Shown here: positions 1 through 52,129 of the stretch, piece by piece
Numbering within the stretch: position 1 is the first letter of the stretch
Layout of the letters: the number at the start of each line of letters is the position of its first letter
Source of the DNA: Rhodospirillaceae bacterium
GTDB taxonomy: Bacteria > Pseudomonadota > Alphaproteobacteria > Azospirillales > Azospirillaceae
Reading direction: 5' to 3'
NCBI GenBank assembly: GCA_029267445.1
Contig: JAJUIU010000020.1
Coordinates: 1 to 52,129, forward strand
Length of the DNA: 52,129 bases
Notes under the pieces: model-generated
The model's input: the letters and a program-made list of their open reading frames with translations, nothing else
Told to the model about the DNA's origin: nothing
Databases searched by the model: none
Position numbers and translations under genes: made by a program

Positions 1-329
1 GCCGCCTGCTGCTGTCCACCCTGCTGCTGCCCGCCCTGCTGGGGCCGCGGCTGCGCCGGCGCCGCGGCGGGCGGCTGCGCCGGGCGCGGCTGCTGGGCCT
101 GGGGTTGGGCCTGTGGTTGGGCCTGCGGTTGGATCGTGCCTGCGGCGGCACCCGACTGTCCGGGCTGCACCGTTCCGGGCAGGATCAGCCCGCCGCCCGA
201 GGGCTGCGGCTGCTGGGCGCCGGCGGCCGGCTGGTTCTGGGAGGACTGGGCGGACGCGGACGCCGCCAGGGCGATGGCGGTGCCGGCCAGCAGCAGGCAC
301 GCGATGGGACGCGACAGGGTACGGACCAC
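1..329 (-). CDS. Exported Gln/Pro-rich protein, partial at the window edge
   Basis: The reading frame starts at a GTG (327-329 on the complement), with a GAGAAGGG ribosome-binding site about 10 nt upstream, and runs off the left edge, so the C-terminus is missing. Residues 1-26 form a classic Sec signal peptide ending around ASASAQ. The rest visible is low-complexity: runs of Q, P, A and G, including three tandem copies of a Pro-Gln-Ala-Gln unit encoded by 12-bp repeats at about 99-132, and GQQQ clusters at the edge. Such a linker usually joins an exported or membrane-anchored N-terminus to a folded C-terminal domain that lies outside the window. I cannot name the family. It is divergent from the gene at 647. 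Confidence 0.6.
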   Translation of the reverse strand, partial: MVRTLSRPIACLLLAGTAIALAASASAQSSQNQPAAGAQQPQPSGGGLILPGTVQPGQSGAAAGTIQPQAQPQAQPQAQQPRPAQPPAAAPAQPRPQQGGQQQGGQQQA

Positions 330-646
330 GGAAACAAAACCCTTCTCGAGATTGGGCGGGCGGAACCTAGGCCACGCCACAACTGTGCGCAAGGCCCAAA
401 GGTTGCGGGTGGGGGGCGTCCATTGGGCGACGGGACGGAGGCGATTTCATGACGGCCGTCCGTCCAGCCCCGTCCGGCATCCGCGTCATCCTCTGCCGGT
501 CGGTGCCGTCCAAAGACCATTTTCCTAAAATTTTAGGGGTTTGTTGCCGATAACCTTTTGAATCGGTGGGATAAATTTGAGTTTTCCACTGGATTTCCGT
601 CAACCGCCCAAGTATAACGGATTAACACTAACGTCGTAGCTCCGCC
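330..646. other. Divergent intergenic region, no gene seen
   Basis: This 317-bp gap separates two divergent exported-protein genes. The stretch 520-640 is clearly more AT-rich than the surroundings and should hold the promoters. It contains a perfect 14-bp palindrome at 524-537 and a TATAAC element at 613-618 that could be a -10 box for the rightward gene, although no convincing -35 box lies 16-18 bp upstream. No open frame with normal codon use was found. Confidence 0.5.
524..537. promoter_or_regulatory. Perfect 14-bp palindrome, possible operator
   Basis: CCTAAAATTTTAGG reads the same on both strands. It sits in an AT-rich island between two divergent genes in otherwise about 70% GC DNA, which is where a dimeric repressor would bind. 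No regulator gene is adjacent, so the ligand protein is unknown. Confidence 0.4.
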
Positions 647-1117
647 ATGCGTATCGCCGCGACCTTGTCCCTCCTGGCGCTCCTCTCCGCCCCGATGCTG
701 GCGGAGGAGAAACTCGCGCCGGATGATGTCGGGCGGTTCATCGACGCGGCGCGGGAGGTGGTGTCGGTCCAGCCGATCCCGCCGGGGGTGCCGCCGGCCC
801 GCCATCTGACGGATGTGCCGGTGGCGGAGCGGGTGGCGGAGCGGCACGGTTTCACCGACCGCCGCTGGCGCCAGCTGGCCGAACGCGTGTTGACGGCCCA
901 CCATGTGGAGCGGCTGGTCGACCAGCCCGCACCCGAGCGGCGGCGCGCGGGCCAGCCGCAGCCGACCAACGTCAGCTCCGGCGACCTGCGCCAGCGGGCG
1001 CTGGTCGCCAGCACGACGCGGGAGGACATCAACGCGCTGGTGGCCCAGACGGCCGCCGACCGCGAGGTCATCCGCCCCTTCCGCGACAAGCTCGACGCCC
1101 TCGTCGACAGCCGCTAG
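647..1117 (+). CDS. Small exported protein of unknown function
   Basis: A 156-residue protein whose first 19 residues (MRIAATLSLLALLSAPMLA) form a clear Sec signal peptide, so it should be periplasmic. The mature part is charged and largely helical, with no cysteines, no membrane segment and no motif I recognise; a proline-rich patch (IPPGVPPARH) lies near residues 44-53. It stands alone, preceded by an AT-rich promoter-like region and followed 15 nt downstream by the convergent end of the PLP-enzyme gene. Base composition matches the neighbours. Function unknown. Confidence 0.7.
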   Translation: MRIAATLSLLALLSAPMLAEEKLAPDDVGRFIDAAREVVSVQPIPPGVPPARHLTDVPVAERVAERHGFTDRRWRQLAERVLTAHHVERLVDQPAPERRRAGQPQPTNVSSGDLRQRALVASTTREDINALVAQTAADREVIRPFRDKLDALVDSR

Positions 1118-1132
1118 GCATTCCTCCCAAGC

Positions 1133-2278
1133 TCAAGGCAGCGCGCGATCCAGATCGTCGATCAGGTCGTCCGCCGCCTCGATCCCGCACGAGAGGCGCA
1201 GCATGTCGGGCGGGCAGGGGCTGTCCGGACCTTCCACCGACGCGCGATGCTCGACCAGGCTCTCGACCCCGCCGATGGAGGTCGCCCGGGTCCAGACCTT
1301 CAGCCGTGCGGCCGTGTCGATCGCGGCCTGGGCGCCCGCGTTGATGCGCAGGGACAGCATGGCGCCGAAGCCGCCCGTCATCTGCCGTGCCGCGATCCCA
1401 TGGCCGGGATGGCCGGGCAGTCCGGGATACAGCACCGTCACGCGCGGATCGGCGGCGAAGTGCCGGGCGATCGCCATGGCGTTGGCGCAGCCGCGCTCCA
1501 GCCGGACGGCGAGGGTGCGCATGCCGCGCAGCAGCAGCCACGCCTCGAACGGGCCCGGCATGCCGCCCTGGGCGGCCCGGATCGCCCTGACCCGCTCCCA
1601 GGCCGGCAATGCTGTGTCCCGCACGGCCAGCACGCCCATCAGCACGTCGCTGTGGCCGTTCAGATATTTGGTGGCCGAATGCATGACCACGTCGGCGCCG
1701 AAGTCGATCGGCCGGGTCAGCAACGGGGTGGGCACGGTGTTGTCCACCGCGAACAGCGCCCCCGCCTCCCGCGCCAGACGGGCCGTCGCGGCCAGATCGG
1801 TGACATCCCAGGTCGGGTTCGCCGGTGTCTCGGCCCAGACGATCCGTGTTTTGCCCGGTCGGATCGCGGCGGCGGTGGCGCCCGTGTCCGTCATGTCGAC
1901 GAAATCGACGCTCCAGCCCCACTGCGCAGCGTGCGCGCGCAGCCAGTGGCGCAGGCCCCAGTACATCACCTTCGGGGCCACCACATGGTCGCCGGGGGAC
2001 AGCGTCTGGAACAGCGTGGTCGCGGCCGTCATGCCGCTGGCGAACAGCAGCGCCTCCGCCGCACCCTCCAGGTCGGCCAGCAGGCGCTCCGCCGGGTCGA
2101 AGGTGGGGTTGAAGGGCCGGGCATAGCTGTAGCCGGCGGGATATGTGAGATCGCCGCCGCGCAGGAAGGTCGTCGCCGGATGGATGCCGGGCACCACGCC
2201 GTGGCTCGCGGCGTCGTGGGCGCCGAGCGCGCGGGCGAGCCGGGTGGCCGGGTCGAGAAGGCGGTCCGTGTCGGTCAT
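1133..2278 (-). CDS. Cys/Met-metabolism PLP-dependent enzyme (cystathionine gamma-synthase/beta-lyase family)
   Basis: A 381-residue protein of the trans-sulfuration fold-type I family, at normal family length. It should bind pyridoxal phosphate through the lysine in SATKYLNGHSDVLMG (about residue 203). Other family hallmarks are the YARPFNPTFDPAE entry motif near 50-63, the FASGMTA phosphate-binding loop near 78-85, and the AETPANPTWDV and DNTVPTP segments. Members interconvert cysteine, homocysteine and methionine precursors or cleave C-S bonds; the exact reaction cannot be told from sequence alone. Its ATG overlaps the stop of the DUF1045 gene by four bases (ATGA), so it is translationally coupled as the third gene of the phnM operon. 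That pairing with phosphonate genes is unusual. Confidence 0.9.
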   Translation of the reverse strand: MTDTDRLLDPATRLARALGAHDAASHGVVPGIHPATTFLRGGDLTYPAGYSYARPFNPTFDPAERLLADLEGAAEALLFASGMTAATTLFQTLSPGDHVVAPKVMYWGLRHWLRAHAAQWGWSVDFVDMTDTGATAAAIRPGKTRIVWAETPANPTWDVTDLAATARLAREAGALFAVDNTVPTPLLTRPIDFGADVVMHSATKYLNGHSDVLMGVLAVRDTALPAWERVRAIRAAQGGMPGPFEAWLLLRGMRTLAVRLERGCANAMAIARHFAADPRVTVLYPGLPGHPGHGIAARQMTGGFGAMLSLRINAGAQAAIDTAARLKVWTRATSIGGVESLVEHRASVEGPDSPCPPDMLRLSCGIEAADDLIDDLDRALP

Positions 2279-2991
2279 GCGGCGGGTCCGGTCAATGGGA
2301 TGCGTGCGGTGAGCCGGAACGGGCCCGCCCGATCCGGCTGGTGGTAAAGGGCGATGTCCCGCACCGGCAGCGGCAGGGATGCGAACGGCCCGAACAGCGA
2401 CTCCAGCGCCGCGTCCACGAGATGCGCGTCCGGCCCTTCCAGGCGGTCCGTCAAGGTCATGTGGAACTGGAACTCGTCCAGGACATGGGGATAACCCCAG
2501 CGGTCGAGCATGGCCGACTGCCGGGGGGACAGGGGCGTGGCCCGGCGCTTGGCCAGCTCCTCAGCCGTCGGCGGTGCCCGGAACGGGTCCAGCTCGGTCA
2601 CGCAGGCGGCCGCCAGCGCCTCCATGGCGGGACACGGTGCCGTCAGGGTCAGCGCCCGGAACCCGCCGATCGTCGCCGGCCGCACCGGCGGTGCGGCGAA
2701 CGGCGCCACCCGCGCCGCCAGCGTCCGGACCGCCGCCGCCAGCGCCTCCGGCCCGCGCCCGTCGGCAAGCGCGAAGGGCGGCTTCAGGGTGGCGTGGAAC
2801 CCGTAATGGGCGGCGGTCGCGGTGATCGCGTGTATGGCCTCCGGGTCCAGGCCGCAGGCCGGCCGCACGAGGGCGCGCCCCGTTTCCGGATCGCGGCCCA
2901 GCCAGGCGCAGCCCAGATGCCACAGCGGTTGGGCGGCCGGCGGCGCGTAATAGACCGCCCAGCGTCCCGCCAAGCCTTCGGTGGACACCAT
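2275..2991 (-). CDS. DUF1045 protein, 2H-phosphoesterase-like, phosphonate-associated
   Basis: A 238-residue protein of the DUF1045 family, which is normally found beside C-P lyase genes such as phnM. The N-terminal RWAVYYAPP segment is typical of the family. Two histidine motifs, GFHATLKPPF (about residue 74) and FHMTLTD (about 177), match the paired H-x-T/S signature of 2H phosphoesterases, suggesting action on a cyclic or activated phosphate such as the ribosyl cyclic phosphate made by C-P lyase. That activity is inferred from the fold. Start and stop are both overlapped (TGATG with phnM upstream, ATGA with the PLP enzyme downstream), indicating one co-translated operon. Confidence 0.85.
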   Translation of the reverse strand: MVSTEGLAGRWAVYYAPPAAQPLWHLGCAWLGRDPETGRALVRPACGLDPEAIHAITATAAHYGFHATLKPPFALADGRGPEALAAAVRTLAARVAPFAAPPVRPATIGGFRALTLTAPCPAMEALAAACVTELDPFRAPPTAEELAKRRATPLSPRQSAMLDRWGYPHVLDEFQFHMTLTDRLEGPDAHLVDAALESLFGPFASLPLPVRDIALYHQPDRAGPFRLTARIPLTGPAA

Positions 2992-4139
2992 CAGGCGACC
3001 CGGCGACCCGCGCGCCAGACCGCGCGCACCACGGGGCCGTGGTCCGTCACGCGAACGCGCACCAGGTCGGCCCGCTGCCCGGGGGCGATCTCGCCGCGAT
3101 CCGTCAGGCCGATGGCGCGGGCGGGCGTCCGGGTCACGGTCCCGATGGCTGCTGGAAGGCCGATGCCGGTCTCATCCGCCAGCTTCAGCGCCGCCGGCAG
3201 CAGGCTGACCGGCATGTAGTCGGAGGACAGCATGTCCAGCAGCCCCTCCCGCCCAAGCTCCAGCGCCGAGACGTTGCCGGAGTGGGAGCCGCCGCGCACC
3301 ACGTTGGGAGCGCCCATCACCGTCTGCATGCCGTGGGAATGCGCGGCGCGGGCGGCCTCCAGCGTCGTCGGGAACTCGCTGATGGTCATGCCCAAGCGCT
3401 CGGCCTCGACCACATGGGCTTCTGTCTCGTCGTCGTGGCTGGCCACGGGGATGCCCAGCTCCAGGCAGCGCGCCGTGATCGTCACCCGGTGTCGCGCGGC
3501 GTTCGCGGCCTGGCGCTCGAAGCTGATGGCCACGGCCTTGCGGATGTCGTCGTCCGCCTGCCCGTAGCCGCGCTGGTTGGCGATGTACTTGTCCAGGTCG
3601 CTGAACTGCCGCTGGCCGGGTGTGTGGTCCATGACGGAGACGAGCCGGACCAGCGGATCGGCGCCGTAGGTCTCGAACGCCTCGCCCAATGTGGGGTCCG
3701 GCAGCTCGCAGCGCAGATGCAGGAAATGGTCGGCCCGCAGGTGCCCCTCGTCGGCGAGCGCGTGCAGGGCGGGGATGAAGCTGTCCGCGATGTCCTTCCA
3801 GTCGCGCCCCGGCACCTCCCCGATGCAGAGCGCGTCCAGCACGGTGGTGATGCCCGCCGCCGCCACCTGGCTGTCATGGGCGAGCAGCGCGGAAGCGGCG
3901 GGCCAGCGCACGCCGGGTCGCGGCGCCAGGTGCTTCTCGACATTGTCGGTGTGGATCTCGACCAGACCGGGGATCAGCAGGTCGCTGTCCAGATCGACGG
4001 CGCCGGCCGCGTCCGACCGGCCCTCGTCCACGGCCGCGACAAGTCCGTCGCGGACGACGAGGCTGCCCTTCATCTCCCGATCCGCGAGCACGATGCGGGC
4101 GTTGGTCAGGACAAGGCTGTCGGAAAGCGGCACTGACAC
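2991..4139 (-). CDS. phnM: PhnM, alpha-D-ribose 1-methylphosphonate 5-triphosphate diphosphatase
   Basis: A 382-residue amidohydrolase-superfamily protein with strong PhnM character. In the C-P lyase pathway PhnM removes pyrophosphate from the ribosyl-methylphosphonate triphosphate before the radical PhnJ step. Metal-binding segments include LVEIHTDNVEKH near residue 60, the HLRCELPDP strand near 141-149, ARCLELGIPVASHDDET, and SSDYMPVSLL near 310; the last three are typical of PhnM and distinguish it from dihydroorotases. First gene of the operon with DUF1045 and the PLP enzyme. No phnG-L, phnN or phosphonate transporter is visible here, so the rest of the pathway must be elsewhere or absent. 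Confidence 0.93.
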   Translation of the reverse strand: MSVPLSDSLVLTNARIVLADREMKGSLVVRDGLVAAVDEGRSDAAGAVDLDSDLLIPGLVEIHTDNVEKHLAPRPGVRWPAASALLAHDSQVAAAGITTVLDALCIGEVPGRDWKDIADSFIPALHALADEGHLRADHFLHLRCELPDPTLGEAFETYGADPLVRLVSVMDHTPGQRQFSDLDKYIANQRGYGQADDDIRKAVAISFERQAANAARHRVTITARCLELGIPVASHDDETEAHVVEAERLGMTISEFPTTLEAARAAHSHGMQTVMGAPNVVRGGSHSGNVSALELGREGLLDMLSSDYMPVSLLPAALKLADETGIGLPAAIGTVTRTPARAIGLTDRGEIAPGQRADLVRVRVTDHGPVVRAVWRAGRRVA

Positions 4140-4501
4140 GGCTCCACCCGTTCACCCTCGGGATTCGAGGGTCGGCACCTTAGCGCGGTGCCCGCCGGGA
4201 TGCGAGGGGTCGATGACCTGCCTCCGACGGGAGCCGGACTTGCCCGCTGGTGGGCGTTTCCACCCGCCCGAACGGGGAACCAGGCCTCCACCGAGCTTCT
4301 TCAAAGTAGCTTCCGGTCCTGAGCGGAACCTCCCGCCAGTGCTGCCGTTGAGCAGTCGTTCCGGGTCGCAATCGATCCGACAAAGCAGACCCGCCAATGT
4401 CATCCGGGGCCTCGTGTCGAGGTGGGCGGACGGGGACGGACGATCCCGTGTGCCCGCCAGTCCAGGCGCAGTCTCCGGGCACCGCCTTCACAGGGGAATC
4501 C
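4140..4501. other. Divergent intergenic region between phnM and the glycan cassette
   Basis: This 362-bp gap has no convincing gene; the short open frames crossing it lack signal and normal codon use. It should hold the promoters of both the phnM operon and the glycan cassette. A compound hairpin lies at 4281-4321, built from CAGG, ACCGAGCT, AGCT, CGGT and CCTG arms around a 10-nt loop. I could not match it to a known riboswitch class. Confidence 0.4.
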
Positions 4502-5617
4502 ATGCCGAGGACTGTACTGATCACCGGAGGCGCCGGGTTCATCGGGTCGCACCTTGGCGATGACCTGCTCGCCGCCGGCCATCGCGTGCGGGTCCTTGAT
4601 TGCCTGTCGCCCCAGGTGCATCCGGATGGCAAGCGCCCCGCCTACCTCGACCGCGATGTCGAACTGCTGGTCGGCGATGTGCGCGACCGCGACGCCGTGC
4701 GCCGGTCGCTCGATGGCGTGGACGCCGTGTATCACTTCGCCGCGATGGTCGGTGTCGGCCAGAGCATGTACCAGGTCGCCGACTATACGGGCGTGAACGA
4801 CCTGGGCACCGCCGTGCTGCTGGAGGCGCTGGCCGAACGCCCCGTGGAGAACCTCGTCGTCGCCTCCAGCATGAGCGTCTACGGCGAGGGGCTTTACCGC
4901 GCCGTCGACGGGGGGCTGGTCCCCGGACGCGAGCGGGGGCGCGAACAGCTGGCCCAGGCGCACTGGGAACTGCGCGACGCCGACGGGGGGGCCCTGGCGC
5001 CGGTCGCCACGCCGGAATTCAAGCAGCCGTCGCTCGCGTCCATCTACGCGCTGGGCAAGTACGTGCAGGAACGGCAGGCGCTGCTGATCGGCGGCGCCTA
5101 CGGCATTCCCACCGTCGCGCTACGCTTCTTCAACGTCTACGGCACGCGCCAGGCGCTGTCGAACCCGTACACCGGGGTGCTCGCGATCTTCGCCGCCCGG
5201 CTGCTGAACGGGAAGCCGCCGATGATCTTCGAGGACGGGCGTCAGATGCGCGACTTCGTCCATGTGAAGGACGTGGCCCGCGCCTGCCGCCTCGCCATGG
5301 AGCGGCCGGCGGCGGCCGGCGAGGTTCTGAACATCGGCAGCGGCCAGGCGATCGCCATCCGCGATCTGGCCGACAGGCTGGCCGCCGTCATGGGACGCGA
5401 CGACATCGCGCCGGAGGTGACGCAGCGCTACCGCGTCGGCGACATCCGCCACTGCTTCGCCGATATCGGCAAGGCCCGCGCCGTCCTCGGATTCGCGCCG
5501 AAGGTGCGGCTGGAGGACGGGCTGGAGGAGCTGGCCGACTGGCTGTCGGGCCAGATCGCCGTCGACCGCGTGGAGCAGGCGGCCCGCGAACTCGCCGCCC
5601 GGGGGCTGACGGTATGA
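4502..5617 (+). CDS. NAD-dependent nucleotide-sugar epimerase/dehydratase (extended SDR)
   Basis: First gene of the glycan cassette; 371 residues. The N-terminus carries the Rossmann motif GGAGFIGSH, the NAD-phosphate DVRD segment follows, and the catalytic Tyr-Lys pair is in SIYALGKYVQE (about residue 180), with the partner serines in VVASSMSVYGE. The C-terminal half has the sugar-nucleotide-binding features RFFNVYGTRQ and MRDFVHVKDVARA. This is the architecture of UDP-glucose 4-epimerase and dTDP-rhamnose epimerase relatives; the sugar cannot be assigned. The start chosen is the ATG after AGGGG at about 4491; an upstream in-frame ATG at 4397 would add 35 residues that do not resemble the family. 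Its stop overlaps the next start (ATGA). Confidence 0.9.
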   Translation: MPRTVLITGGAGFIGSHLGDDLLAAGHRVRVLDCLSPQVHPDGKRPAYLDRDVELLVGDVRDRDAVRRSLDGVDAVYHFAAMVGVGQSMYQVADYTGVNDLGTAVLLEALAERPVENLVVASSMSVYGEGLYRAVDGGLVPGRERGREQLAQAHWELRDADGGALAPVATPEFKQPSLASIYALGKYVQERQALLIGGAYGIPTVALRFFNVYGTRQALSNPYTGVLAIFAARLLNGKPPMIFEDGRQMRDFVHVKDVARACRLAMERPAAAGEVLNIGSGQAIAIRDLADRLAAVMGRDDIAPEVTQRYRVGDIRHCFADIGKARAVLGFAPKVRLEDGLEELADWLSGQIAVDRVEQAARELAARGLTV

Positions 5618-6729
5618 GGGATGGCCGGCTTCATGGCGCCGATGCGCGCACCCGGCCCGTTCTGATCACGGGCGGTGCGGGCTTCATCGGCACGAACCTG
5701 GCGGACCGGCTGCTGCGCGATGGCGGGCGCGTGATCGTCTATGACGACCTCAGCCGCCCGGGCGTGGAGCGCAACGTGGCCTGGCTCACGGCGGTCCATG
5801 GCGACCGGGTGGAGGTGATCCGCGCCGACCTGCTGAAGGGGGAGTCTCTGGCGCCGGCGGTGGCGCGGGCCGGTTGCGTGTTCCACTTCGCCGCACAGGT
5901 GGCGGTGACCACCAGCCTCGCCGACCCCGCCCGCGACTTCGCCGTGAACGCCGCCGGCACGATCCGCCTGCTGGAGGCCGTGCGGGCCTGTCCCGAACCA
6001 CCGCCGCTCGTCTTCAGTTCCACCAACAAGGTCTATGGCGATCTGGCCGACCTCGCTCTGGTGGAGGAGGCGGACCGCTACCGGCCGCAGGACCCGCGCG
6101 ATGGCCTTGGCGTGCCGGAGACGCGGGGCATCGATCTGCACAGCCCCTACGGCTGCTCCAAGGGGGCGGCCGACCAGTACGTCCTGGATTACGCCCGCAG
6201 CTACGGCCTGGACACCTGCGTGTTCCGGATGAGCTGCATCTACGGCCCCCACCAGTTCGGGACCGAGGATCAGGGCTGGGTGGCGCACTTCCTGATCGCG
6301 GCGCTCGAGGACAGGCCGATCACCCTCTTCGGCACCGGCAAGCAGGTGCGCGACATCCTGTTCGTGGACGATCTGGTCCAGGCCTTCCTGCTGGCGCGGC
6401 GGAACATGCAGACCCTGCGCGGGCAGGCCTTCAACATCGGCGGCGGGCCATCGAACGCCGTCAGCCTGCTGGAGGTGATCGACCTGATCGCGGCACAGGA
6501 GGGTCGGATGCCGCGCCTGCTGACGGGACCTTGGCGGACCGGCGACCAGCCCTGGTACGTCTCCGACACGCGCCGCTTCTCCGGCCTCACCGGCTGGCGG
6601 CCGGCGGTCACCGCAGCCGACGGGATCGGCCGGCTGCATCGCTGGCTGCGCGAGGGTCGGGGCCAGGACGCCGCACCCCAGGCGGTCCCACAGGCGGTCC
6701 CCCGGCCGGCCACGGCGGCCGTGCGCTGA
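5614..6729 (+). CDS. CDP-paratose 2-epimerase-like SDR (RfbE/TyvE family)
   Basis: A 371-residue extended SDR beginning at the ATG that overlaps the previous stop. The Rossmann motif is GGAGFIGTN near residue 20. The segments SSTNKVYGD (about 135) and HSPYGCSKGAADQYVLDYA (about 178, containing the catalytic Tyr and Lys) closely match the CDP-tyvelose epimerase RfbE/TyvE, as does GKQVRDILFVDDLVQA later. Family members invert C2 of CDP-paratose to give CDP-tyvelose through a 4-keto-type intermediate. The nucleotide here is uncertain because no CDP-glucose synthesis genes are in the window. The C-terminal tail carries a short AVPQ repeat. It is translationally coupled on both sides. Confidence 0.88.
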   Translation: MRDGRLHGADARTRPVLITGGAGFIGTNLADRLLRDGGRVIVYDDLSRPGVERNVAWLTAVHGDRVEVIRADLLKGESLAPAVARAGCVFHFAAQVAVTTSLADPARDFAVNAAGTIRLLEAVRACPEPPPLVFSSTNKVYGDLADLALVEEADRYRPQDPRDGLGVPETRGIDLHSPYGCSKGAADQYVLDYARSYGLDTCVFRMSCIYGPHQFGTEDQGWVAHFLIAALEDRPITLFGTGKQVRDILFVDDLVQAFLLARRNMQTLRGQAFNIGGGPSNAVSLLEVIDLIAAQEGRMPRLLTGPWRTGDQPWYVSDTRRFSGLTGWRPAVTAADGIGRLHRWLREGRGQDAAPQAVPQAVPRPATAAVR

Positions 6730-8030
6730 TGGGGGCGGGAACCATGCGCGTCGCCCTCGTCAACCCGAACTGGTCCTTCGCCGGGTCGATCTATTTCGGC
6801 TGCCGCGAGCCGCACCTGCCGCTGGAGTACGGCTACGCCAAGGCCCTGCTGGAGCGGGCGGGCCACACGGCCGTCATCCTGGACGCCCAGCTCATGGACC
6901 TCGACGGGGCGGGGCTTCTCGCGGCCGTGGCGGATTTCCGGCCCGACATGACGGTGGTGACCACGGCCCCCAGCTACCTCTTCTGGCGCTGCTGTCCCCC
7001 GGAACTGCGGGTGCCCCAGGAAACCGTCCGCCTGCTGCGGCCTGTCGGCGGCGTCATGGTCGGGGTCGGTCCGCACGGCTCGACCACGCCCCGCACGGCG
7101 CTCGCCAAGCTCGGCGTCGATGTCGTGGTCCAGGGCGAGTGCGAGGAGATCCTGGTCCGCCTCGCCGGGGGGGAGGATTGGGGGCGCATCCCCTCGCTCT
7201 GCCATGCGAGTGACGGGACCGTGCATGTCCAGGGCGGGCCCTACGCCGGCGCCTTCGCCGACCTGCCGGCGCTGGAATGGCCCGACGCCTGGATCGCCCG
7301 GCATTCCCATCACCACCACCGCTTCGACAAGGCCCCCACCGGCCCCGGTGCGGAGGTGGAGGCGAGCCGGGGCTGTCCCTATTCGTGCAGCTTCTGCGCG
7401 AAGGAGAACTTCCGCGACAAGTACCGCCGCCGCCCCGTGCCTGTGGTCATGGCTGAGATCGACCGGCTGATCGGGCAGGGGGTCGAGTATGTCTACTTCA
7501 TCGACGAGATCTTCCTGCCGAACCGCCAGCTCCTGGACGCGCTGGCCGCGCGGCCCCTCACGTTCGGCGTGCAGACCCGCATCGATCTCTGGAAGCCCGA
7601 CATGATCGAGGCGCTTGGCCGCGCCGGCTGCGTCTCGATCGAGGCCGGCGTGGAAAGTCTCACGCCGGAGGGGCGGCAGGCCCTGGACAAGGACTGCCGC
7701 ATGTCGACGGAGGAGCTGACCGAGCGGCTGATCCTGGCCAAGCGGCACGTCGCCTTCGTCCAGGCCAATCTGATCGCGGCCGGCACGGACGATCCGGACG
7801 TCGTCAGCGCGTGGCGCAACCGGCTGCGGGACCATGGCGTGTGGGCGAACGAGCCGGTGCCGCTGTTCCCCTATCCCGGCTCCCCCGACTACCGGAAGCT
7901 CTGGGGCCTGCCGGACGATCATGCCTGGGAACGGGCCCTCGACCATTACCTCGACCACCACGTCGCGTTCTCCGACATCCAGGACGAGCGTCCGCGGCGG
8001 CTGCACGAGCTGGAGTCCCGGAATGGCTGA
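6729..8030 (+). CDS. B12-binding radical SAM protein of the glycan cassette
   Basis: A 433-residue protein with an N-terminal cobalamin-binding-like Rossmann domain (residues about 6-150) and a radical SAM core. The [4Fe-4S] cysteines are in RGCPYSCSFCAKENF (CxxxCxxC, about residue 215). YVYFIDEIFLPN and VSIEAGVES are typical later core strands. The ATG at 6729 shares its A with the previous stop; an ATG at 6744, after a GGCGGGA stretch, is an equally good start. B12-radical SAM enzymes methylate unreactive carbons, epimerise or rearrange substrates; here the target is probably a sugar or sugar nucleotide. I recall a family of such proteins tied to oligosaccharide cassettes but could not verify membership. 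A natural HSHHHHRF run precedes the cluster motif. Confidence 0.88.
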   Translation: MGAGTMRVALVNPNWSFAGSIYFGCREPHLPLEYGYAKALLERAGHTAVILDAQLMDLDGAGLLAAVADFRPDMTVVTTAPSYLFWRCCPPELRVPQETVRLLRPVGGVMVGVGPHGSTTPRTALAKLGVDVVVQGECEEILVRLAGGEDWGRIPSLCHASDGTVHVQGGPYAGAFADLPALEWPDAWIARHSHHHHRFDKAPTGPGAEVEASRGCPYSCSFCAKENFRDKYRRRPVPVVMAEIDRLIGQGVEYVYFIDEIFLPNRQLLDALAARPLTFGVQTRIDLWKPDMIEALGRAGCVSIEAGVESLTPEGRQALDKDCRMSTEELTERLILAKRHVAFVQANLIAAGTDDPDVVSAWRNRLRDHGVWANEPVPLFPYPGSPDYRKLWGLPDDHAWERALDHYLDHHVAFSDIQDERPRRLHELESRNG

Positions 8031-9126
8031 CGCGCCCCGCCACATCCTGATGACGGCCGACGGCGTCGGCGGCGTGTGGGATTTCTCCCTGGCGCTGGCG
8101 CACGGGCTGGCGGAGCGCGGGACCCGGACGACGCTGGCCGTGTTCGGCGCACCGCTTCTCGACGATCAGCGGACCGCCGCCGCCGCCGTTCCCGACCTGG
8201 AGCTTGCCGAGAGTGTGGAGCCGCTTGAATGGATGCCGGAGGCTTGGCCGGACGCCATGGCGCGGTCCGGCCAGTGGCTGATGGATCTCGCGGCGCGGAC
8301 GCGGCCGGACCTCGTCCACGTCAACGGTTATGCCCATGCGGCCCTGCCCTTCGGTGCGCCGGTGGTCTGTGCCGCCCATTCCGACGTGCGGTCCTGGTTC
8401 GCGGCCGTCCACGGCACCGAACCCCCGCCCGATTTCGACGCCTATGCGGCGGGGGTGGTCGCGGGACTGCGCCGCGCGGCGGTCGTGGTGGCGCCGACCC
8501 GGGCCACCCTCGCGGCCCTCGCCTACCGGTACGACGTGCCGTTCGAGGGGGCCGTGGTTCACAACGGCCTCGACCCGACCGGGTTCGCCTCCGGTACCAA
8601 GGAACCGCTCATCCTGTCCGTCGGCCGCGTCTGGGACGAGGCCAAGAACATGGCCCTGCTGGACCGGATCGCGCCGGGCCTGGGGGCCCATGTCGCGGTG
8701 GCGGGGACGACGCGGCATCCGGGCGGCACCGACCGGGCGCCCCGGCATGTCCAGGTGCTGGGCCGTCTGTCGCGCGCCGATCTGGCCGGCTGGTACGCGC
8801 GCGCCTCCATCTTCTGCCTGCCGGCGCGGTACGAGCCGTTCGGGCTCGCCGCGCTGGAGGCGGCGCTGTCCGGCTGCGCCCTGGTGCTCGGCGGCATTCC
8901 AAGCCTGCGGGAGGTCTGGGGCGACGCGGCCGTCTATGTCGATCCCGACGATGCCGACGGCCTCCGCCGCGCGATCAACGGCCTGTTCGCCGACGCCGGG
9001 CGGCGCGCCGACATGGCCCAGCGCGCCCGGCTCCGCGCGCGCCGCTACACCGCCGACGCGATGGCGGAGGGCTATCTGGCGGTCTATCGCGGCGCCCGGT
9101 CCCCGGCCCGGGTCGCGGCGGAGTAG
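8023..9126 (+). CDS. Family 4-type glycosyltransferase (GT-B fold)
   Basis: A 367-residue retaining-type glycosyltransferase. The N-terminal domain has an acceptor-side GGVWDFSLALAHGLAERG segment, and the C-terminal nucleotide-sugar domain carries the E-x7-E signature in RYEPFGLAALEAALSG (about residue 270), the donor phosphate/ribose site of GT4 enzymes. The segment ILSVGRVWDEAKN marks the start of the second Rossmann domain. The ATG at 8023 overlaps the radical SAM stop by eight bases; the frame is open further upstream but only as a shadow of the previous gene. It transfers a sugar onto the growing chain; donor and acceptor are unknown. Confidence 0.88.
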   Translation: MADAPRHILMTADGVGGVWDFSLALAHGLAERGTRTTLAVFGAPLLDDQRTAAAAVPDLELAESVEPLEWMPEAWPDAMARSGQWLMDLAARTRPDLVHVNGYAHAALPFGAPVVCAAHSDVRSWFAAVHGTEPPPDFDAYAAGVVAGLRRAAVVVAPTRATLAALAYRYDVPFEGAVVHNGLDPTGFASGTKEPLILSVGRVWDEAKNMALLDRIAPGLGAHVAVAGTTRHPGGTDRAPRHVQVLGRLSRADLAGWYARASIFCLPARYEPFGLAALEAALSGCALVLGGIPSLREVWGDAAVYVDPDDADGLRRAINGLFADAGRRADMAQRARLRARRYTADAMAEGYLAVYRGARSPARVAAE

Positions 9127-9132
9127 GGCGTC

Positions 9133-10260
9133 ATGCGTTTCGTCCTCTTCGTCCACTCCCTCGTCTCCGACTGGAACCACGGCAACGCGCATTTCCTGCG
9201 CGGCGTGGTCCGCGACCTGCTGGCGCGCGGGCATGAGGTCCGCGTCCATGAGCCCGCCGATGGCTGGAGCCTGACGAACCTGCTGGCGGAACCGGACGGC
9301 CCCACCGTGCTGGAGGAGATCGGGGCCGTGTTCCCCGAACTGTCCTCGACCGCCTACGGCCCGGACGGACCGGACCTCGACGCCGCGCTGGACGGGGCCG
9401 ATGTCGTCCTGGTGCATGAATGGAACCCGCCCGAACTGGTGGCGCGGATCGGGCGGGCGCGGGCGGCGGGCGGCCGGTTCCGCCTGCTGTTCCACGACAC
9501 CCATCACCGCAGCGTCACCCGGCCCGACGACATGGCCGCCTACGACCTGTCCGCCTATGACGGGGTGCTGGCCTTCGGGGCCGCCGTGGCGGAACGCTAC
9601 CGCGCCATGGGCTGGTCCCGTGCAGTCTGGACCTGGCATGAGGCGGCCGACGCGCGCCTGTTCCGCCCGCTTCCGGAGACAGCGCCGGAGCGCGACCTCG
9701 TCTGGATCGGCAACTGGGGCGACGATGAGCGCACGGCGGAGCTGCACGAATTCCTGCTGGACCCCGTCAGGCGCCTGGGCCTCTCGGCCGACGTGCATGG
9801 CGTGCGCTATCCCGAAGCGGCCCGGCGGGCGCTGGCCGACGCCGGCATCCGCTACCGGGGCTGGCTGCCCAACCACCGCGTCCCGGAGATCTTCGCCCGC
9901 CACCGCGTGACGGTGCATGTGCCGCGCCGCCCCTATGTCCAGGCCCTGCCGGGCATTCCCACCATCCGCGTGTTCGAGGCGCTCGCCTGCGGGATTCCGC
10001 TCGTCTCCGCGCCCTGGGACGACGTGGAGGGCCTGTTCACGCCAGGGGAGGATTTCCTCCTCGCCCGCTCCGGCCGGGAGATGGCGGAAGCTTTGGGCTG
10101 CCTGCTTTCGGACCCGGCCGCCGCCGCCCGGCTGGCGCGCCAGGGGCGGGAGACCGTCTTGTCCCGGCACACATGCGCCCACCGGGTGGACCAGCTCCTC
10201 GGCATCTGTGCCGAACTCGGCGCGCCCGGCTCGTTCCTCGCCCTCGCGGAGGTGTCCTGA
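9133..10260 (+). CDS. CgeB-like glycosyltransferase, paralogue 1
   Basis: A 375-residue GT-B protein of the CgeB/YkvP group. It opens with a hydrophobic strand and the segment SDWNHGNAHFLRGVVRDL followed by ARGHEVRVHEP, shared in modified form with the next two genes. The C-terminal domain has TIRVFEALACGIPLVSAPW and a GEDFLLA loop, the donor-binding hallmark of this group. A six-base gap separates it from the GT4 gene, and a single base separates it from the next gene, so it is mid-operon. Cytoplasmic, with no membrane segment. The sugar specificity is unknown. Confidence 0.85.
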   Translation: MRFVLFVHSLVSDWNHGNAHFLRGVVRDLLARGHEVRVHEPADGWSLTNLLAEPDGPTVLEEIGAVFPELSSTAYGPDGPDLDAALDGADVVLVHEWNPPELVARIGRARAAGGRFRLLFHDTHHRSVTRPDDMAAYDLSAYDGVLAFGAAVAERYRAMGWSRAVWTWHEAADARLFRPLPETAPERDLVWIGNWGDDERTAELHEFLLDPVRRLGLSADVHGVRYPEAARRALADAGIRYRGWLPNHRVPEIFARHRVTVHVPRRPYVQALPGIPTIRVFEALACGIPLVSAPWDDVEGLFTPGEDFLLARSGREMAEALGCLLSDPAAAARLARQGRETVLSRHTCAHRVDQLLGICAELGAPGSFLALAEVS

Positions 10261-10261
10261 C

Positions 10262-11377
10262 ATGGCTCTTTCCAGCGGACTGTCCATCGCCTTCTTTGGG
10301 TCCAGCCTCGTCTCCGCCTATTGGAACGGGGCCGCCACCTACTACAGGGGCATCGTCAAGGCGCTGGCGGATCGGGGCCATCGGGTCACCTTTTACGAAC
10401 CGGACGCCTATGACCGGCAGAAGCATCGGGACATGCCCGATCCCGACTGGGCGCGGGTTGTGGTCTACCCGGCCACGATCGACGGCGTGTCCCGGGCGCT
10501 GGACGCGGCGCGGGGGGCCGACGTGCTGGTGAAGGCCAGCGGTGTGGGCGTGTTCGACGAATGGCTGGAGGCGGCGATCCCATCCGCCCGTGCCGCCGAC
10601 GCCGTCGCCATCTTCTGGGACGTGGACGCCCCGGCGACGCTGGACCGCATCATGCGGGACCCCGCCGATCCCTTCCGCCCGCTCATCTCCTCCTACGACG
10701 CGGTCTTCACCTATGGCGGCGGCCAGCCGGTGGTGGGTGCCTATGGCGACCTTGGCGCCCGCCTCTGCGTGCCCGTCTACAACGCGGTGGACCCGGCCAC
10801 GCACTTCGCCGTCCCGTCCGATCCCCGGTTCGAGGCCGACCTCGCCTTCCTGGGCAACCGATTGCCGGACCGGGAGGCGCGGGTGGAGCGGTTCTTCCTG
10901 CACGCGGCGGCGATGATGCCGGACCGGCTCTGCCTGCTGGGCGGGGCGGGGTGGGCCGGCAAGCCGGTGCCGGACAATGTCCACTGTCTCGGGCACGTCT
11001 ACACGGCCGACCACAACGCCTTCAACTGCACGCCGCTCGCCGTCCTCAACATCAGCAGGGAAAGCATGGCCTCGACCGGATACTCCCCGGCGACGCGGGT
11101 GTTCGAGGCGGCGGGGGCGGCGGCCTGCCTGATCACCGACGCCTGGACCGGCGTGGAGCTGTTCCTGGAACCGGATCGGGAAATCCTCGTCGCCGCCGAC
11201 GGGGAGGAGGTTGCGGCCCATGTCGACGCGCTGACGCCGGAGCGGGCGCAGCAGATCGGGCGGGCCGCCCAGCGCCGCGTCCTGTCCGAGCACACCTACG
11301 CCCACAGGGCCCTGCAGGTGGAGGAACTGCTCACCGGGCGGGTGCGGCGACCCGTCGGGGCGGGGGCCAGGGCATGA
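10262..11377 (+). CDS. CgeB-like glycosyltransferase, paralogue 2
   Basis: A 371-residue member of the same group. The N-terminus (FFGSSLVSAYWNGAATYYRG then ADRGHRVTFYEPD) and the donor motif (PATRVFEAAGAAACLITDAW followed by EPDREILVA, about residue 280) align plainly with the following gene and more distantly with the preceding one. The start is the ATG at 10262, one base after the previous stop; the open frame continues upstream only as a shadow of that gene. Its own stop overlaps the next start as ATGA. Conserved C-terminal EHTYAHRALQVEELL suggests a helical cap common to the paralogues. Confidence 0.85.
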   Translation: MALSSGLSIAFFGSSLVSAYWNGAATYYRGIVKALADRGHRVTFYEPDAYDRQKHRDMPDPDWARVVVYPATIDGVSRALDAARGADVLVKASGVGVFDEWLEAAIPSARAADAVAIFWDVDAPATLDRIMRDPADPFRPLISSYDAVFTYGGGQPVVGAYGDLGARLCVPVYNAVDPATHFAVPSDPRFEADLAFLGNRLPDREARVERFFLHAAAMMPDRLCLLGGAGWAGKPVPDNVHCLGHVYTADHNAFNCTPLAVLNISRESMASTGYSPATRVFEAAGAAACLITDAWTGVELFLEPDREILVAADGEEVAAHVDALTPERAQQIGRAAQRRVLSEHTYAHRALQVEELLTGRVRRPVGAGARA

Positions 11378-12501
11378 GCGGTGGGCTCGACATCGTCATC
11401 CTCGGCCTCAGCATCACCTCCTCCTGGGGCAACGGCCACGCGACCACCTATCGCGGCCTCGTGCGGGAGCTGGCGGCGCGTGGCCACCGCGTCACCTTCC
11501 TGGAGCGTGACGCCCCCTGGTACCGGGCGCACCGGGACATGGCCGCGCCGGACGGCTGGACGCTCGCCCTCTATGGCGACCTCGCCGAACTGCGGGACAC
11601 GCATGCCGACGTGGTGAAAGCGGCGGACGCCGTCATCGTCGGCTCCTACGTGCCGGAGGGGCGGGCCGTCGGCGACTGGGTGCAGGCGACCGCGACGGGG
11701 CTGCCGGTCTTCTACGACATCGACACGCCGGTCACGCTGGCGGGCCTCGCTGGCGGGGGGACTGAGTACCTCGACGCCGGCCAGATCGCCCGTTACGGCC
11801 TCTACCTCTCCTTCACCGGCGGGCCCACCCTGCGGCGCCTGGAGCGGGACTTCGGCTCCCCGATGGCGCGGGCGCTCTACTGCTCCGTCGATCCGGACGT
11901 GCATCGCCCCGTTGACATGGAAACGCGGTGGGCGCTGGGCTATCTCGGCACCTACAGCCCGGACCGACAGCCCACCCTGGACCGGCTTCTCTGCGCCGTC
12001 GCGGGCGGGATGCCCGGCGAACGCTTCGTCGTCGCAGGCCCGCAGTATCCGGCGGAGATCGTCTGGCCGGACAATGTGGACCGCATCCACCATGTCGGTC
12101 CGGAGTCGCATCCGGCCTTCTACAGCGGCCAGCGCTTCACCCTGAACGTCACCCGGGCGGACATGATCCGGGCCGGCTGGTCCCCCAGCGTCCGCCTGTT
12201 CGAAGCGGCGGCCTGCGCCGCCCCCATCATCAGCGACAGCTGGCCCGGCCTGGATGAGCTGTTCCGGCCGGGGCGCGAGATCCTCGTCGCGCGGGAGACG
12301 GCCGACGTGGTGGCGGCCCTGCGCGACCTGTCGCCGGAACAGGCGGCGGCCCTCGGCCGGCGGGCCAGGACGCGCATCCTGGCCGCGCACACGGCCGCGC
12401 ACCGGGCGGCCGAGCTGGAGGAGCATCTGGTCGCGGCCCTGTCGCATCGCGCCGCCCGCCGCGCCCGCCGCGCCCTTCCGGCAGGCCGCGTCGCCATGTA
12501 G
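11374..12501 (+). CDS. CgeB-like glycosyltransferase, paralogue 3
   Basis: A 375-residue protein, last gene of the coupled cassette. It repeats the pattern of the previous two: LGLSITSSWGNGHATTYRG then AARGHRVTFLERD at the N-terminus, and SVRLFEAAACAAPIISDSW followed by RPGREILVA near residue 275. The Cys-Ser-Val-Asp segment (YCSVDPDVHRPV) between the domains is also family-like. The C-terminal tail ends in an Ala/Arg-rich basic stretch, possibly for membrane contact. The start overlaps the previous stop by four bases. Close similarity to paralogue 2 suggests tandem duplication with divergent donor or acceptor choice. Confidence 0.85.
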   Translation: MSGGLDIVILGLSITSSWGNGHATTYRGLVRELAARGHRVTFLERDAPWYRAHRDMAAPDGWTLALYGDLAELRDTHADVVKAADAVIVGSYVPEGRAVGDWVQATATGLPVFYDIDTPVTLAGLAGGGTEYLDAGQIARYGLYLSFTGGPTLRRLERDFGSPMARALYCSVDPDVHRPVDMETRWALGYLGTYSPDRQPTLDRLLCAVAGGMPGERFVVAGPQYPAEIVWPDNVDRIHHVGPESHPAFYSGQRFTLNVTRADMIRAGWSPSVRLFEAAACAAPIISDSWPGLDELFRPGREILVARETADVVAALRDLSPEQAAALGRRARTRILAAHTAAHRAAELEEHLVAALSHRAARRARRALPAGRVAM

Positions 12502-12659
12502 CGGGCGGCTGCGCCGGAAATCCAGGCGTCGGCCGCAGGCCACGCATGCGCGCGGCCGCGTGGTCAACGCCCGTCCCCGCCGCCACATGGAACGGCAAAT
12601 GGGTGGACAGCACGGCTTTGGGCGGGTTACTCACCTGTTCGGTGCCGGACGAGGATTGG

Positions 12660-13403
12660 ATGCTTGAGGACAAGGTGGGCGGCGCGCCCCAGCCGGAGCT
12701 GACGGGGCCGGATGCGCCCTTGCGGGAGGTCGCGGCACCGGCGCGCATTTCCTTCGCGGAGCGCCGGGCCCTGTTCAATCGCTATGTGAACATGCTGTTC
12801 GTGGACCACGCCGTCTTCCGGCTGGTCTACAGCAACATGCACCGCATCTCCCCGAAGATGTACCGCTCCAGCCAGCCCACGCCGGGCCACATCGCCCGGG
12901 CCGCGCGCATGGGCATCAAGACCATCATCAATCTCCGCGGCCGGCGCGAGGATTGCGGCTCCTGGGTACTGGAGGACCGCGCCTGCCGGGAGCATGGGGT
13001 GACCCTGGTCGACTTCCCGGTCAATTCCCGCGACGCGCCCAAGAAGCACAACCTCCATGCCGCGCGCGACATCTGGAACCGGATCGAGTATCCGGCCCTG
13101 ATGCACTGCAAGGCGGGGTCCGACCGCGTCGGCTTCATGAGCGTGCTGTACCTGTTCGTGCACGAGGGCGTGCCGCTGGATCAGGCCATGAAGCAGCTCA
13201 GCCTGCGCTACGGCCATGTGCGGCAGGCCAAGACCGGCATCCTCGACCATTTCTACGAAAGCTATCTCGCCTACAACCGCGACACGCCGACCGACTTCTT
13301 CGCCTGGGTCGACGAGGTCTACGACCCGCCCAAGCTGAAGGCGGAGTTCATGTCCCAGTGGTGGGCCAACACCGTCACCGACGGCGTGCTCAAGCGCGAA
13401 TAG
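12660..13403 (+). CDS. Tyrosine/dual-specificity phosphatase-like protein
   Basis: A 247-residue protein carrying the cysteine phosphatase signature HCKAGSDR (HCx5R) at about residue 144. The preceding MYRSSQPTPGHIARAARMG and TIINLRGRRED segments are typical of the bacterial tyrosine-phosphatase family that includes proteins next to polysaccharide genes. The start chosen is ATG 12660, with a GAGG about 8 bases upstream; an in-frame ATG at 12546 would add 38 low-similarity residues. It lies 158 bp after the glycan cassette on the same strand, so it may be its last or an independent unit. It could dephosphorylate a tyrosine kinase that controls export, or a small phosphorylated substrate; neither is proven. 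Confidence 0.85.
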   Translation: MLEDKVGGAPQPELTGPDAPLREVAAPARISFAERRALFNRYVNMLFVDHAVFRLVYSNMHRISPKMYRSSQPTPGHIARAARMGIKTIINLRGRREDCGSWVLEDRACREHGVTLVDFPVNSRDAPKKHNLHAARDIWNRIEYPALMHCKAGSDRVGFMSVLYLFVHEGVPLDQAMKQLSLRYGHVRQAKTGILDHFYESYLAYNRDTPTDFFAWVDEVYDPPKLKAEFMSQWWANTVTDGVLKRE

Positions 13404-13406
13404 GCC

Positions 13407-13838
13407 TCAGGCCGCGTATCCGGGCCACAGCTCCTGGACCGGTGCGGGCAGCATGTTCCGCACCTCCTCCACCTCGCCCACGCTGACATGGCGGGAGATG
13501 ACCGTGAACACGGCCATCGACGCCAGCTCCGGATCCAGGTCCGGATGGGCGGAGAGCTTCTGGCTGACACCGGCCAGGAAGGCCTCCCGGCTGCGATAGC
13601 TCTCCGGCGTGCGGGCCGGGTTCCAGCTCTCGAAGAAGATGCCCCGCATCAGGGTGGGCAGCTGTGCGGCGAACTGTGCCGCCTCCTCCACCGTCAGCCG
13701 GTCGCGCAGCTGATGCAGGACCGCGCGCAGGGCGGCGTAGATCGCGGCGTCGTTCTGCGTTCCCATCTCCGCCTGCAGCTCCTTCAGCCAGATGTTTGTC
13801 TGCTGCACGGTGCGGGCGAACATGGCGGGCTGTGTCAT
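13407..13838 (-). CDS. DUF2267 domain protein
   Basis: A 143-residue cytoplasmic helical protein. The AIYAALRAVLHQLRDRLTVEE block and LPTLMRGIFFESWNP segment are the DUF2267 hallmark, and the family usually has about 130-145 residues, so it looks complete. Biochemical role unknown; homologues often sit near stress-response genes. Its stop lies three bases from the stop of the convergent phosphatase gene. It is downstream of DUF6671 on the same strand, with a 74-bp gap. Confidence 0.85.
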   Translation of the reverse strand: MTQPAMFARTVQQTNIWLKELQAEMGTQNDAAIYAALRAVLHQLRDRLTVEEAAQFAAQLPTLMRGIFFESWNPARTPESYRSREAFLAGVSQKLSAHPDLDPELASMAVFTVISRHVSVGEVEEVRNMLPAPVQELWPGYAA

Positions 13839-13912
13839 GGCGGGCGCTCCATCGATGCGGAATCCGGCGGGGTCCCGGGCAACAGGTGCTGCCGGGCGTC
13901 GTCACCTGCGCA

Positions 13913-14755
13913 TCAGGGATTGCACTCACCACATTGGCCGGGGTCCGCCACGGACGGTCGGTCGGGTCGCGTGCGGACCTCGCCATGCCCGCAGCTGGGG
14001 CAGGTCCAGCGCTCGCCCAGCGGTGCCGCCGTCGGCGTTCCGCACCAGCCGCAGGGCAGGCCTGGAACCGGGCCGTCGCCGCCGAACCCCGGCCGTCCGC
14101 AGGCGGGGCAGGGGGTCGCCAGCCGCTTTGCCAGCCGGGCGGCCAGCCTGCGGATCTCGCCCATGCGCACCGGGTTCAGGTGTGCCCGCATGTCGACTTC
14201 GATCCGCGCCGTTCCGTCCCCGCTGGCGGCGGCGGCGTCCCGGATCGCGGCCGCGACCGCGGCGGGCTCCGCGACGCCCTTCAAAAGCGGGCCGTCACCC
14301 AGGTTGGGCCGCACGATCACGGCCTGACGGGGAAAGCCGATGCGGCGCAGGAACGCACCCGCCGCGTCCAGGTCGCGGGCCGTCGTCTGGCCATGGGTGG
14401 TGCGCAGGCTGATGCGGCTCTCCACCACCCTCAGGCCGCTTTCCAGATCGACGAAGGCCAGCAGCTCCTGCCCGCAGGGCAGCCAGGGCAGGGACGGGTG
14501 GGGCCCGAAGCTGCCCTCGCTGGCGATGCCGATGGGCACCCTTGCCGTCTCCGCACCCCGGCGCGCCTTCAGCAGGACCGTCTCGCGCGGGGTCCCCGGC
14601 CGCTCCACCTCGCCCGTGAAGGTGCCGAGCATGTCCGTGTCGAAGGCGGCGACCGTGACCGACAGGCCGAGGCGGCGGGCGAGCGGCGGCGCGATCGCCC
14701 GCTCCTTCCCGTGCTTCGTTCCAAGGGCGGCCGTCCGCCCGCGATAAGGATGCAT
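13913..14755 (-). CDS. DUF6671 family protein with C-terminal zinc-ribbon cysteines
   Basis: A 280-residue protein whose first residues (MHPYRGRTAALGTKHGKE) match the usual DUF6671 start, so I prefer ATG 14755, preceded by GGGAGG, over the upstream ATG at 14806. The N-terminal two thirds are family-specific. The last 60 residues contain four CxxC-type pairs (CPACG, CGWCG, CPSCG, CGEC), consistent with one or two zinc ribbons. The biochemical function is unknown. It lies 63 bp downstream of egtB on the same strand and may be co-transcribed with it. Confidence 0.78.
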   Translation of the reverse strand: MHPYRGRTAALGTKHGKERAIAPPLARRLGLSVTVAAFDTDMLGTFTGEVERPGTPRETVLLKARRGAETARVPIGIASEGSFGPHPSLPWLPCGQELLAFVDLESGLRVVESRISLRTTHGQTTARDLDAAGAFLRRIGFPRQAVIVRPNLGDGPLLKGVAEPAAVAAAIRDAAAASGDGTARIEVDMRAHLNPVRMGEIRRLAARLAKRLATPCPACGRPGFGGDGPVPGLPCGWCGTPTAAPLGERWTCPSCGHGEVRTRPDRPSVADPGQCGECNP

Positions 14756-14818
14756 GCGCCCGCCTCCCGTCCGGCCCGAAGTGGGCTGGCCGGGCGTCGG
14801 CGTCAATGGTGCCGCCCG

Positions 14819-16156
14819 TCAGGCGTCCTCGGCCAGCCGGATGCCGGCCATGTGGCGGCGGGTGGCGGGCGGCAGGCCGGCGCGGTAGGTGGCGCGGATC
14901 ATGTCGCCCGGCGTCAGCGCGCTCCCGCCCCGCAGCGATATGTGCCCGGCCGGCGGCGGCCCCTCGTAGCAGCCGATGGAAAGGTCGGACGCGCGCCCAC
15001 GCGGATAGGGGGTGAGCGGGCTCGCCGTCCATTCCCAGGCGTCGCCGTAAAGCTGCCAGGGGCCGTCCTCGCCCGCCGCCACCGCCACGGCGGGATGGAG
15101 CCGGCCGTACTCCAGCAGGTTCCCGGTGCGGCGCCGGCCGTCGGCCACCACCTCCCATTCCGCCTCGGTCGGCAGCCGCTTTCCGGCCCATCGGGCGAAG
15201 GCGGCGGCCTCGTACCAGCTCACATGCGTGACCGGCTCCTCCCCGTCCACAAGCCGCGTGCCGGTCAGGGTGAAGTGGTGCCAGTCCCCACCCCGCTTGA
15301 ACCAGTAGGCGGGGGCGGTCCAGCCCCCCGCGCGGACCGCCCTCCAACCGTCCGGCGTCCAGTGCGCCGGGGTCCGGTAGCCGCCATCCTCGATGAACTC
15401 GAAATATTCAGCGCAGGTGGTCAGCCGTGTGGCGAGGCGGAACGGCTCCAGATGGACCCTGTGCCGGGGCCCCTCGATGTCGAGGGCGAACCCGCCGCCG
15501 TCATGCCCGATGTCGCGCAGCCCGCCGTCATGCCCGAACCAGCCCAGCCCCGGTGCCGCCGACAGGGGTGCTAAGGTTCCCGGCTGGTAGGCGGGGCGCA
15601 GCGGGTTGCACCAGAACGCCTTCTTGATGTCCACGAGGATCAGTTCCTGATGCTTCTGCTCGTGGTGCAGCCCAAGCTCGATCCGCCGCGCCGCCGCCGG
15701 CCACTGCGCCGTCGGCAGCTCGTCGATCAGCCGCGTCACGGCCGCGTTGACATGGTCCCGCCAGCGCATCACGTCCTCGGCCGACGGCCGGGACAGCAGG
15801 CCGCGCATCACCTCGGGCAGGGGGTTGCCCGCCGGCTGGCGCGCCGCGCCGAACAGATGCCCGAAGCGGTCGTCGAAGGCGCGGTAGGCCGGGATGAAGC
15901 GCTCCAGCACGAACCGCTCCAGGAACCAGGAGGTATGCGCCAGATGCCATTTGGTCGGGCTGACCTCCGGCCCCGCCTGGACCAGCTGGTCCTCCGCCGT
16001 CAGCCGTGCCGCGAGCTGGCCCGTGACGCTGCGGATGCGCCTGAAGCGGGCCGACAGCAGGGGCCGCGTCTCGTCCTGGATCGCCGGAAGCTCGGGCGGG
16101 GCCGACACGGGCTCCGCGCCGATGGGGCGGCGGTCGTCGGGTCGGATGTTCGACAT
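14819..16156 (-). CDS. egtB: EgtB, hercynylcysteine sulfoxide synthase-type (ergothioneine pathway)
   Basis: A 445-residue non-haem iron sulfoxide synthase. EgtB couples hercynine to cysteine or gamma-glutamylcysteine with O2. The N-terminal DinB-like helical domain has the iron-ligand histidines in [14 protein letters not shown] (about residue 68) and [11 protein letters not shown] (about 166-171). The C-terminal formylglycine-enzyme-like domain has [33 protein letters not shown] and [18 protein letters not shown]. Length and order match EgtB. SD GAGGA is 8 bases before the ATG. No EgtD methyltransferase is adjacent, whereas egtB and egtD are usually paired; it must be elsewhere if hercynine is made. 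Confidence 0.93.
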
Positions 16157-16390
16157 GGCCGCGGTCCTCGAGGGGCTAATCCGGTCGCGCCGCCATCCGG
16201 ACGACGGCGGCGCTGTCCTCCCTCATTGAACGTCACCGCCAAGCCACGGTGCCAACACGGACATTAGCTAGCGCTTGCCTCAGTCGGGCTAAGACTTCCC
16301 CGGACGCGCCGATGCCGACGCGTCGCGTGCGCGTCGGCGCGCCGGGCTGTTGTGGTGCGTTGACCCTCCGCAGCCTTCCGAACGATCGAG

Positions 16391-17383
16391 ATGCATCGAC
16401 AGGTTTCGAACAGACGCGTCGCCCCGGCCGGTGTCGGTGCCGCAGCCCTCGCCGCCGGACTTCTGGCGGGCCTCTGGTCCGACAATCTGCGCCGCGCGCG
16501 GCAGGCTGAGGCCCGGCATCCGCCACCCGGACGGTTCGTCGAGGTGTCCGGGGGGCGCCTGCATGTGGTCGACGAGGGGGATGGGCCGCCGCTCGTCCTG
16601 CTGCACGGGGCCGCCTTCATGCATGGCGACATCCTGGACGGGGAGCTTGGCGACCGTCTGATGGAACGCTACCGCGTGCTGGCCTTCGACCGGCCGGGGC
16701 ACGGGTTCAGCGACGAGTTCCCGTACCACATGGCGCCCGTGAATCAGGCCCGCCTGATCCGGGAGGCGCTGCGCCGCCTCGGCATTCAGCGGCCTATCCT
16801 GCTGGGCCATTCGCTCGGCGGCGCGGTGGCCCTGGCCTACGCGCTGGATTTCCCGGACGAGGTCGCGGGCGTGGTGTTGCTGGCCCCGCAGGCCTATCCG
16901 GAGGCAGAGGCCCAGACCGTCGGGCTCGGCCTGCTGGCCACGCTCCAGGCGGAACCGCTGACCAGCCGCACCGTCTGGCCCCCGGTCGCCCGCTTCCTGT
17001 TGCGCACCATGGTCAGGCAGGCCTTCGCGCCGCAACCGATCCCACGGGAGTTCATGCGCCGGGCGCCGTTCGGCCTGCTGACCCGTCCGATGCAGCTCCG
17101 CGCCAATGGGCTTGAACTGATGGTCGACATTCCGGCGATGGGCCTCCAGGCGCGCCGCTACGGCGACCTGCGGGTCCCCCTGACCGTCATCGTGGGCACG
17201 GCGGATCAGGTGCTCGATCCCGAAAAGCAGGGCGGGCGGCTCGCCGGCGCGGTTCCGGGGGCCACCCTGGTCCGCGTGCCGGGTGTCGGGCACATGCTGC
17301 ACCATTTCACGCCCGATCCGATCGCCGGCGCGGTGCGCGACATCTGCGCCCGCGCCGGGATCGACGACTGCCCCTGCGACTGA
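16391..17383 (+). CDS. Alpha/beta-hydrolase fold protein, N-terminally anchored
   Basis: A 330-residue hydrolase. Residues 14-30 form one hydrophobic segment (GVGAAALAAGLLAGLW), so the protein is probably anchored in the inner membrane. The nucleophile elbow is GHSLGG at about residue 140, the acid is likely the Asp in GTADQVLD near 272 and the base the His in GVGHMLHHF near 299. LLHGAAFMHGD forms the oxyanion region. The substrate cannot be told. It is divergent from egtB across a 234-bp gap and convergent with the glucan synthase, with stops 4 bp apart. Confidence 0.82.
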   Translation: MHRQVSNRRVAPAGVGAAALAAGLLAGLWSDNLRRARQAEARHPPPGRFVEVSGGRLHVVDEGDGPPLVLLHGAAFMHGDILDGELGDRLMERYRVLAFDRPGHGFSDEFPYHMAPVNQARLIREALRRLGIQRPILLGHSLGGAVALAYALDFPDEVAGVVLLAPQAYPEAEAQTVGLGLLATLQAEPLTSRTVWPPVARFLLRTMVRQAFAPQPIPREFMRRAPFGLLTRPMQLRANGLELMVDIPAMGLQARRYGDLRVPLTVIVGTADQVLDPEKQGGRLAGAVPGATLVRVPGVGHMLHHFTPDPIAGAVRDICARAGIDDCPCD

Positions 17384-17387
17384 CGGA

Positions 17388-20015
17388 TCAGTCCGCCGTG
17401 CCCGCCGGGGCCGGTGCCGGGGCCGCGTCGGCCGTGGACGCCTTGCCGTGCGGCAGGGCGTTCAGGGTGGAGACGAACAGCGCCGCGATATACGGGAACG
17501 ACTGCACCACCAGCATCAGCGACCAGATGTATGCGTCGCGGTTGTTCCCGCCCTCGAACCAGGCCACGGCCCAGGCGGCGATCCACAGCCCGACCATCAG
17601 GGCGGCCTCCTCCCGCGCGTTCAGCAGGCCCTGGATCAGGGCCGGCTGATCCTCGCACTTGGGCGTGCGCACGAAGGGCCGGCCCTTGGTGAACAGCCCC
17701 TGCCAGACGGCGCGGCCCACCGTGTGGGTCAGCGCCATGCCGGCGATGGCGGCGCTGACCTTGTCGATGAAGCGGCACTCCACCCGCGCCTCGTAGAGCC
17801 AGAGGCCCACCAGCACCTTGAAGAAGAAGACGCTAAGCGTCGGGAACAGGAACACCGTCGGCGGGAATTCGAACCAGCGCGGCAGCGTCAGCAGCCCGAT
17901 CGACCAGATGATGCCGCCGATGACGAAGGCCATGTGCGCGGCGTCGGCGAACCAGGGCAGCCAGCCGGTGACGAAATGGTACTTCTGCATGCCCGTCAGG
18001 CGCTTGCCCGAGGGCAGGAACTCCCGCCAGTGCCGCTTGATGATCTGCACCGCGCCGTAGGCCCAGCGGAACCGCTGGGTCTTGTAGCCGGCGAAGCTGT
18101 CGGGGACGAGGCCCTGGCCGAAGCTGTCCGGCATGTAGACGCTCTCGTACCCCTCCTCGAACAGGCGCAGGCCCAGCTCCGCGTCCTCGCAGATGCACCA
18201 CTCCGCCCACCAGCCCACATCCTTCAGGACCTGGGTGCGGATCAGGGTCATGGTTCCGTGCTGGATGATGGCGTTGCGCTCGTTGCGCTGGACCATGCCG
18301 ATCTTGAAGAAGCCCTGGTATTCCCAGTTGATCATCCGGTGGAACGGGTCGTGCTCCCATTCCCGGTAGTCCTGGGGCGACTGGACGAAGGCGACCTTCG
18401 GGTTCTTGAAGTACGGGATCGTGGCGCACAGCCAGTCCGGCGTGACCTGGTAGTCGCTGTCGATGACGGCCACCACCTCGGCGTCCGGGGCCGTCACGGC
18501 CAGCGCGAAGTTCAGGGCGCCGGCCTTGTATCCCGGCCATTTCGGCAGATGGAAGAAGCGGAAGTTCGGGCCCAGCTTGGCGCAGTGCTCCTCCAGCGGC
18601 TTCCACACCGCCTCGTCCTTGGTGTTGTTGTCGATCACCAGGACTTCGAAGTTCGGATAGCCCATGGCGGCCAGCCGGTTCAGCGTCTCGATCACCATGT
18701 GCGCCGGCTCGTTGTAGCAGGGCACATGGATGGAGACCTTGGGCGTGTAGCCCGACAGGTCGCCGCGTAGCGGCTGGAACCGGCGCTTGTAACGGGCGGT
18801 CCATACCACCTCGGTCAGCTCCAGCCCGTCGATCAGCATGACCGCCAGCAGGATCACCTGTGCCGTGATCAGGATGCCGAAGGCCACGGTGGACATGGTG
18901 CCCATGCCGGCCGTCATCGCCTCGGCCCAGGTCCAGACCAGCACGTTCGACACGGTCAGGATCAGGGCGCCATAGAACAGCTGCCCGCCCGGGCGCAGGT
19001 CGTTCCGCCGCAGCACGAACCAGAACATCGGCAGGAAGGCGAAGGCGGTCGCCACCGCGCACAGCACGCGCCAGGACGGCACCTCGAGCACGCCCCCCTG
19101 CATCGGGAACTTCAGGTTCCGCCCGGCGTCCCAGATGCCCCAGTTGGCTTCCACCGGCCCGCCCAGCACCCGCTTCCAGGGCTGGTCGAAGGCTTCCATG
19201 ATGTAGAAGTCCCAGCGCTGCTCGCCGGCCAGATTCAGGAAGTTGCGGATGAAGGTCGCCTGGTTCACCAGGCTCGCCTCGGCCCCGCCGCGATAAGCAC
19301 CGTCGGACGGCCAGCCCACCTCGCCGATCAGGATGTGCTTGCCGGGGTAGGCGGCCTTGATCCGGTTGTACTCGTTCAGGACCTGGTTCATGGCCTGCTC
19401 GATCGGCACCTTCTCCCAGTAGGGCAGCAGGTGGATCGTGATGAAGTCGACCGCCTCCGCCAGCTCCGGATGCTCCAGCCACACATAGGGCGGCTCGGCG
19501 GTGGAGACGGGCACGTTGACCTGGCGCTTCACGCGCTGGACATACTCGGCGAGCTGCGACGCCTCCAGGTCGCCGCGATACATGACCTCGTTGCCGACCA
19601 TCACCCGCTTCACATTGCTGTTGGCGCGGGCGATGCGCACAAGGCTGACGATCTCCTGCTCGTTGGCGGCGGGATCCTGCGCCAGCCACGCGCCGGCGGT
19701 GACCAGCAGGCCGCGATCCGCCGCCAGTTCGGGAATCGCCTCCAGCCCGTTCAGGGCGGAATAGCTGCGGACCGACAGGACGTAGGGGGCCACCACGTCC
19801 AGGTCGCGCGCGATGTCGGCGCGTGACGGGTGCCGCCCCTCCGTCGGGTCCTGGTTGGGTCCATAGGGGTTGAAGGCGACACCGGCGATGGTGCCGGACC
19901 AGGGCCGCTCCAGCGTCGCCGGACGGTTGGAGAAGGCCCAGGCGCCGATGTTCCCCAGCACGAGCAGCAGGAGAACGCCCCAGGCCGTCCCTCGCATCCG
20001 CAGTATCTTGCGCAT
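17388..20015 (-). CDS. GH17-GT2 beta-glucan synthase (NdvB-like)
   Basis: An 875-residue membrane enzyme with two catalytic domains. After an N-terminal signal/anchor comes a GH17-like domain (residues about 40-310) with both glutamates in place: VMVGNEVMYR (acid/base) and ILIGEVGWPS (nucleophile). Several membrane helices follow, then a processive GT2 domain with SIHVPCYNEP, AVIDSDYQ (DxD-like), CEDAELGLRL and QRFRW (QxxRW), then further membrane helices. This order is that of NdvB/NdvC proteins that make periplasmic beta-1,3 or beta-1,3;1,6 glucans, the GT2 polymerising UDP-glucose and the GH17 remodelling or cyclising. Linkage type is not determined. Single gene, with a 407-bp upstream region. 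Confidence 0.88.
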   Translation of the reverse strand: MRKILRMRGTAWGVLLLLVLGNIGAWAFSNRPATLERPWSGTIAGVAFNPYGPNQDPTEGRHPSRADIARDLDVVAPYVLSVRSYSALNGLEAIPELAADRGLLVTAGAWLAQDPAANEQEIVSLVRIARANSNVKRVMVGNEVMYRGDLEASQLAEYVQRVKRQVNVPVSTAEPPYVWLEHPELAEAVDFITIHLLPYWEKVPIEQAMNQVLNEYNRIKAAYPGKHILIGEVGWPSDGAYRGGAEASLVNQATFIRNFLNLAGEQRWDFYIMEAFDQPWKRVLGGPVEANWGIWDAGRNLKFPMQGGVLEVPSWRVLCAVATAFAFLPMFWFVLRRNDLRPGGQLFYGALILTVSNVLVWTWAEAMTAGMGTMSTVAFGILITAQVILLAVMLIDGLELTEVVWTARYKRRFQPLRGDLSGYTPKVSIHVPCYNEPAHMVIETLNRLAAMGYPNFEVLVIDNNTKDEAVWKPLEEHCAKLGPNFRFFHLPKWPGYKAGALNFALAVTAPDAEVVAVIDSDYQVTPDWLCATIPYFKNPKVAFVQSPQDYREWEHDPFHRMINWEYQGFFKIGMVQRNERNAIIQHGTMTLIRTQVLKDVGWWAEWCICEDAELGLRLFEEGYESVYMPDSFGQGLVPDSFAGYKTQRFRWAYGAVQIIKRHWREFLPSGKRLTGMQKYHFVTGWLPWFADAAHMAFVIGGIIWSIGLLTLPRWFEFPPTVFLFPTLSVFFFKVLVGLWLYEARVECRFIDKVSAAIAGMALTHTVGRAVWQGLFTKGRPFVRTPKCEDQPALIQGLLNAREEAALMVGLWIAAWAVAWFEGGNNRDAYIWSLMLVVQSFPYIAALFVSTLNALPHGKASTADAAPAPAPAGTAD

Positions 20016-20422
20016 CGTCAGTCCTTCAGAGCCCCTTCAACCGGCGGGGCACCCGCCCCGGCCGCACCGACCCGCGCACGTGCGGCGCCCTTGGGGACGC
20101 CGTTCGAGCGATGACGAGACTGGTGGACGTTTTTGGTATTTTCGTGGAACTCCCGTGGCGATCTTACCCGGCGCCTCTCCCCGGAGCCACGGCAGCGATG
20201 CGGCTGGCGCATCGGTACCGGCCGGCACGTGGGTGAGCGGGGCGCGATCGGAAGACCCGCCACGCTACGAAAATAGGGATAATCCGTTTTGCGTAAAGCG
20301 GTACTTTGAAGCCTCAGCGCTGCAAAATCCGCAGTGCCCCGGCCGGTCTCCGGACCGCCCCCTTGAACGGTGCCGCGGCCCGGTCGGCCCGGTGACAAGT
20401 CTGTGACCCAGGGTAGAGGAAG
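20016..20422. other. Divergent intergenic region, promoters expected
   Basis: A 407-bp gap between the leftward glucan synthase and the rightward HIT gene. Two AT-richer islands stand out, at about 20128-20152 and 20267-20300, and are the likely promoter zones of the two genes. I see no gene, no clear terminator and no riboswitch that I can recognise. Confidence 0.4.
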
Positions 20423-20845
20423 ATGATGAGCGCGGACGGCTTCGAACTGCACCCCCGGCTGGCGGCGGACACGCTGCCGGTGGCGGACCTTCCGCTCTGC
20501 CGGGCGCTGCTCATGGACAACCGGCTCTTCCCCTGGCTGATCCTGGTGCCGCGCCGCGCCGGGGCGGTCGAGATGCACCGGCTGCCGGCCGACGACCGCG
20601 CCCGGCTGATGGAGGAGATGACGCTGGCCGCCGCCGTGCTGGAGGCGGCCGTGGCGCCCGACAAGATGAACATCGGGGCGCTGGGCAACATGGTCCCGCA
20701 GCTTCATGTGCACGTGATCGCGCGGCGCCGGGACGATCCCGCATGGCCGGGTCCCGTCTGGGGCGCCGGCCATGCCGAGCCCTATGGCAGGGGGGAGGGG
20801 GAGGCGCTCGCCGCCCGGCTGGCCGCGGCGCTCACAGCGCCCTGA
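20423..20845 (+). CDS. HIT-family nucleotide hydrolase-like protein
   Basis: A 140-residue protein with the histidine-triad region in MVPQLHVHVIARR at about residue 92. The catalytic middle His is kept but the first position of the triad is Gln (Q-L-H-V-H-V-I), a variant that I recall as common in short proteobacterial HIT proteins. Members hydrolyse nucleoside phosphoramidates, dinucleoside polyphosphates or related bonds; the substrate is unknown. Upstream LVPRRAGAVEMHRL matches the family's N-terminal half. A weak AGAGGA lies just upstream. Its end overlaps the end of the convergent PHA-synthase-like gene by 14 bases. Confidence 0.85.
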   Translation: MMSADGFELHPRLAADTLPVADLPLCRALLMDNRLFPWLILVPRRAGAVEMHRLPADDRARLMEEMTLAAAVLEAAVAPDKMNIGALGNMVPQLHVHVIARRRDDPAWPGPVWGAGHAEPYGRGEGEALAARLAAALTAP

Positions 20846-22040
20846 TCCACTCCGCCAGCGGGCGCCAGACCTGCTCCTCCGCCCCGGCGCTGACGATCAT
20901 GCCGATATGCCCCAGCGGCGGGCGCATGACCGTGGCGCCCGGAATGGCGTCGCCCAGTGCGGTCGCCGACGCGGGCGGCACGATCCGGTCCTTGGCCGGA
21001 ACCATGACCAGGGTCGGCAGGTCCAGCCGCTCCGGCCGCACCGGTTCGTCGGCGACCGTCCACCGTCCGGCCGCCGTGTCGTTCCGGCCGTACCAGCCGC
21101 CAAGGCATTCCCGTGCCACGGCGGCGGGAAGTGTGACGCCGTCGTTCAGCCAGTCCTCCAGCGCCACGAACTCCTTCGCCGCCTCGCTGTCCGGGTCCAG
21201 GCCGGCGAAGCGGCTGAACTTCTTCAGGACCAGAAGCGGGTCCAGGCTGGCGAACAGGGCCTGGATGGCGTCCACGGGCAGTTCGCCCAGAAGCCGCATC
21301 GCCGGTTCCTGCACGCCCAGGGTCGCCGCCACGCGCGCCGCCCCCTCCGCGTCGTCCGCGTGGAAGTCCCAAGGTGTGGCCAGCAGGGCGAGGCCCCTGA
21401 CCTCCTTCGCCTGCCGGAGCGCGCCCGCCAGGGCCAGATTGCCTCCCATGCAGTAGCCGGCCAGCACCGGCCGCTCGCCGGTCAGGTGCCTGACGGCGCC
21501 CAGTGCGCGCGACAGGCGTCCGGCGATGATGTCGGTCAGGGTGAAGCCCCGCTCGACCGGCCCCGGCGGCCCCCAGTCCAGCAGGAAGGGGCGCACACCC
21601 TGGCCCGCCAGCCAGCGCATCAGGCTCTTGCGCGCCGACAGGTCCAGGATGTAGCCGCGATTGACCAGCGACGGGATGAACAGCGTCGGCCGCCCGGCAC
21701 CGCCATAGTCCAGCAGCCGGGCGCGCCCCTCACGCCAGACCGGCTCGGGGTCGTCGACATCGCGCCGGTAGGGATGGTGGCGGTAGCGTTCCAATCCGGT
21801 GAAAAGGCGGTCGATGCGCCGCCGCATCTCGCGGTCGACGGCGGCCGCCAGCTCATCGGCGGGGGCGGCGGCGATCTCCTTCCGGAGGCTCTCCGCCCGG
21901 TCCCGCAGCGCCGGCCGCCAGGGCAGCGAGCCGCTTCTCGAGAAGGGCAATGCGGTCGGCGAGCTCAGCAAGACGCTCAGGCTCGCTGTCAGATGCAGGC
22001 CCAGTGGCCTGGGACCCTGCCTCCGTTGGGGGACGGTCAT
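20832..22040 (-). CDS. PHA synthase-like alpha/beta hydrolase (class III PhaC-like)
   Basis: The catalytic domain has the polyhydroxyalkanoate synthase type lipase box with cysteine nucleophile, AGYCMGGNLALA, the acid in VPAKDRIVPP and the base in PLGHIGMI, so the PhaC triad is complete. PhaC polymerises hydroxyacyl-CoA on granules. The length fits the short class III subunit rather than the roughly 600-residue class I enzyme. The coordinates give the longest open frame. Its first 30-50 residues overlap the 3' end of the PhaE-like gene in another frame, and codon composition shifts to this frame only near 21890, so the true start probably lies between 21950 (TTG) and 21827 (ATG). It could instead be a PHA-related hydrolase. 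Confidence 0.82.
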   Translation of the reverse strand: MTVPQRRQGPRPLGLHLTASLSVLLSSPTALPFSRSGSLPWRPALRDRAESLRKEIAAAPADELAAAVDREMRRRIDRLFTGLERYRHHPYRRDVDDPEPVWREGRARLLDYGGAGRPTLFIPSLVNRGYILDLSARKSLMRWLAGQGVRPFLLDWGPPGPVERGFTLTDIIAGRLSRALGAVRHLTGERPVLAGYCMGGNLALAGALRQAKEVRGLALLATPWDFHADDAEGAARVAATLGVQEPAMRLLGELPVDAIQALFASLDPLLVLKKFSRFAGLDPDSEAAKEFVALEDWLNDGVTLPAAVARECLGGWYGRNDTAAGRWTVADEPVRPERLDLPTLVMVPAKDRIVPPASATALGDAIPGATVMRPPLGHIGMIVSAGAEEQVWRPLAEWIRAL

Positions 22041-22290
22041 GGGCGGTCGGTCCTGCTGTGAAGGCGCGCAGCCAGGGCGGCACGGCGGTGCCGGGCGGCG
22101 TCAGGAATGCCGGGAAGCTCATGGCGGACTGTCCCAGCGTGGTCAGCATCCGTGTGATGCTGTCGGCCATGTCCGGATCGGAGGCCACCGCCGTCCACTG
22201 GTCCTGCCAGAGATCCAGGTACCGGCGGGCGAGGTCGTCCAGCGGGGGCGGGTCTTCGGCGGGGTCTTTGTGTGGGGCCATGGCGCGCAT
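21853..22290 (-). CDS. Short PhaE-like partner protein
   Basis: A protein of about 145 residues. The segment LARRYLDLWQDQWTAVASDP and the following helical block MADSITRMLTTLGQSAMSF resemble the N-terminal part of class III synthase subunit PhaE. The C-terminus is a short coiled coil (ERLAELADRIALLEKRLAAL) followed by a basic tail. True PhaE is usually two to three times longer, so this would be a minimal form. I prefer the ATG at 22290, five bases after GGACGG; upstream frame to 22425 would run through the putative phaR operators. Located just before the PhaC-like gene and probably coupled to it. Confidence 0.62.
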   Translation of the reverse strand: MRAMAPHKDPAEDPPPLDDLARRYLDLWQDQWTAVASDPDMADSITRMLTTLGQSAMSFPAFLTPPGTAVPPWLRAFTAGPTAHDRPPTEAGSQATGPASDSEPERLAELADRIALLEKRLAALAAGAAGPGGEPPEGDRRRPRR

Positions 22291-22327
22291 CATAACCGTC
22301 CGGACGTGGCCATGCACCGCCTCTGGC

Positions 22328-22378
22328 GCTGCGGTATCCCATTTCGCCGCTGCGGCAGGAATGCTTGCGCTGCGGCAG
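22328..22378. promoter_or_regulatory. Three helically phased GCTGCGG repeats, candidate PhaR operators
   Basis: GCTGCGG occurs at 22328-22334, and the longer GCTGCGGCAG at 22349-22358 and 22369-22378. The spacing is 21 and 20 bp, about two helical turns, so all copies face the same side of the DNA. They lie in the 143-bp gap between the PhaE-like gene and phaR. PhaR proteins of Paracoccus and Rhodobacter are known to bind TGC-rich, CTGC/GCAG-type sites and to repress their own gene, so autoregulation is a good inference. Confidence 0.5.
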
Positions 22379-22433
22379 TCCAATCGCGTACTTCTAATGT
22401 GGATTTGCCCTTCACGCCGGAACACCGTCCCCG

Positions 22434-23033
22434 ATGGCCGACAAAGAAGACCAGAAGCAAGCTCCGGTCACGATCAAGAAGTATGCGAACCGCCGCCTCT
22501 ACAACACGGCGACCAGCAGCTACGTGACGCTCGACCATCTCTGCCAGATGGTCAAGGAGGGCACGGATTTCGTCGTCTACGACGCCAAGACGGGCGACGA
22601 CATCACCCGCTCCGTCCTCACCCAGATCATCGTGGAGGAGGAGTCGAAGGGGCAGAACCTGCTGCCGATCCCGTTCCTGCGGCAGCTGATCAGCTTCTAC
22701 GGCGACAACATGCAGTGGCTGGTGCCCCGGTACCTCGAATACAGCATGCAGTCGTTCACCAAGAACCAGGAGAAGATGCGCGACTACTTCCAGACCGCCT
22801 TCGGGGGCATGTTCCCCTTCGGCACGCTGGAGGAGATGGGCAAGCAGAACATCGCGATGTTCGAACGCGCCATGCGCATGTTCGCCCCGTTCCCGCCGGG
22901 CGAGGCGCCCAAGCCGGACAGTCCGGCCGCCGAGTACAAGCGCGGGGCCGACGACAAGTTCTCCGAGCTGCAGAAGCGCCTGGACGAGCTCCAGGGCCAG
23001 CTTGAGAAGCTGACGCCCAAGAAGGGCGACTGA
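22434..23033 (+). CDS. phaR: PhaR, polyhydroxyalkanoate synthesis repressor
   Basis: A 199-residue protein. The N-terminal DNA-binding domain begins TIKKYANRRLYNTATSSYVT, the family signature, and continues with the VVYDAKTGDDITRSVLTQII segment. The middle PHB-accumulation regulatory repeats include PFLRQLISFYGDNMQWLVPRY, and the C-terminal region has phenylalanine-rich and charged helices ending in a short coiled coil (SELQKRLDELQGQLEKL). PhaR binds PHA granules as well as DNA and derepresses phasin and synthesis genes when granules form. No strong SD is seen; the start follows the family. Upstream TGC-rich repeats suggest self-repression. Confidence 0.95.
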   Translation: MADKEDQKQAPVTIKKYANRRLYNTATSSYVTLDHLCQMVKEGTDFVVYDAKTGDDITRSVLTQIIVEEESKGQNLLPIPFLRQLISFYGDNMQWLVPRYLEYSMQSFTKNQEKMRDYFQTAFGGMFPFGTLEEMGKQNIAMFERAMRMFAPFPPGEAPKPDSPAAEYKRGADDKFSELQKRLDELQGQLEKLTPKKGD

Positions 23034-23462
23034 TCCGCCGATCTTTCGGGTGACGGGACGGCTTGGCGGAGCGATCCGCCTGCCGCGCCGTTTCCGCGCC
23101 CATCCACCCCCGCGCGCGTCCCGGCCCGATACCCGCCGCGTAGGCTGGGGGCATGGTCACGCCTGTCCCGCCGCTGCCCGCACCGCCGGGCCTTCCGGGG
23201 CCCGCCGGGCGGGCGCCGCCGCCCGTGCCCCCGCCCCCGGTCGAGCCATGGCCGGCGCGGGTCGCCGCCGCCTATGGGGGGGAGGGTCAGGCGGACAGGG
23301 GCCGGATTCTCGATATAGCCGTCTGAGCCGCCTCGAGGGCGGTGCGCCGCGCAGCTTTCGGCTTCAATCCGGGCGCGGCGCTGGCTAATGTGCCGGTCCC
23401 GGACACCGCCGGGCGACGGGCCGCCAAGGTCCCGCGTGAACGATGACAGAGGGATGGACGCC
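23034..23462. other. Intergenic region with one possible small gene
   Basis: A 429-bp stretch between phaR and the oxidoreductase. Apart from the possible 57-codon frame at 23153-23326 it holds no gene I can support. I see no clear terminator after phaR. Confidence 0.4.
23153..23326 (+). CDS. Possible small proline-rich protein
   Basis: A 57-codon frame with almost pure G/C third positions, as in real genes here. The first half is Pro-rich (PPVPPPPVEPWPAR), and the second half (AAAYGGEGQADRGRILDIAV) has ordinary composition and ends at a TGA. A run of G precedes the ATG but no good SD spacing. I do not recognise the protein. Chance open frames are common at this GC content, hence the low confidence. 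Confidence 0.35.
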   Translation: MVTPVPPLPAPPGLPGPAGRAPPPVPPPPVEPWPARVAAAYGGEGQADRGRILDIAV

Positions 23463-24488
23463 ATGGCGGGCAACCGTAGGATCGTGCTGGCCGCGCGCCC
23501 GGTCGGCATGCCGACACCGCAGGATTTCCGGCTGGAGACGGCGGACGTGCCCCGCCCCGGCGATGGGGAGGTGCTGCTACGCACCGTCTGGCTCTCCCTC
23601 GATCCCTACATGCGCGGCCGCATGAGTGCCGCCAAGAGCTACGCCAAGCCGGTGGAGATCGGGGAGGTGATGACCGGCGGCACGGTGTCGGAGGTTCTAG
23701 AGAGCAACAGCCCCGGCCTCGCCAAGGGGGACATGGTCGTCGGCATCGGCGGCTGGCAGGAATACGCGGTCCTGCCGGGCAGCGAGGTGCAGAAGATCGA
23801 CCCGTCCGCCTTCCCGCCCAGCTACGCGCTGGGTGTGCTGGGCATGCCGGGCCTGACCGCCTATGTCGGCCTGCTGGACATCGGGCAGCCCAAGGCCGGG
23901 GAGACGGTGGTGGTCTCCGCCGCCGCCGGGGCCGTCGGCTCCATCGTCGGCCAGATCGCGAAGATCAAGGGCTGCCGCGCCGTCGGCATCGCCGGCGGGC
24001 CCGACAAGTGCGCCCATGTGCGCGACGCGCTGGGGTTCGACGCCTGCGTGGACTACAAGGCCCCGGACTTCCAGGCCCAGCTCAAGGCCGCCTGCCCGGA
24101 CGGCATCGACGTCTATTTCGACAATGTCGGCGGCGATGTGGCCGACGCCTGCCTCGCCCTGATGAACACGCACGGGCGCATGCCGGTCTGCGGCCGGATC
24201 GCCAACTACAACGACACCGAGCTGCCGCCCGGCCCCAACAAGGTGCCCATGGTGATGGGCCTCGTGCTGGTGCGGCGCCTGAAGATCCAGGGCTTCATCA
24301 TCTTCGACCACTGGCACCGGATGCCGGACTTCCACCGCGATGTCGGCGGCTGGCTGAAGGACGGGCGCATCCGCTGGCGGGAGGATGTGGTGGAGGGGCT
24401 GGAGAAGGCGCCCGACGCCTTCATCGGCCTGCTGAAGGGCCGGAACCTCGGCAAGCTGCTGGTCCGCGTCGGCGCGGACAAGGCCTGA
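23463..24488 (+). CDS. NADP-dependent oxidoreductase (CurA/leukotriene B4 dehydrogenase-like MDR)
   Basis: A 341-residue medium-chain reductase without zinc ligands. WLSLDPYMRGRMS and the cofactor motif VVVSAAAGAVGSIVGQIAKIKG (AxxGxxG, about residue 158) mark the curcumin/enone reductase group. NVGGDVADACLALMN and the FIIFDHWHRMPDF tail also fit. It should reduce activated C=C bonds with NADPH. I chose ATG 23463, nine bases after AGAGGG, over in-frame upstream ATGs at 23454 and 23388. First gene of a rightward series of oxidoreductases. Confidence 0.88.
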   Translation: MAGNRRIVLAARPVGMPTPQDFRLETADVPRPGDGEVLLRTVWLSLDPYMRGRMSAAKSYAKPVEIGEVMTGGTVSEVLESNSPGLAKGDMVVGIGGWQEYAVLPGSEVQKIDPSAFPPSYALGVLGMPGLTAYVGLLDIGQPKAGETVVVSAAAGAVGSIVGQIAKIKGCRAVGIAGGPDKCAHVRDALGFDACVDYKAPDFQAQLKAACPDGIDVYFDNVGGDVADACLALMNTHGRMPVCGRIANYNDTELPPGPNKVPMVMGLVLVRRLKIQGFIIFDHWHRMPDFHRDVGGWLKDGRIRWREDVVEGLEKAPDAFIGLLKGRNLGKLLVRVGADKA

Positions 24489-24497
24489 GCGATAACC

Positions 24498-24563
24498 ACG
24501 ACCGACAAGCTGGACGACCGACAGGCAAGACGAACGACAAGCGCAGGGAAGGAACGACCGACC
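24498..24563 (+). repeat. Four spaced copies of an ACGACCGACA decamer
   Basis: Copies lie at 24498-24507, 24514-24523, 24530-24539 (ACGAACGACA) and 24554-24563 (last base changed), at spacings of 16, 16 and 24 bp, in the short gap before the SDR start. This could be a slipped-strand tandem expansion or a binding array. The SD (AGGAA) lies between the third and fourth copies. Confidence 0.5.
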
Positions 24564-25328
24564 ATGGCCGGACGCGTTGAAGGCAAGGTGATCCTCGTGA
24601 CGGGGGCGGCGACGGGCATCGGCCTCGCCACCGCGAAGCTCCTGGTGGCCGAGGGCGCCACCGTGGTGATGACGGACCTGACGGCCGGCCGGCTGGAGAC
24701 CGAGGCCGCAAGCCTCGGCGACAAGGCATCCTGGCATGTCCAGGATGTCCGCGACGAGGACCGCTGGATCGACGTGATCGGGGAGACGGTGCGCCGTCAC
24801 GGCAAGCTGGACGGCCTCGTGAACAACGCCGGTGTCGGCAATTTCGGCACGATCGAGGACTTCACCCTGGAGGAGTTCCGCTTCGTCATGGCGGTGAACG
24901 TCGAGGGCGTGTTCCTCGGCTGCAAGCACGCGATCCGCGCCATGAAGCAGACGGGCGGGGGCAGCATCGTCAACATCTCCTCCGTCGCCGGCATGATCGG
25001 AGCGCCCGAGGCGCCGGCCTACTGCGCCAGCAAGGGGGCCGTGCGGCTGATGACCAAGTCGGTGGCGGTCTATTGCGCCACGGCCGGGATGAACATCCGG
25101 GTCAATTCCGTGCACCCCTCCTACCTGAACACCGAGATGGTGCGGGGCGCCATCGCCGCCTCGCGCGATCCCGAGCGCATGCGCAAGCGGGTGGAGAAGG
25201 CCGCCCCGCTGGGCCGCCTCGGCGAGCCGGAGGATGCGGCCTACGCCATCCTCTACCTGCTGTCGGACGAGTCCAGGTTCGTCACGGGCGCCGAACAGCT
25301 GGTGGACGGCGGCACCACGGCGTGGTGA
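24564..25328 (+). CDS. Short-chain dehydrogenase/reductase (classical SDR)
   Basis: A 254-residue classical SDR with TGAATGIG cofactor motif, NNAG strand, catalytic Ser in VNISSVAG and YCASK at about residue 154. The acidic residue after the second strand (MTDLT) favours NAD over NADP. It resembles 3-alpha-type cyclohexanol or glucose dehydrogenase SDRs. SD AGGAA lies about 10 bases upstream. With the preceding CurA-like gene and the later SDR and phosphotransferase it resembles a lipid or xenobiotic carbonyl metabolism set, but the substrate is unknown. Confidence 0.88.
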   Translation: MAGRVEGKVILVTGAATGIGLATAKLLVAEGATVVMTDLTAGRLETEAASLGDKASWHVQDVRDEDRWIDVIGETVRRHGKLDGLVNNAGVGNFGTIEDFTLEEFRFVMAVNVEGVFLGCKHAIRAMKQTGGGSIVNISSVAGMIGAPEAPAYCASKGAVRLMTKSVAVYCATAGMNIRVNSVHPSYLNTEMVRGAIAASRDPERMRKRVEKAAPLGRLGEPEDAAYAILYLLSDESRFVTGAEQLVDGGTTAW

Positions 25329-25416
25329 GCGCGCGCCCGTGGCTCCCGCCCGGAATGGACGGGCGGGGCGGGGTGTGCATAATCATGCGCATCCCGCCTG
25401 GATAAAGGATGGCCGA

Positions 25417-25665
25417 ATGCCGGATACGGTCCTGAAGGGCGACGACGCCCGACGCCCCACCAACGTGACGCTGAACGAGCGGCTGGTGGGCGAGGCGAGG
25501 CGCCTGGGCATCAACATCAGCCGGGCCTGCGAGGAGGGGCTGGCGCAAGCCATCGCCGCCGCCAACGCGCAGCGCTGGAAGGCGGAGAACCGCGCCGCCA
25601 TCGCCTACTCAAACCAGTATGTCGAGGAACACGGCATTCCCTTCGCCGACAAGCGCCAGTTCTGA
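25417..25665 (+). CDS. ccdA: CcdA-type antitoxin
   Basis: An 82-residue protein of the CcdA family. The N-terminal part (RPTNVTLNERLVGEARRLGI) is the ribbon-helix-helix DNA-binding region, and the C-terminal part (WKAENRAAIAYSNQYVEEHG) matches the flexible toxin-binding tail. ATG 25417 follows AAGGA by about 8 bases; upstream in-frame starts lie inside the SDR gene and give no similarity. The toxin gene begins three bases after its stop, so the two form one transcript, normally autorepressed by the CcdAB complex. Confidence 0.9.
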   Translation: MPDTVLKGDDARRPTNVTLNERLVGEARRLGINISRACEEGLAQAIAAANAQRWKAENRAAIAYSNQYVEEHGIPFADKRQF

Positions 25666-25668
25666 CCC

Positions 25669-25974
25669 GTGCGGCAGTTCGACGTCCTGCGATCGGTGGA
25701 GGCGCGCGGTCCGCCCTATGTCCTGGTCCTCCAGTCGGATCTCCTGGACGAGGCCGGGACCAGGGTGGTGGCCCCGCTGGAGCGTCGGGACCGCTATCGC
25801 GAACCGGCGAAGGTCCTGAACCCGGTGTTCCTGATCGAGGGTGGGGAGGTGGTCATGCTCACGCAACTGCTCGCCACGCTGCACATCCGGCAGCTCGGCC
25901 CCTTCGTCACCAGCCTCGCTTCGGAGAAAGACCGCATCACCGCCGCGATGGACCGCCTGCTCAGCGGCGTGTGA
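25669..25974 (+). CDS. ccdB: CcdB-type toxin
   Basis: A 101-residue CcdB protein starting with GTG and MRQFDVLR. The family segments are PYVLVLQSDLLDEAGTRVVAP near the N-terminus and LLATLHIRQLGPFVTSLA toward the end. CcdB poisons DNA gyrase by trapping the cleaved complex. In F-plasmid CcdB the C-terminal Trp-Gly-Ile is needed to kill; here the C-terminus is LLSGV, so toxicity is uncertain. Chromosomal copies often are partly inactive. Confidence 0.88.
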   Translation: MRQFDVLRSVEARGPPYVLVLQSDLLDEAGTRVVAPLERRDRYREPAKVLNPVFLIEGGEVVMLTQLLATLHIRQLGPFVTSLASEKDRITAAMDRLLSGV

Positions 25975-26009
25975 GAACCAGAACCAACAAGACCGAGGAA
26001 ACGCACCCC

Positions 26010-26798
26010 ATGACCAATCCGCTGTTCGACCTGTCCGGCAAGGTCGCCCTGATCACCGGCTCCTCGCGCGGCATCGGCCGCTCCATCGCCGAAGAGTACG
26101 CCCGTGCCGGGGCCAAGGTGGTGATCTCCTCGCGCAAGCTGGACGCCTGCGAGGCGGTGCGCGACGCCATCAACGCCGAGTGCGGGGCCGGCACCGCCAT
26201 CGCGGTCGCCTGCAACATCGGCCGGAAGGAGGACATGCAGCGGCTGGTGGATGAAACGCTGTCCGCCTTCGGCAGTATCGACGTGCTGGTGGCGAACGCC
26301 GCCATCAACCCGGTCTACGGGCCGCTGGGCAGCGTCACCGACGAGGCCTGGGACAAGATCATGGGCACCAACCTGCGCAGCACCTGGCAGCTCTGCACCA
26401 TGGTGATGCCCGGCATGGCCGACCGGAAGGACGGCAGCGTCATCGTGCTGTCCTCCATCGCCGGGCTGCGCGGCAACCCGGTGATCGGCGCCTACGGCGT
26501 GTCCAAGGCGGCGGAGGCGGCGTTGGTCCGCAACCTCGCGGTCGAGTATGGCCGGGCCAACGTCCGGGTGAACGCCATCGCCCCCGGCATCGTGGAGACG
26601 GACTTCGCCAAGGCCCTGACCGATAATCCGGACATCGCCAAGGCGGTGATGCGCCGCGCCCCCCTCGGCCGCTTCGGCAAGCCGGTGGAGATCGCGGGCG
26701 TGGCCCTCATGCTGGCGACGGCGGCGGGTGCCTTCATCACCGGCCAGCTGATCGTCGCCGACGGCGGGGCCACCATCGCCGACCCGACGATCCTCTGA
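26010..26798 (+). CDS. Short-chain dehydrogenase/reductase
   Basis: A 262-residue SDR with TGSSRGIG cofactor motif, ANAAINPVYGPL, catalytic Ser in VLSSIAG and Tyr-Lys in YGVSK (about residue 157). The basic residues after the second strand (SSRKLD) favour NADP. The start at 26010 follows GAGGAA by about 9 bases; the frame opens at 25971 but those 13 extra residues are not family-like. Twelve bases before the phosphotransferase gene, so probably co-transcribed. It resembles acyl-CoA or 3-oxo reductases found with acyl-CoA dehydrogenases, though none is adjacent. Confidence 0.87.
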   Translation: MTNPLFDLSGKVALITGSSRGIGRSIAEEYARAGAKVVISSRKLDACEAVRDAINAECGAGTAIAVACNIGRKEDMQRLVDETLSAFGSIDVLVANAAINPVYGPLGSVTDEAWDKIMGTNLRSTWQLCTMVMPGMADRKDGSVIVLSSIAGLRGNPVIGAYGVSKAAEAALVRNLAVEYGRANVRVNAIAPGIVETDFAKALTDNPDIAKAVMRRAPLGRFGKPVEIAGVALMLATAAGAFITGQLIVADGGATIADPTIL

Positions 26799-26810
26799 GG
26801 GACACGGTCC

Positions 26811-27863
26811 ATGACAGCCGTCCTCATCGACGTCCTGCCCCGGCACCGCTTCGACGAGGCGGCCCTGTGGCGGCACCTCGCCGCGAACCTGGAGGGCTTC
26901 CGCGAACCGGCCACGATCCGGCAGTTCCAGGGCGGGCAGTCCAACCCGACCTTCCTGGTGGAGGGGGCTGGCGGCGGGCGCTGGGTCCTGCGCAAGAAGC
27001 CGCCCGGCAAGCTGCTGCCCAGCGCCCACATGGTGGAGCGGGAGTACCGGGTCATGGCCGCCCTGGCCGGCACCGGCGCCCCGGTGCCGACCGTGCGGCT
27101 CTTGTGCGAGGACGACACCGTCATCGGCACCGCCTTCTACGTCATGGACCACATCGACGGCCGGGTGCTGACCGATGTCGGGCTGGAGGGGATGGACCCG
27201 GCGCAGCGTGCGGCCACCTACGACGCCATGAACGCCACCCTGGCCGCCCTGCATCAGGTGGACTGGGCCGCCGCCGGCCTCGCCGATTTCGGCAAGCCCG
27301 AACAGTACGTGGCCCGTCAGGTCGACCGCTGGACCAAGCAGTACGTGGCGGCGAAGACCGACGACATCCCGGCCATGGACCGGCTGATGGACTGGCTGCC
27401 GAAGAACGTGCCCGCCGGCGACGAGACCACCATCGCCCATGGCGACTACCGCCTGGGCAACCTGATGCTCCACCCGACGGAGCCGAAGGTGCTCGCCATC
27501 CTGGACTGGGAGCTGGCGACCCTGGGCCATCCGCTGGGCGATCTCGCCTACAACTGCATGGCCTACCATCTGCCCGCCGGCGTGCCGCAGTTCCCGGGGC
27601 TGAAGGGCGTCGACCTCGCCGCGCGCGGCATCCCGACGGAGGATGAGTACGTCGCCGCCTACTGTCGCCGCACCGGGCGCGGCGGCATCCCCGACTGGCC
27701 GTTCTTCCTCGCCTTCGCCTTCTTCCGCATCGCCAGCATCTGCCAGGGCGTCTACGCCCGCGCCCTCCAGGGCAACGCCGCCGACGCCAAGGCCATGGCC
27801 TACGGCGAAGTCGCCAAGGCCAGCGCCGCGATCGGCTGGAAACAGGTCTCCGACCGGGTCTGA
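26811..27863 (+). CDS. APH-fold phosphotransferase family protein (ACAD10/FadE36-like)
   Basis: A 350-residue aminoglycoside-phosphotransferase-fold protein. The N-lobe has FQGGQSNPTFLVEG and WVLRKKPPG (ATP lysine), the catalytic loop is HGDYRLGNLM (Asp about residue 213) and the metal-binding segment is ILDWELATLGHPLGDLA. Such proteins occur with SDRs and acyl-CoA dehydrogenases, and the eukaryotic ACAD10/11 kinase domains phosphorylate 4-hydroxy acids or their CoA esters; a similar role for the pair with the preceding SDR is inference. SD GAGGGA is 8 bases upstream. Confidence 0.87.
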   Translation: MTAVLIDVLPRHRFDEAALWRHLAANLEGFREPATIRQFQGGQSNPTFLVEGAGGGRWVLRKKPPGKLLPSAHMVEREYRVMAALAGTGAPVPTVRLLCEDDTVIGTAFYVMDHIDGRVLTDVGLEGMDPAQRAATYDAMNATLAALHQVDWAAAGLADFGKPEQYVARQVDRWTKQYVAAKTDDIPAMDRLMDWLPKNVPAGDETTIAHGDYRLGNLMLHPTEPKVLAILDWELATLGHPLGDLAYNCMAYHLPAGVPQFPGLKGVDLAARGIPTEDEYVAAYCRRTGRGGIPDWPFFLAFAFFRIASICQGVYARALQGNAADAKAMAYGEVAKASAAIGWKQVSDRV

Positions 27864-27912
27864 AGGGTCAGGGCGTCAGGCCGCCAGCCGGATGAGTCGA
27901 CCGACCCTGTGA

Positions 27913-28051
27913 CCCCTCTCCCCTGGCGGGAGAGGGTGGCGAACGCCAGTGAGCCGGGTGAGGGGTATGGCGTTGGCGGAGAAGAACCGGACCCCTCACC
28001 CCCCTCCGCTCCGCTCGGGACCCTCTCCCGCGAGGGGAGAGGGGGAACTTG
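27913..28051 (+). repeat. Palindromic intergenic repeat, copy A
   Basis: A 139-bp unit. Each end carries a small hairpin with CCCTCTCCC and GGGAGAGGG arms (27914-27936 and 28021-28043), and the interior has facing GGGTGAGGGGT and ACCCCTCACCC segments, so the whole can fold into one long nested hairpin. Nearly the same sequence recurs at 28113, 28310 and 51966. Confidence 0.9.
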
Positions 28052-28112
28052 GCACCGCCCTCAATCCAAACCGACGCGCGCGATGTCAACACCCTGTGCC
28101 AGCCCCGGTAAA

Positions 28113-28246
28113 CCCTCTCCCCTTGCGGGAGAGGGTGGCGAGCGTCAGCGAACCGGGTGAGGGGTATGGCGTCGGCGAAGAAGAACTGGACCCCTCACCC
28201 CCTCGCTCCGCTCGGACCCTCTCCCGCAAGGGGAGAGGGGGAACCT
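28113..28246 (+). repeat. Palindromic intergenic repeat, copy B
   Basis: A 134-bp unit with the same plan as copy A: CCCTCTCCCC-TTGC-GGGAGAGGG at the left, facing GGTGAGGGGTA and GACCCCTCACCC segments inside, and CCCTCTCCC-GCAA-GGGGAGAGGG at the right. It differs from copy A by scattered substitutions mostly compensated in the stems. Confidence 0.9.
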
Positions 28247-28309
28247 CGCAGCGCCACAGTTCTGCTCGAGAGGGCATGGTGGCGGAAGGATTGAGCCGGC
28301 CCCGGCAAA

Positions 28310-28370
28310 CCCTCTCCCCTTGCGGGAGAGGGTGGCGAACGCCAGTGAGCCGGGTGAGGGGTCGTGAGGC
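28310..28370 (+). repeat. Palindromic intergenic repeat, half copy C
   Basis: Only the left half of the unit: CCCTCTCCCC-TTGC-GGGAGAGGG followed by the GAGCCGGGTGAGGGGT segment; the right arm is missing. It ends about 25 bp before the stop of the polysaccharide deacetylase gene. Confidence 0.85.
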
Positions 28371-28394
28371 GAAGCCGAACCGGGTAAGCGGCGG

Positions 28395-29633
28395 TCAGCG
28401 GTCCGCCTGCCGGTTCACCACGGCGGTGACCGGGGCCAGCACGATGCCCCGGTCGCGCAGGGTGGCGGCCCAGGCGGCGATCCGCTCAACCGTCACGGGC
28501 AGGGGCTGGGCGAACCCGACGGCGACCCCGTTCGCCATGGCCAGCCGCTCCAGCTCCCGCAGCTGCGCGTCGATCCCCCCGGCGGAGGCCACGCGGTCGA
28601 CGAGCCCATCGCTGACGGCGCGCGGCAGGCCGATCTCCGTCGCCAGACGGGTGGCCTTGCTGTCCGGCACCAGCCAGCTGTCCACATAGACGAGGCCGCG
28701 CCGCTGCGTCTGCTGCAGGATCGGGCGAAGGTTCTCCGCCCGCCGGGTGAAGGCCGTCCCGGTCATGCTGGTCAGGCCGACATAGCCCGTCATGGTCGTC
28801 AGCGCGCTCTCCAGCCGCTCCACGTTGCGCTCGTCGGTCAGCGTGGTCAGCAGGGTGCCGGGCCCCGGATCGTTGCGCGGGAAACCCACCGGCTCCATCG
28901 GCACCGACAGCAGCACCTCGTGCCCGTCCTCCCGCATGCGGTCCACCAGCGGCTGCGCGTCGGGCAGGGCGGCGGGCACGGCGAAGGTGACGGCCCCCGG
29001 AAGCCGCGCGATGGCGTTGTCCGCCGCCGTCCGGGAGATCCCGATGTCGGTCATCACGATGGCGATGCGCGGGCGCGGATCATCCTGGGGGAAGGGGCGG
29101 GCGTAGAACTGCCACGGCTGGGTCCCGTCCGCCCCGACTTTGGGCAGCAGGCCGGTCCGCCCGCGCTCCAGCAGCGCCTCGGTGCGCGACGGGGCCAGGG
29201 TCACCGGCACGTCCACCGGATCGACCGCCTGCTCCTCCACCGGGGTGGCCGCCGCTTCCGACCCCGGCGGGGCCACACGCGGCGTCCCGTCCGGCAGCAC
29301 GACCGGCACCAGCGTGCGGGGCACCATCCCCGCCATCCGGCGCATCGTGTCCTCGGCCGACAGCGACAACCATGCCACCCCGCCCGCCAGCAGCAGGACC
29401 ACGGCGGCCACCGCGGCCGGGAAGGCGAACGCCGTCAGCCCCTTGCCCGGCTCATCCTCGTCCGGGATGTCGATGAAGGTGTCCAGGTCCGACTTGCGGC
29501 CGATGCCGAACCGGGCCGCAAGCACGCTGGCGCTGTTGCGCAGCATGGCGGCCGCCGAACCCGACTGGCCGTCGGCGGCGTCCGATACGTCGGCATCTGG
29601 GTCCGGTTTGGTCCGGAAGCTGAAGCGGGCCAC
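28395..29633 (-). CDS. Divergent polysaccharide deacetylase family protein
   Basis: A 412-residue inner-membrane-anchored protein: an acidic N-terminal cytoplasmic stretch, one membrane helix at about residues 68-92 (TAFAFPAAVAAVVLLLAGG), a Pro-rich linker, then a divergent deacetylase domain in the periplasm from about residue 185. IAIVMTDIGISRTAADNAI, VLLSVPMEPVGFPRNDPGPG and LVYVDSWLVPDSKA are hallmarks. The catalytic role is uncertain because this group diverges from ordinary deacetylases. It sits 98 bp downstream of ctpA in the order envC-ctpA-deacetylase, a common alphaproteobacterial cell-wall operon. Confidence 0.9.
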   Translation of the reverse strand: MARFSFRTKPDPDADVSDAADGQSGSAAAMLRNSASVLAARFGIGRKSDLDTFIDIPDEDEPGKGLTAFAFPAAVAAVVLLLAGGVAWLSLSAEDTMRRMAGMVPRTLVPVVLPDGTPRVAPPGSEAAATPVEEQAVDPVDVPVTLAPSRTEALLERGRTGLLPKVGADGTQPWQFYARPFPQDDPRPRIAIVMTDIGISRTAADNAIARLPGAVTFAVPAALPDAQPLVDRMREDGHEVLLSVPMEPVGFPRNDPGPGTLLTTLTDERNVERLESALTTMTGYVGLTSMTGTAFTRRAENLRPILQQTQRRGLVYVDSWLVPDSKATRLATEIGLPRAVSDGLVDRVASAGGIDAQLRELERLAMANGVAVGFAQPLPVTVERIAAWAATLRDRGIVLAPVTAVVNRQADR

Positions 29634-29731
29634 GACCGGTCGCGCTCACAGGTGCTGAAGGGAAGGGGCCGAACGATGAAGGGGCCGGCCCCGCATGTGG
29701 ACCGGCCCCATCCCGTTTACCACGAACGGCG

Positions 29732-31138
29732 TCAGTTCACATGCTTCGTCTGGGCGAATAGCGAAACGCCCCGGAGCAGGTCAAGCGCCCGTGCCAGCTG
29801 GTAGTCGAACGGCGGGGCGTTCGGGTCCGTCTGCTGGGCCGTGGTCGGCTGCGGGGCCGCCGGGGCCTGCACCTCGCCGCCGCTCGGGGCGGGCGGGGCG
29901 GCGGGCGTCGTGGGCGTGCCCTGCGGTGCCGCCCCGTTCGGCGCGGCCCCGTTCTGCGGGCGGGGCGCCTGCGAGGTGCGGTCTGTGTTGCGCAGCGAGT
30001 GCGGCAGGTCGGCCTCGCGCCGGCGCTGGCCCTGCTGCAGCTCCTCCAGGCGGGCCGGCTGCACCTCGATGTCCGGGGTGATGCCGAGCTGCTGGATCGA
30101 CCGGCCGCTGGGCGTGTAGTAGCGCGCCGTGGTCAGGCGCATGGCGCCCTGGTTCTGCACCGGGATGATGGTCTGGACGGAGCCCTTGCCGAAGCTCTGG
30201 GTGCCCAGCACGATGGCCCGGCGGTGGTCCTGCAGGGCACCCGCCACGATCTCCGATGCCGAGGCGGAGCCGCCGTTCACCAGCACGACGATGGGCTTGC
30301 CGGTCGCCATGTCGCCCTGCTTGGCGTTGTAGCGCTCGCTGTCGCGGCTGCCGCGCCCGCGGGTCGACACGATCTCGCCCCGGTCCAGGAAGGTGTCGGA
30401 GACGGAGATCGCCTGGTCCAGCAGCCCGCCCGGATTGTTGCGCAGGTCCAGCACATAGCCGATCAGCTTGTCGCCCACCTTCTCGTCCAGCGCCTTCAGC
30501 GCCTTCTCCAGGCCCGGCTGGGTCTGCTCGTTGAAGCTGGAGATGCGGATGTAGCCGATGTTGTCCTCCACCCGGTAGCGGACGGACTGCACCTTGATCA
30601 CCGCGCGGGTGAGCGAGACCTGGATCGGCTCCGTGCCCTCGCCGCGCCGGATGGTGACCTTGATGTCGGTGCCGGCGGGGCCGCGCATCTTCTCGACCGC
30701 CTCGTTCACCGGCAGGCCCACGATCGGCTCGTCGTTGATGTGGGTGATGAAGTCGCCCGGCTGGATGCCGGCGCGGAAGGCCGGCGTGTCGTCCATCGGG
30801 GAGATGACCTTGATCAGGCCGTTCTCGCTGGTGATCTCAATCCCCAGCCCGCCGAACTCGCCGCGCGTCTGCACCTGCATGTCGGCGAAGTTCTTCTTGG
30901 TCAGGAAGCTGGAATGCGGGTCCAGCGACTGCAGCATCCCGGCGATCGCCGCCTCGATCAGCTGCTCGTCCGTGACCTCCTCGACATATTCCGACCGCAC
31001 CCGCTCGAACACGTCGGCGAACAGGTCGAGCTGCCGGTACGTGTCCGCCTTCACCGGCTGCTTGTTCTGCGCGCTGGCGCAGGCCGGGGTGATCAGGAGC
31101 AGGGCCACGGTCGCGACCGAGGTCAGAAGAGTCTTCAT
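29732..31138 (-). CDS. ctpA: S41 family C-terminal processing peptidase (CtpA)
   Basis: A 468-residue exported protease. Residues 1-23 form a signal peptide ending PACASA, possibly lipoprotein-like because of the CAS. A PDZ domain follows (FGGLGIEITSENGLIKVIS), then the tail-specific protease core with the catalytic Ser in NGGSASASEI and Lys in FGKGSVQ. The C-terminal 100 residues are a low-complexity Pro/Ala/Gln linker ending in a short conserved helix (DYQLARALDLLRG). It degrades periplasmic cell-wall hydrolases or adaptors marked by their C-termini. The start is five bases after the EnvC-like stop; an open frame running far upstream is only a shadow of that gene. Confidence 0.93.
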   Translation of the reverse strand: MKTLLTSVATVALLLITPACASAQNKQPVKADTYRQLDLFADVFERVRSEYVEEVTDEQLIEAAIAGMLQSLDPHSSFLTKKNFADMQVQTRGEFGGLGIEITSENGLIKVISPMDDTPAFRAGIQPGDFITHINDEPIVGLPVNEAVEKMRGPAGTDIKVTIRRGEGTEPIQVSLTRAVIKVQSVRYRVEDNIGYIRISSFNEQTQPGLEKALKALDEKVGDKLIGYVLDLRNNPGGLLDQAISVSDTFLDRGEIVSTRGRGSRDSERYNAKQGDMATGKPIVVLVNGGSASASEIVAGALQDHRRAIVLGTQSFGKGSVQTIIPVQNQGAMRLTTARYYTPSGRSIQQLGITPDIEVQPARLEELQQGQRRREADLPHSLRNTDRTSQAPRPQNGAAPNGAAPQGTPTTPAAPPAPSGGEVQAPAAPQPTTAQQTDPNAPPFDYQLARALDLLRGVSLFAQTKHVN

Positions 31139-31143
31139 GGGGA

Positions 31144-32406
31144 TCAACCTTGTCCTTTGCCGTCGGTGGCTTTCAGGCCGCGCAGGGGATTGATCGGCTG
31201 ACCATCCCGTCGCAACTCGAAATACAGTGTCGGGTCGCCATCGCTGGCCATGGCGCCCAAAGGCTCGCCCATCAGCACGCGCTGCCCGGCCTGCGCATCG
31301 ATTCGGCCCAGGCCCGCCAACAGGGAATGATATCCATCGGCGTGCTGCACGATCAAGATGAGCCCGTGCCCCTTGAAGGGTCCGGCGAACAGGACCTCCC
31401 CATCCGCCGGCGCCACGACGGGGCCGCCCGCCCGCGCGCGGTAGCTGATTCCGCGGCTGGTGCCGCCGAACCCGTCCGCCTCGCCATAGCGGGTGACCAC
31501 GTCGCCACCCGGAAGCAGCAGACCGTTCGATTTTGGCGGAGTTGGGGCGCGCCTGAGGGACGCCACCTGGTCGCGCGCCCGCCTTTCGCGTTCCGCCTCG
31601 GCCAGGGCGCGGCGCGCCTCCTCGGCGGCCCGGCGCTTCTCCGCCTCGGCCCTGCGGTCGGCCTCCAGCCGGTCCAGCAGGTCCTTCAGGTCGGCGGCAC
31701 GGCCGGCAAGCCGGGTCAGCCGCGCCTCGACCTGGGCGCGCTCCTCCTCCGTCCGCTGGGCCAGCGTCTCGCGCCGCTGCACGAGGCGGGCGATGTCCGC
31801 CTGCTTGCGCTGCATCGCCTGGGTCGCCCCGGCCAGCTCCGTCCGCCGGGCGGCCAGTTCGGTGCGCAGCGTGGCGAGGCCGGCCAGCTCCTGCGACAGG
31901 CTGTCCGCCCGCGCCTTCAGCTCCGGCACGGCCGCGCGCAGCAGCAACGCGCTCTTGACCGTGTCCGCCGGCGGTTCGGGCCGGGCGATCATCGCCTCGG
32001 GCGGCAGCCGGGTCAGGCGTTGCAGGGCCGCCAGCAGTTCGCCCAGCGCCGCCCGGTCCGCCTCGATGCGGGCGACGCGGGCCTTCTCCTCGTCGCCAAG
32101 CCCGGCCAGCCGGGTCTCCAGCGCCTTCAGCTCCGCCTCCTGGGCGCGCGCCTCGTCGGCCGAGGCGATCAGGTCGGCGCGGAGCTGCGCCAGCTCCTTC
32201 TCCAGCGCCTCGGCCTGGGCGTCCAGTTCGCCGCGCCTCGCCTCTCCGGCCTTCAGGTCGCGCTGCACGTCCTGCAACTGGCGCTGCGCGTCCTCGGGCT
32301 TCTTCGGATCGGCCGCCAGCGCCCCGGGTCCGGCCAGACCGATCGCCAGCGCCGCCGCCAAAAGCGGCGCGATCGACTGTCGGGTGGTGGGGCGGGCTGC
32401 GCTCAT
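31144..32406 (-). CDS. envC: EnvC-like murein hydrolase activator with degenerate LytM domain
   Basis: A 420-residue periplasmic protein: signal peptide at 1-31, a long coiled coil of charged heptads from about 40 to 280, then a LytM/M23 domain. The zinc ligands of active M23 peptidases are absent: the usual Y-x-H is replaced in YHSLLAGLGR and the HxH strand reads TLYFELRRDGQPINP, much as in E. coli EnvC, which activates amidases rather than cutting. So this is an amidase activator for cell separation. I prefer ATG 32406 with GAGGA upstream over a TTG at 32439. First gene of the operon with ctpA. Confidence 0.88.
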   Translation of the reverse strand: MSAARPTTRQSIAPLLAAALAIGLAGPGALAADPKKPEDAQRQLQDVQRDLKAGEARRGELDAQAEALEKELAQLRADLIASADEARAQEAELKALETRLAGLGDEEKARVARIEADRAALGELLAALQRLTRLPPEAMIARPEPPADTVKSALLLRAAVPELKARADSLSQELAGLATLRTELAARRTELAGATQAMQRKQADIARLVQRRETLAQRTEEERAQVEARLTRLAGRAADLKDLLDRLEADRRAEAEKRRAAEEARRALAEAERERRARDQVASLRRAPTPPKSNGLLLPGGDVVTRYGEADGFGGTSRGISYRARAGGPVVAPADGEVLFAGPFKGHGLILIVQHADGYHSLLAGLGRIDAQAGQRVLMGEPLGAMASDGDPTLYFELRRDGQPINPLRGLKATDGKGQG

Positions 32407-32720
32407 CGGCGGGCGCGTGTCCTCTGGGCCATGCGACAAAGTGTAGGGTCGGGGCGCGGCGGCGTCGATACTGGACGATTACGGACGGAATGAAGCGACC
32501 AATTTGGTTAATGGAAGGTTTCGGGTCACGCCCGCTTCCTCGGCGCAATGGTGGTGCCGCGATCCGGGACGCCGTCCCGTTCCGGCTGCGCCGGTCCGCG
32601 CGCGGCGGCAGAACCTGTCGTGCGGCCCTGCGCCTTCGGCCGCTTCGGCTGCGTCCCCCTGGCACCATCTTGGGGACGACCCGACCGCCCGAAGCTGGGC
32701 CAAAGCCAGGGGAGATGCCC

Positions 32721-34007
32721 ATGGATACGATCCTCAAGACGTCGGCCCTGGAATCCTCCGCCCTCGATCCGGTCGCGGCCGACACCCCGCTGGCGCTCGA
32801 GGGCCGGTGGTGCGCCCGGAACTACAAGCCGCTGCCGGTGGTGATCGAGCGCGGCGAGGGCGTCTGGCTCTGGGATACCGACGGCCGGCGCTATCTCGAC
32901 ATGATGAGCGCCTATTCGGCCGTCAACACCGGCCACGGCCACCCGCGCATCCTCAAGGCCCTGACCGATCAGGCGGCCAAGGTCGCCATCGTCTCCCGCG
33001 CCTTCCACACCGACCGGCTTGGCCCCTTCCTGGCCAAGCTCTGCCAGCTCACCGGCCTGGACGGCGCCTGCCCGATGAACACGGGGGCCGAGGCGGTGGA
33101 GACGGCGATCAAGGCCGCGCGCCGCTGGGGCTACACCCACAAGCACATCCCCGACGGCATGGCGGAGATCCTCGTCGCGGAGGGCAATTTCCACGGCCGC
33201 ACCACCACCATCGTCGGCTTCTCCAGCGAGGAGGAGTATCGCGACGGTTTCGGTCCCTTCGCGCCGGGCTTCCGCATCGTCCCCTACGGCGACGCCGACG
33301 CGCTGGCGGCGGCCATCGGCCCCAACACCGCCGCCGTCCTCTTGGAACCGATCCAGGGGGAGGCGGGCATCGTCGTCCCGCCGGCGGGCTACCTGAGGCG
33401 GGTGCGGGAGATTTGCGACCGCACCAACACCCTGATGATCCTGGACGAGATCCAGTCCGGGCTGGGGCGCACCGGCCGCTGGTTCGCGCACCAGCACGAG
33501 GGCATCCGCCCGGACGGGCTGTGCCTGGGCAAGGCGCTGGGCGGCGGCATGCTGCCGGTGTCGGCCTTCGTTGCCCGCCAGGACGTGATCGGCGTGTTCA
33601 AGCCGGGCAACCACGGCTCCACCTTCGGCGGCAATCCGCTGGGTGCGGCCGTCGGGCTCGAGGCGCTGCGCGTGATCGAGGAGGAGGGGCTGGTGGAGCG
33701 TTCGGCCGAGCTGGGCGCCCATCTGATGGCCCGGCTGCGGGCCATCGAGTCGCCCCTGATCGCCGATGTGCGCGGGCGCGGCCTGTGGGTCGGCGTGGAG
33801 ATCGACCCCGCGCTGGCCACCGCCCGCAGCGTCTGCGAGGAGCTGATGCGGCGCGGTGTGCTCAGCAAGGAGACGCACGAAACTGTCATTCGCCTCGCCC
33901 CGCCGCTGGTGATAAGCCGCGAGGAACTGGATTGGGCGATCGACCGCCTGATCGAGACCTTGCGGGCGATCGAGGCTAAGGGCACCATCCCTCGGGCATC
34001 CGCCTGA
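32721..34007 (+). CDS. rocD: Ornithine delta-aminotransferase
   Basis: A 428-residue class III PLP aminotransferase. It converts ornithine plus 2-oxoglutarate to glutamate semialdehyde and glutamate. RocD-type features are LEGRWCARNYKPLPVVIERG and YLDMMSAYSAVNTGHGHPR at the N-terminus, the PLP-binding NTGAEAVETAIK, LILDEIQSGLGRTGR-type Asp (MILDEIQSGLGRTG), the PLP lysine in LCLGKALGGGMLPVSAF and GSTFGGNPLG. The ATG at 32721, six bases after GGGGAG, is better spaced than the ATG at 32715. It is followed after 32 bp by an amidinohydrolase gene that could supply ornithine. Confidence 0.93.
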   Translation: MDTILKTSALESSALDPVAADTPLALEGRWCARNYKPLPVVIERGEGVWLWDTDGRRYLDMMSAYSAVNTGHGHPRILKALTDQAAKVAIVSRAFHTDRLGPFLAKLCQLTGLDGACPMNTGAEAVETAIKAARRWGYTHKHIPDGMAEILVAEGNFHGRTTTIVGFSSEEEYRDGFGPFAPGFRIVPYGDADALAAAIGPNTAAVLLEPIQGEAGIVVPPAGYLRRVREICDRTNTLMILDEIQSGLGRTGRWFAHQHEGIRPDGLCLGKALGGGMLPVSAFVARQDVIGVFKPGNHGSTFGGNPLGAAVGLEALRVIEEEGLVERSAELGAHLMARLRAIESPLIADVRGRGLWVGVEIDPALATARSVCEELMRRGVLSKETHETVIRLAPPLVISREELDWAIDRLIETLRAIEAKGTIPRASA

Positions 34008-34039
34008 GGTAACCAACAAGCGATAGCGTGAGGGGAGCC

Positions 34040-34963
34040 ATGCAGGAGTTCCGGAAGGCCGGGGTGCGCGCGCGCATCCTGATGTGCGCGCCCGACCATT
34101 TCGAGGTCGCCTACAGCATCAATCCCTGGATGCACCCCGACGAGTGGGAGTCCCGCCGCGAGGAGCTGACCGGCCGGTCCTGCGACGGCTGGTCCCTGCT
34201 GCGCCACCGGCTGGAGGCCATCGGCGCCGCCATCGAACTGGTGCCGCCGCAGCCGGGCCTGCCCGACATGGTCTTCACCGCCAACGCGGCCGTGGTGCTG
34301 GACGGCAAGGCGCTGGTCGCCACCTTCCGCCATGCCGAGCGCCAGGGGGAGACGCCGCACTACCGCCGCGCCTTCGAGCAGCTGGCCGCGCGCGGCATCC
34401 TGCGCGAGGTGGTGGACATGCCCGCCGGGCTGACGCTGGAGGGGGCGGGCGACTGCGTCCACGACGTCACCCGCGACACCTTCTTCCTGGGATACGGTTT
34501 CCGCTCCGACCGGGAGGCGGCCAAGGTCGTGGCCGAGCTGACCGGCGAGCATGTGGAACCGATCGAGCTGGTCGATCCGCGCTTCTACCACATGGACACC
34601 TGCCTCGCCCCGCTGTCGGGCGGCCAGGTGCTCTACGTCCCCTGCGCCTTCTCGGCCGAGGGGCGGGGCCGCATCGCGGAGATCGTCGGCAAGGACAACC
34701 TGATCGAGGTGCCCGACGAGGACGCGGAGAAGCTGGCGGCCAACCTCGTCAATATCGGCCAGGACATCGTGCTGGCCGAAGCCTCCCGCGCCTTCAAGGA
34801 CATGGTGGGCGAGCACGGCTACACCGTGCACGAGGTGCCGATCCGCAGCTTCGGCCTGTCCGGCGGCAGCGCCTTCTGCCTGACCCTGCGCCTGGACCGG
34901 CTGTCCTCGCGCGCCATCCGCCAGGGCTTGGCGGAGGAGAAGCTGGCCGCCGTCGGGGACTGA
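34040..34963 (+). CDS. Amidinotransferase-superfamily hydrolase, arginine dihydrolase-like
   Basis: A 307-residue protein of the DDAH/arginine deiminase fold. Landmarks are PDMVFTANAAVV (about residue 75), LEGAGDCVHD (about 134), FYHMDTCLAPL with the catalytic His-Asp (about 179) and the C-terminal nucleophile Cys in GGSAFCLTLRL. The usual deiminase Asp in the FTRD motif is replaced by Asn (FTAN). AstB and, as I recall, cyanobacterial ArgZ/AgrE arginine dihydrolases share a TAN motif, so it may convert arginine to ornithine, CO2 and two ammonia. DDAH activity is the alternative. ATG 34040 follows GAGGGGAG closely; a GTG at 34028 lacks an SD. Downstream of rocD in one operon. Confidence 0.85.
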   Translation: MQEFRKAGVRARILMCAPDHFEVAYSINPWMHPDEWESRREELTGRSCDGWSLLRHRLEAIGAAIELVPPQPGLPDMVFTANAAVVLDGKALVATFRHAERQGETPHYRRAFEQLAARGILREVVDMPAGLTLEGAGDCVHDVTRDTFFLGYGFRSDREAAKVVAELTGEHVEPIELVDPRFYHMDTCLAPLSGGQVLYVPCAFSAEGRGRIAEIVGKDNLIEVPDEDAEKLAANLVNIGQDIVLAEASRAFKDMVGEHGYTVHEVPIRSFGLSGGSAFCLTLRLDRLSSRAIRQGLAEEKLAAVGD

Positions 34964-35037
34964 CCCTTCCGGCGCCCATTCGGCAGGGGTCGCATCCGTC
35001 GGCGTTACAAACGGTTACACATTCCCGGCGGAATTTT

Positions 35038-35088
35038 CCCGCGCCCGTGTCCTATAGAAGTGGACAGGGGCGCGGGAGCCGTGTTTTT
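35038..35088 (+). terminator. Strong GC hairpin plus T-run, candidate terminator or leader element
   Basis: Arms CCCGCGCCCGTGTCC (35038-35052) and GGACAGGGGCGCGGG (35062-35076) pair over 15 bp with one mismatch around a 9-nt loop, and TTTTT follows at 35084-35088. This may end the rocD operon. It also overlaps two further hairpins before pepF. Confidence 0.55.
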
Positions 35089-35123
35089 CGGCTCCCTGAC
35101 GCCAGGAACCAGGGTTCAGGGAG
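35074..35123 (+). promoter_or_regulatory. Overlapping hairpins masking the pepF ribosome-binding site
   Basis: Hairpin 2 pairs GGGAGCCG (35074-35081) with CGGCTCCC (35089-35096) perfectly around TGTTTTT. Hairpin 3 pairs CTCCCTGA (35092-35099) with TCAGGGAG (35116-35123), and its right arm contains the GGGAG ribosome-binding site eight bases before the pepF ATG. Hairpin 2 shares bases with both its neighbours, so it excludes hairpin 1 (35038-35076) and hairpin 3. This layout resembles an RNA switch expression platform; no ligand-binding fold is recognised. Confidence 0.45.
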
Positions 35124-35131
35124 ACGCGGAC

Positions 35132-37048
35132 ATGCGTGACAGGACGATGCGCCGGCACCTTTTCGGCGCCGCGATGGTGGCCCTCTGCATCGGGGCCATG
35201 CCGGCGGTGGCCGGCGCCCAGCAGGTGGCGCAGCAGCAGGCCAAGCCGGCGGCTGAAGCGCCGAAGGTCGATCCGAAATACACCTGGGACCTGTCCCCGC
35301 TGTTCAAGTCGGCCGCCGACTGGGATGCCGAGCGCAAGGCCCTGCTGGCCGATCTCGACAAGGTCGCCGCCCTGAAGGGTACCCTGGGCAAGGACGCCAA
35401 GACGCTGCGCGCCGCCCTCGACGCCATCTCCGCCGTGAACCAGCGGGCCGAGCGGCTGCTGGTCTACGCCTACATCGACAGCACCACCAATCAGCGCGAC
35501 CCGCAGCTCCAGGAGCGGCGCAACCTCGCCGTGGCGATGAGCGGGCAGCTCGGCGCCGCCACCGCCTGGCTGGCGCCGGAGGTGCAGGAGGTGGGTGCCG
35601 AGAGGATCGAGGCCTTCATCAAGGCCGAACCCGGTCTCGCCAAGCACGCCTTCGGCCTGCGCGACACGCTGCGCCTGAAGAAGCACACCCTGACCAAGGA
35701 GACGGAGGCAGCGCTGGCGGCCTTCACGCCGGTGCTCCAGTCGCATTCCGACATCTACGGCCTGATGACCAACGCCGACATCGACTGGCCGGAGATCAAG
35801 CTGCCGGACGGCAAGGAGGTCACGCTCAACAACACCGGCTACGTCCAGAACCGGCAGCACCCCGACCGCGAGGTGCGCAAGCGGGTGTTCGACACCTTCT
35901 GGCCGGTCTACGGTCAGTTCGCCGACAGCATGGGTGCCGCCCTCGGCGCCCGCGTCCAGGCCGGCGTGATCAGCGCCAAGATGCGCAACTACCCGACCGC
36001 CGTGGCGGCCTCGCTCTCCGCCAACAACATCCCGGAGGCGGTCTACCGCACCCTGGTGGCGGAGACGAACAAGGGCCTGCCCACGCTGCACCGATACTTC
36101 CAGCTGCGCCAGCGCATGCTGAACCTGCCGGACATCGGCTACTACGACATCTATCCGCCGATGGTGAAGCTGGACCGCAAGTTCCCCTTCGACGAGGCGG
36201 TGACCCTGACGCTGGCCGCCAGCAAGCCGCTCGGCGACCGCTACGTGAACGAACTCAAGGCCTTCGCGGCCAAGCGCCAGACGCACGTCTACCCGGCCGA
36301 GGGCAAGGACAGCGGCGCCTACCAGTGGGGGGCCTACGGCACCGATCCCTTCGTCTTCCTGAACCACCAGGACGACTACAACAGCGTCTCCACTTACGCC
36401 CACGAGTGGGGCCACGGCATGCACACGGCCCTGGCCAACGCGAACCAGCCGTTCGAGATGGCGGGCTACAGCCTGTTCCTGGCGGAGATCGCGGCCATCA
36501 CCAAGGAGATCCTGCTCTCCGACTACATGCTCTCCCAGGCCGAGACGAAGGAGGAGCGCCTGTTCTACCTGGGCGAGGCGCTGGAGCAGATGCGCGGCAC
36601 CTTCTTCCGCCAGACCATGTTCGCCGAGTTCGAACTGGCGACCCATGACGCGGTGGAGCGCGGGGAGGCCCTGACCGGCACCAAGATGACGGAGATCTAT
36701 TGCGACCTGCTGAAGCGCTATCACGGCGCCGCCGAGGGCGTGATGAAGATCGACGACGCCTACTGCTCGGAATGGGCCTACATCCCGCACTTCTACCGGC
36801 CGTTCTACGTCTACCAGTACGCCACCTCGATCGCGGCGGCCGCCTACTTCGCCGACCAGATCGAGACGGGCGGGGAGAAGGCGCGGGAGAACTATCTCGC
36901 CATCCTGCGCGCCGGCGGGTCGGACTATCCGTACGACATCCTGAAGCGCGCCGGCCTCGACATGGCGTCCCCGGCCCCCTACCAGGCGCTGCTGAAGCGG
37001 ATGGACGCCATCATGGACGAGATGGAGAAGCTGCTGGACCAGAAGTAA
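35132..37048 (+). CDS. pepF: Exported M3-family oligoendopeptidase (PepF-like)
   Basis: A 638-residue zinc metallopeptidase. Residues 1-28 form a signal peptide ending VAGAQQ, so unlike cytoplasmic PepF it should be periplasmic. The zinc motif is HEWGH in YAHEWGHGMHTAL (about residue 430) and the third ligand is the Glu in LFLAEIAAITKE. The C-terminal YRPFYVYQYATSIAAAAYF segment is the substrate-binding loop of M3B enzymes. It probably trims oligopeptides in the periplasm. The ATG follows GGGAG by eight bases, and this site lies in a hairpin. An in-frame start at 35060 would spoil the signal peptide. Confidence 0.92.
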   Translation: MRDRTMRRHLFGAAMVALCIGAMPAVAGAQQVAQQQAKPAAEAPKVDPKYTWDLSPLFKSAADWDAERKALLADLDKVAALKGTLGKDAKTLRAALDAISAVNQRAERLLVYAYIDSTTNQRDPQLQERRNLAVAMSGQLGAATAWLAPEVQEVGAERIEAFIKAEPGLAKHAFGLRDTLRLKKHTLTKETEAALAAFTPVLQSHSDIYGLMTNADIDWPEIKLPDGKEVTLNNTGYVQNRQHPDREVRKRVFDTFWPVYGQFADSMGAALGARVQAGVISAKMRNYPTAVAASLSANNIPEAVYRTLVAETNKGLPTLHRYFQLRQRMLNLPDIGYYDIYPPMVKLDRKFPFDEAVTLTLAASKPLGDRYVNELKAFAAKRQTHVYPAEGKDSGAYQWGAYGTDPFVFLNHQDDYNSVSTYAHEWGHGMHTALANANQPFEMAGYSLFLAEIAAITKEILLSDYMLSQAETKEERLFYLGEALEQMRGTFFRQTMFAEFELATHDAVERGEALTGTKMTEIYCDLLKRYHGAAEGVMKIDDAYCSEWAYIPHFYRPFYVYQYATSIAAAAYFADQIETGGEKARENYLAILRAGGSDYPYDILKRAGLDMASPAPYQALLKRMDAIMDEMEKLLDQK

Positions 37049-37090
37049 GGGCCAAGATTGCCCCTCGCACGGTCCAGGACTACAAAGGCG

Positions 37091-37122
37091 CGGCCCGGGA
37101 GCGATCCCGGGCCGACCTTTTT
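37091..37122 (+). terminator. Rho-independent terminator after pepF
   Basis: A perfect 10-bp stem, CGGCCCGGGA and TCCCGGGCCG with a GCGA tetraloop, is followed by ACC and TTTTT. It ends 17 bases before the prmA ATG, so it could also attenuate prmA. Confidence 0.8.
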
Positions 37123-37139
37123 CCGGGTGAGGCCAAGCC

Positions 37140-38009
37140 ATGCAGCCCATGTGGCGGATCGCGTTCCAGGTTCCGGAGGCCGTGGCCCCCCTCTTCGCCG
37201 AGGTGGTGGAGAGCCATGTCGCCGCCATCTCCACTTTCGAGCTGGAGGAGGGCGGGATGTGGCTGGTGGAGGGGACGGCCCACCAGGAGCCGGACGGCAC
37301 CCGCATCGCCACCAAGATCGCCGTGCTGGCGGCCTCACTCGGGCTGCCCGAACCGGACCTGACGGTGAAGCCGCTGGCGCCCATCGACTGGGTGACGCAG
37401 ACCTACCTCAGCTTCCCGCCGGTCCGGGTCGGCCGCTTCTTCATCCATGGCAGCCATCACAAGAAGCCCGTGCCCAAGGGCTGCATCGGGCTGCAGATCG
37501 AAGCCGCGATGGCCTTCGGCTCGGGCGAGCACGCCACCACCCAGGGCTGCCTGACGGCGATCGAGGACCTGCACAAATCCCGCAAGGTCCGCAACGTGCT
37601 GGACATGGGCTGCGGGTCGGGAATCCTGGGCTTCGGGGCGGCGCGGCTGTGGCACGTGCCGGTGCTGGGCATCGACATCGATCCCGTGTCCATCGAGATC
37701 GCGCGGGAGAACGCGGTGCTGAACAAGGTGCATACCGAGGTCAGCCTGTTCCCCGGCAACGGTTACGACGCGCCGGAGGTTGGCCGTCGCGGCCCCTACG
37801 ACCTGATCCTGGCCAACATCCTGGCCAGGCCCCTGGCCCGCATGGCGCCGCGCCTGCGCCAGCATCTGGCGCCCGGCGGCACCGCCGTCCTGTCCGGCCT
37901 GCTGCGCCGGCAGGAGAACATGGTGGAGGCCGCCCACCGCAAGCAGGGCCTGCGCCTGATCCGCCGCTATCGGCTGGGCGACTGGACCGCACTGGTGCTG
38001 CGCGGGTGA
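37140..38009 (+). CDS. prmA: Ribosomal protein L11 methyltransferase PrmA
   Basis: A 289-residue SAM-dependent methyltransferase that trimethylates ribosomal protein L11. The N-terminal L11-recognition domain is present, followed by IEAAMAFGSGEHATTQGCL, the SAM-binding LDMGCGSGILGFGAARL (about residue 158), IDIDPVSIEIARENAVLN and the catalytic-region LILANILARPLARMAP, all PrmA-specific. SD GAGG is eight bases before the ATG. The gene begins directly after a strong terminator, so its promoter is probably within or overlapping the 3' end of pepF. Confidence 0.95.
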   Translation: MQPMWRIAFQVPEAVAPLFAEVVESHVAAISTFELEEGGMWLVEGTAHQEPDGTRIATKIAVLAASLGLPEPDLTVKPLAPIDWVTQTYLSFPPVRVGRFFIHGSHHKKPVPKGCIGLQIEAAMAFGSGEHATTQGCLTAIEDLHKSRKVRNVLDMGCGSGILGFGAARLWHVPVLGIDIDPVSIEIARENAVLNKVHTEVSLFPGNGYDAPEVGRRGPYDLILANILARPLARMAPRLRQHLAPGGTAVLSGLLRRQENMVEAAHRKQGLRLIRRYRLGDWTALVLRG

Positions 38010-38071
38010 AATTTGCGACCCCGTAAATTCGGGTAACCATGATGTAACGACCCGAGACAACCGCGTCGACC

Positions 38072-38117
38072 GGGCGTAAACGCCCCTGCCGAACGGGACG
38101 GAAAGTCCCTTGGGCAG
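38072..38117 (+). promoter_or_regulatory. Structured leader before the molybdenum hydroxylase genes
   Basis: A GGGCG-TAAA-CGCCC hairpin (38072-38085) is followed by a stacked hairpin in which CTGCC (38086-38090) pairs with GGCAG (38113-38117) and GGGAC (38095-38099) with GTCCC (38105-38109). The last arm abuts the AGAGGA ribosome-binding site. It may modulate translation; it does not match the molybdenum cofactor riboswitch as I know it. Confidence 0.35.
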
Positions 38118-38128
38118 AGGACACCACC

Positions 38129-38581
38129 ATGGCTTACACCCTGACCGTGAACGGTCGGCGGCGGACCGTCGATGTCGATGGCGACACCCCGCTTCTCTGG
38201 GTCCTGCGCGATGAGCTGGGCCTGACCGGCACGAAGTTCGGCTGCGGCGCCGGCCTGTGCGGCGCCTGCACGGTGCATCTGGACGGCACCGCCACGCGCA
38301 GCTGCACGGTGCCCGTGGAGGCCGCCGCCGGCACCGCCGTCACCACGATCGAGGCGCTGTCGCCCGACCGCTCCCACCCGGTCCAGGTCGCATGGCTGGC
38401 CGAGCAGGTGCCCCAGTGCGGCTACTGCCAGTCGGGCATGATCATGGCCGCCGCCGCCCTGCTGAAGGAGACGCCGAAGCCGACCGAGGCGGAGATCGAC
38501 GCCGCCATCACCAACCTGTGCCGCTGCGGCACCTATCCGCGCGTGAAGCAGGCTATCCTGCGCGCCGCTGCGGGCGCCTGA
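38129..38581 (+). CDS. (2Fe-2S) subunit of a molybdenum hydroxylase (IorA-like)
   Basis: A 150-residue electron-transfer subunit. The plant-type [2Fe-2S] motif is [17 protein letters not shown] (about residue 37) and the second cluster ligands are in [10 protein letters not shown] (about 97) and [12 protein letters not shown] (about 130), in the order of the isoquinoline 1-oxidoreductase alpha subunit. It passes electrons from the Moco subunit encoded 14 bp downstream to an external acceptor, probably a periplasmic cytochrome. No FAD subunit is present, as usual for this group. SD AGAGGA lies seven bases upstream. Confidence 0.93.
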
Positions 38582-38595
38582 GACGGGAGACGCGC

Positions 38596-40797
38596 ATGAC
38601 CGCCCTCATGACCGCTTCTCCCCGCGTCGGCCGGCGCGGCTTCCTGCAAGGCATGGCCGCGTCGGCCGCGTCGCTCACCATCGGCTTCCACCTGCCGGCG
38701 AAGGCCGCCGGCCCGGCCGCCGCCACCGACGGCGCGCTTGTCAACGCCTGGCTGCGCATCGGCCCCGACGGCTTCGTCACGGTCCTGTCCAACGTGTCGG
38801 AGCTCGGGCAGGGCACCTCCAGCGCCATCGCCCAGGTCCTGGCCGACGAGCTGGACCTGGACTGGTCCCGCGTCGGCACCGCCCACGCCCCGGTGGAGGC
38901 GCCCTATTTCAACCCGCTGATCCAGCAATACGCGGTCTGGGGCAGCACGGGCATGAGCACCCAGTTCGAGGCGCTGCGGAAAGTCGGCGCCCAGGCCCGC
39001 GCCATGCTGGTGCAGGCGGCGGCCGCCCGCTGGACCGTCGCCCCCGAAAGCTGCGCCACCCGTGACGGCGCCGTCGTCCACGACGCCAGCGGTCGCAGCC
39101 TCGGCTACGGCGACCTCGCCGTCGAGGCCGCCAAGCTCACCCCGCCCGCCGAACCCGCGCTGAAGCCGAAGGAGCAGTGGCGCTACATCGGCAAGGGCAT
39201 GCCGCGTCTGGACCTTCCGGCCAAGGTGGACGGCAGCGCCGTGTTCGGCGTGGACGTCGCGCTGGAGGGCCTGCGCGTCGCCACCATCCGGCAGGCGCCG
39301 GTGTTCGGCGGCAGGCTCCTGTCGGTGGACGAGGGACCGGCCCTCGCGGTGAAGGGGGTGGAGAAGGTGGTCCGCCTGCCCGACGCGGTGGCCGTGGTCG
39401 CCAGGGGTTACTGGCAGGCGCACAAGGGTATCGAGGCCCTGTCCCCGGTCTGGGACACGGGCGACAACCCGAAGCTGGACAGCGCCGGCGTGAGCGCCCG
39501 CCTGCACGCGGCGCTGGAGGCCGGGGAGGCGAAGACCTTCCCCCGCCGCGACCAGGACCCGGCCGCCCAGGAGGCCGCGACGAAGCAGGCGCTGGACACG
39601 GCCGCCACGCGGTTCACCCGCACCTACGAGGCGCCGTTCCTGCACCACGCCACGCTGGAGCCGATGAACGGCACCGCCCGCATGACGGCGGACGGCGGGG
39701 TGGAGCTGTGGCTGCCGACCCAGAACCAGTCGCAGGGGCGCCTCGCCATCGCGGCGGCGCTTGGCATCCCGGCGGAGAAGGTGACGATCCACACCACCCT
39801 GATCGGCGGCGGTTTCGGCCGCCGGATCGAGGTCGATTACGGGGTCCAGGCCGCCCTCATCGCCAAGGCGGCGGGCGTGCCGGTGAAGCTGATCTGGAGC
39901 CGGGAGGAGGACACCGGCCACGGCTTCTACCGCCCCGCCGCCGTGGCCCGCGTCACGGCCGGGCTGGACGCGGACCGCACCCTCAAGGGCATGGTGTTCG
40001 AGGCGGCGGCCCCGGGCCTGTTCCCCTACAGCGAACTCGGCAAGGTCGAGCGCAACCGGACCATGCCGGTGGAGTTCACCGGCCTGATGTACGCGCTGCG
40101 CCTGCCCTATGCGGTTGGGGCGTACAGGGCCGCATACGCGCGGACGGATGTCGGTGTGCGCTGCGGCTTCTGGCGCTCCGTCGGCGACAGCCAGAACGCC
40201 TTCTTCGTGGAAAGCTTCATCGACGAGCTGGCGGTGGAGGCGGGCGCCGATCCGGTGGACTACCGGCGCCGGCTGCTGGCCCAGGCCCCGCGCGAGCTGG
40301 GCGTGCTGGACGCGGTGGCGGCGGCGTCCGGCTGGGGTGCCGCCCTGCCCAAGGGCGTGCATCGCGGCATCGCGCTCAGCCGGTCCAACGGGTCCTCCTC
40401 GGCCATGGTGATCGAGATCGGGGTCGACGGCACGGCCGTGACCCTGCGCAAGGTCTGGTTCGCCATCGACTGCGGCCTCTGCGTCAATCCGGACAGCGTG
40501 AAGCGCCAGATCGAGGGCGGGGTGATCTTCGGCCTGACCGCCGCCATGACGGGCAAGATCACGGTCGCCGGCGGTGCCGTGGAGCAGGGCAATTTCCACG
40601 ATGTCCCGCTGATGACCATGGCGGGCGCCCCGGCGTTCGCGGTGATGGTGCTGGAAACCGGCGGGCGCATGGGCGGCGTGGGGGAGGAGGGGGTGGCCGC
40701 CGCCGCACCCGCCCTCGCGAACGCCCTGTTCCGGGCCACGGGCAACCGCTACCGCAGCCTGCCGCTGATCGACCACGGGTTCACCTTCGCGGGCTGA
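38596..40797 (+). CDS. Molybdopterin-binding subunit (IorB-like, isoquinoline 1-oxidoreductase beta)
   Basis: A 733-residue Moco hydroxylase subunit. The N-terminus has a twin-arginine signal (GRRGFLQGMAASAASLTIG), so the folded complex is exported to the periplasm. Family features include VSELGQGTSSAIAQVLADEL, the cofactor-loop TLIGGGFGRRIEVDYGVQA, GFWRSVGDSQNAFFVESFID and the C-terminal RMGGVGEEGVAAAAPALANA with the active-site Glu. It likely hydroxylates an aldehyde or N-heterocycle; the substrate is unknown. It begins 14 bases after the [2Fe-2S] gene. No maturation chaperone (XdhC-like) is in the window. Confidence 0.93.
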   Translation: MTALMTASPRVGRRGFLQGMAASAASLTIGFHLPAKAAGPAAATDGALVNAWLRIGPDGFVTVLSNVSELGQGTSSAIAQVLADELDLDWSRVGTAHAPVEAPYFNPLIQQYAVWGSTGMSTQFEALRKVGAQARAMLVQAAAARWTVAPESCATRDGAVVHDASGRSLGYGDLAVEAAKLTPPAEPALKPKEQWRYIGKGMPRLDLPAKVDGSAVFGVDVALEGLRVATIRQAPVFGGRLLSVDEGPALAVKGVEKVVRLPDAVAVVARGYWQAHKGIEALSPVWDTGDNPKLDSAGVSARLHAALEAGEAKTFPRRDQDPAAQEAATKQALDTAATRFTRTYEAPFLHHATLEPMNGTARMTADGGVELWLPTQNQSQGRLAIAAALGIPAEKVTIHTTLIGGGFGRRIEVDYGVQAALIAKAAGVPVKLIWSREEDTGHGFYRPAAVARVTAGLDADRTLKGMVFEAAAPGLFPYSELGKVERNRTMPVEFTGLMYALRLPYAVGAYRAAYARTDVGVRCGFWRSVGDSQNAFFVESFIDELAVEAGADPVDYRRRLLAQAPRELGVLDAVAAASGWGAALPKGVHRGIALSRSNGSSSAMVIEIGVDGTAVTLRKVWFAIDCGLCVNPDSVKRQIEGGVIFGLTAAMTGKITVAGGAVEQGNFHDVPLMTMAGAPAFAVMVLETGGRMGGVGEEGVAAAAPALANALFRATGNRYRSLPLIDHGFTFAG

Positions 40798-40901
40798 TTC
40801 CCGTGTGACCGGGCGGGGCCGTCGCCTTCGCTTGCGCGCGCCCCGGCCCCGCTCTAGCTTCGGGGCCGGACACCCTACGCCTCAAGCGAAAGACCGACAC
40901 C

Positions 40902-42926
40902 GTGGACGCGATCCGCCCCGCCTATCGTGGCGATGCCGAGCTGGCCCGCCTGCTGTCCGACGCCGGAATCCGGACATCCGTGGCCGACATCCGCGACCTG
41001 CTGGCCGGCGTCAACGCCGCCCCGGCGGGAGAGCGGCCGGACCGCTGGCTGGGACTCGTGGGCACGGACCTGCCCGCGGCATTGGTCGAGCAGCTGAACG
41101 CGCTGAAGGCCACGCTGCCCATCCCGGCCGACCCGGAGTTCGGGGACCATGCGGCGCGGCTGAACGCCCTGCGGGCGGAGCTGCACCGGCGCGGGCTGGA
41201 CGGTTTCGTCATCCCGCGCGGGGACGAGCATCAGGGCGAGTACGTGCCGCTCCGGGCCCAGCGGATGGCCTGGACCTCGGGCTTCACCGGCAGTGCCGGC
41301 ATGGTGGTGGTCCTGAAGGACCGGGCGGCCATCTTCGTGGACGGGCGCTACACCCTCCAGGTCCGCCAGGAGGTTTCGGCCAGCCTGTTCGAGTACCGGC
41401 ATCTGGTCGACGACTTCCACGGCGACTGGGCGGCGGAGCATCTGAAGGCGGGCCAGAAGCTGGGCTTCGATCCCTGGCTCCACACGGTCGGCTGGGTGGA
41501 GCGGATGCGCAATGCGCTGGCCCGCAGCGGGGCGGAGCTGATCGCCGTCGACGATAACCCCGTGGACGCCGTCTGGACGGACCAGCCGTCGCGCCCCCTG
41601 GGCCTCGTCAGCCCCTATGCGGAATCCTTCGCCGGCCGGTCCTCGGCCGACAAGCGGTCCGACATCGCGGCCGAGCTGCGCCGTCAGGGCAACGCCGCCG
41701 CCGTGCTGACCCAGCCGGACAGCATCGCATGGCTGCTGAACGTGCGCGGGTCGGACGTGCCCTGTACCCCGCTGCCGCTCTCCTTCGCCGTCGCGCGCGA
41801 CACTGGCGAGGTGGACTGGTTCGTCGACCGGCGCAAGCTGGCGCCCGGCATGGAGGCCCATGTCGGCAACCAGGTCGCCATCCGCCCGCCGGAGGAGCTG
41901 GGGGCCGTGCTGGACGAACTGGGTGCGGCGAAGGCCAAGGTCTCGGTCGATCCGAACTGGGCGGCCGTCTGGGTCTTCGACCGGCTGCACACGGCCGGCG
42001 CCCGGATCGACCGGGAGGCCGACCCATGCCTGCTGCCCAAGGCCTGCAAGAACGCGACGGAGATCGCCGGCACCCGCTCGGCCCATGCGCGCGACGGGGC
42101 GGCCATGGCCCGGTTCCTCGCCTGGATCGACCGGGAGGCGCCGACCGGCCGGCTGACGGAGATCGACGCGGCGGAAAAGCTGCTGTCCTTCCGCCGTGGT
42201 GGCGAGCATTTCCGCGACCAGAGCTTCGAGACGATCTCGGGCGCCGGGCCGAACGGCGCGATCGTCCACTACCGCGTGTCGCCCAAGACCAACCGCGCGA
42301 TCGAGCCGGGCAGCCTCTACCTCGTGGACAGTGGCGCCCAGTACCTGGACGGCACCACCGACATCACCCGCACCGTCGCCATCGGGCAGCCGACGGCGGA
42401 GATGAGGCGGCACTTCACCCTGGTGCTGAAGGGGCACATCGCCATCGCCACGGTGCGGTTCCCCAAGGGCACCACGGGATCGCAGCTCGACGTGCTGGCC
42501 CGCCACGCGCTCTGGCGGGAGGGGCTGGATTACGACCACGGCACCGGCCACGGTGTGGGCGCCTTCCTGTCGGTGCATGAGGGGCCGCAGCGCATCGCCA
42601 AGGTGCCGAACCCAACAGCACTCCAGCCGGGCATGATCCTGTCGAACGAGCCCGGATACTACAAGACGGGCGCCTACGGCATCCGGATCGAGAACCTGAT
42701 CCTGGTGACGCCGGTGGAGGGCATCCCAGGGGCTGAGCGGCCGATGCTGGGCTTCGAGACGCTGACCTTCTGCCCGATCGACGTGCGGCTGGTGGAGCCC
42801 TCCCTTCTGACGGGGGAGGAGCGCGCGTGGCTCAACGACTACCACGCCGAGGTCCGCGCGAAGCTGCTGCCGCAGCTCGACCCCGATACTGCCGCCTGGG
42901 TGGAGGCCGCGACGGCGCCGGTGTGA
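40902..42926 (+). CDS. Aminopeptidase P family protein (M24B)
   Basis: A 674-residue Xaa-Pro aminopeptidase with two creatinase-like N domains and a C-terminal pita-bread domain. Metal ligands are the Asp pair in YLVDSGAQYLDGTTDITRT (about residue 475), the His in HGTGHGVGAFLSVHEGP, and the Glu residues in LSNEPGYY and YGIRIENL. It cleaves N-terminal residues before proline. The start is a GTG at 40902 without a clear SD. The first 70 residues (two short Leu-rich helices) precede the usual start of the family, so a later start is possible. Cytoplasmic, with no signal peptide. Confidence 0.9.
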   Translation: MDAIRPAYRGDAELARLLSDAGIRTSVADIRDLLAGVNAAPAGERPDRWLGLVGTDLPAALVEQLNALKATLPIPADPEFGDHAARLNALRAELHRRGLDGFVIPRGDEHQGEYVPLRAQRMAWTSGFTGSAGMVVVLKDRAAIFVDGRYTLQVRQEVSASLFEYRHLVDDFHGDWAAEHLKAGQKLGFDPWLHTVGWVERMRNALARSGAELIAVDDNPVDAVWTDQPSRPLGLVSPYAESFAGRSSADKRSDIAAELRRQGNAAAVLTQPDSIAWLLNVRGSDVPCTPLPLSFAVARDTGEVDWFVDRRKLAPGMEAHVGNQVAIRPPEELGAVLDELGAAKAKVSVDPNWAAVWVFDRLHTAGARIDREADPCLLPKACKNATEIAGTRSAHARDGAAMARFLAWIDREAPTGRLTEIDAAEKLLSFRRGGEHFRDQSFETISGAGPNGAIVHYRVSPKTNRAIEPGSLYLVDSGAQYLDGTTDITRTVAIGQPTAEMRRHFTLVLKGHIAIATVRFPKGTTGSQLDVLARHALWREGLDYDHGTGHGVGAFLSVHEGPQRIAKVPNPTALQPGMILSNEPGYYKTGAYGIRIENLILVTPVEGIPGAERPMLGFETLTFCPIDVRLVEPSLLTGEERAWLNDYHAEVRAKLLPQLDPDTAAWVEAATAPV

Positions 42927-42943
42927 GGGGCGACGATGCAGGG

Positions 42944-43055
42944 CATTCGGCCTCGCCCTTCGACAGGCTCAGGGTGAGGCCGAATGGGAGGGGCCGGTAT
43001 GATGGGGCAGACGGCCACGCCGGTAGCCCTCACCCTGAGCCTGTCGAAGGGCGAG
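42944..43055. repeat. Large inverted repeat between convergent genes
   Basis: A perfect 28-bp inverted pair lies at 42952-42979 and 43028-43055, core CCCTTCGACAGGCTCAGGG, separated by 48 bp. Within the left part an 11-bp stem (CATTCGGCCTC at 42944-42954, GAGGCCGAATG at 42976-42986) forms a smaller hairpin. The core matches a repeat dispersed in many proteobacterial genomes. It sits between aminopeptidase P and the convergent DUF3833 gene and may act as a bidirectional transcription stop. Confidence 0.88.
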
Positions 43056-43150
43056 GGCGGTAAGTCATCCGAAATCGTCCGCCTTCCCGCGGCGCTCTGG
43101 CCGGGATGACCAAGTAAGGTCCCGTCGGCCCGGAATGACGGAAGGTCCTT

Positions 43151-43723
43151 CTACTCCGCCGCTTTGCGCACTTCGCCGACCTGCCCCACCGCCTCCATCT
43201 CGCGCTTGAACGAGATGGTGACCTCCGCGACCGTGATGCCGAACTTCTTGATCTGGGCGCGGTTCAGCAGCACGCCGTCGGGCTGCAGGAACATCCAGTC
43301 GTCGAAGCTGACCTTGGTGCGGCCGTTCCCGGTCTTCAGGTTGAAGTCGTAGCGCAGGTTGAAGGCGTTGCCGTACAGCTTGCCGGTGGCCACACCGATG
43401 GCTTCGGCCGTGCGCCCCTCCCAGGTGTGCTCGTCCACCTTGGTCAGCTCCCAGATCCGCTGCTCGATCTCACCGTCGTTCCAGACGAAGTCCTCGATCA
43501 GGGTCAGCGTCTTGCCGTCCCAGCGGCCCTCGATGTCCACCACGAACTGGCGGATCACCTTGCCGCTGAAATTCTCCACGAACCCGTAGGCGCGCGACTT
43601 GCCCTGGAAGTATTCCTCCAGGATCAGTTTCGGTTCGGCGTTGGCGAAATCTTCCGGCTTCATGCTGCTGCACCCGCCAAGCGCGGCCAGGGCCGCGACG
43701 AGCATAAGGAAACGACGGACCAT
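43151..43723 (-). CDS. DUF3833 family lipoprotein
   Basis: A 190-residue lipoprotein with a lipobox LGGCSS at residues 15-20, so it is lipid-anchored at Cys18. The mature part has the family segments PKLILEEYFQGKSRAYGFVE, DFVWNDGEIEQRIW and WMFLQPDGVLLNRAQIKKFG, and resembles a lipid-binding calycin-like barrel. Last gene of the photolyase-led operon, 22 bases after the transporter. In other alphaproteobacteria DUF3833 accompanies cfa-type genes. Function unknown, possibly handling modified lipids at the membrane. Confidence 0.88.
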   Translation of the reverse strand: MVRRFLMLVAALAALGGCSSMKPEDFANAEPKLILEEYFQGKSRAYGFVENFSGKVIRQFVVDIEGRWDGKTLTLIEDFVWNDGEIEQRIWELTKVDEHTWEGRTAEAIGVATGKLYGNAFNLRYDFNLKTGNGRTKVSFDDWMFLQPDGVLLNRAQIKKFGITVAEVTISFKREMEAVGQVGEVRKAAE

Positions 43724-43745
43724 GGGGCTCCCACAGGCTTGTTCT

Positions 43746-45101
43746 TCACGCCGCTTCCGCCCCGTCCGGGGCGTCGTGTGACCGCGCGGCGATGCGCCGC
43801 CGGAGATCCGCCTGGACCTCGGCCGTGATCGGCCAATGCCAGAGCAGTGCTACGGCGGCTACTTTGAATACGATGGGGACGAGGCTGTAGATCACCGTCA
43901 GCGCGAACAGCGCGTCGGGCGTGTTCTCCGCCGTGGCCTGGAAGCCGAAATACGCGGCCGCCGTCAGCCCCAGGGCCGCCAGCGCCAGCGCCAGTTTCGT
44001 CGCCAGCCCCCAGATCGCGAAGTACAGGCCGGTGCGGGCCGTGCCCGTCTTGGCCGTGTCCTGATCGACCACGTCCGCCTGCATTGAACTCGGCAGCACC
44101 AGATCGGCCCCCAGCACGGACCCCGTCAGCACGCAGATCGCCAGGAAGGCCCAGAAGTCCCCCGGCCCCAGCAGCGGCACGCACGCGAACCAGGCGCAGG
44201 CCCAGACCATCGCCCAGGTCCACACACGGTGTTTGCCGTATCGCGCGCTCAGTCTCAGCCACAGCGGCACCGCCAGAAGTCCCGACACGAGATAGGCCAG
44301 CAGCAGGATGCCGGCCCGCTCGCCCTCGCCCAGGACGAATTGAACATAGAAGAGAAACAGTTGCCCCGGCAACCCATTCGCCAGGCCATTCAGAAGGTAG
44401 GCCAAGACAAGCCGTTGGAAAGGCCTGTTGCGGCGAAGCAGAACACCGCCCCGCTTCCAGCCGATCTTTTGCCGGGGTGCCGGGGTCGGCGGTTCCGGCA
44501 CCCGCCAGATCAGCAGAAGGGCGGCCACGGGCAGCACCGCCAGCACGAACCAGGCGAGTGCCCGCAGCGCCTCCCCCTCCTGGCCGGCGGCCCCGGCGCC
44601 GACCGCGTTGATGATGATCGGCGCGCTGATGGATCCCAGCAGGAACAGCACGTCGCGATAGGCGGCGATCCGCGTGCGCTGGTCGTAATCGCCGCTGAGT
44701 TCGGCCCCCCACGCCGTGTAGGGCACGAACATCATGGTCCAGCCGAGATAGAGAAGGAAACTCCACCCCACCAGATGCGCCAGCCCGACCTCGCCCGTCG
44801 GCAGGAACAGGGCCCAGACGGCCAGCATGGTCAGGGGCAGGCCCGCCGCCACCCAGGGCTTGCGCCGGCCGAACCGGCCGCGCGTGCGGTCGCTCAGCCA
44901 CCCGATCAGCGGGTCCGTCATCACGTCCCACAGCCGGGCGAACAGCAGGGCCAGACCGATGGCGCCGACCGCGACGCCCAGGTTCGCGTAGTGCTTCGGC
45001 AGCAGCGCGTAGACCGGCAGGGTCAGTGCCGCCAGCGGCAAGGCCGGAAACCCGTAGGCCAGGAGCGTGAGGGCGGAATGGCGGTTCACGGGCGCGCTCA
45101 C
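43746..45101 (-). CDS. GPH-type major facilitator transporter
   Basis: A 451-residue membrane protein with about 12 helices. The loop after helix 2 (DVMTDPLIGWLSDRTRGRFGRRKPW) carries the MelB-type cation/sugar motif, and YLGWTMMFVPYTAWGAELS is typical of the glycoside-pentoside-hexuronide family. In this setting, beside lipid-modifying genes rather than sugar genes, the substrate may be a lysolipid or another amphiphile, as for the MelB-fold lipid transporter; that is inference. It starts nine bases after the Cfa-like stop. Confidence 0.88.
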   Translation of the reverse strand: MSAPVNRHSALTLLAYGFPALPLAALTLPVYALLPKHYANLGVAVGAIGLALLFARLWDVMTDPLIGWLSDRTRGRFGRRKPWVAAGLPLTMLAVWALFLPTGEVGLAHLVGWSFLLYLGWTMMFVPYTAWGAELSGDYDQRTRIAAYRDVLFLLGSISAPIIINAVGAGAAGQEGEALRALAWFVLAVLPVAALLLIWRVPEPPTPAPRQKIGWKRGGVLLRRNRPFQRLVLAYLLNGLANGLPGQLFLFYVQFVLGEGERAGILLLAYLVSGLLAVPLWLRLSARYGKHRVWTWAMVWACAWFACVPLLGPGDFWAFLAICVLTGSVLGADLVLPSSMQADVVDQDTAKTGTARTGLYFAIWGLATKLALALAALGLTAAAYFGFQATAENTPDALFALTVIYSLVPIVFKVAAVALLWHWPITAEVQADLRRRIAARSHDAPDGAEAA

Positions 45102-45110
45102 GCGGCTCGA

Positions 45111-46352
45111 TCAGTCCCGGCCCACCGCGACCTGCAGCACGTCGATGGTGCCGACTTTGAAGCCCGCCTCGCAGTACCAGAGGTACTGTTCCCACATGCG
45201 CTTGAACCGGTCGTCGAAGCCCAGGGCGCGCAGCTCCGGCCACGCGGCCTGGAACTTCACCTGCCATTCGGCCAGCGTGCGGGCGTAGTGCAGGCCGAAC
45301 CCGTCGGCGTGCAGCCAGGACAGGCCCGCCTTCTCCACCTCCGCCTTCAGCACGGCGTTGGACGGCAGCATGCCGCCGGGGAAGATGTAGCGCTGGATGT
45401 AGTCCGCCCCGGTCCGGTAGGTCTCGAAGGACTTCTCCTCGATGGTGATGACCTGGAGGCAGGCCTTGCCCCCCTTCACCAGCCGGTCGCGGACCGTGCC
45501 GAAGAAGGCCGGCCAGTACCGTTCGCCCACCGCTTCGAACATCTCGATGCTGGCGATCCGGTCGAACTGGCCGGTGGTGTCGCGGTAGTCCTGCAGCCGG
45601 ATCTCCACCCGGTCCTGCAGGCCCAGGCGCTTCATGCGCTCGGTCGCGAAGGCGTGCTGCTCCTTGCTGATGGTGATGGCGGTGACGCGGGCGCCCACCA
45701 CCTTGGCCGCGTACTCGGCGAATCCGCCCCAGCCGCAGCCGATCTCCAGCACGTGGTGTTGCGGCCGCAGGTCCATGCGCCGGGCGATCTCCGCGTATTT
45801 GCGGGTCTGCGCCGCCGTCAGGTCCTCGGGTGCCTCAAGGTCGGCATAGACCGCCGAGGAGTAGGTCATGCTGGGGTCGAGCCACTGCTCGTAGAAGGCG
45901 TTGCCCAGGTCGTAATGGGCGGCGATGTTGCGCCGGCTGCCGCTGCGGGTGTTGGGCTTCAGCGCGTGGGCGATGCGCGCCAGGAAGCGGTACCAGCGGC
46001 GGCCCTGGAACACCTTGGACAGCGCCTCCTCGTTCCGCAGCGCCATCTCGAACAGGGACGGCGTGTCCGGGCTCGACCAGTCGCCGTCCAGGTAGCTCTC
46101 GCAGAATCCCAACCGGCCGCCGGTCAGCATCCGCCGCGCGAACCGGTCCTGGTGGATGTGGATGGTGCCGTCGGGCCCCGGCTCCGGTCCCTTGAACCGG
46201 TGCACGGCACCGTCGGGCAGGATCATGGTCAGCGAGCCGATGCGGATGGCCGACGCGAAACCCAGCAGCAGCCGCATCATGCGCGACGGACGATAGCTGC
46301 CCCGCGCGGCGGCCTGCTGGATGGTCACATCGGTATTGGTCCTGTCCGTCAT
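45111..46352 (-). CDS. Cyclopropane-fatty-acyl-phospholipid synthase family methylase
   Basis: A 413-residue SAM-dependent lipid methylase. The N-terminal lipid-binding part is followed by NIAAHYDLGNAFYEQWLD, MTYSSAVY, the SAM motif VLEIGCGWGGFAEYAA (about residue 200), ITISKEQHAFA and the catalytic-region SIEMFEAVGERYW and YIQRYIFPGGMLPS. It transfers a methylene or methyl group to an unsaturated acyl chain. In Rhodobacter sphaeroides similar enzymes in the RpoE regulon methylate vaccenyl chains en route to furan fatty acids, so this may be a methylase rather than a true cyclopropane synthase. Middle of the six-gene operon. Confidence 0.92.
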   Translation of the reverse strand: MTDRTNTDVTIQQAAARGSYRPSRMMRLLLGFASAIRIGSLTMILPDGAVHRFKGPEPGPDGTIHIHQDRFARRMLTGGRLGFCESYLDGDWSSPDTPSLFEMALRNEEALSKVFQGRRWYRFLARIAHALKPNTRSGSRRNIAAHYDLGNAFYEQWLDPSMTYSSAVYADLEAPEDLTAAQTRKYAEIARRMDLRPQHHVLEIGCGWGGFAEYAAKVVGARVTAITISKEQHAFATERMKRLGLQDRVEIRLQDYRDTTGQFDRIASIEMFEAVGERYWPAFFGTVRDRLVKGGKACLQVITIEEKSFETYRTGADYIQRYIFPGGMLPSNAVLKAEVEKAGLSWLHADGFGLHYARTLAEWQVKFQAAWPELRALGFDDRFKRMWEQYLWYCEAGFKVGTIDVLQVAVGRD

Positions 46353-46379
46353 CGTTCCCCACTGCCTCCCATCGCGGCC

Positions 46380-47171
46380 CTATTCGGCCGGTGTACCACT
46401 GATACGTTGGGTGCGCGCCTTCGGATGTACAGGCGGCACCGGTCTTGGATGGAATTTCGCGCCCTTGATCCACAGCCGCAACGCTTCCCAGTGGATGGCG
46501 CCGATCACCTTGAGGGTGACCAGCGGGTAGGCCGCGAAGGCGCGCACCAGGGTGGCGTTGGTCAGGTCCGCCCTGCGGCCGGTCTGCACGGCGACCATCC
46601 GCTCGCCCTCGGCGGCGCCATAGCGGATCAGCACGGTCAGGTGCTCGTCCGGCACCGTGATCCGGAAGCGGTATTCGCCCTCCAGGTCGAAGAAGGGCGA
46701 GACGTGGAATTCCTTGGGATGCCCGTGGGACAGCACGGGCCCGCCGGCACCGTCCACCGGCACCACATAGGGGTGCTGGTCGCCGAAGGTGTTCTTCACC
46801 TCGTAGACCAGGGCCGCCAGTTCGCCGTCCGGCCGGTGGCAGAAGTAGACGCTGAGCGGATTGAAGACATGCCCCAGCACCCTGGGGAAGCAAAGCAGCC
46901 GGATGGGGCCGACCGGCACCGCAAGCCCGGCCTCGCTCAGCCGCGCCTCCACCCAGGGGCGCAGCGGGCCGCCGTCGCGCGGGCCGTGGTCCCGGTCGTC
47001 GAAGCCGAACAGGCCGAAGCGGTTCCGCCCGACCAGCGACGGCAGTTCGTCCAGCCGGTCCAGGTCGAACAGCCCGGTATAGACCCGGTAGCGGAACCGG
47101 TGGTGGAACGGCCGCATGCGGGCATGGGTCACATGCCCGAAATAGAGCGCGTGCGGCGCCGTCTCCCCCAT
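46380..47171 (-). CDS. DUF1365 family protein
   Basis: A 263-residue protein. ALYFGHVTHARMRPFHHRFRY at the N-terminus and FPRVLGHVFNPLSVYFCHRPDG near residue 105 are DUF1365 signatures, as is the KEFHVSPFFDLEGEY segment. The gene starts one base after the FAD oxidoreductase stop and is followed by the Cfa-type methylase, the conserved trio seen in many proteobacteria. The function is not firmly known; the constant partners argue for a role in acyl-chain modification. Confidence 0.92.
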   Translation of the reverse strand: MGETAPHALYFGHVTHARMRPFHHRFRYRVYTGLFDLDRLDELPSLVGRNRFGLFGFDDRDHGPRDGGPLRPWVEARLSEAGLAVPVGPIRLLCFPRVLGHVFNPLSVYFCHRPDGELAALVYEVKNTFGDQHPYVVPVDGAGGPVLSHGHPKEFHVSPFFDLEGEYRFRITVPDEHLTVLIRYGAAEGERMVAVQTGRRADLTNATLVRAFAAYPLVTLKVIGAIHWEALRLWIKGAKFHPRPVPPVHPKARTQRISGTPAE

Positions 47172-47172
47172 C

Positions 47173-48510
47173 TCAGTCGGCGGCCTGGAGCGTTGCGTCG
47201 CGGGGGCGGGCGTTGCGCCCGGCGGGGGAGGCGTCGGTCACGTCCCACGGCCGCTTGGCCCCCAGCGCCTCCGCCACGGCGAGACCGGCCGACAGCCCGT
47301 CCTCATGGAAGCCGTAGCCCATGTAGGCGCCGCAGAACCACGTCCGCCGCACCCCCTGGATGCGCCAGATCTCCTGCTGCGCGGCGATCGCGGCGCTGTC
47401 GAACATCGGGTGGTCGTAGATGAACTCCTTGATCTTGAGCGACTGCCGCGGCTCGACGATCGGGTTCAGCGTGACGAACAGCGGCGACCGCTTCTCGATG
47501 TTCTGCAGCAGGTTCATCCAGTAGGTGACCGACACCTTGGCCTGTCGCTCCCGCGTGCCGTTGGCCAGGTAGTTCCAGCTCGACCACGCCTTCTTGCGCT
47601 TGGGCATCAGCACCGGATCGCGGTGCAGGACCGCGCGGTTCAGCTGGAACCGGAAGGCGCCCAGGATGCGCCGCTCCTCCTCGCCCGCGTCGCCCAGCAT
47701 GGCCAGCGCCTGATCGGCGTGGGCGCCGATGACGACATGGTCGAACATCTCCTCGGCCCCGTCCACGCACTGGACGACCACGCCAGCATGCGTGCGGCGG
47801 ATCATGCTCACGCCCCGGTTCGCATGGACGCGCCCGCGCAGGCCCCCCATAAGCAGGTGCACATATGTCCGGCTGCCGCCCGACACGGTGCGCCACTGGG
47901 GCCGCTTATTCAGGTTCAGCAGGCCGTGGTTCACGAAGAACCGGACGAAGCTCTGCACCGGGAAGGCCAGCATCTCGGCCACCGTGGCCGACCAGATGGC
48001 CGCCCCCATCGGCAGCAGGTGGTCGTAGATGAACCGGTGGCCGTAGCGCCCCGCCACCAGATACTCGCCCAGGGTCATTGACGTGTCGTGCTGCGCCTCC
48101 AGCACCTTCGGCGCCTCCTTGTAGAAGCGCATGATGTCCCGCAGCATCAGGTGATATGTCGGCGACAGCAGGTTCCGCTTCTGGGCGAACATGCCGGCCA
48201 GGTTACTGCCCGAATACTCCAGCCGCCCGCGATCCAGGCTGACCGCGAAGGACATGTTGGAGCGTTCCGTCGGCACCCGCAGATGCGCGAACAGCTCCGT
48301 CAGGTTCGGATAGGTCCACTCGTTGTAGACGATGAAGCCGGTGTCGACCGGGATCGTCCTTTTACCGTCGGCACTCGGGGCCTCCACCGTGTTCGAATGG
48401 CCCCCGATGTGGCCGTTCTGCTCGAACACCGTGACGTCATGGCCGTGGCGGTCGAGCAGCCACGCGGCGCTCATGCCAGAAATGCCGGCGCCGATTACCG
48501 CGATCTTCAT
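47173..48510 (-). CDS. FAD-dependent oxidoreductase (amine-oxidase fold) of the cfa operon
   Basis: A 445-residue flavoprotein. The N-terminus is the FAD dinucleotide-binding motif GAGISGMSAAWLLDRHGHDV, followed by GGHSNTVEAP. IPVDTGFIVYNEWTYPNLTELF and the C-terminal FCGAYMGYGFHEDGLSAGLAVAEAL are hallmarks of the family that always travels with DUF1365 and Cfa-like genes. It may desaturate or oxidise the methylated acyl chain; I infer this from partners. I chose ATG 48510, whose protein starts MKIAVIGAG; the frame is open to 48558 but the added residues are not family-like. Confidence 0.9.
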   Translation of the reverse strand: MKIAVIGAGISGMSAAWLLDRHGHDVTVFEQNGHIGGHSNTVEAPSADGKRTIPVDTGFIVYNEWTYPNLTELFAHLRVPTERSNMSFAVSLDRGRLEYSGSNLAGMFAQKRNLLSPTYHLMLRDIMRFYKEAPKVLEAQHDTSMTLGEYLVAGRYGHRFIYDHLLPMGAAIWSATVAEMLAFPVQSFVRFFVNHGLLNLNKRPQWRTVSGGSRTYVHLLMGGLRGRVHANRGVSMIRRTHAGVVVQCVDGAEEMFDHVVIGAHADQALAMLGDAGEEERRILGAFRFQLNRAVLHRDPVLMPKRKKAWSSWNYLANGTRERQAKVSVTYWMNLLQNIEKRSPLFVTLNPIVEPRQSLKIKEFIYDHPMFDSAAIAAQQEIWRIQGVRRTWFCGAYMGYGFHEDGLSAGLAVAEALGAKRPWDVTDASPAGRNARPRDATLQAAD

Positions 48511-48554
48511 CGAAACCCCGATCCCCTCGAAACTCCCGCCGCGTCCGTCCCCGG

Positions 48555-50039
48555 TCACGCCGCGTCATTGTTGTCCTTTATTTCCGCGAAAGCCGCCAGT
48601 GCCCTCTCACGGCCCGCCGCGTGATCGACCACGGGGCGGGGATATGTGGTGCCAAGGCCGACGCCCGCCTGTCGAAGGACATCCTCGGGCGCCGTCCAGG
48701 GCGCGTGGATGAACTTCGCGGGCAGCTTCGCCAGCTCCGGAACCCATGTACGCACGTAGGCGCCGTCCGGATCGAACTTCTCGCCCTGCAGGATGGGATT
48801 GAAGACCCGGAAATAGGGGGCGGCGTCCGCCCCGCATCCGGCGATCCACTGCCAGCCGGCGGCGTTGTTGGCCAGGTCCGCGTCGACCAGCGTGTCCCAG
48901 AACCAGCGCTCGCCCTCCTGCCAGGGCAGCAGCAGGTGCTTCACCAGCAGGCTGCCGACGATCATGCGCACACGGTTGTGCATCCAGCCCGTGGTCCAGA
49001 GCTGGCGCATCCCGGCGTCGACGATGGGATAGCCGGTGCGCCCGCGCCTCCAGGCCTTCAGCGCGGCCGGGTCCGACGCCCAGGGGAACGCCTCGAACCG
49101 CTGGTTCAGCGGCCGATCGGGCAGGGTGGGGAAGTGGTACAGCAGGTTCTGGCTGAAATCCCGCCAGATCACCTCGCGCAGGAACGAGTCCACGTTCTCC
49201 CGGCAGGATGCGCGCTTGTCCCGCGCGGCCAGCGCCTGCCCCTGCCGCCAGACGTCCTTGGCCGAGATCTCCCCGAAATGCAGGTGCGGCGACAGGCGGG
49301 ACGTGCCGTCCTGGCCAGGGATGTTGCGCCCGTCGCGATATCCGACGCAGGTGGTCGACAGGAACTGTTCCAGCCGCGTCCAGGCGCCCGCCTCGCCCGG
49401 CGTCCACAGGGGCGTGAACCCGGTGGACCAGTCGGGCTTCGTCGGCAGCAGCTCCCAATCCTCAAGCCGCTCGCTCAGCGGCGCCCGCACCGGGGCCGTC
49501 AGCCGCTCCGGCCGGGGCAGCGGTGGGCCGGTGTCCGTGCGGGCGACCACGGCGCGGGAGAAGGGGGTGAACACCTTGTAGGCCTGCCCGCCACCGGTCA
49601 GCACCGTCCACGGCTCGTTCAGCACGTTGCCGGGGCAGCTCGTCGCCTCGATCCCGTCGGCCTTCAGGTCGGCCTTGATCTGGCTGTCGCGGGCAATGGC
49701 GTAGGGCTCGTAGCAGCGGTTCCAGACCACCGCCTCCGCCCCGGTCTCCGCCACCAGCGTGCGGATCGCCACGTCCGCCCGGCCGCGCCGCAGGATCAGC
49801 GGGCTGCCCAGCCGTTCCAGATCGGCTGCCAGGGCCGCGAGGCTGTGGTGCAGCCACCAGCGCGACGCGCCGCCCATCCGCCAGTCGCCCGGCGTCTCGT
49901 CGTCCAGCACATACACCGGCACGACGGGGCGTCCGCTCCGGGCCGCGTGGTGGAGTGCCGGATTGTCCGCCAGCCGCAGGTCCTGCCGGAACCAGACGAG
50001 GATGGGGCCGCTGGGCTTCGGATCGGTCTTGGCGGACAT
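48555..50039 (-). CDS. phrB: Deoxyribodipyrimidine photolyase
   Basis: A 494-residue class I photolyase/cryptochrome. The antenna-binding N-domain opens LVWFRQDLRLADNPAL, and the FAD domain has SRLSPHLHFGEIS (about residue 248), REVIWRDFSQNLLYHFP, GRTGYPIVDAGMRQLWTTGWMHNR and DADLANNAAGWQWIAGCGADAAPYFR. The tryptophan positions for photoreduction seem present, so it should repair pyrimidine dimers in light. First gene of the operon that continues into lipid-modification genes; 44 bp lie before the FAD oxidoreductase. A possible ECF sigma site lies about 230 bp upstream. Confidence 0.94.
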   Translation of the reverse strand: MSAKTDPKPSGPILVWFRQDLRLADNPALHHAARSGRPVVPVYVLDDETPGDWRMGGASRWWLHHSLAALAADLERLGSPLILRRGRADVAIRTLVAETGAEAVVWNRCYEPYAIARDSQIKADLKADGIEATSCPGNVLNEPWTVLTGGGQAYKVFTPFSRAVVARTDTGPPLPRPERLTAPVRAPLSERLEDWELLPTKPDWSTGFTPLWTPGEAGAWTRLEQFLSTTCVGYRDGRNIPGQDGTSRLSPHLHFGEISAKDVWRQGQALAARDKRASCRENVDSFLREVIWRDFSQNLLYHFPTLPDRPLNQRFEAFPWASDPAALKAWRRGRTGYPIVDAGMRQLWTTGWMHNRVRMIVGSLLVKHLLLPWQEGERWFWDTLVDADLANNAAGWQWIAGCGADAAPYFRVFNPILQGEKFDPDGAYVRTWVPELAKLPAKFIHAPWTAPEDVLRQAGVGLGTTYPRPVVDHAAGRERALAAFAEIKDNNDAA

Positions 50040-50465
50040 GACGCGTCTGGGATTGCGGAAGGGGCGGTCACAAGGATGGTTTGGCCCGCCACACCGTCAA
50101 CGGTTCCCGCGACATTTCCGTAATCGTGGATTGGAAATCGGCGCCGCTGTTCCGGTCTGCTGAAAAATGGCGGATTTGTGGCAGGCGCGGCGCGCTTGTT
50201 TTATGAAACGACTAGGGTAATGCATAAGTTTTGTGAAATATAGCCTGACTTGGTCTGCAAAGTTCGCACGATACGCTGAATTTATGCTTTGGATCACAAC
50301 GGATCGAAAAATCATTATTCGACTGACGCCCCTTGATCCCTCCCGGGGCGGGGCCAGTTCTGCGGCATGGTTCGGGCCATCTGCCCGGTCCCGGACCGGT
50401 GGGTGCCCGCCTTGCCCGGCGGGCCGCCCGATCTCCGCCCCGAACGAGAAGAGGAGCGTTCAACC
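50040..50465. other. Divergent AT-rich regulatory region between phrB and the fasciclin gene
   Basis: This 426-bp gap has no supported gene. The middle part (about 50160-50330) is the most AT-rich stretch of the window and must hold promoters for both directions. It contains TGATCC on the minus strand (50291-50296) and on the plus strand (50334-50339). Confidence 0.5.
50268..50296 (-). promoter_or_regulatory. Possible ECF (RpoE-ChrR type) promoter for the phrB operon
   Basis: On the complement, TGATCC (50291-50296) is followed after 17 bases by TATCGT (50268-50273). R. sphaeroides RpoE promoters have a TGATCC -35 box and a TA-starting -10 box with similar spacing, and control phrA and cfaA genes there. 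The -35 match is exact, the -10 match is weak, and the leader would be about 225 nt, so this is tentative. Confidence 0.35.
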
Positions 50466-50951
50466 ATGATGCGTCTCGCCACCCTGGCGCGCGGCGTCGC
50501 CGCCGCCGCCATCCTGACCTTCGGCGCCGCCACGGCCCAGGCCAAGGACATCGTCGACGTCGCCGCCGGCAACGACAACTTCAAGACGCTGGTCGCCGCC
50601 GTGCAGGCCGCCGGCCTCGTCGACACGCTGAAGGGCCCCGGCCCGTTCACCGTCTTCGCCCCGACCGATGCGGCCTTCGCCAAGCTGCCGGCCGGCACGG
50701 TGGAGTCCCTGCTGAAGCCGGAGAACAAGGCCCAGCTCCAGGCCGTGCTGACCTATCACGTCGTCCCCGGCAAGGTGATGGCCGCCGACGTGAAGCCCGG
50801 TCCCGTCAAGACCGTGCAGGGCCAGTCCGCCACCATAAAGGTCGACGGCGGCAAGGTCATGATCGACGGCGCCACCGTCGTGACCACGGACGTGCAGGCC
50901 TCCAACGGCGTCATCCACGTCATCGACAGCGTCATCCTGCCGAAGAACTGA
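50466..50951 (+). CDS. Exported fasciclin (FAS1) domain protein
   Basis: A 161-residue protein with a Sec signal peptide (residues 1-26, ending ATAQA) and a single FAS1 domain. The conserved H1 box is [22 protein letters not shown] near residue 66 and the H2 box is [13 protein letters not shown] at the C-terminus, with YHVVPGK between them. FAS1 proteins mediate adhesion or bind small ligands outside the cytoplasm. SD GAGGAG is about nine bases before ATG 50466; the ATG at 50469 is an alternative. Divergent from phrB and may share its regulatory region. Confidence 0.92.
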
Positions 50952-51159
50952 TCCGGCGCCTGGGCTGGGGGCGGGGCTGCGGCGGCACGCCGCAGGGTCC
51001 ATCCCCCGCGTCCGCTTGCTGGCGGGCGTCGCCCCACTAAGTCAGGAAAATCGGCTGGCGTCCCCTCGCCCCCGCGCAGGGTCCATCCCCCTGACGCCGG
51101 CCGGTCCTGCGGCCCGACGCATCCCCCGTGCGTCGGGCCGCCCTTCGTTCCGGGTCCCG
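50952..51159. other. Convergent intergenic region with hairpin and 17-bp direct repeat
   Basis: A perfect stem CTGCGGCG/CGCCGCAG with a three-base loop (50977-50995) follows the fasciclin gene but has no T-run. CGCAGGGTCCATCCCCC occurs twice, at 50991-51007 and 51075-51091. No gene is seen. Confidence 0.5.
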
Positions 51160-51861
51160 TCAGGCCCGCGACGCTGCCTGCGGGTCCGGCTCCAGGCGCC
51201 CGGCCGGGAAGGGGTAAAGCCGCTCCTGCCCGATGATCCAGACCTGGAAGTCCGGCCGGAACAGCCCGGCCACGGCCGGGTCCAGCACGTTCAGCCCGCC
51301 CGCATAGGCGCCGAAGGCGGGCAAAATCAGACGGTCGCCGTCGCTGGCGAAACAGCGTCCGCCCACCTTCCGCCCGCGCACCCGCACGGCAGCCTTGGGG
51401 TGGTAATGGCCGGACACCTCGCCCGCCGCCGGTCCGCGCCGCGCCTCGTGCCGGAACACCAGGGCACCCTCCGCCACCTCCTCCAGCACCCGTCCGCCCC
51501 ACTGGTCCGGCGGCTTCGGGTCATGGTTGCCGGCGATCCAGATCCAGTCGTGCGCGGCGGTCAGGGCGGCGATCCGGCGTCCGTCGCCGGGCGCCACCCG
51601 ATCCGCCGCCGCGCGGTCGTGGAAGCTGTCGCCCAGGCTGATCACCCGCGACGGCCTCAGCCGCCGGCAGGCCTCCTCCAGGCGGCTCAGGGTGGCGCCC
51701 GTGTCGTACGGCGGCAGCAGTTGTCCCCGTGCTGCGAATCCCGATCCCTTCTCCAGATGCAGATCGGCCACCACCAGCCAGCCCCTGTCGGGCCAGAACA
51801 GGGCGCCGGACAGGTCTGGCGTCAGACTGACGCCGTTCAGGATGATGTCGGGCCGGACCAT
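51160..51861 (-). CDS. pdeM: PdeM, ligase-associated DNA-damage-response metallophosphoesterase
   Basis: A 233-residue calcineurin-like phosphoesterase. Metal-binding motifs occur in order: LVVADLHLEKG (D-x-H, about residue 32), ISLGDSFHD (GDxxxD), IAGNHD (GNHD) and SGHYHPKAAVRVRGR (GHxH-like, about residue 150). The segment LHLEKGSGFAARGQLLPPYDT is specific to the PdeM family, which usually accompanies an Lhr helicase, an exonuclease and an ATP-dependent ligase. The right neighbour is outside the window, so this context cannot be checked. ATG 51861 gives the usual family N-terminus; the frame is open further into the repeat but that is not coding. Confidence 0.92.
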   Translation of the reverse strand: MVRPDIILNGVSLTPDLSGALFWPDRGWLVVADLHLEKGSGFAARGQLLPPYDTGATLSRLEEACRRLRPSRVISLGDSFHDRAAADRVAPGDGRRIAALTAAHDWIWIAGNHDPKPPDQWGGRVLEEVAEGALVFRHEARRGPAAGEVSGHYHPKAAVRVRGRKVGGRCFASDGDRLILPAFGAYAGGLNVLDPAVAGLFRPDFQVWIIGQERLYPFPAGRLEPDPQAASRA

Positions 51862-51965
51862 GGGCGTGCGCACTCGACGGGCGGGACCGCCATCAGGAAC
51901 ATAGCGGGAACGCCCGCGCAAGCGATTGTTTCCCGCCTCGCTCCCCAAACCCCACCAGCGCCAAG

Positions 51966-52129
51966 TTCCCCCTCTCCCCCTGCGGGAGAGAGCCTGCCCC
52001 GGACCCCGATCCGGGGGTCCCGAGCGCAGCGAGGGGAGTGAGGGGTATGGGTCTTCGCAAACCTCGCCAAACCCCTCACCCGGTTCGCTGGCGCTCACCA
52101 CCCTCTCCCGCAGGGGGAGAGGGTTCACC
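51966..52129 (+). repeat. Palindromic intergenic repeat, copy D (interrupted)
   Basis: The same family as at 27913, with the right-hand arm (CACCCTCTCCCGCAGGGGGA) reaching the window edge. Between the left hairpin and the GGAGTGAGGGGTATGG segment it carries an extra block that includes CCCCGGACCCCGATCCGGGG, so this copy is longer, about 160 bp. It lies upstream of pdeM, in what should be its promoter region. Confidence 0.85.

Follow-up and report, generated by a model that had tools for sequence, protein, structure and literature searches.

A conserved seven-gene glycan cassette with a B12-binding radical SAM protein and its candidate link to the general stress response of Alphaproteobacteria

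Layout and conservation of the cassette

The stretch of DNA analysed here (the window) comprises 52,129 nucleotides of a contig from a Rhodospirillaceae bacterium. It carries seven genes in a row, two encoding short-chain dehydrogenase/reductases (SDRs), one a B12-binding radical SAM protein and four glycosyltransferases, preceded by a promoter-like motif (Table 1). The first three junctions are overlaps (4, 1 and 8 bases), the next two are gaps (6 bases and 1 base), and at the last one the genes again overlap, by 4 bases. The ORF coordinates thus bear out the SDR-SDR-B12/radical SAM-GT-GT-GT-GT order and the tight coupling described in an earlier sequence-only reading of this DNA. One junction could be revised. 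Because the radical SAM ORF is conserved in alignments only from residue 6 onward, its true start may be the ATG at 6744, which would turn the 1-base overlap with SDR2 into a 14-base gap.

Table 1. Genes and promoter motif of the cassette, with positions in the window
Feature	Position	Strand	Assignment or basis
sigma-EcfG-type promoter motif GGAAC-N16-CGTT	4325..4349	+	pattern scan of window
SDR1	4502-5617	+	extended SDR, PF01370, 4-epimerase-like
SDR2	5614-6729	+	PF01370 SDR, probably NDP-sugar C2-epimerase (nearest solved structures)
radical SAM	6729-8030	+	PF02310 B12-binding + PF04055; TIGR04295 B12_rSAM_oligo; start possibly 6744
GT1	8023-9126	+	GT4-like glycosyltransferase: PF13692, PF00534, PF13439
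GT2	9133-10260	+	PF13524 glycosyltransferase
GT3	10262-11377	+	PF13524 glycosyltransferase; related to GT2 and GT4
GT4	11374-12501	+	PF13524 glycosyltransferase

The search for a conserved gene order that the same reading had proposed was carried out across other genomes. The seven genes are collinear in 41 of the 47 distinct loci carrying the radical SAM gene, including a contig of a Labilithrix MAG (L018), which is more than chance would give and supports the claim that they serve one pathway. In A. argentinense, A. brasilense and one further locus (L085), SDR1 and the radical SAM gene stand without SDR2 between them. The homologues are not confined to unrelated contexts, and in profile searches none of GT1, GT2, GT3 and GT4 reached the cut-off of a family naming an antigen pathway. 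Comparison of GT4 with PDB sequences returned designed barrels only, with weak E-values, and was discarded. A phosphatase-like gene further along (12546-13403) and phosphonate genes were rejected as members of the pathway, because of the 47 loci only L001 and L081, or L081 alone, have them as well.

A second module elsewhere in the genome

The cassette, hereafter module A, appears from sequence comparisons to represent just one half of the pathway. The other half, module B, escaped the first reading. In the same genome it lies on another contig (C161) and encodes the inositol-3-phosphate synthase INO1, a histidine phosphatase, a fifth glycosyltransferase, a nucleotidyltransferase, a methyltransferase of the TIGR04290 family (384 bits, cut-off 300) and a circularly permuted glycosidase. 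The last was left without a family because its model, with 60 residues of pLDDT below 50, matched many unrelated barrels. Among 385 genomes of the class, GT2 is found in 16 and TIGR04290 in 16, and these are the identical 16 genomes, from 11 families. The radical SAM family exceeds its cut-off in 14 of them and in none of the other 369. In a genome assembled as a single contig (G348), about 449 kb separate the radical SAM gene from the TIGR04290 gene, so their link there is not one of adjacency. They are on different contigs in three draft assemblies (G000, G147 and G205), and G348 is the only genome in which the two modules are proven to lie apart.

Of the 47 module A stretches retrieved, 22 contain INO1, 12 contain TIGR04290 but lack INO1, and 13 contain neither; a UDP-xylose synthase is present in 29. 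The link of inositol to the pathway is weaker than that of the methyltransferase, INO1 having been counted in the 47 module A stretches and TIGR04290 across genomes. INO1 also invites comparison with the mycothiol pathway. The Bradyrhizobium INO1 protein is nearest to the mycothiol_INO1 model, but its 513 bits fall below the cut-off of 638. A PIG-L protein is encoded downstream of module B in the genome studied here, whereas none is named in the gene tables, themselves incomplete, of seven annotated plasmid relatives.

The radical SAM gene is naturally lacking in one complete genome (G325), where SDR2 and GT1 are directly joined by a 4-base overlap. Since 14 of the 16 genomes have the gene and one complete genome is cleanly without it, the radical SAM step is probably a tailoring step.

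Predicted chemistry and the nature of the product

The closest solved relatives of SDR2 are two CDP-tyvelose 2-epimerases (1orr and 9rl0, 275 and 290 bits); the next PDB sequence scores 133. The 290-bit match covers residues 16-346 of 371, and the YxxxK stretch, hspygcskga, is identical. SDR2 is thus probably an NDP-sugar C2-epimerase. Its best NCBIfam name, dTDP-glucose 4,6-dehydratase (160 bits, cut-off 365), was dropped because of the gap between the epimerases and the next PDB sequence.

The radical SAM protein matches TIGR04295 (B12_rSAM_oligo) over the whole profile (1-422 of 422), with 729 bits against a cut-off of 400. Its B12-binding domain (PF02310, 34.6 bits, cut-off 32.1) and radical SAM domain (PF04055, 45.6 bits, cut-off 29.5) both exceed their thresholds, and together they place it among the cobalamin-dependent radical SAM enzymes, with cobalamin use a prediction from sequence and model. 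The cysteines of the CX3CX2C motif (C211, C215 and C218, numbered from the start at 6744) are invariant in 30 sequences, and the predicted model is least certain around this motif, with pLDDT below 50 at 190-221. TIGR04295 and TIGR04290 are known families, both of the kind hypoth_equivalog; as compared by names and scores, neither carries a function in its name. What we infer in addition to them is the two-module pathway and its stress promoters.

The sequence-only reading had proposed that the radical SAM protein might C-methylate, epimerise or deoxygenate a sugar. Epimerisation need not fall to it, given that SDR2 is closest to an NDP-sugar 2-epimerase; C-methylation and deoxygenation are both possible. 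The predicted model resembles TsrM, OxsB, MgmA, CysS, TokK and AprD4 over nearly its whole length, with best Z-scores of 15.1 to 22.6, but identity to these enzymes in the comparisons concerned is 13-20%. The folds of OxsB, TsrM, MgmA, AprD4 and CysS score within about 2 Z units of one another, so that fold cannot choose between methylation and dehydration. Paromamine, a sugar-cyclitol, is of interest in this respect. It is named as the substrate in the title of the PDB entry of AprD4, which is the top PDB sequence match of the radical SAM protein (5.3e-10 alone, 1.7e-10 with a profile) and has a fold Z-score of 20.6, near those of TsrM (22.0) and MgmA (21.2). An alternative that deserves attention, although it is unlikely, is that the protein acts in the same pathway as an AprD4-like dehydratase that deoxygenates a sugar, rather than as a methyltransferase. 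Against this, the AprD4-family model NF033070 gives only 42.5 bits, far below its cut-off of 500, and TsrM, MgmA and TokK, all named methylases, match the profile too, TsrM also through the B12-binding part. The B12-binding Pfam domain, above its cut-off, likewise speaks against an AprD4-type dehydratase.

On balance, and by a modest preponderance, we favour the view that the cassette is module A of a two-module pathway under general stress control that would make a short oligosaccharide in the cytoplasm, with myo-inositol possibly as its base or as one of its constituents. The proposal builds on what can be read in the genomes: gene order, protein families, the shared distribution of GT2 and TIGR04290, the absence of the radical SAM gene from one complete genome, and the promoter motifs and PhyR described below. 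In a conjectural order of steps, module B would provide inositol or its phosphate, together with a sugar nucleotide, a methyl group and an enzyme for trimming or turnover; NDP-sugars would be altered at C4 by SDR1 and at C2 by SDR2; GT1-GT4 would assemble the sugar chain; and one residue would be modified by the radical SAM protein, with cobalamin-dependent C-methylation the likeliest reaction. A literature search at the level of titles and abstract openings found no published paper on this pathway.

The first reading had suggested that the product may be a small glycan, soluble or linked to a lipid, and not O-antigen. The data are compatible with this suggestion: at seven annotated plasmid loci the immediate neighbours listed include no flippase, polymerase, ligase or ABC exporter, a count limited to these seven and to their incomplete gene tables, and peak 19-residue hydropathy is at most 1.44 in 14 of 15 pathway proteins, GT1 reaching 1.75. 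That one borderline stretch would also suit a glycolipid, for example one with an inositol- or hopanoid-type head group that the radical SAM protein remodels as hopanoid enzymes do. Soluble glycosyltransferases can work at the inner membrane, and the radical SAM protein does score weakly with BchE, HpnR and HpnJ (62, 54 and 30 bits). These scores are far under the respective cut-offs of 481, 650 and 578 bits, and the incomplete gene tables of the annotated neighbourhoods name neither a lipid acceptor gene nor a phosphatidylinositol synthase, which makes a glycolipid rather improbable.

We give still less credence to an export-type cluster for O-antigen, capsule or exopolysaccharide, with its exporter encoded elsewhere. 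Such clusters typically contain extended SDRs and glycosyltransferases. The window has a cellulose-synthase-like gene at 17391-20015, mdoH and a gene for glucan biosynthesis protein G are found about 7 kb upstream in A. argentinense (one of the seven annotated relatives), and an MFS transporter gene about 7 kb downstream in A. lipoferum. An O-antigen or capsule cluster is nevertheless not favoured, because the seven annotated relatives, in their incomplete gene tables, list no exporter, polymerase or ligase adjoining the genes; the constant gene order across families and the stress-type motifs are also unlike variable antigens.

Promoter motifs and the general stress response

Across the 52-kb window the strict N16 motif has a single match, against 0.16 expected from shuffled sequences; it lies 152 bases ahead of the SDR1 start. 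The N17 form has no match in the window. A strict match also precedes INO1 of module B in the same genome, which holds 36 strict N16 sites in total, compared with 20 for the reversed pattern. The motif has the form GGAAC-N16/17-C/G-GTT looked for in the sigma-EcfG regulon and agrees with the published promoter consensus (PMC4814048, PMC6599016). Among 46 sequences the strict motif precedes SDR1 in 10. A relaxed motif, GGAAC-N17/18-GTT with any base before GTT, precedes it in 29 of 45 relatives' loci, or 30 of 46 with the window, as against a mean of 1.4 and a maximum of 5 for random stretches; this form was chosen after the Mesorhizobium sequences had been seen, and Mesorhizobium accounts for 15 of the 30 matches. 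With single representatives the count is 5 of 9 (null mean 0.2, maximum 3). The relaxed motif is also found on the opposite strand in 17 of the 46 sequences, and a neighbouring gene may therefore account for some of the signal. No motif precedes SDR1 in 16 of the 46, including all those from Azospirillum and Tistrella, and a rescan of the motif-less loci (Azospirillum, Tistrella, Bradyrhizobium and others) allowing one mismatch gave near matches, none of them reliable. For module B genes, a looser motif is found upstream in 18 of 30 cases and none in 12.

As for the regulators, the genome encodes PhyR (274 bits, cut-off 240) and has a NepR match just under the threshold (25.2 bits, cut-off 25.7). 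Its ECF sigma factors with PF22029 score under the specific NCBIfam cut-offs, and EcfG is not singled out among them. In promoter consensus and PhyR the system resembles the general stress response regulons of M. extorquens and S. melonis. No published general-stress regulon containing the pathway was found in a literature search covering titles and abstract openings. Taken with the motifs, PhyR suggests that the general stress response probably turns the pathway on, and its expression would then depend on EcfG.

The conserved pathway, some dozen genes long, is found in Mesorhizobium, Bradyrhizobium and Azospirillum. The general stress response would be its candidate regulator and inositol its candidate precursor, and a natural comparison would be at hand for the radical SAM step. 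As a speculative extension, less probable than the pathway itself, its product may represent a new class of general-stress solute: a methylated oligosaccharide primed by inositol, in which a cobalamin radical SAM enzyme has altered the carbon skeleton. Such a solute could be the counterpart in role of plant protectants of the galactinol and raffinose type, distributed patchily in Alphaproteobacteria and perhaps beyond. If true, the pathway would be a new output of the alphaproteobacterial stress response and would provide a substrate context for an orphan family of B12 radical SAM proteins.

The cassette and its radical SAM enzyme

The sequence-only reading had described seven tightly joined, co-translated genes and suggested that they serve one pathway for a short chain with an unusual sugar. 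The junctions in the window bear out the tight coupling: from SDR1 to GT4, the first three overlap by 4, 1 and 8 bases, the next two leave gaps of 6 and 1 bases, and the last overlaps by 4 bases (Table). The radical SAM gene may truly start at 6744, leaving a 14-base gap to SDR2, since conservation among relatives begins at residue 6 of the aligned ORF.

Table. Features of the window, and of fetched loci (L-numbers) where named.
Feature	Position	Strand	Remark
PhnM, TIGR03223 phosphonate protein, cystathionine-synthase-like gene	1136-4139	-	Upstream of cassette
GGAAC-N16-CGTT (strict motif)	4325-4349		152 bases upstream of SDR1
SDR1	4502-5617	+
SDR2	5614-6729	+
B12-binding radical SAM gene	6729-8030	+
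GT1	8023-9126	+
GT2	9133-10260	+
GT3	10262-11377	+
GT4	11374-12501	+
Tyrosine/dual-specificity phosphatase-like gene	12546-13403	+	Directly 3' of cassette
EgtB	14822-16156	-	Ergothioneine biosynthesis; TIGR03440, 438 bits (cut-off 360)
Cellulose-synthase-like glycosyltransferase	17391-20015	-	Under specific cut-offs
Module B glycosidase	L095:8392-9351		Own genome, contig C161
PIG-L protein, GT4-like glycosyltransferase, GNAT acetyltransferase, one further protein	L095:9480-13046		Downstream of own module B
Second locus of the glycosidase permutation (see text)	L060:11956-12930

A scan of genome contigs returned 21 loci from Aerophototrophica, Skermanella, Caenispirillum, Mesorhizobium, Hasllibacter and one Labilithrix MAG; Labilithrix presumably lies outside the window's class, and its locus is a short MAG contig that could be misplaced. 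The radical SAM family exceeds its cut-off in 14 of 385 genomes of the class sample, 13/59 near relatives, 9 of 72,556 plasmid records and 10 of 398 genomes of the phylum sample, all ten from the window's own class. The conserved gene order that the same reading proposed to look for was found: after removal of three duplicates, all seven genes are collinear in 41 of the 47 distinct loci. The exceptions are two cassettes without SDR2 (L058, L085), one that lacks SDR1, its start coinciding with a contig end, and also GT2, which that genome carries on another contig (L066), two cut off by contig ends (L069, L073) and one rearranged (L074). In A. argentinense, A. brasilense and L085, the radical SAM gene follows SDR1 with no SDR2 in between. 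In Mesorhizobium sp. L2C084A000 (L020, from 14599), GT4 is matched in two pieces and is perhaps a broken gene. The phosphatase-like neighbour adjoins the cassette elsewhere only in L001 and L081 among the 47 loci; the three upstream neighbours all recur in L081, and the cystathionine-synthase-like gene also in L001. Plasmid relatives (L058-L063) often stand among stress-type genes (Ku, LigD, DUF1003, manganese catalase, hemerythrin, treZ), going by the names in the records.

The radical SAM protein belongs to TIGR04295 (B12_rSAM_oligo; NCBIfam), scoring 729 bits against a cut-off of 400 over the whole profile, with PF02310 and PF04055 both above cut-off. Its predicted model (mean pLDDT 77.7, pTM 0.82; below 50 at residues 190-221, where the cluster motif lies) matches the folds of OxsB, TsrM, MgmA, AprD4 and CysS (Z 20.5-22.6), and sequence profiles relate it to the solved AprD4, TsrM, MgmA and TokK. 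C-methylation is favoured for the reaction, because three of these relatives (TsrM, MgmA and TokK) carry the name of methylases and because the B12 domain exceeds its cut-off; the main rival is an AprD4-like dehydration. Among the other enzymes, SDR2 has CDP-tyvelose 2-epimerases as its nearest solved relatives (290 and 275 bits; next solved sequence 133), SDR1 is nearest to epimerase-type SDRs with no clear best, and GT2, GT3 and GT4 can be aligned with one another (28-35% identity to GT4). TIGR04295 and the methyltransferase family TIGR04290 are known by name only. Neither term occurs in the literature searched, and no paper on the pathway was found there, most subscription journals being outside its coverage. 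The name B12_rSAM_oligo suggests that curators were already aware of a sugar context.

A second gene group in the same genomes

In annotated relatives, varying subsets of further genes adjoin the cassette: inositol-3-phosphate synthase (INO1), a histidine phosphatase, a further PF13524 glycosyltransferase, a nucleotidyltransferase, a TIGR04290 methyltransferase, a protein annotated beta-xylosidase, a phosphopentomutase and UDP-glucuronate decarboxylase. Among 47 fetched stretches, INO1 and TIGR04290 each occur in 22 and the decarboxylase in 29; TIGR04290 stands without INO1 in 12 stretches, and both are missing from 13. A search of the window for these genes found none. On contig C161 of the window's own assembly lies module B, in the order INO1, histidine phosphatase, glycosyltransferase, nucleotidyltransferase, TIGR04290 methyltransferase and glycosidase (the INO1 search covered this genome and the fetched stretches). 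The genes downstream of it (Table) are perhaps further pathway steps. Compared with the domain that Tistrella has fused to SDR2, the glycosidase is circularly permuted: in 12/12 pairs two blocks of the alignment appear in swapped order, and the WNEPN motif is at residue 8 versus 123 in that domain. The predicted model of the glycosidase is an alpha/beta barrel that resembles TIM barrels generally.

Within the 385-genome sample, GT2 (E <= 1e-40) and TIGR04290 (E <= 1e-60) occur in the same 16 genomes, spanning 11 families, and 14 of these exceed the radical SAM cut-off, versus 0/369 others; the three counts are taken as one sample since handles and numbers agree, and chance figures for such related genomes are not probabilities. 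The radical SAM gene lies about 449 kb from TIGR04290 in the single-contig G348, and on a separate contig in three drafts (G000, G147, G205). In G000 a contig end lies 4.5 kb from the cassette and another about 6 kb from module B, so the two modules may be near each other.

In two of these genomes no match exceeds the radical SAM cut-off. In G137, which has no match, the cassette is cut by a contig end. G325, a single contig listed as 100% complete, has no match above cut-off genome-wide (best E 2.2e-4); it keeps SDR1, SDR2, GT1-GT4, the decarboxylase and a divergent INO1-glycosidase-TIGR04290-phosphatase group, with SDR2 (end 13539) overlapping GT1 (start 13536) by 4 bases and no radical SAM gene between. 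The gene set of G325 makes the radical SAM reaction look like a tailoring step.

Promoter motifs and PhyR

The strict motif occurs once in the 52-kb window, where 0.16 are expected; its N17 form was scanned for there and is absent. Strict N16 sites number 36 in the own genome, compared with 20 of the reversed pattern; many of the 36 therefore arise by chance, and one of them lies directly upstream of INO1 in module B. The relaxed form, GGAAC-N17/18-GTT, chosen after Mesorhizobium sequences had been viewed, stands within 300 bases upstream of SDR1 in 30 of 46 sequences, 15 of them Mesorhizobium (random stretches of the same loci: mean 1.4, maximum 5), and the strict form in 10/46 (0.25, maximum 2). 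When nine clusters are each reduced to a single representative, the relaxed motif remains in 5 of the 9 (0.2, maximum 3). It also precedes 18 of the 30 module B genes that were treated as first in their transcripts (12 of the 18 from Mesorhizobium). Two papers give GGAAC-N17-20-GTT (PMC6599016) and GAAC-N16,17-C/GGTT (PMC4814048), in agreement with the relaxed and strict forms, respectively.

Against stress control count the absences, in 16/46 sequences upstream of SDR1 and in 12/30 of module B genes (four being TIGR04290 genes, maybe not true transcript heads), and the additional presence of the relaxed motif on the other strand upstream of SDR1 in 17/46, 14 of them Mesorhizobium, at about -120. 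In Mesorhizobium (among L005-L021), this second EcfG-type motif stands back to back with the SDR1 motif about 120 bases upstream in 14 of 15 loci, the fifteenth (L008) having only 99 bases upstream. A PhyR-family protein (274 bits, cut-off 240) is present in the own genome, alongside ECF sigma factors with a PF22029 domain and a NepR-like match slightly under cut-off. As for EgtB, a TIGR03440 protein is tabulated among the EcfG-dependent genes of S. melonis (PMC6599016).

A proposed pathway

The sequences themselves show the genes, their order and co-occurrence, the motifs and PhyR; from these we infer the expression, product and role of the pathway as follows. Synthesis probably takes place in the cytoplasm, because the highest 19-residue hydropathy is at most 1.44 in 14 of 15 proteins, seven of which come from the window and eight from Bradyrhizobium, and borderline in GT1 (1.75). 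Under stress, PhyR would free EcfG, as in the general stress response, and EcfG would then start modules A (the cassette) and B. INO1 and the phosphatase would supply inositol phosphate or inositol, and the nucleotidyltransferase and SDRs the NDP-sugars, from which five glycosyltransferases would assemble a short chain. This chain would be modified by the TIGR04290 and radical SAM proteins, and trimmed or recycled by the glycosidase.
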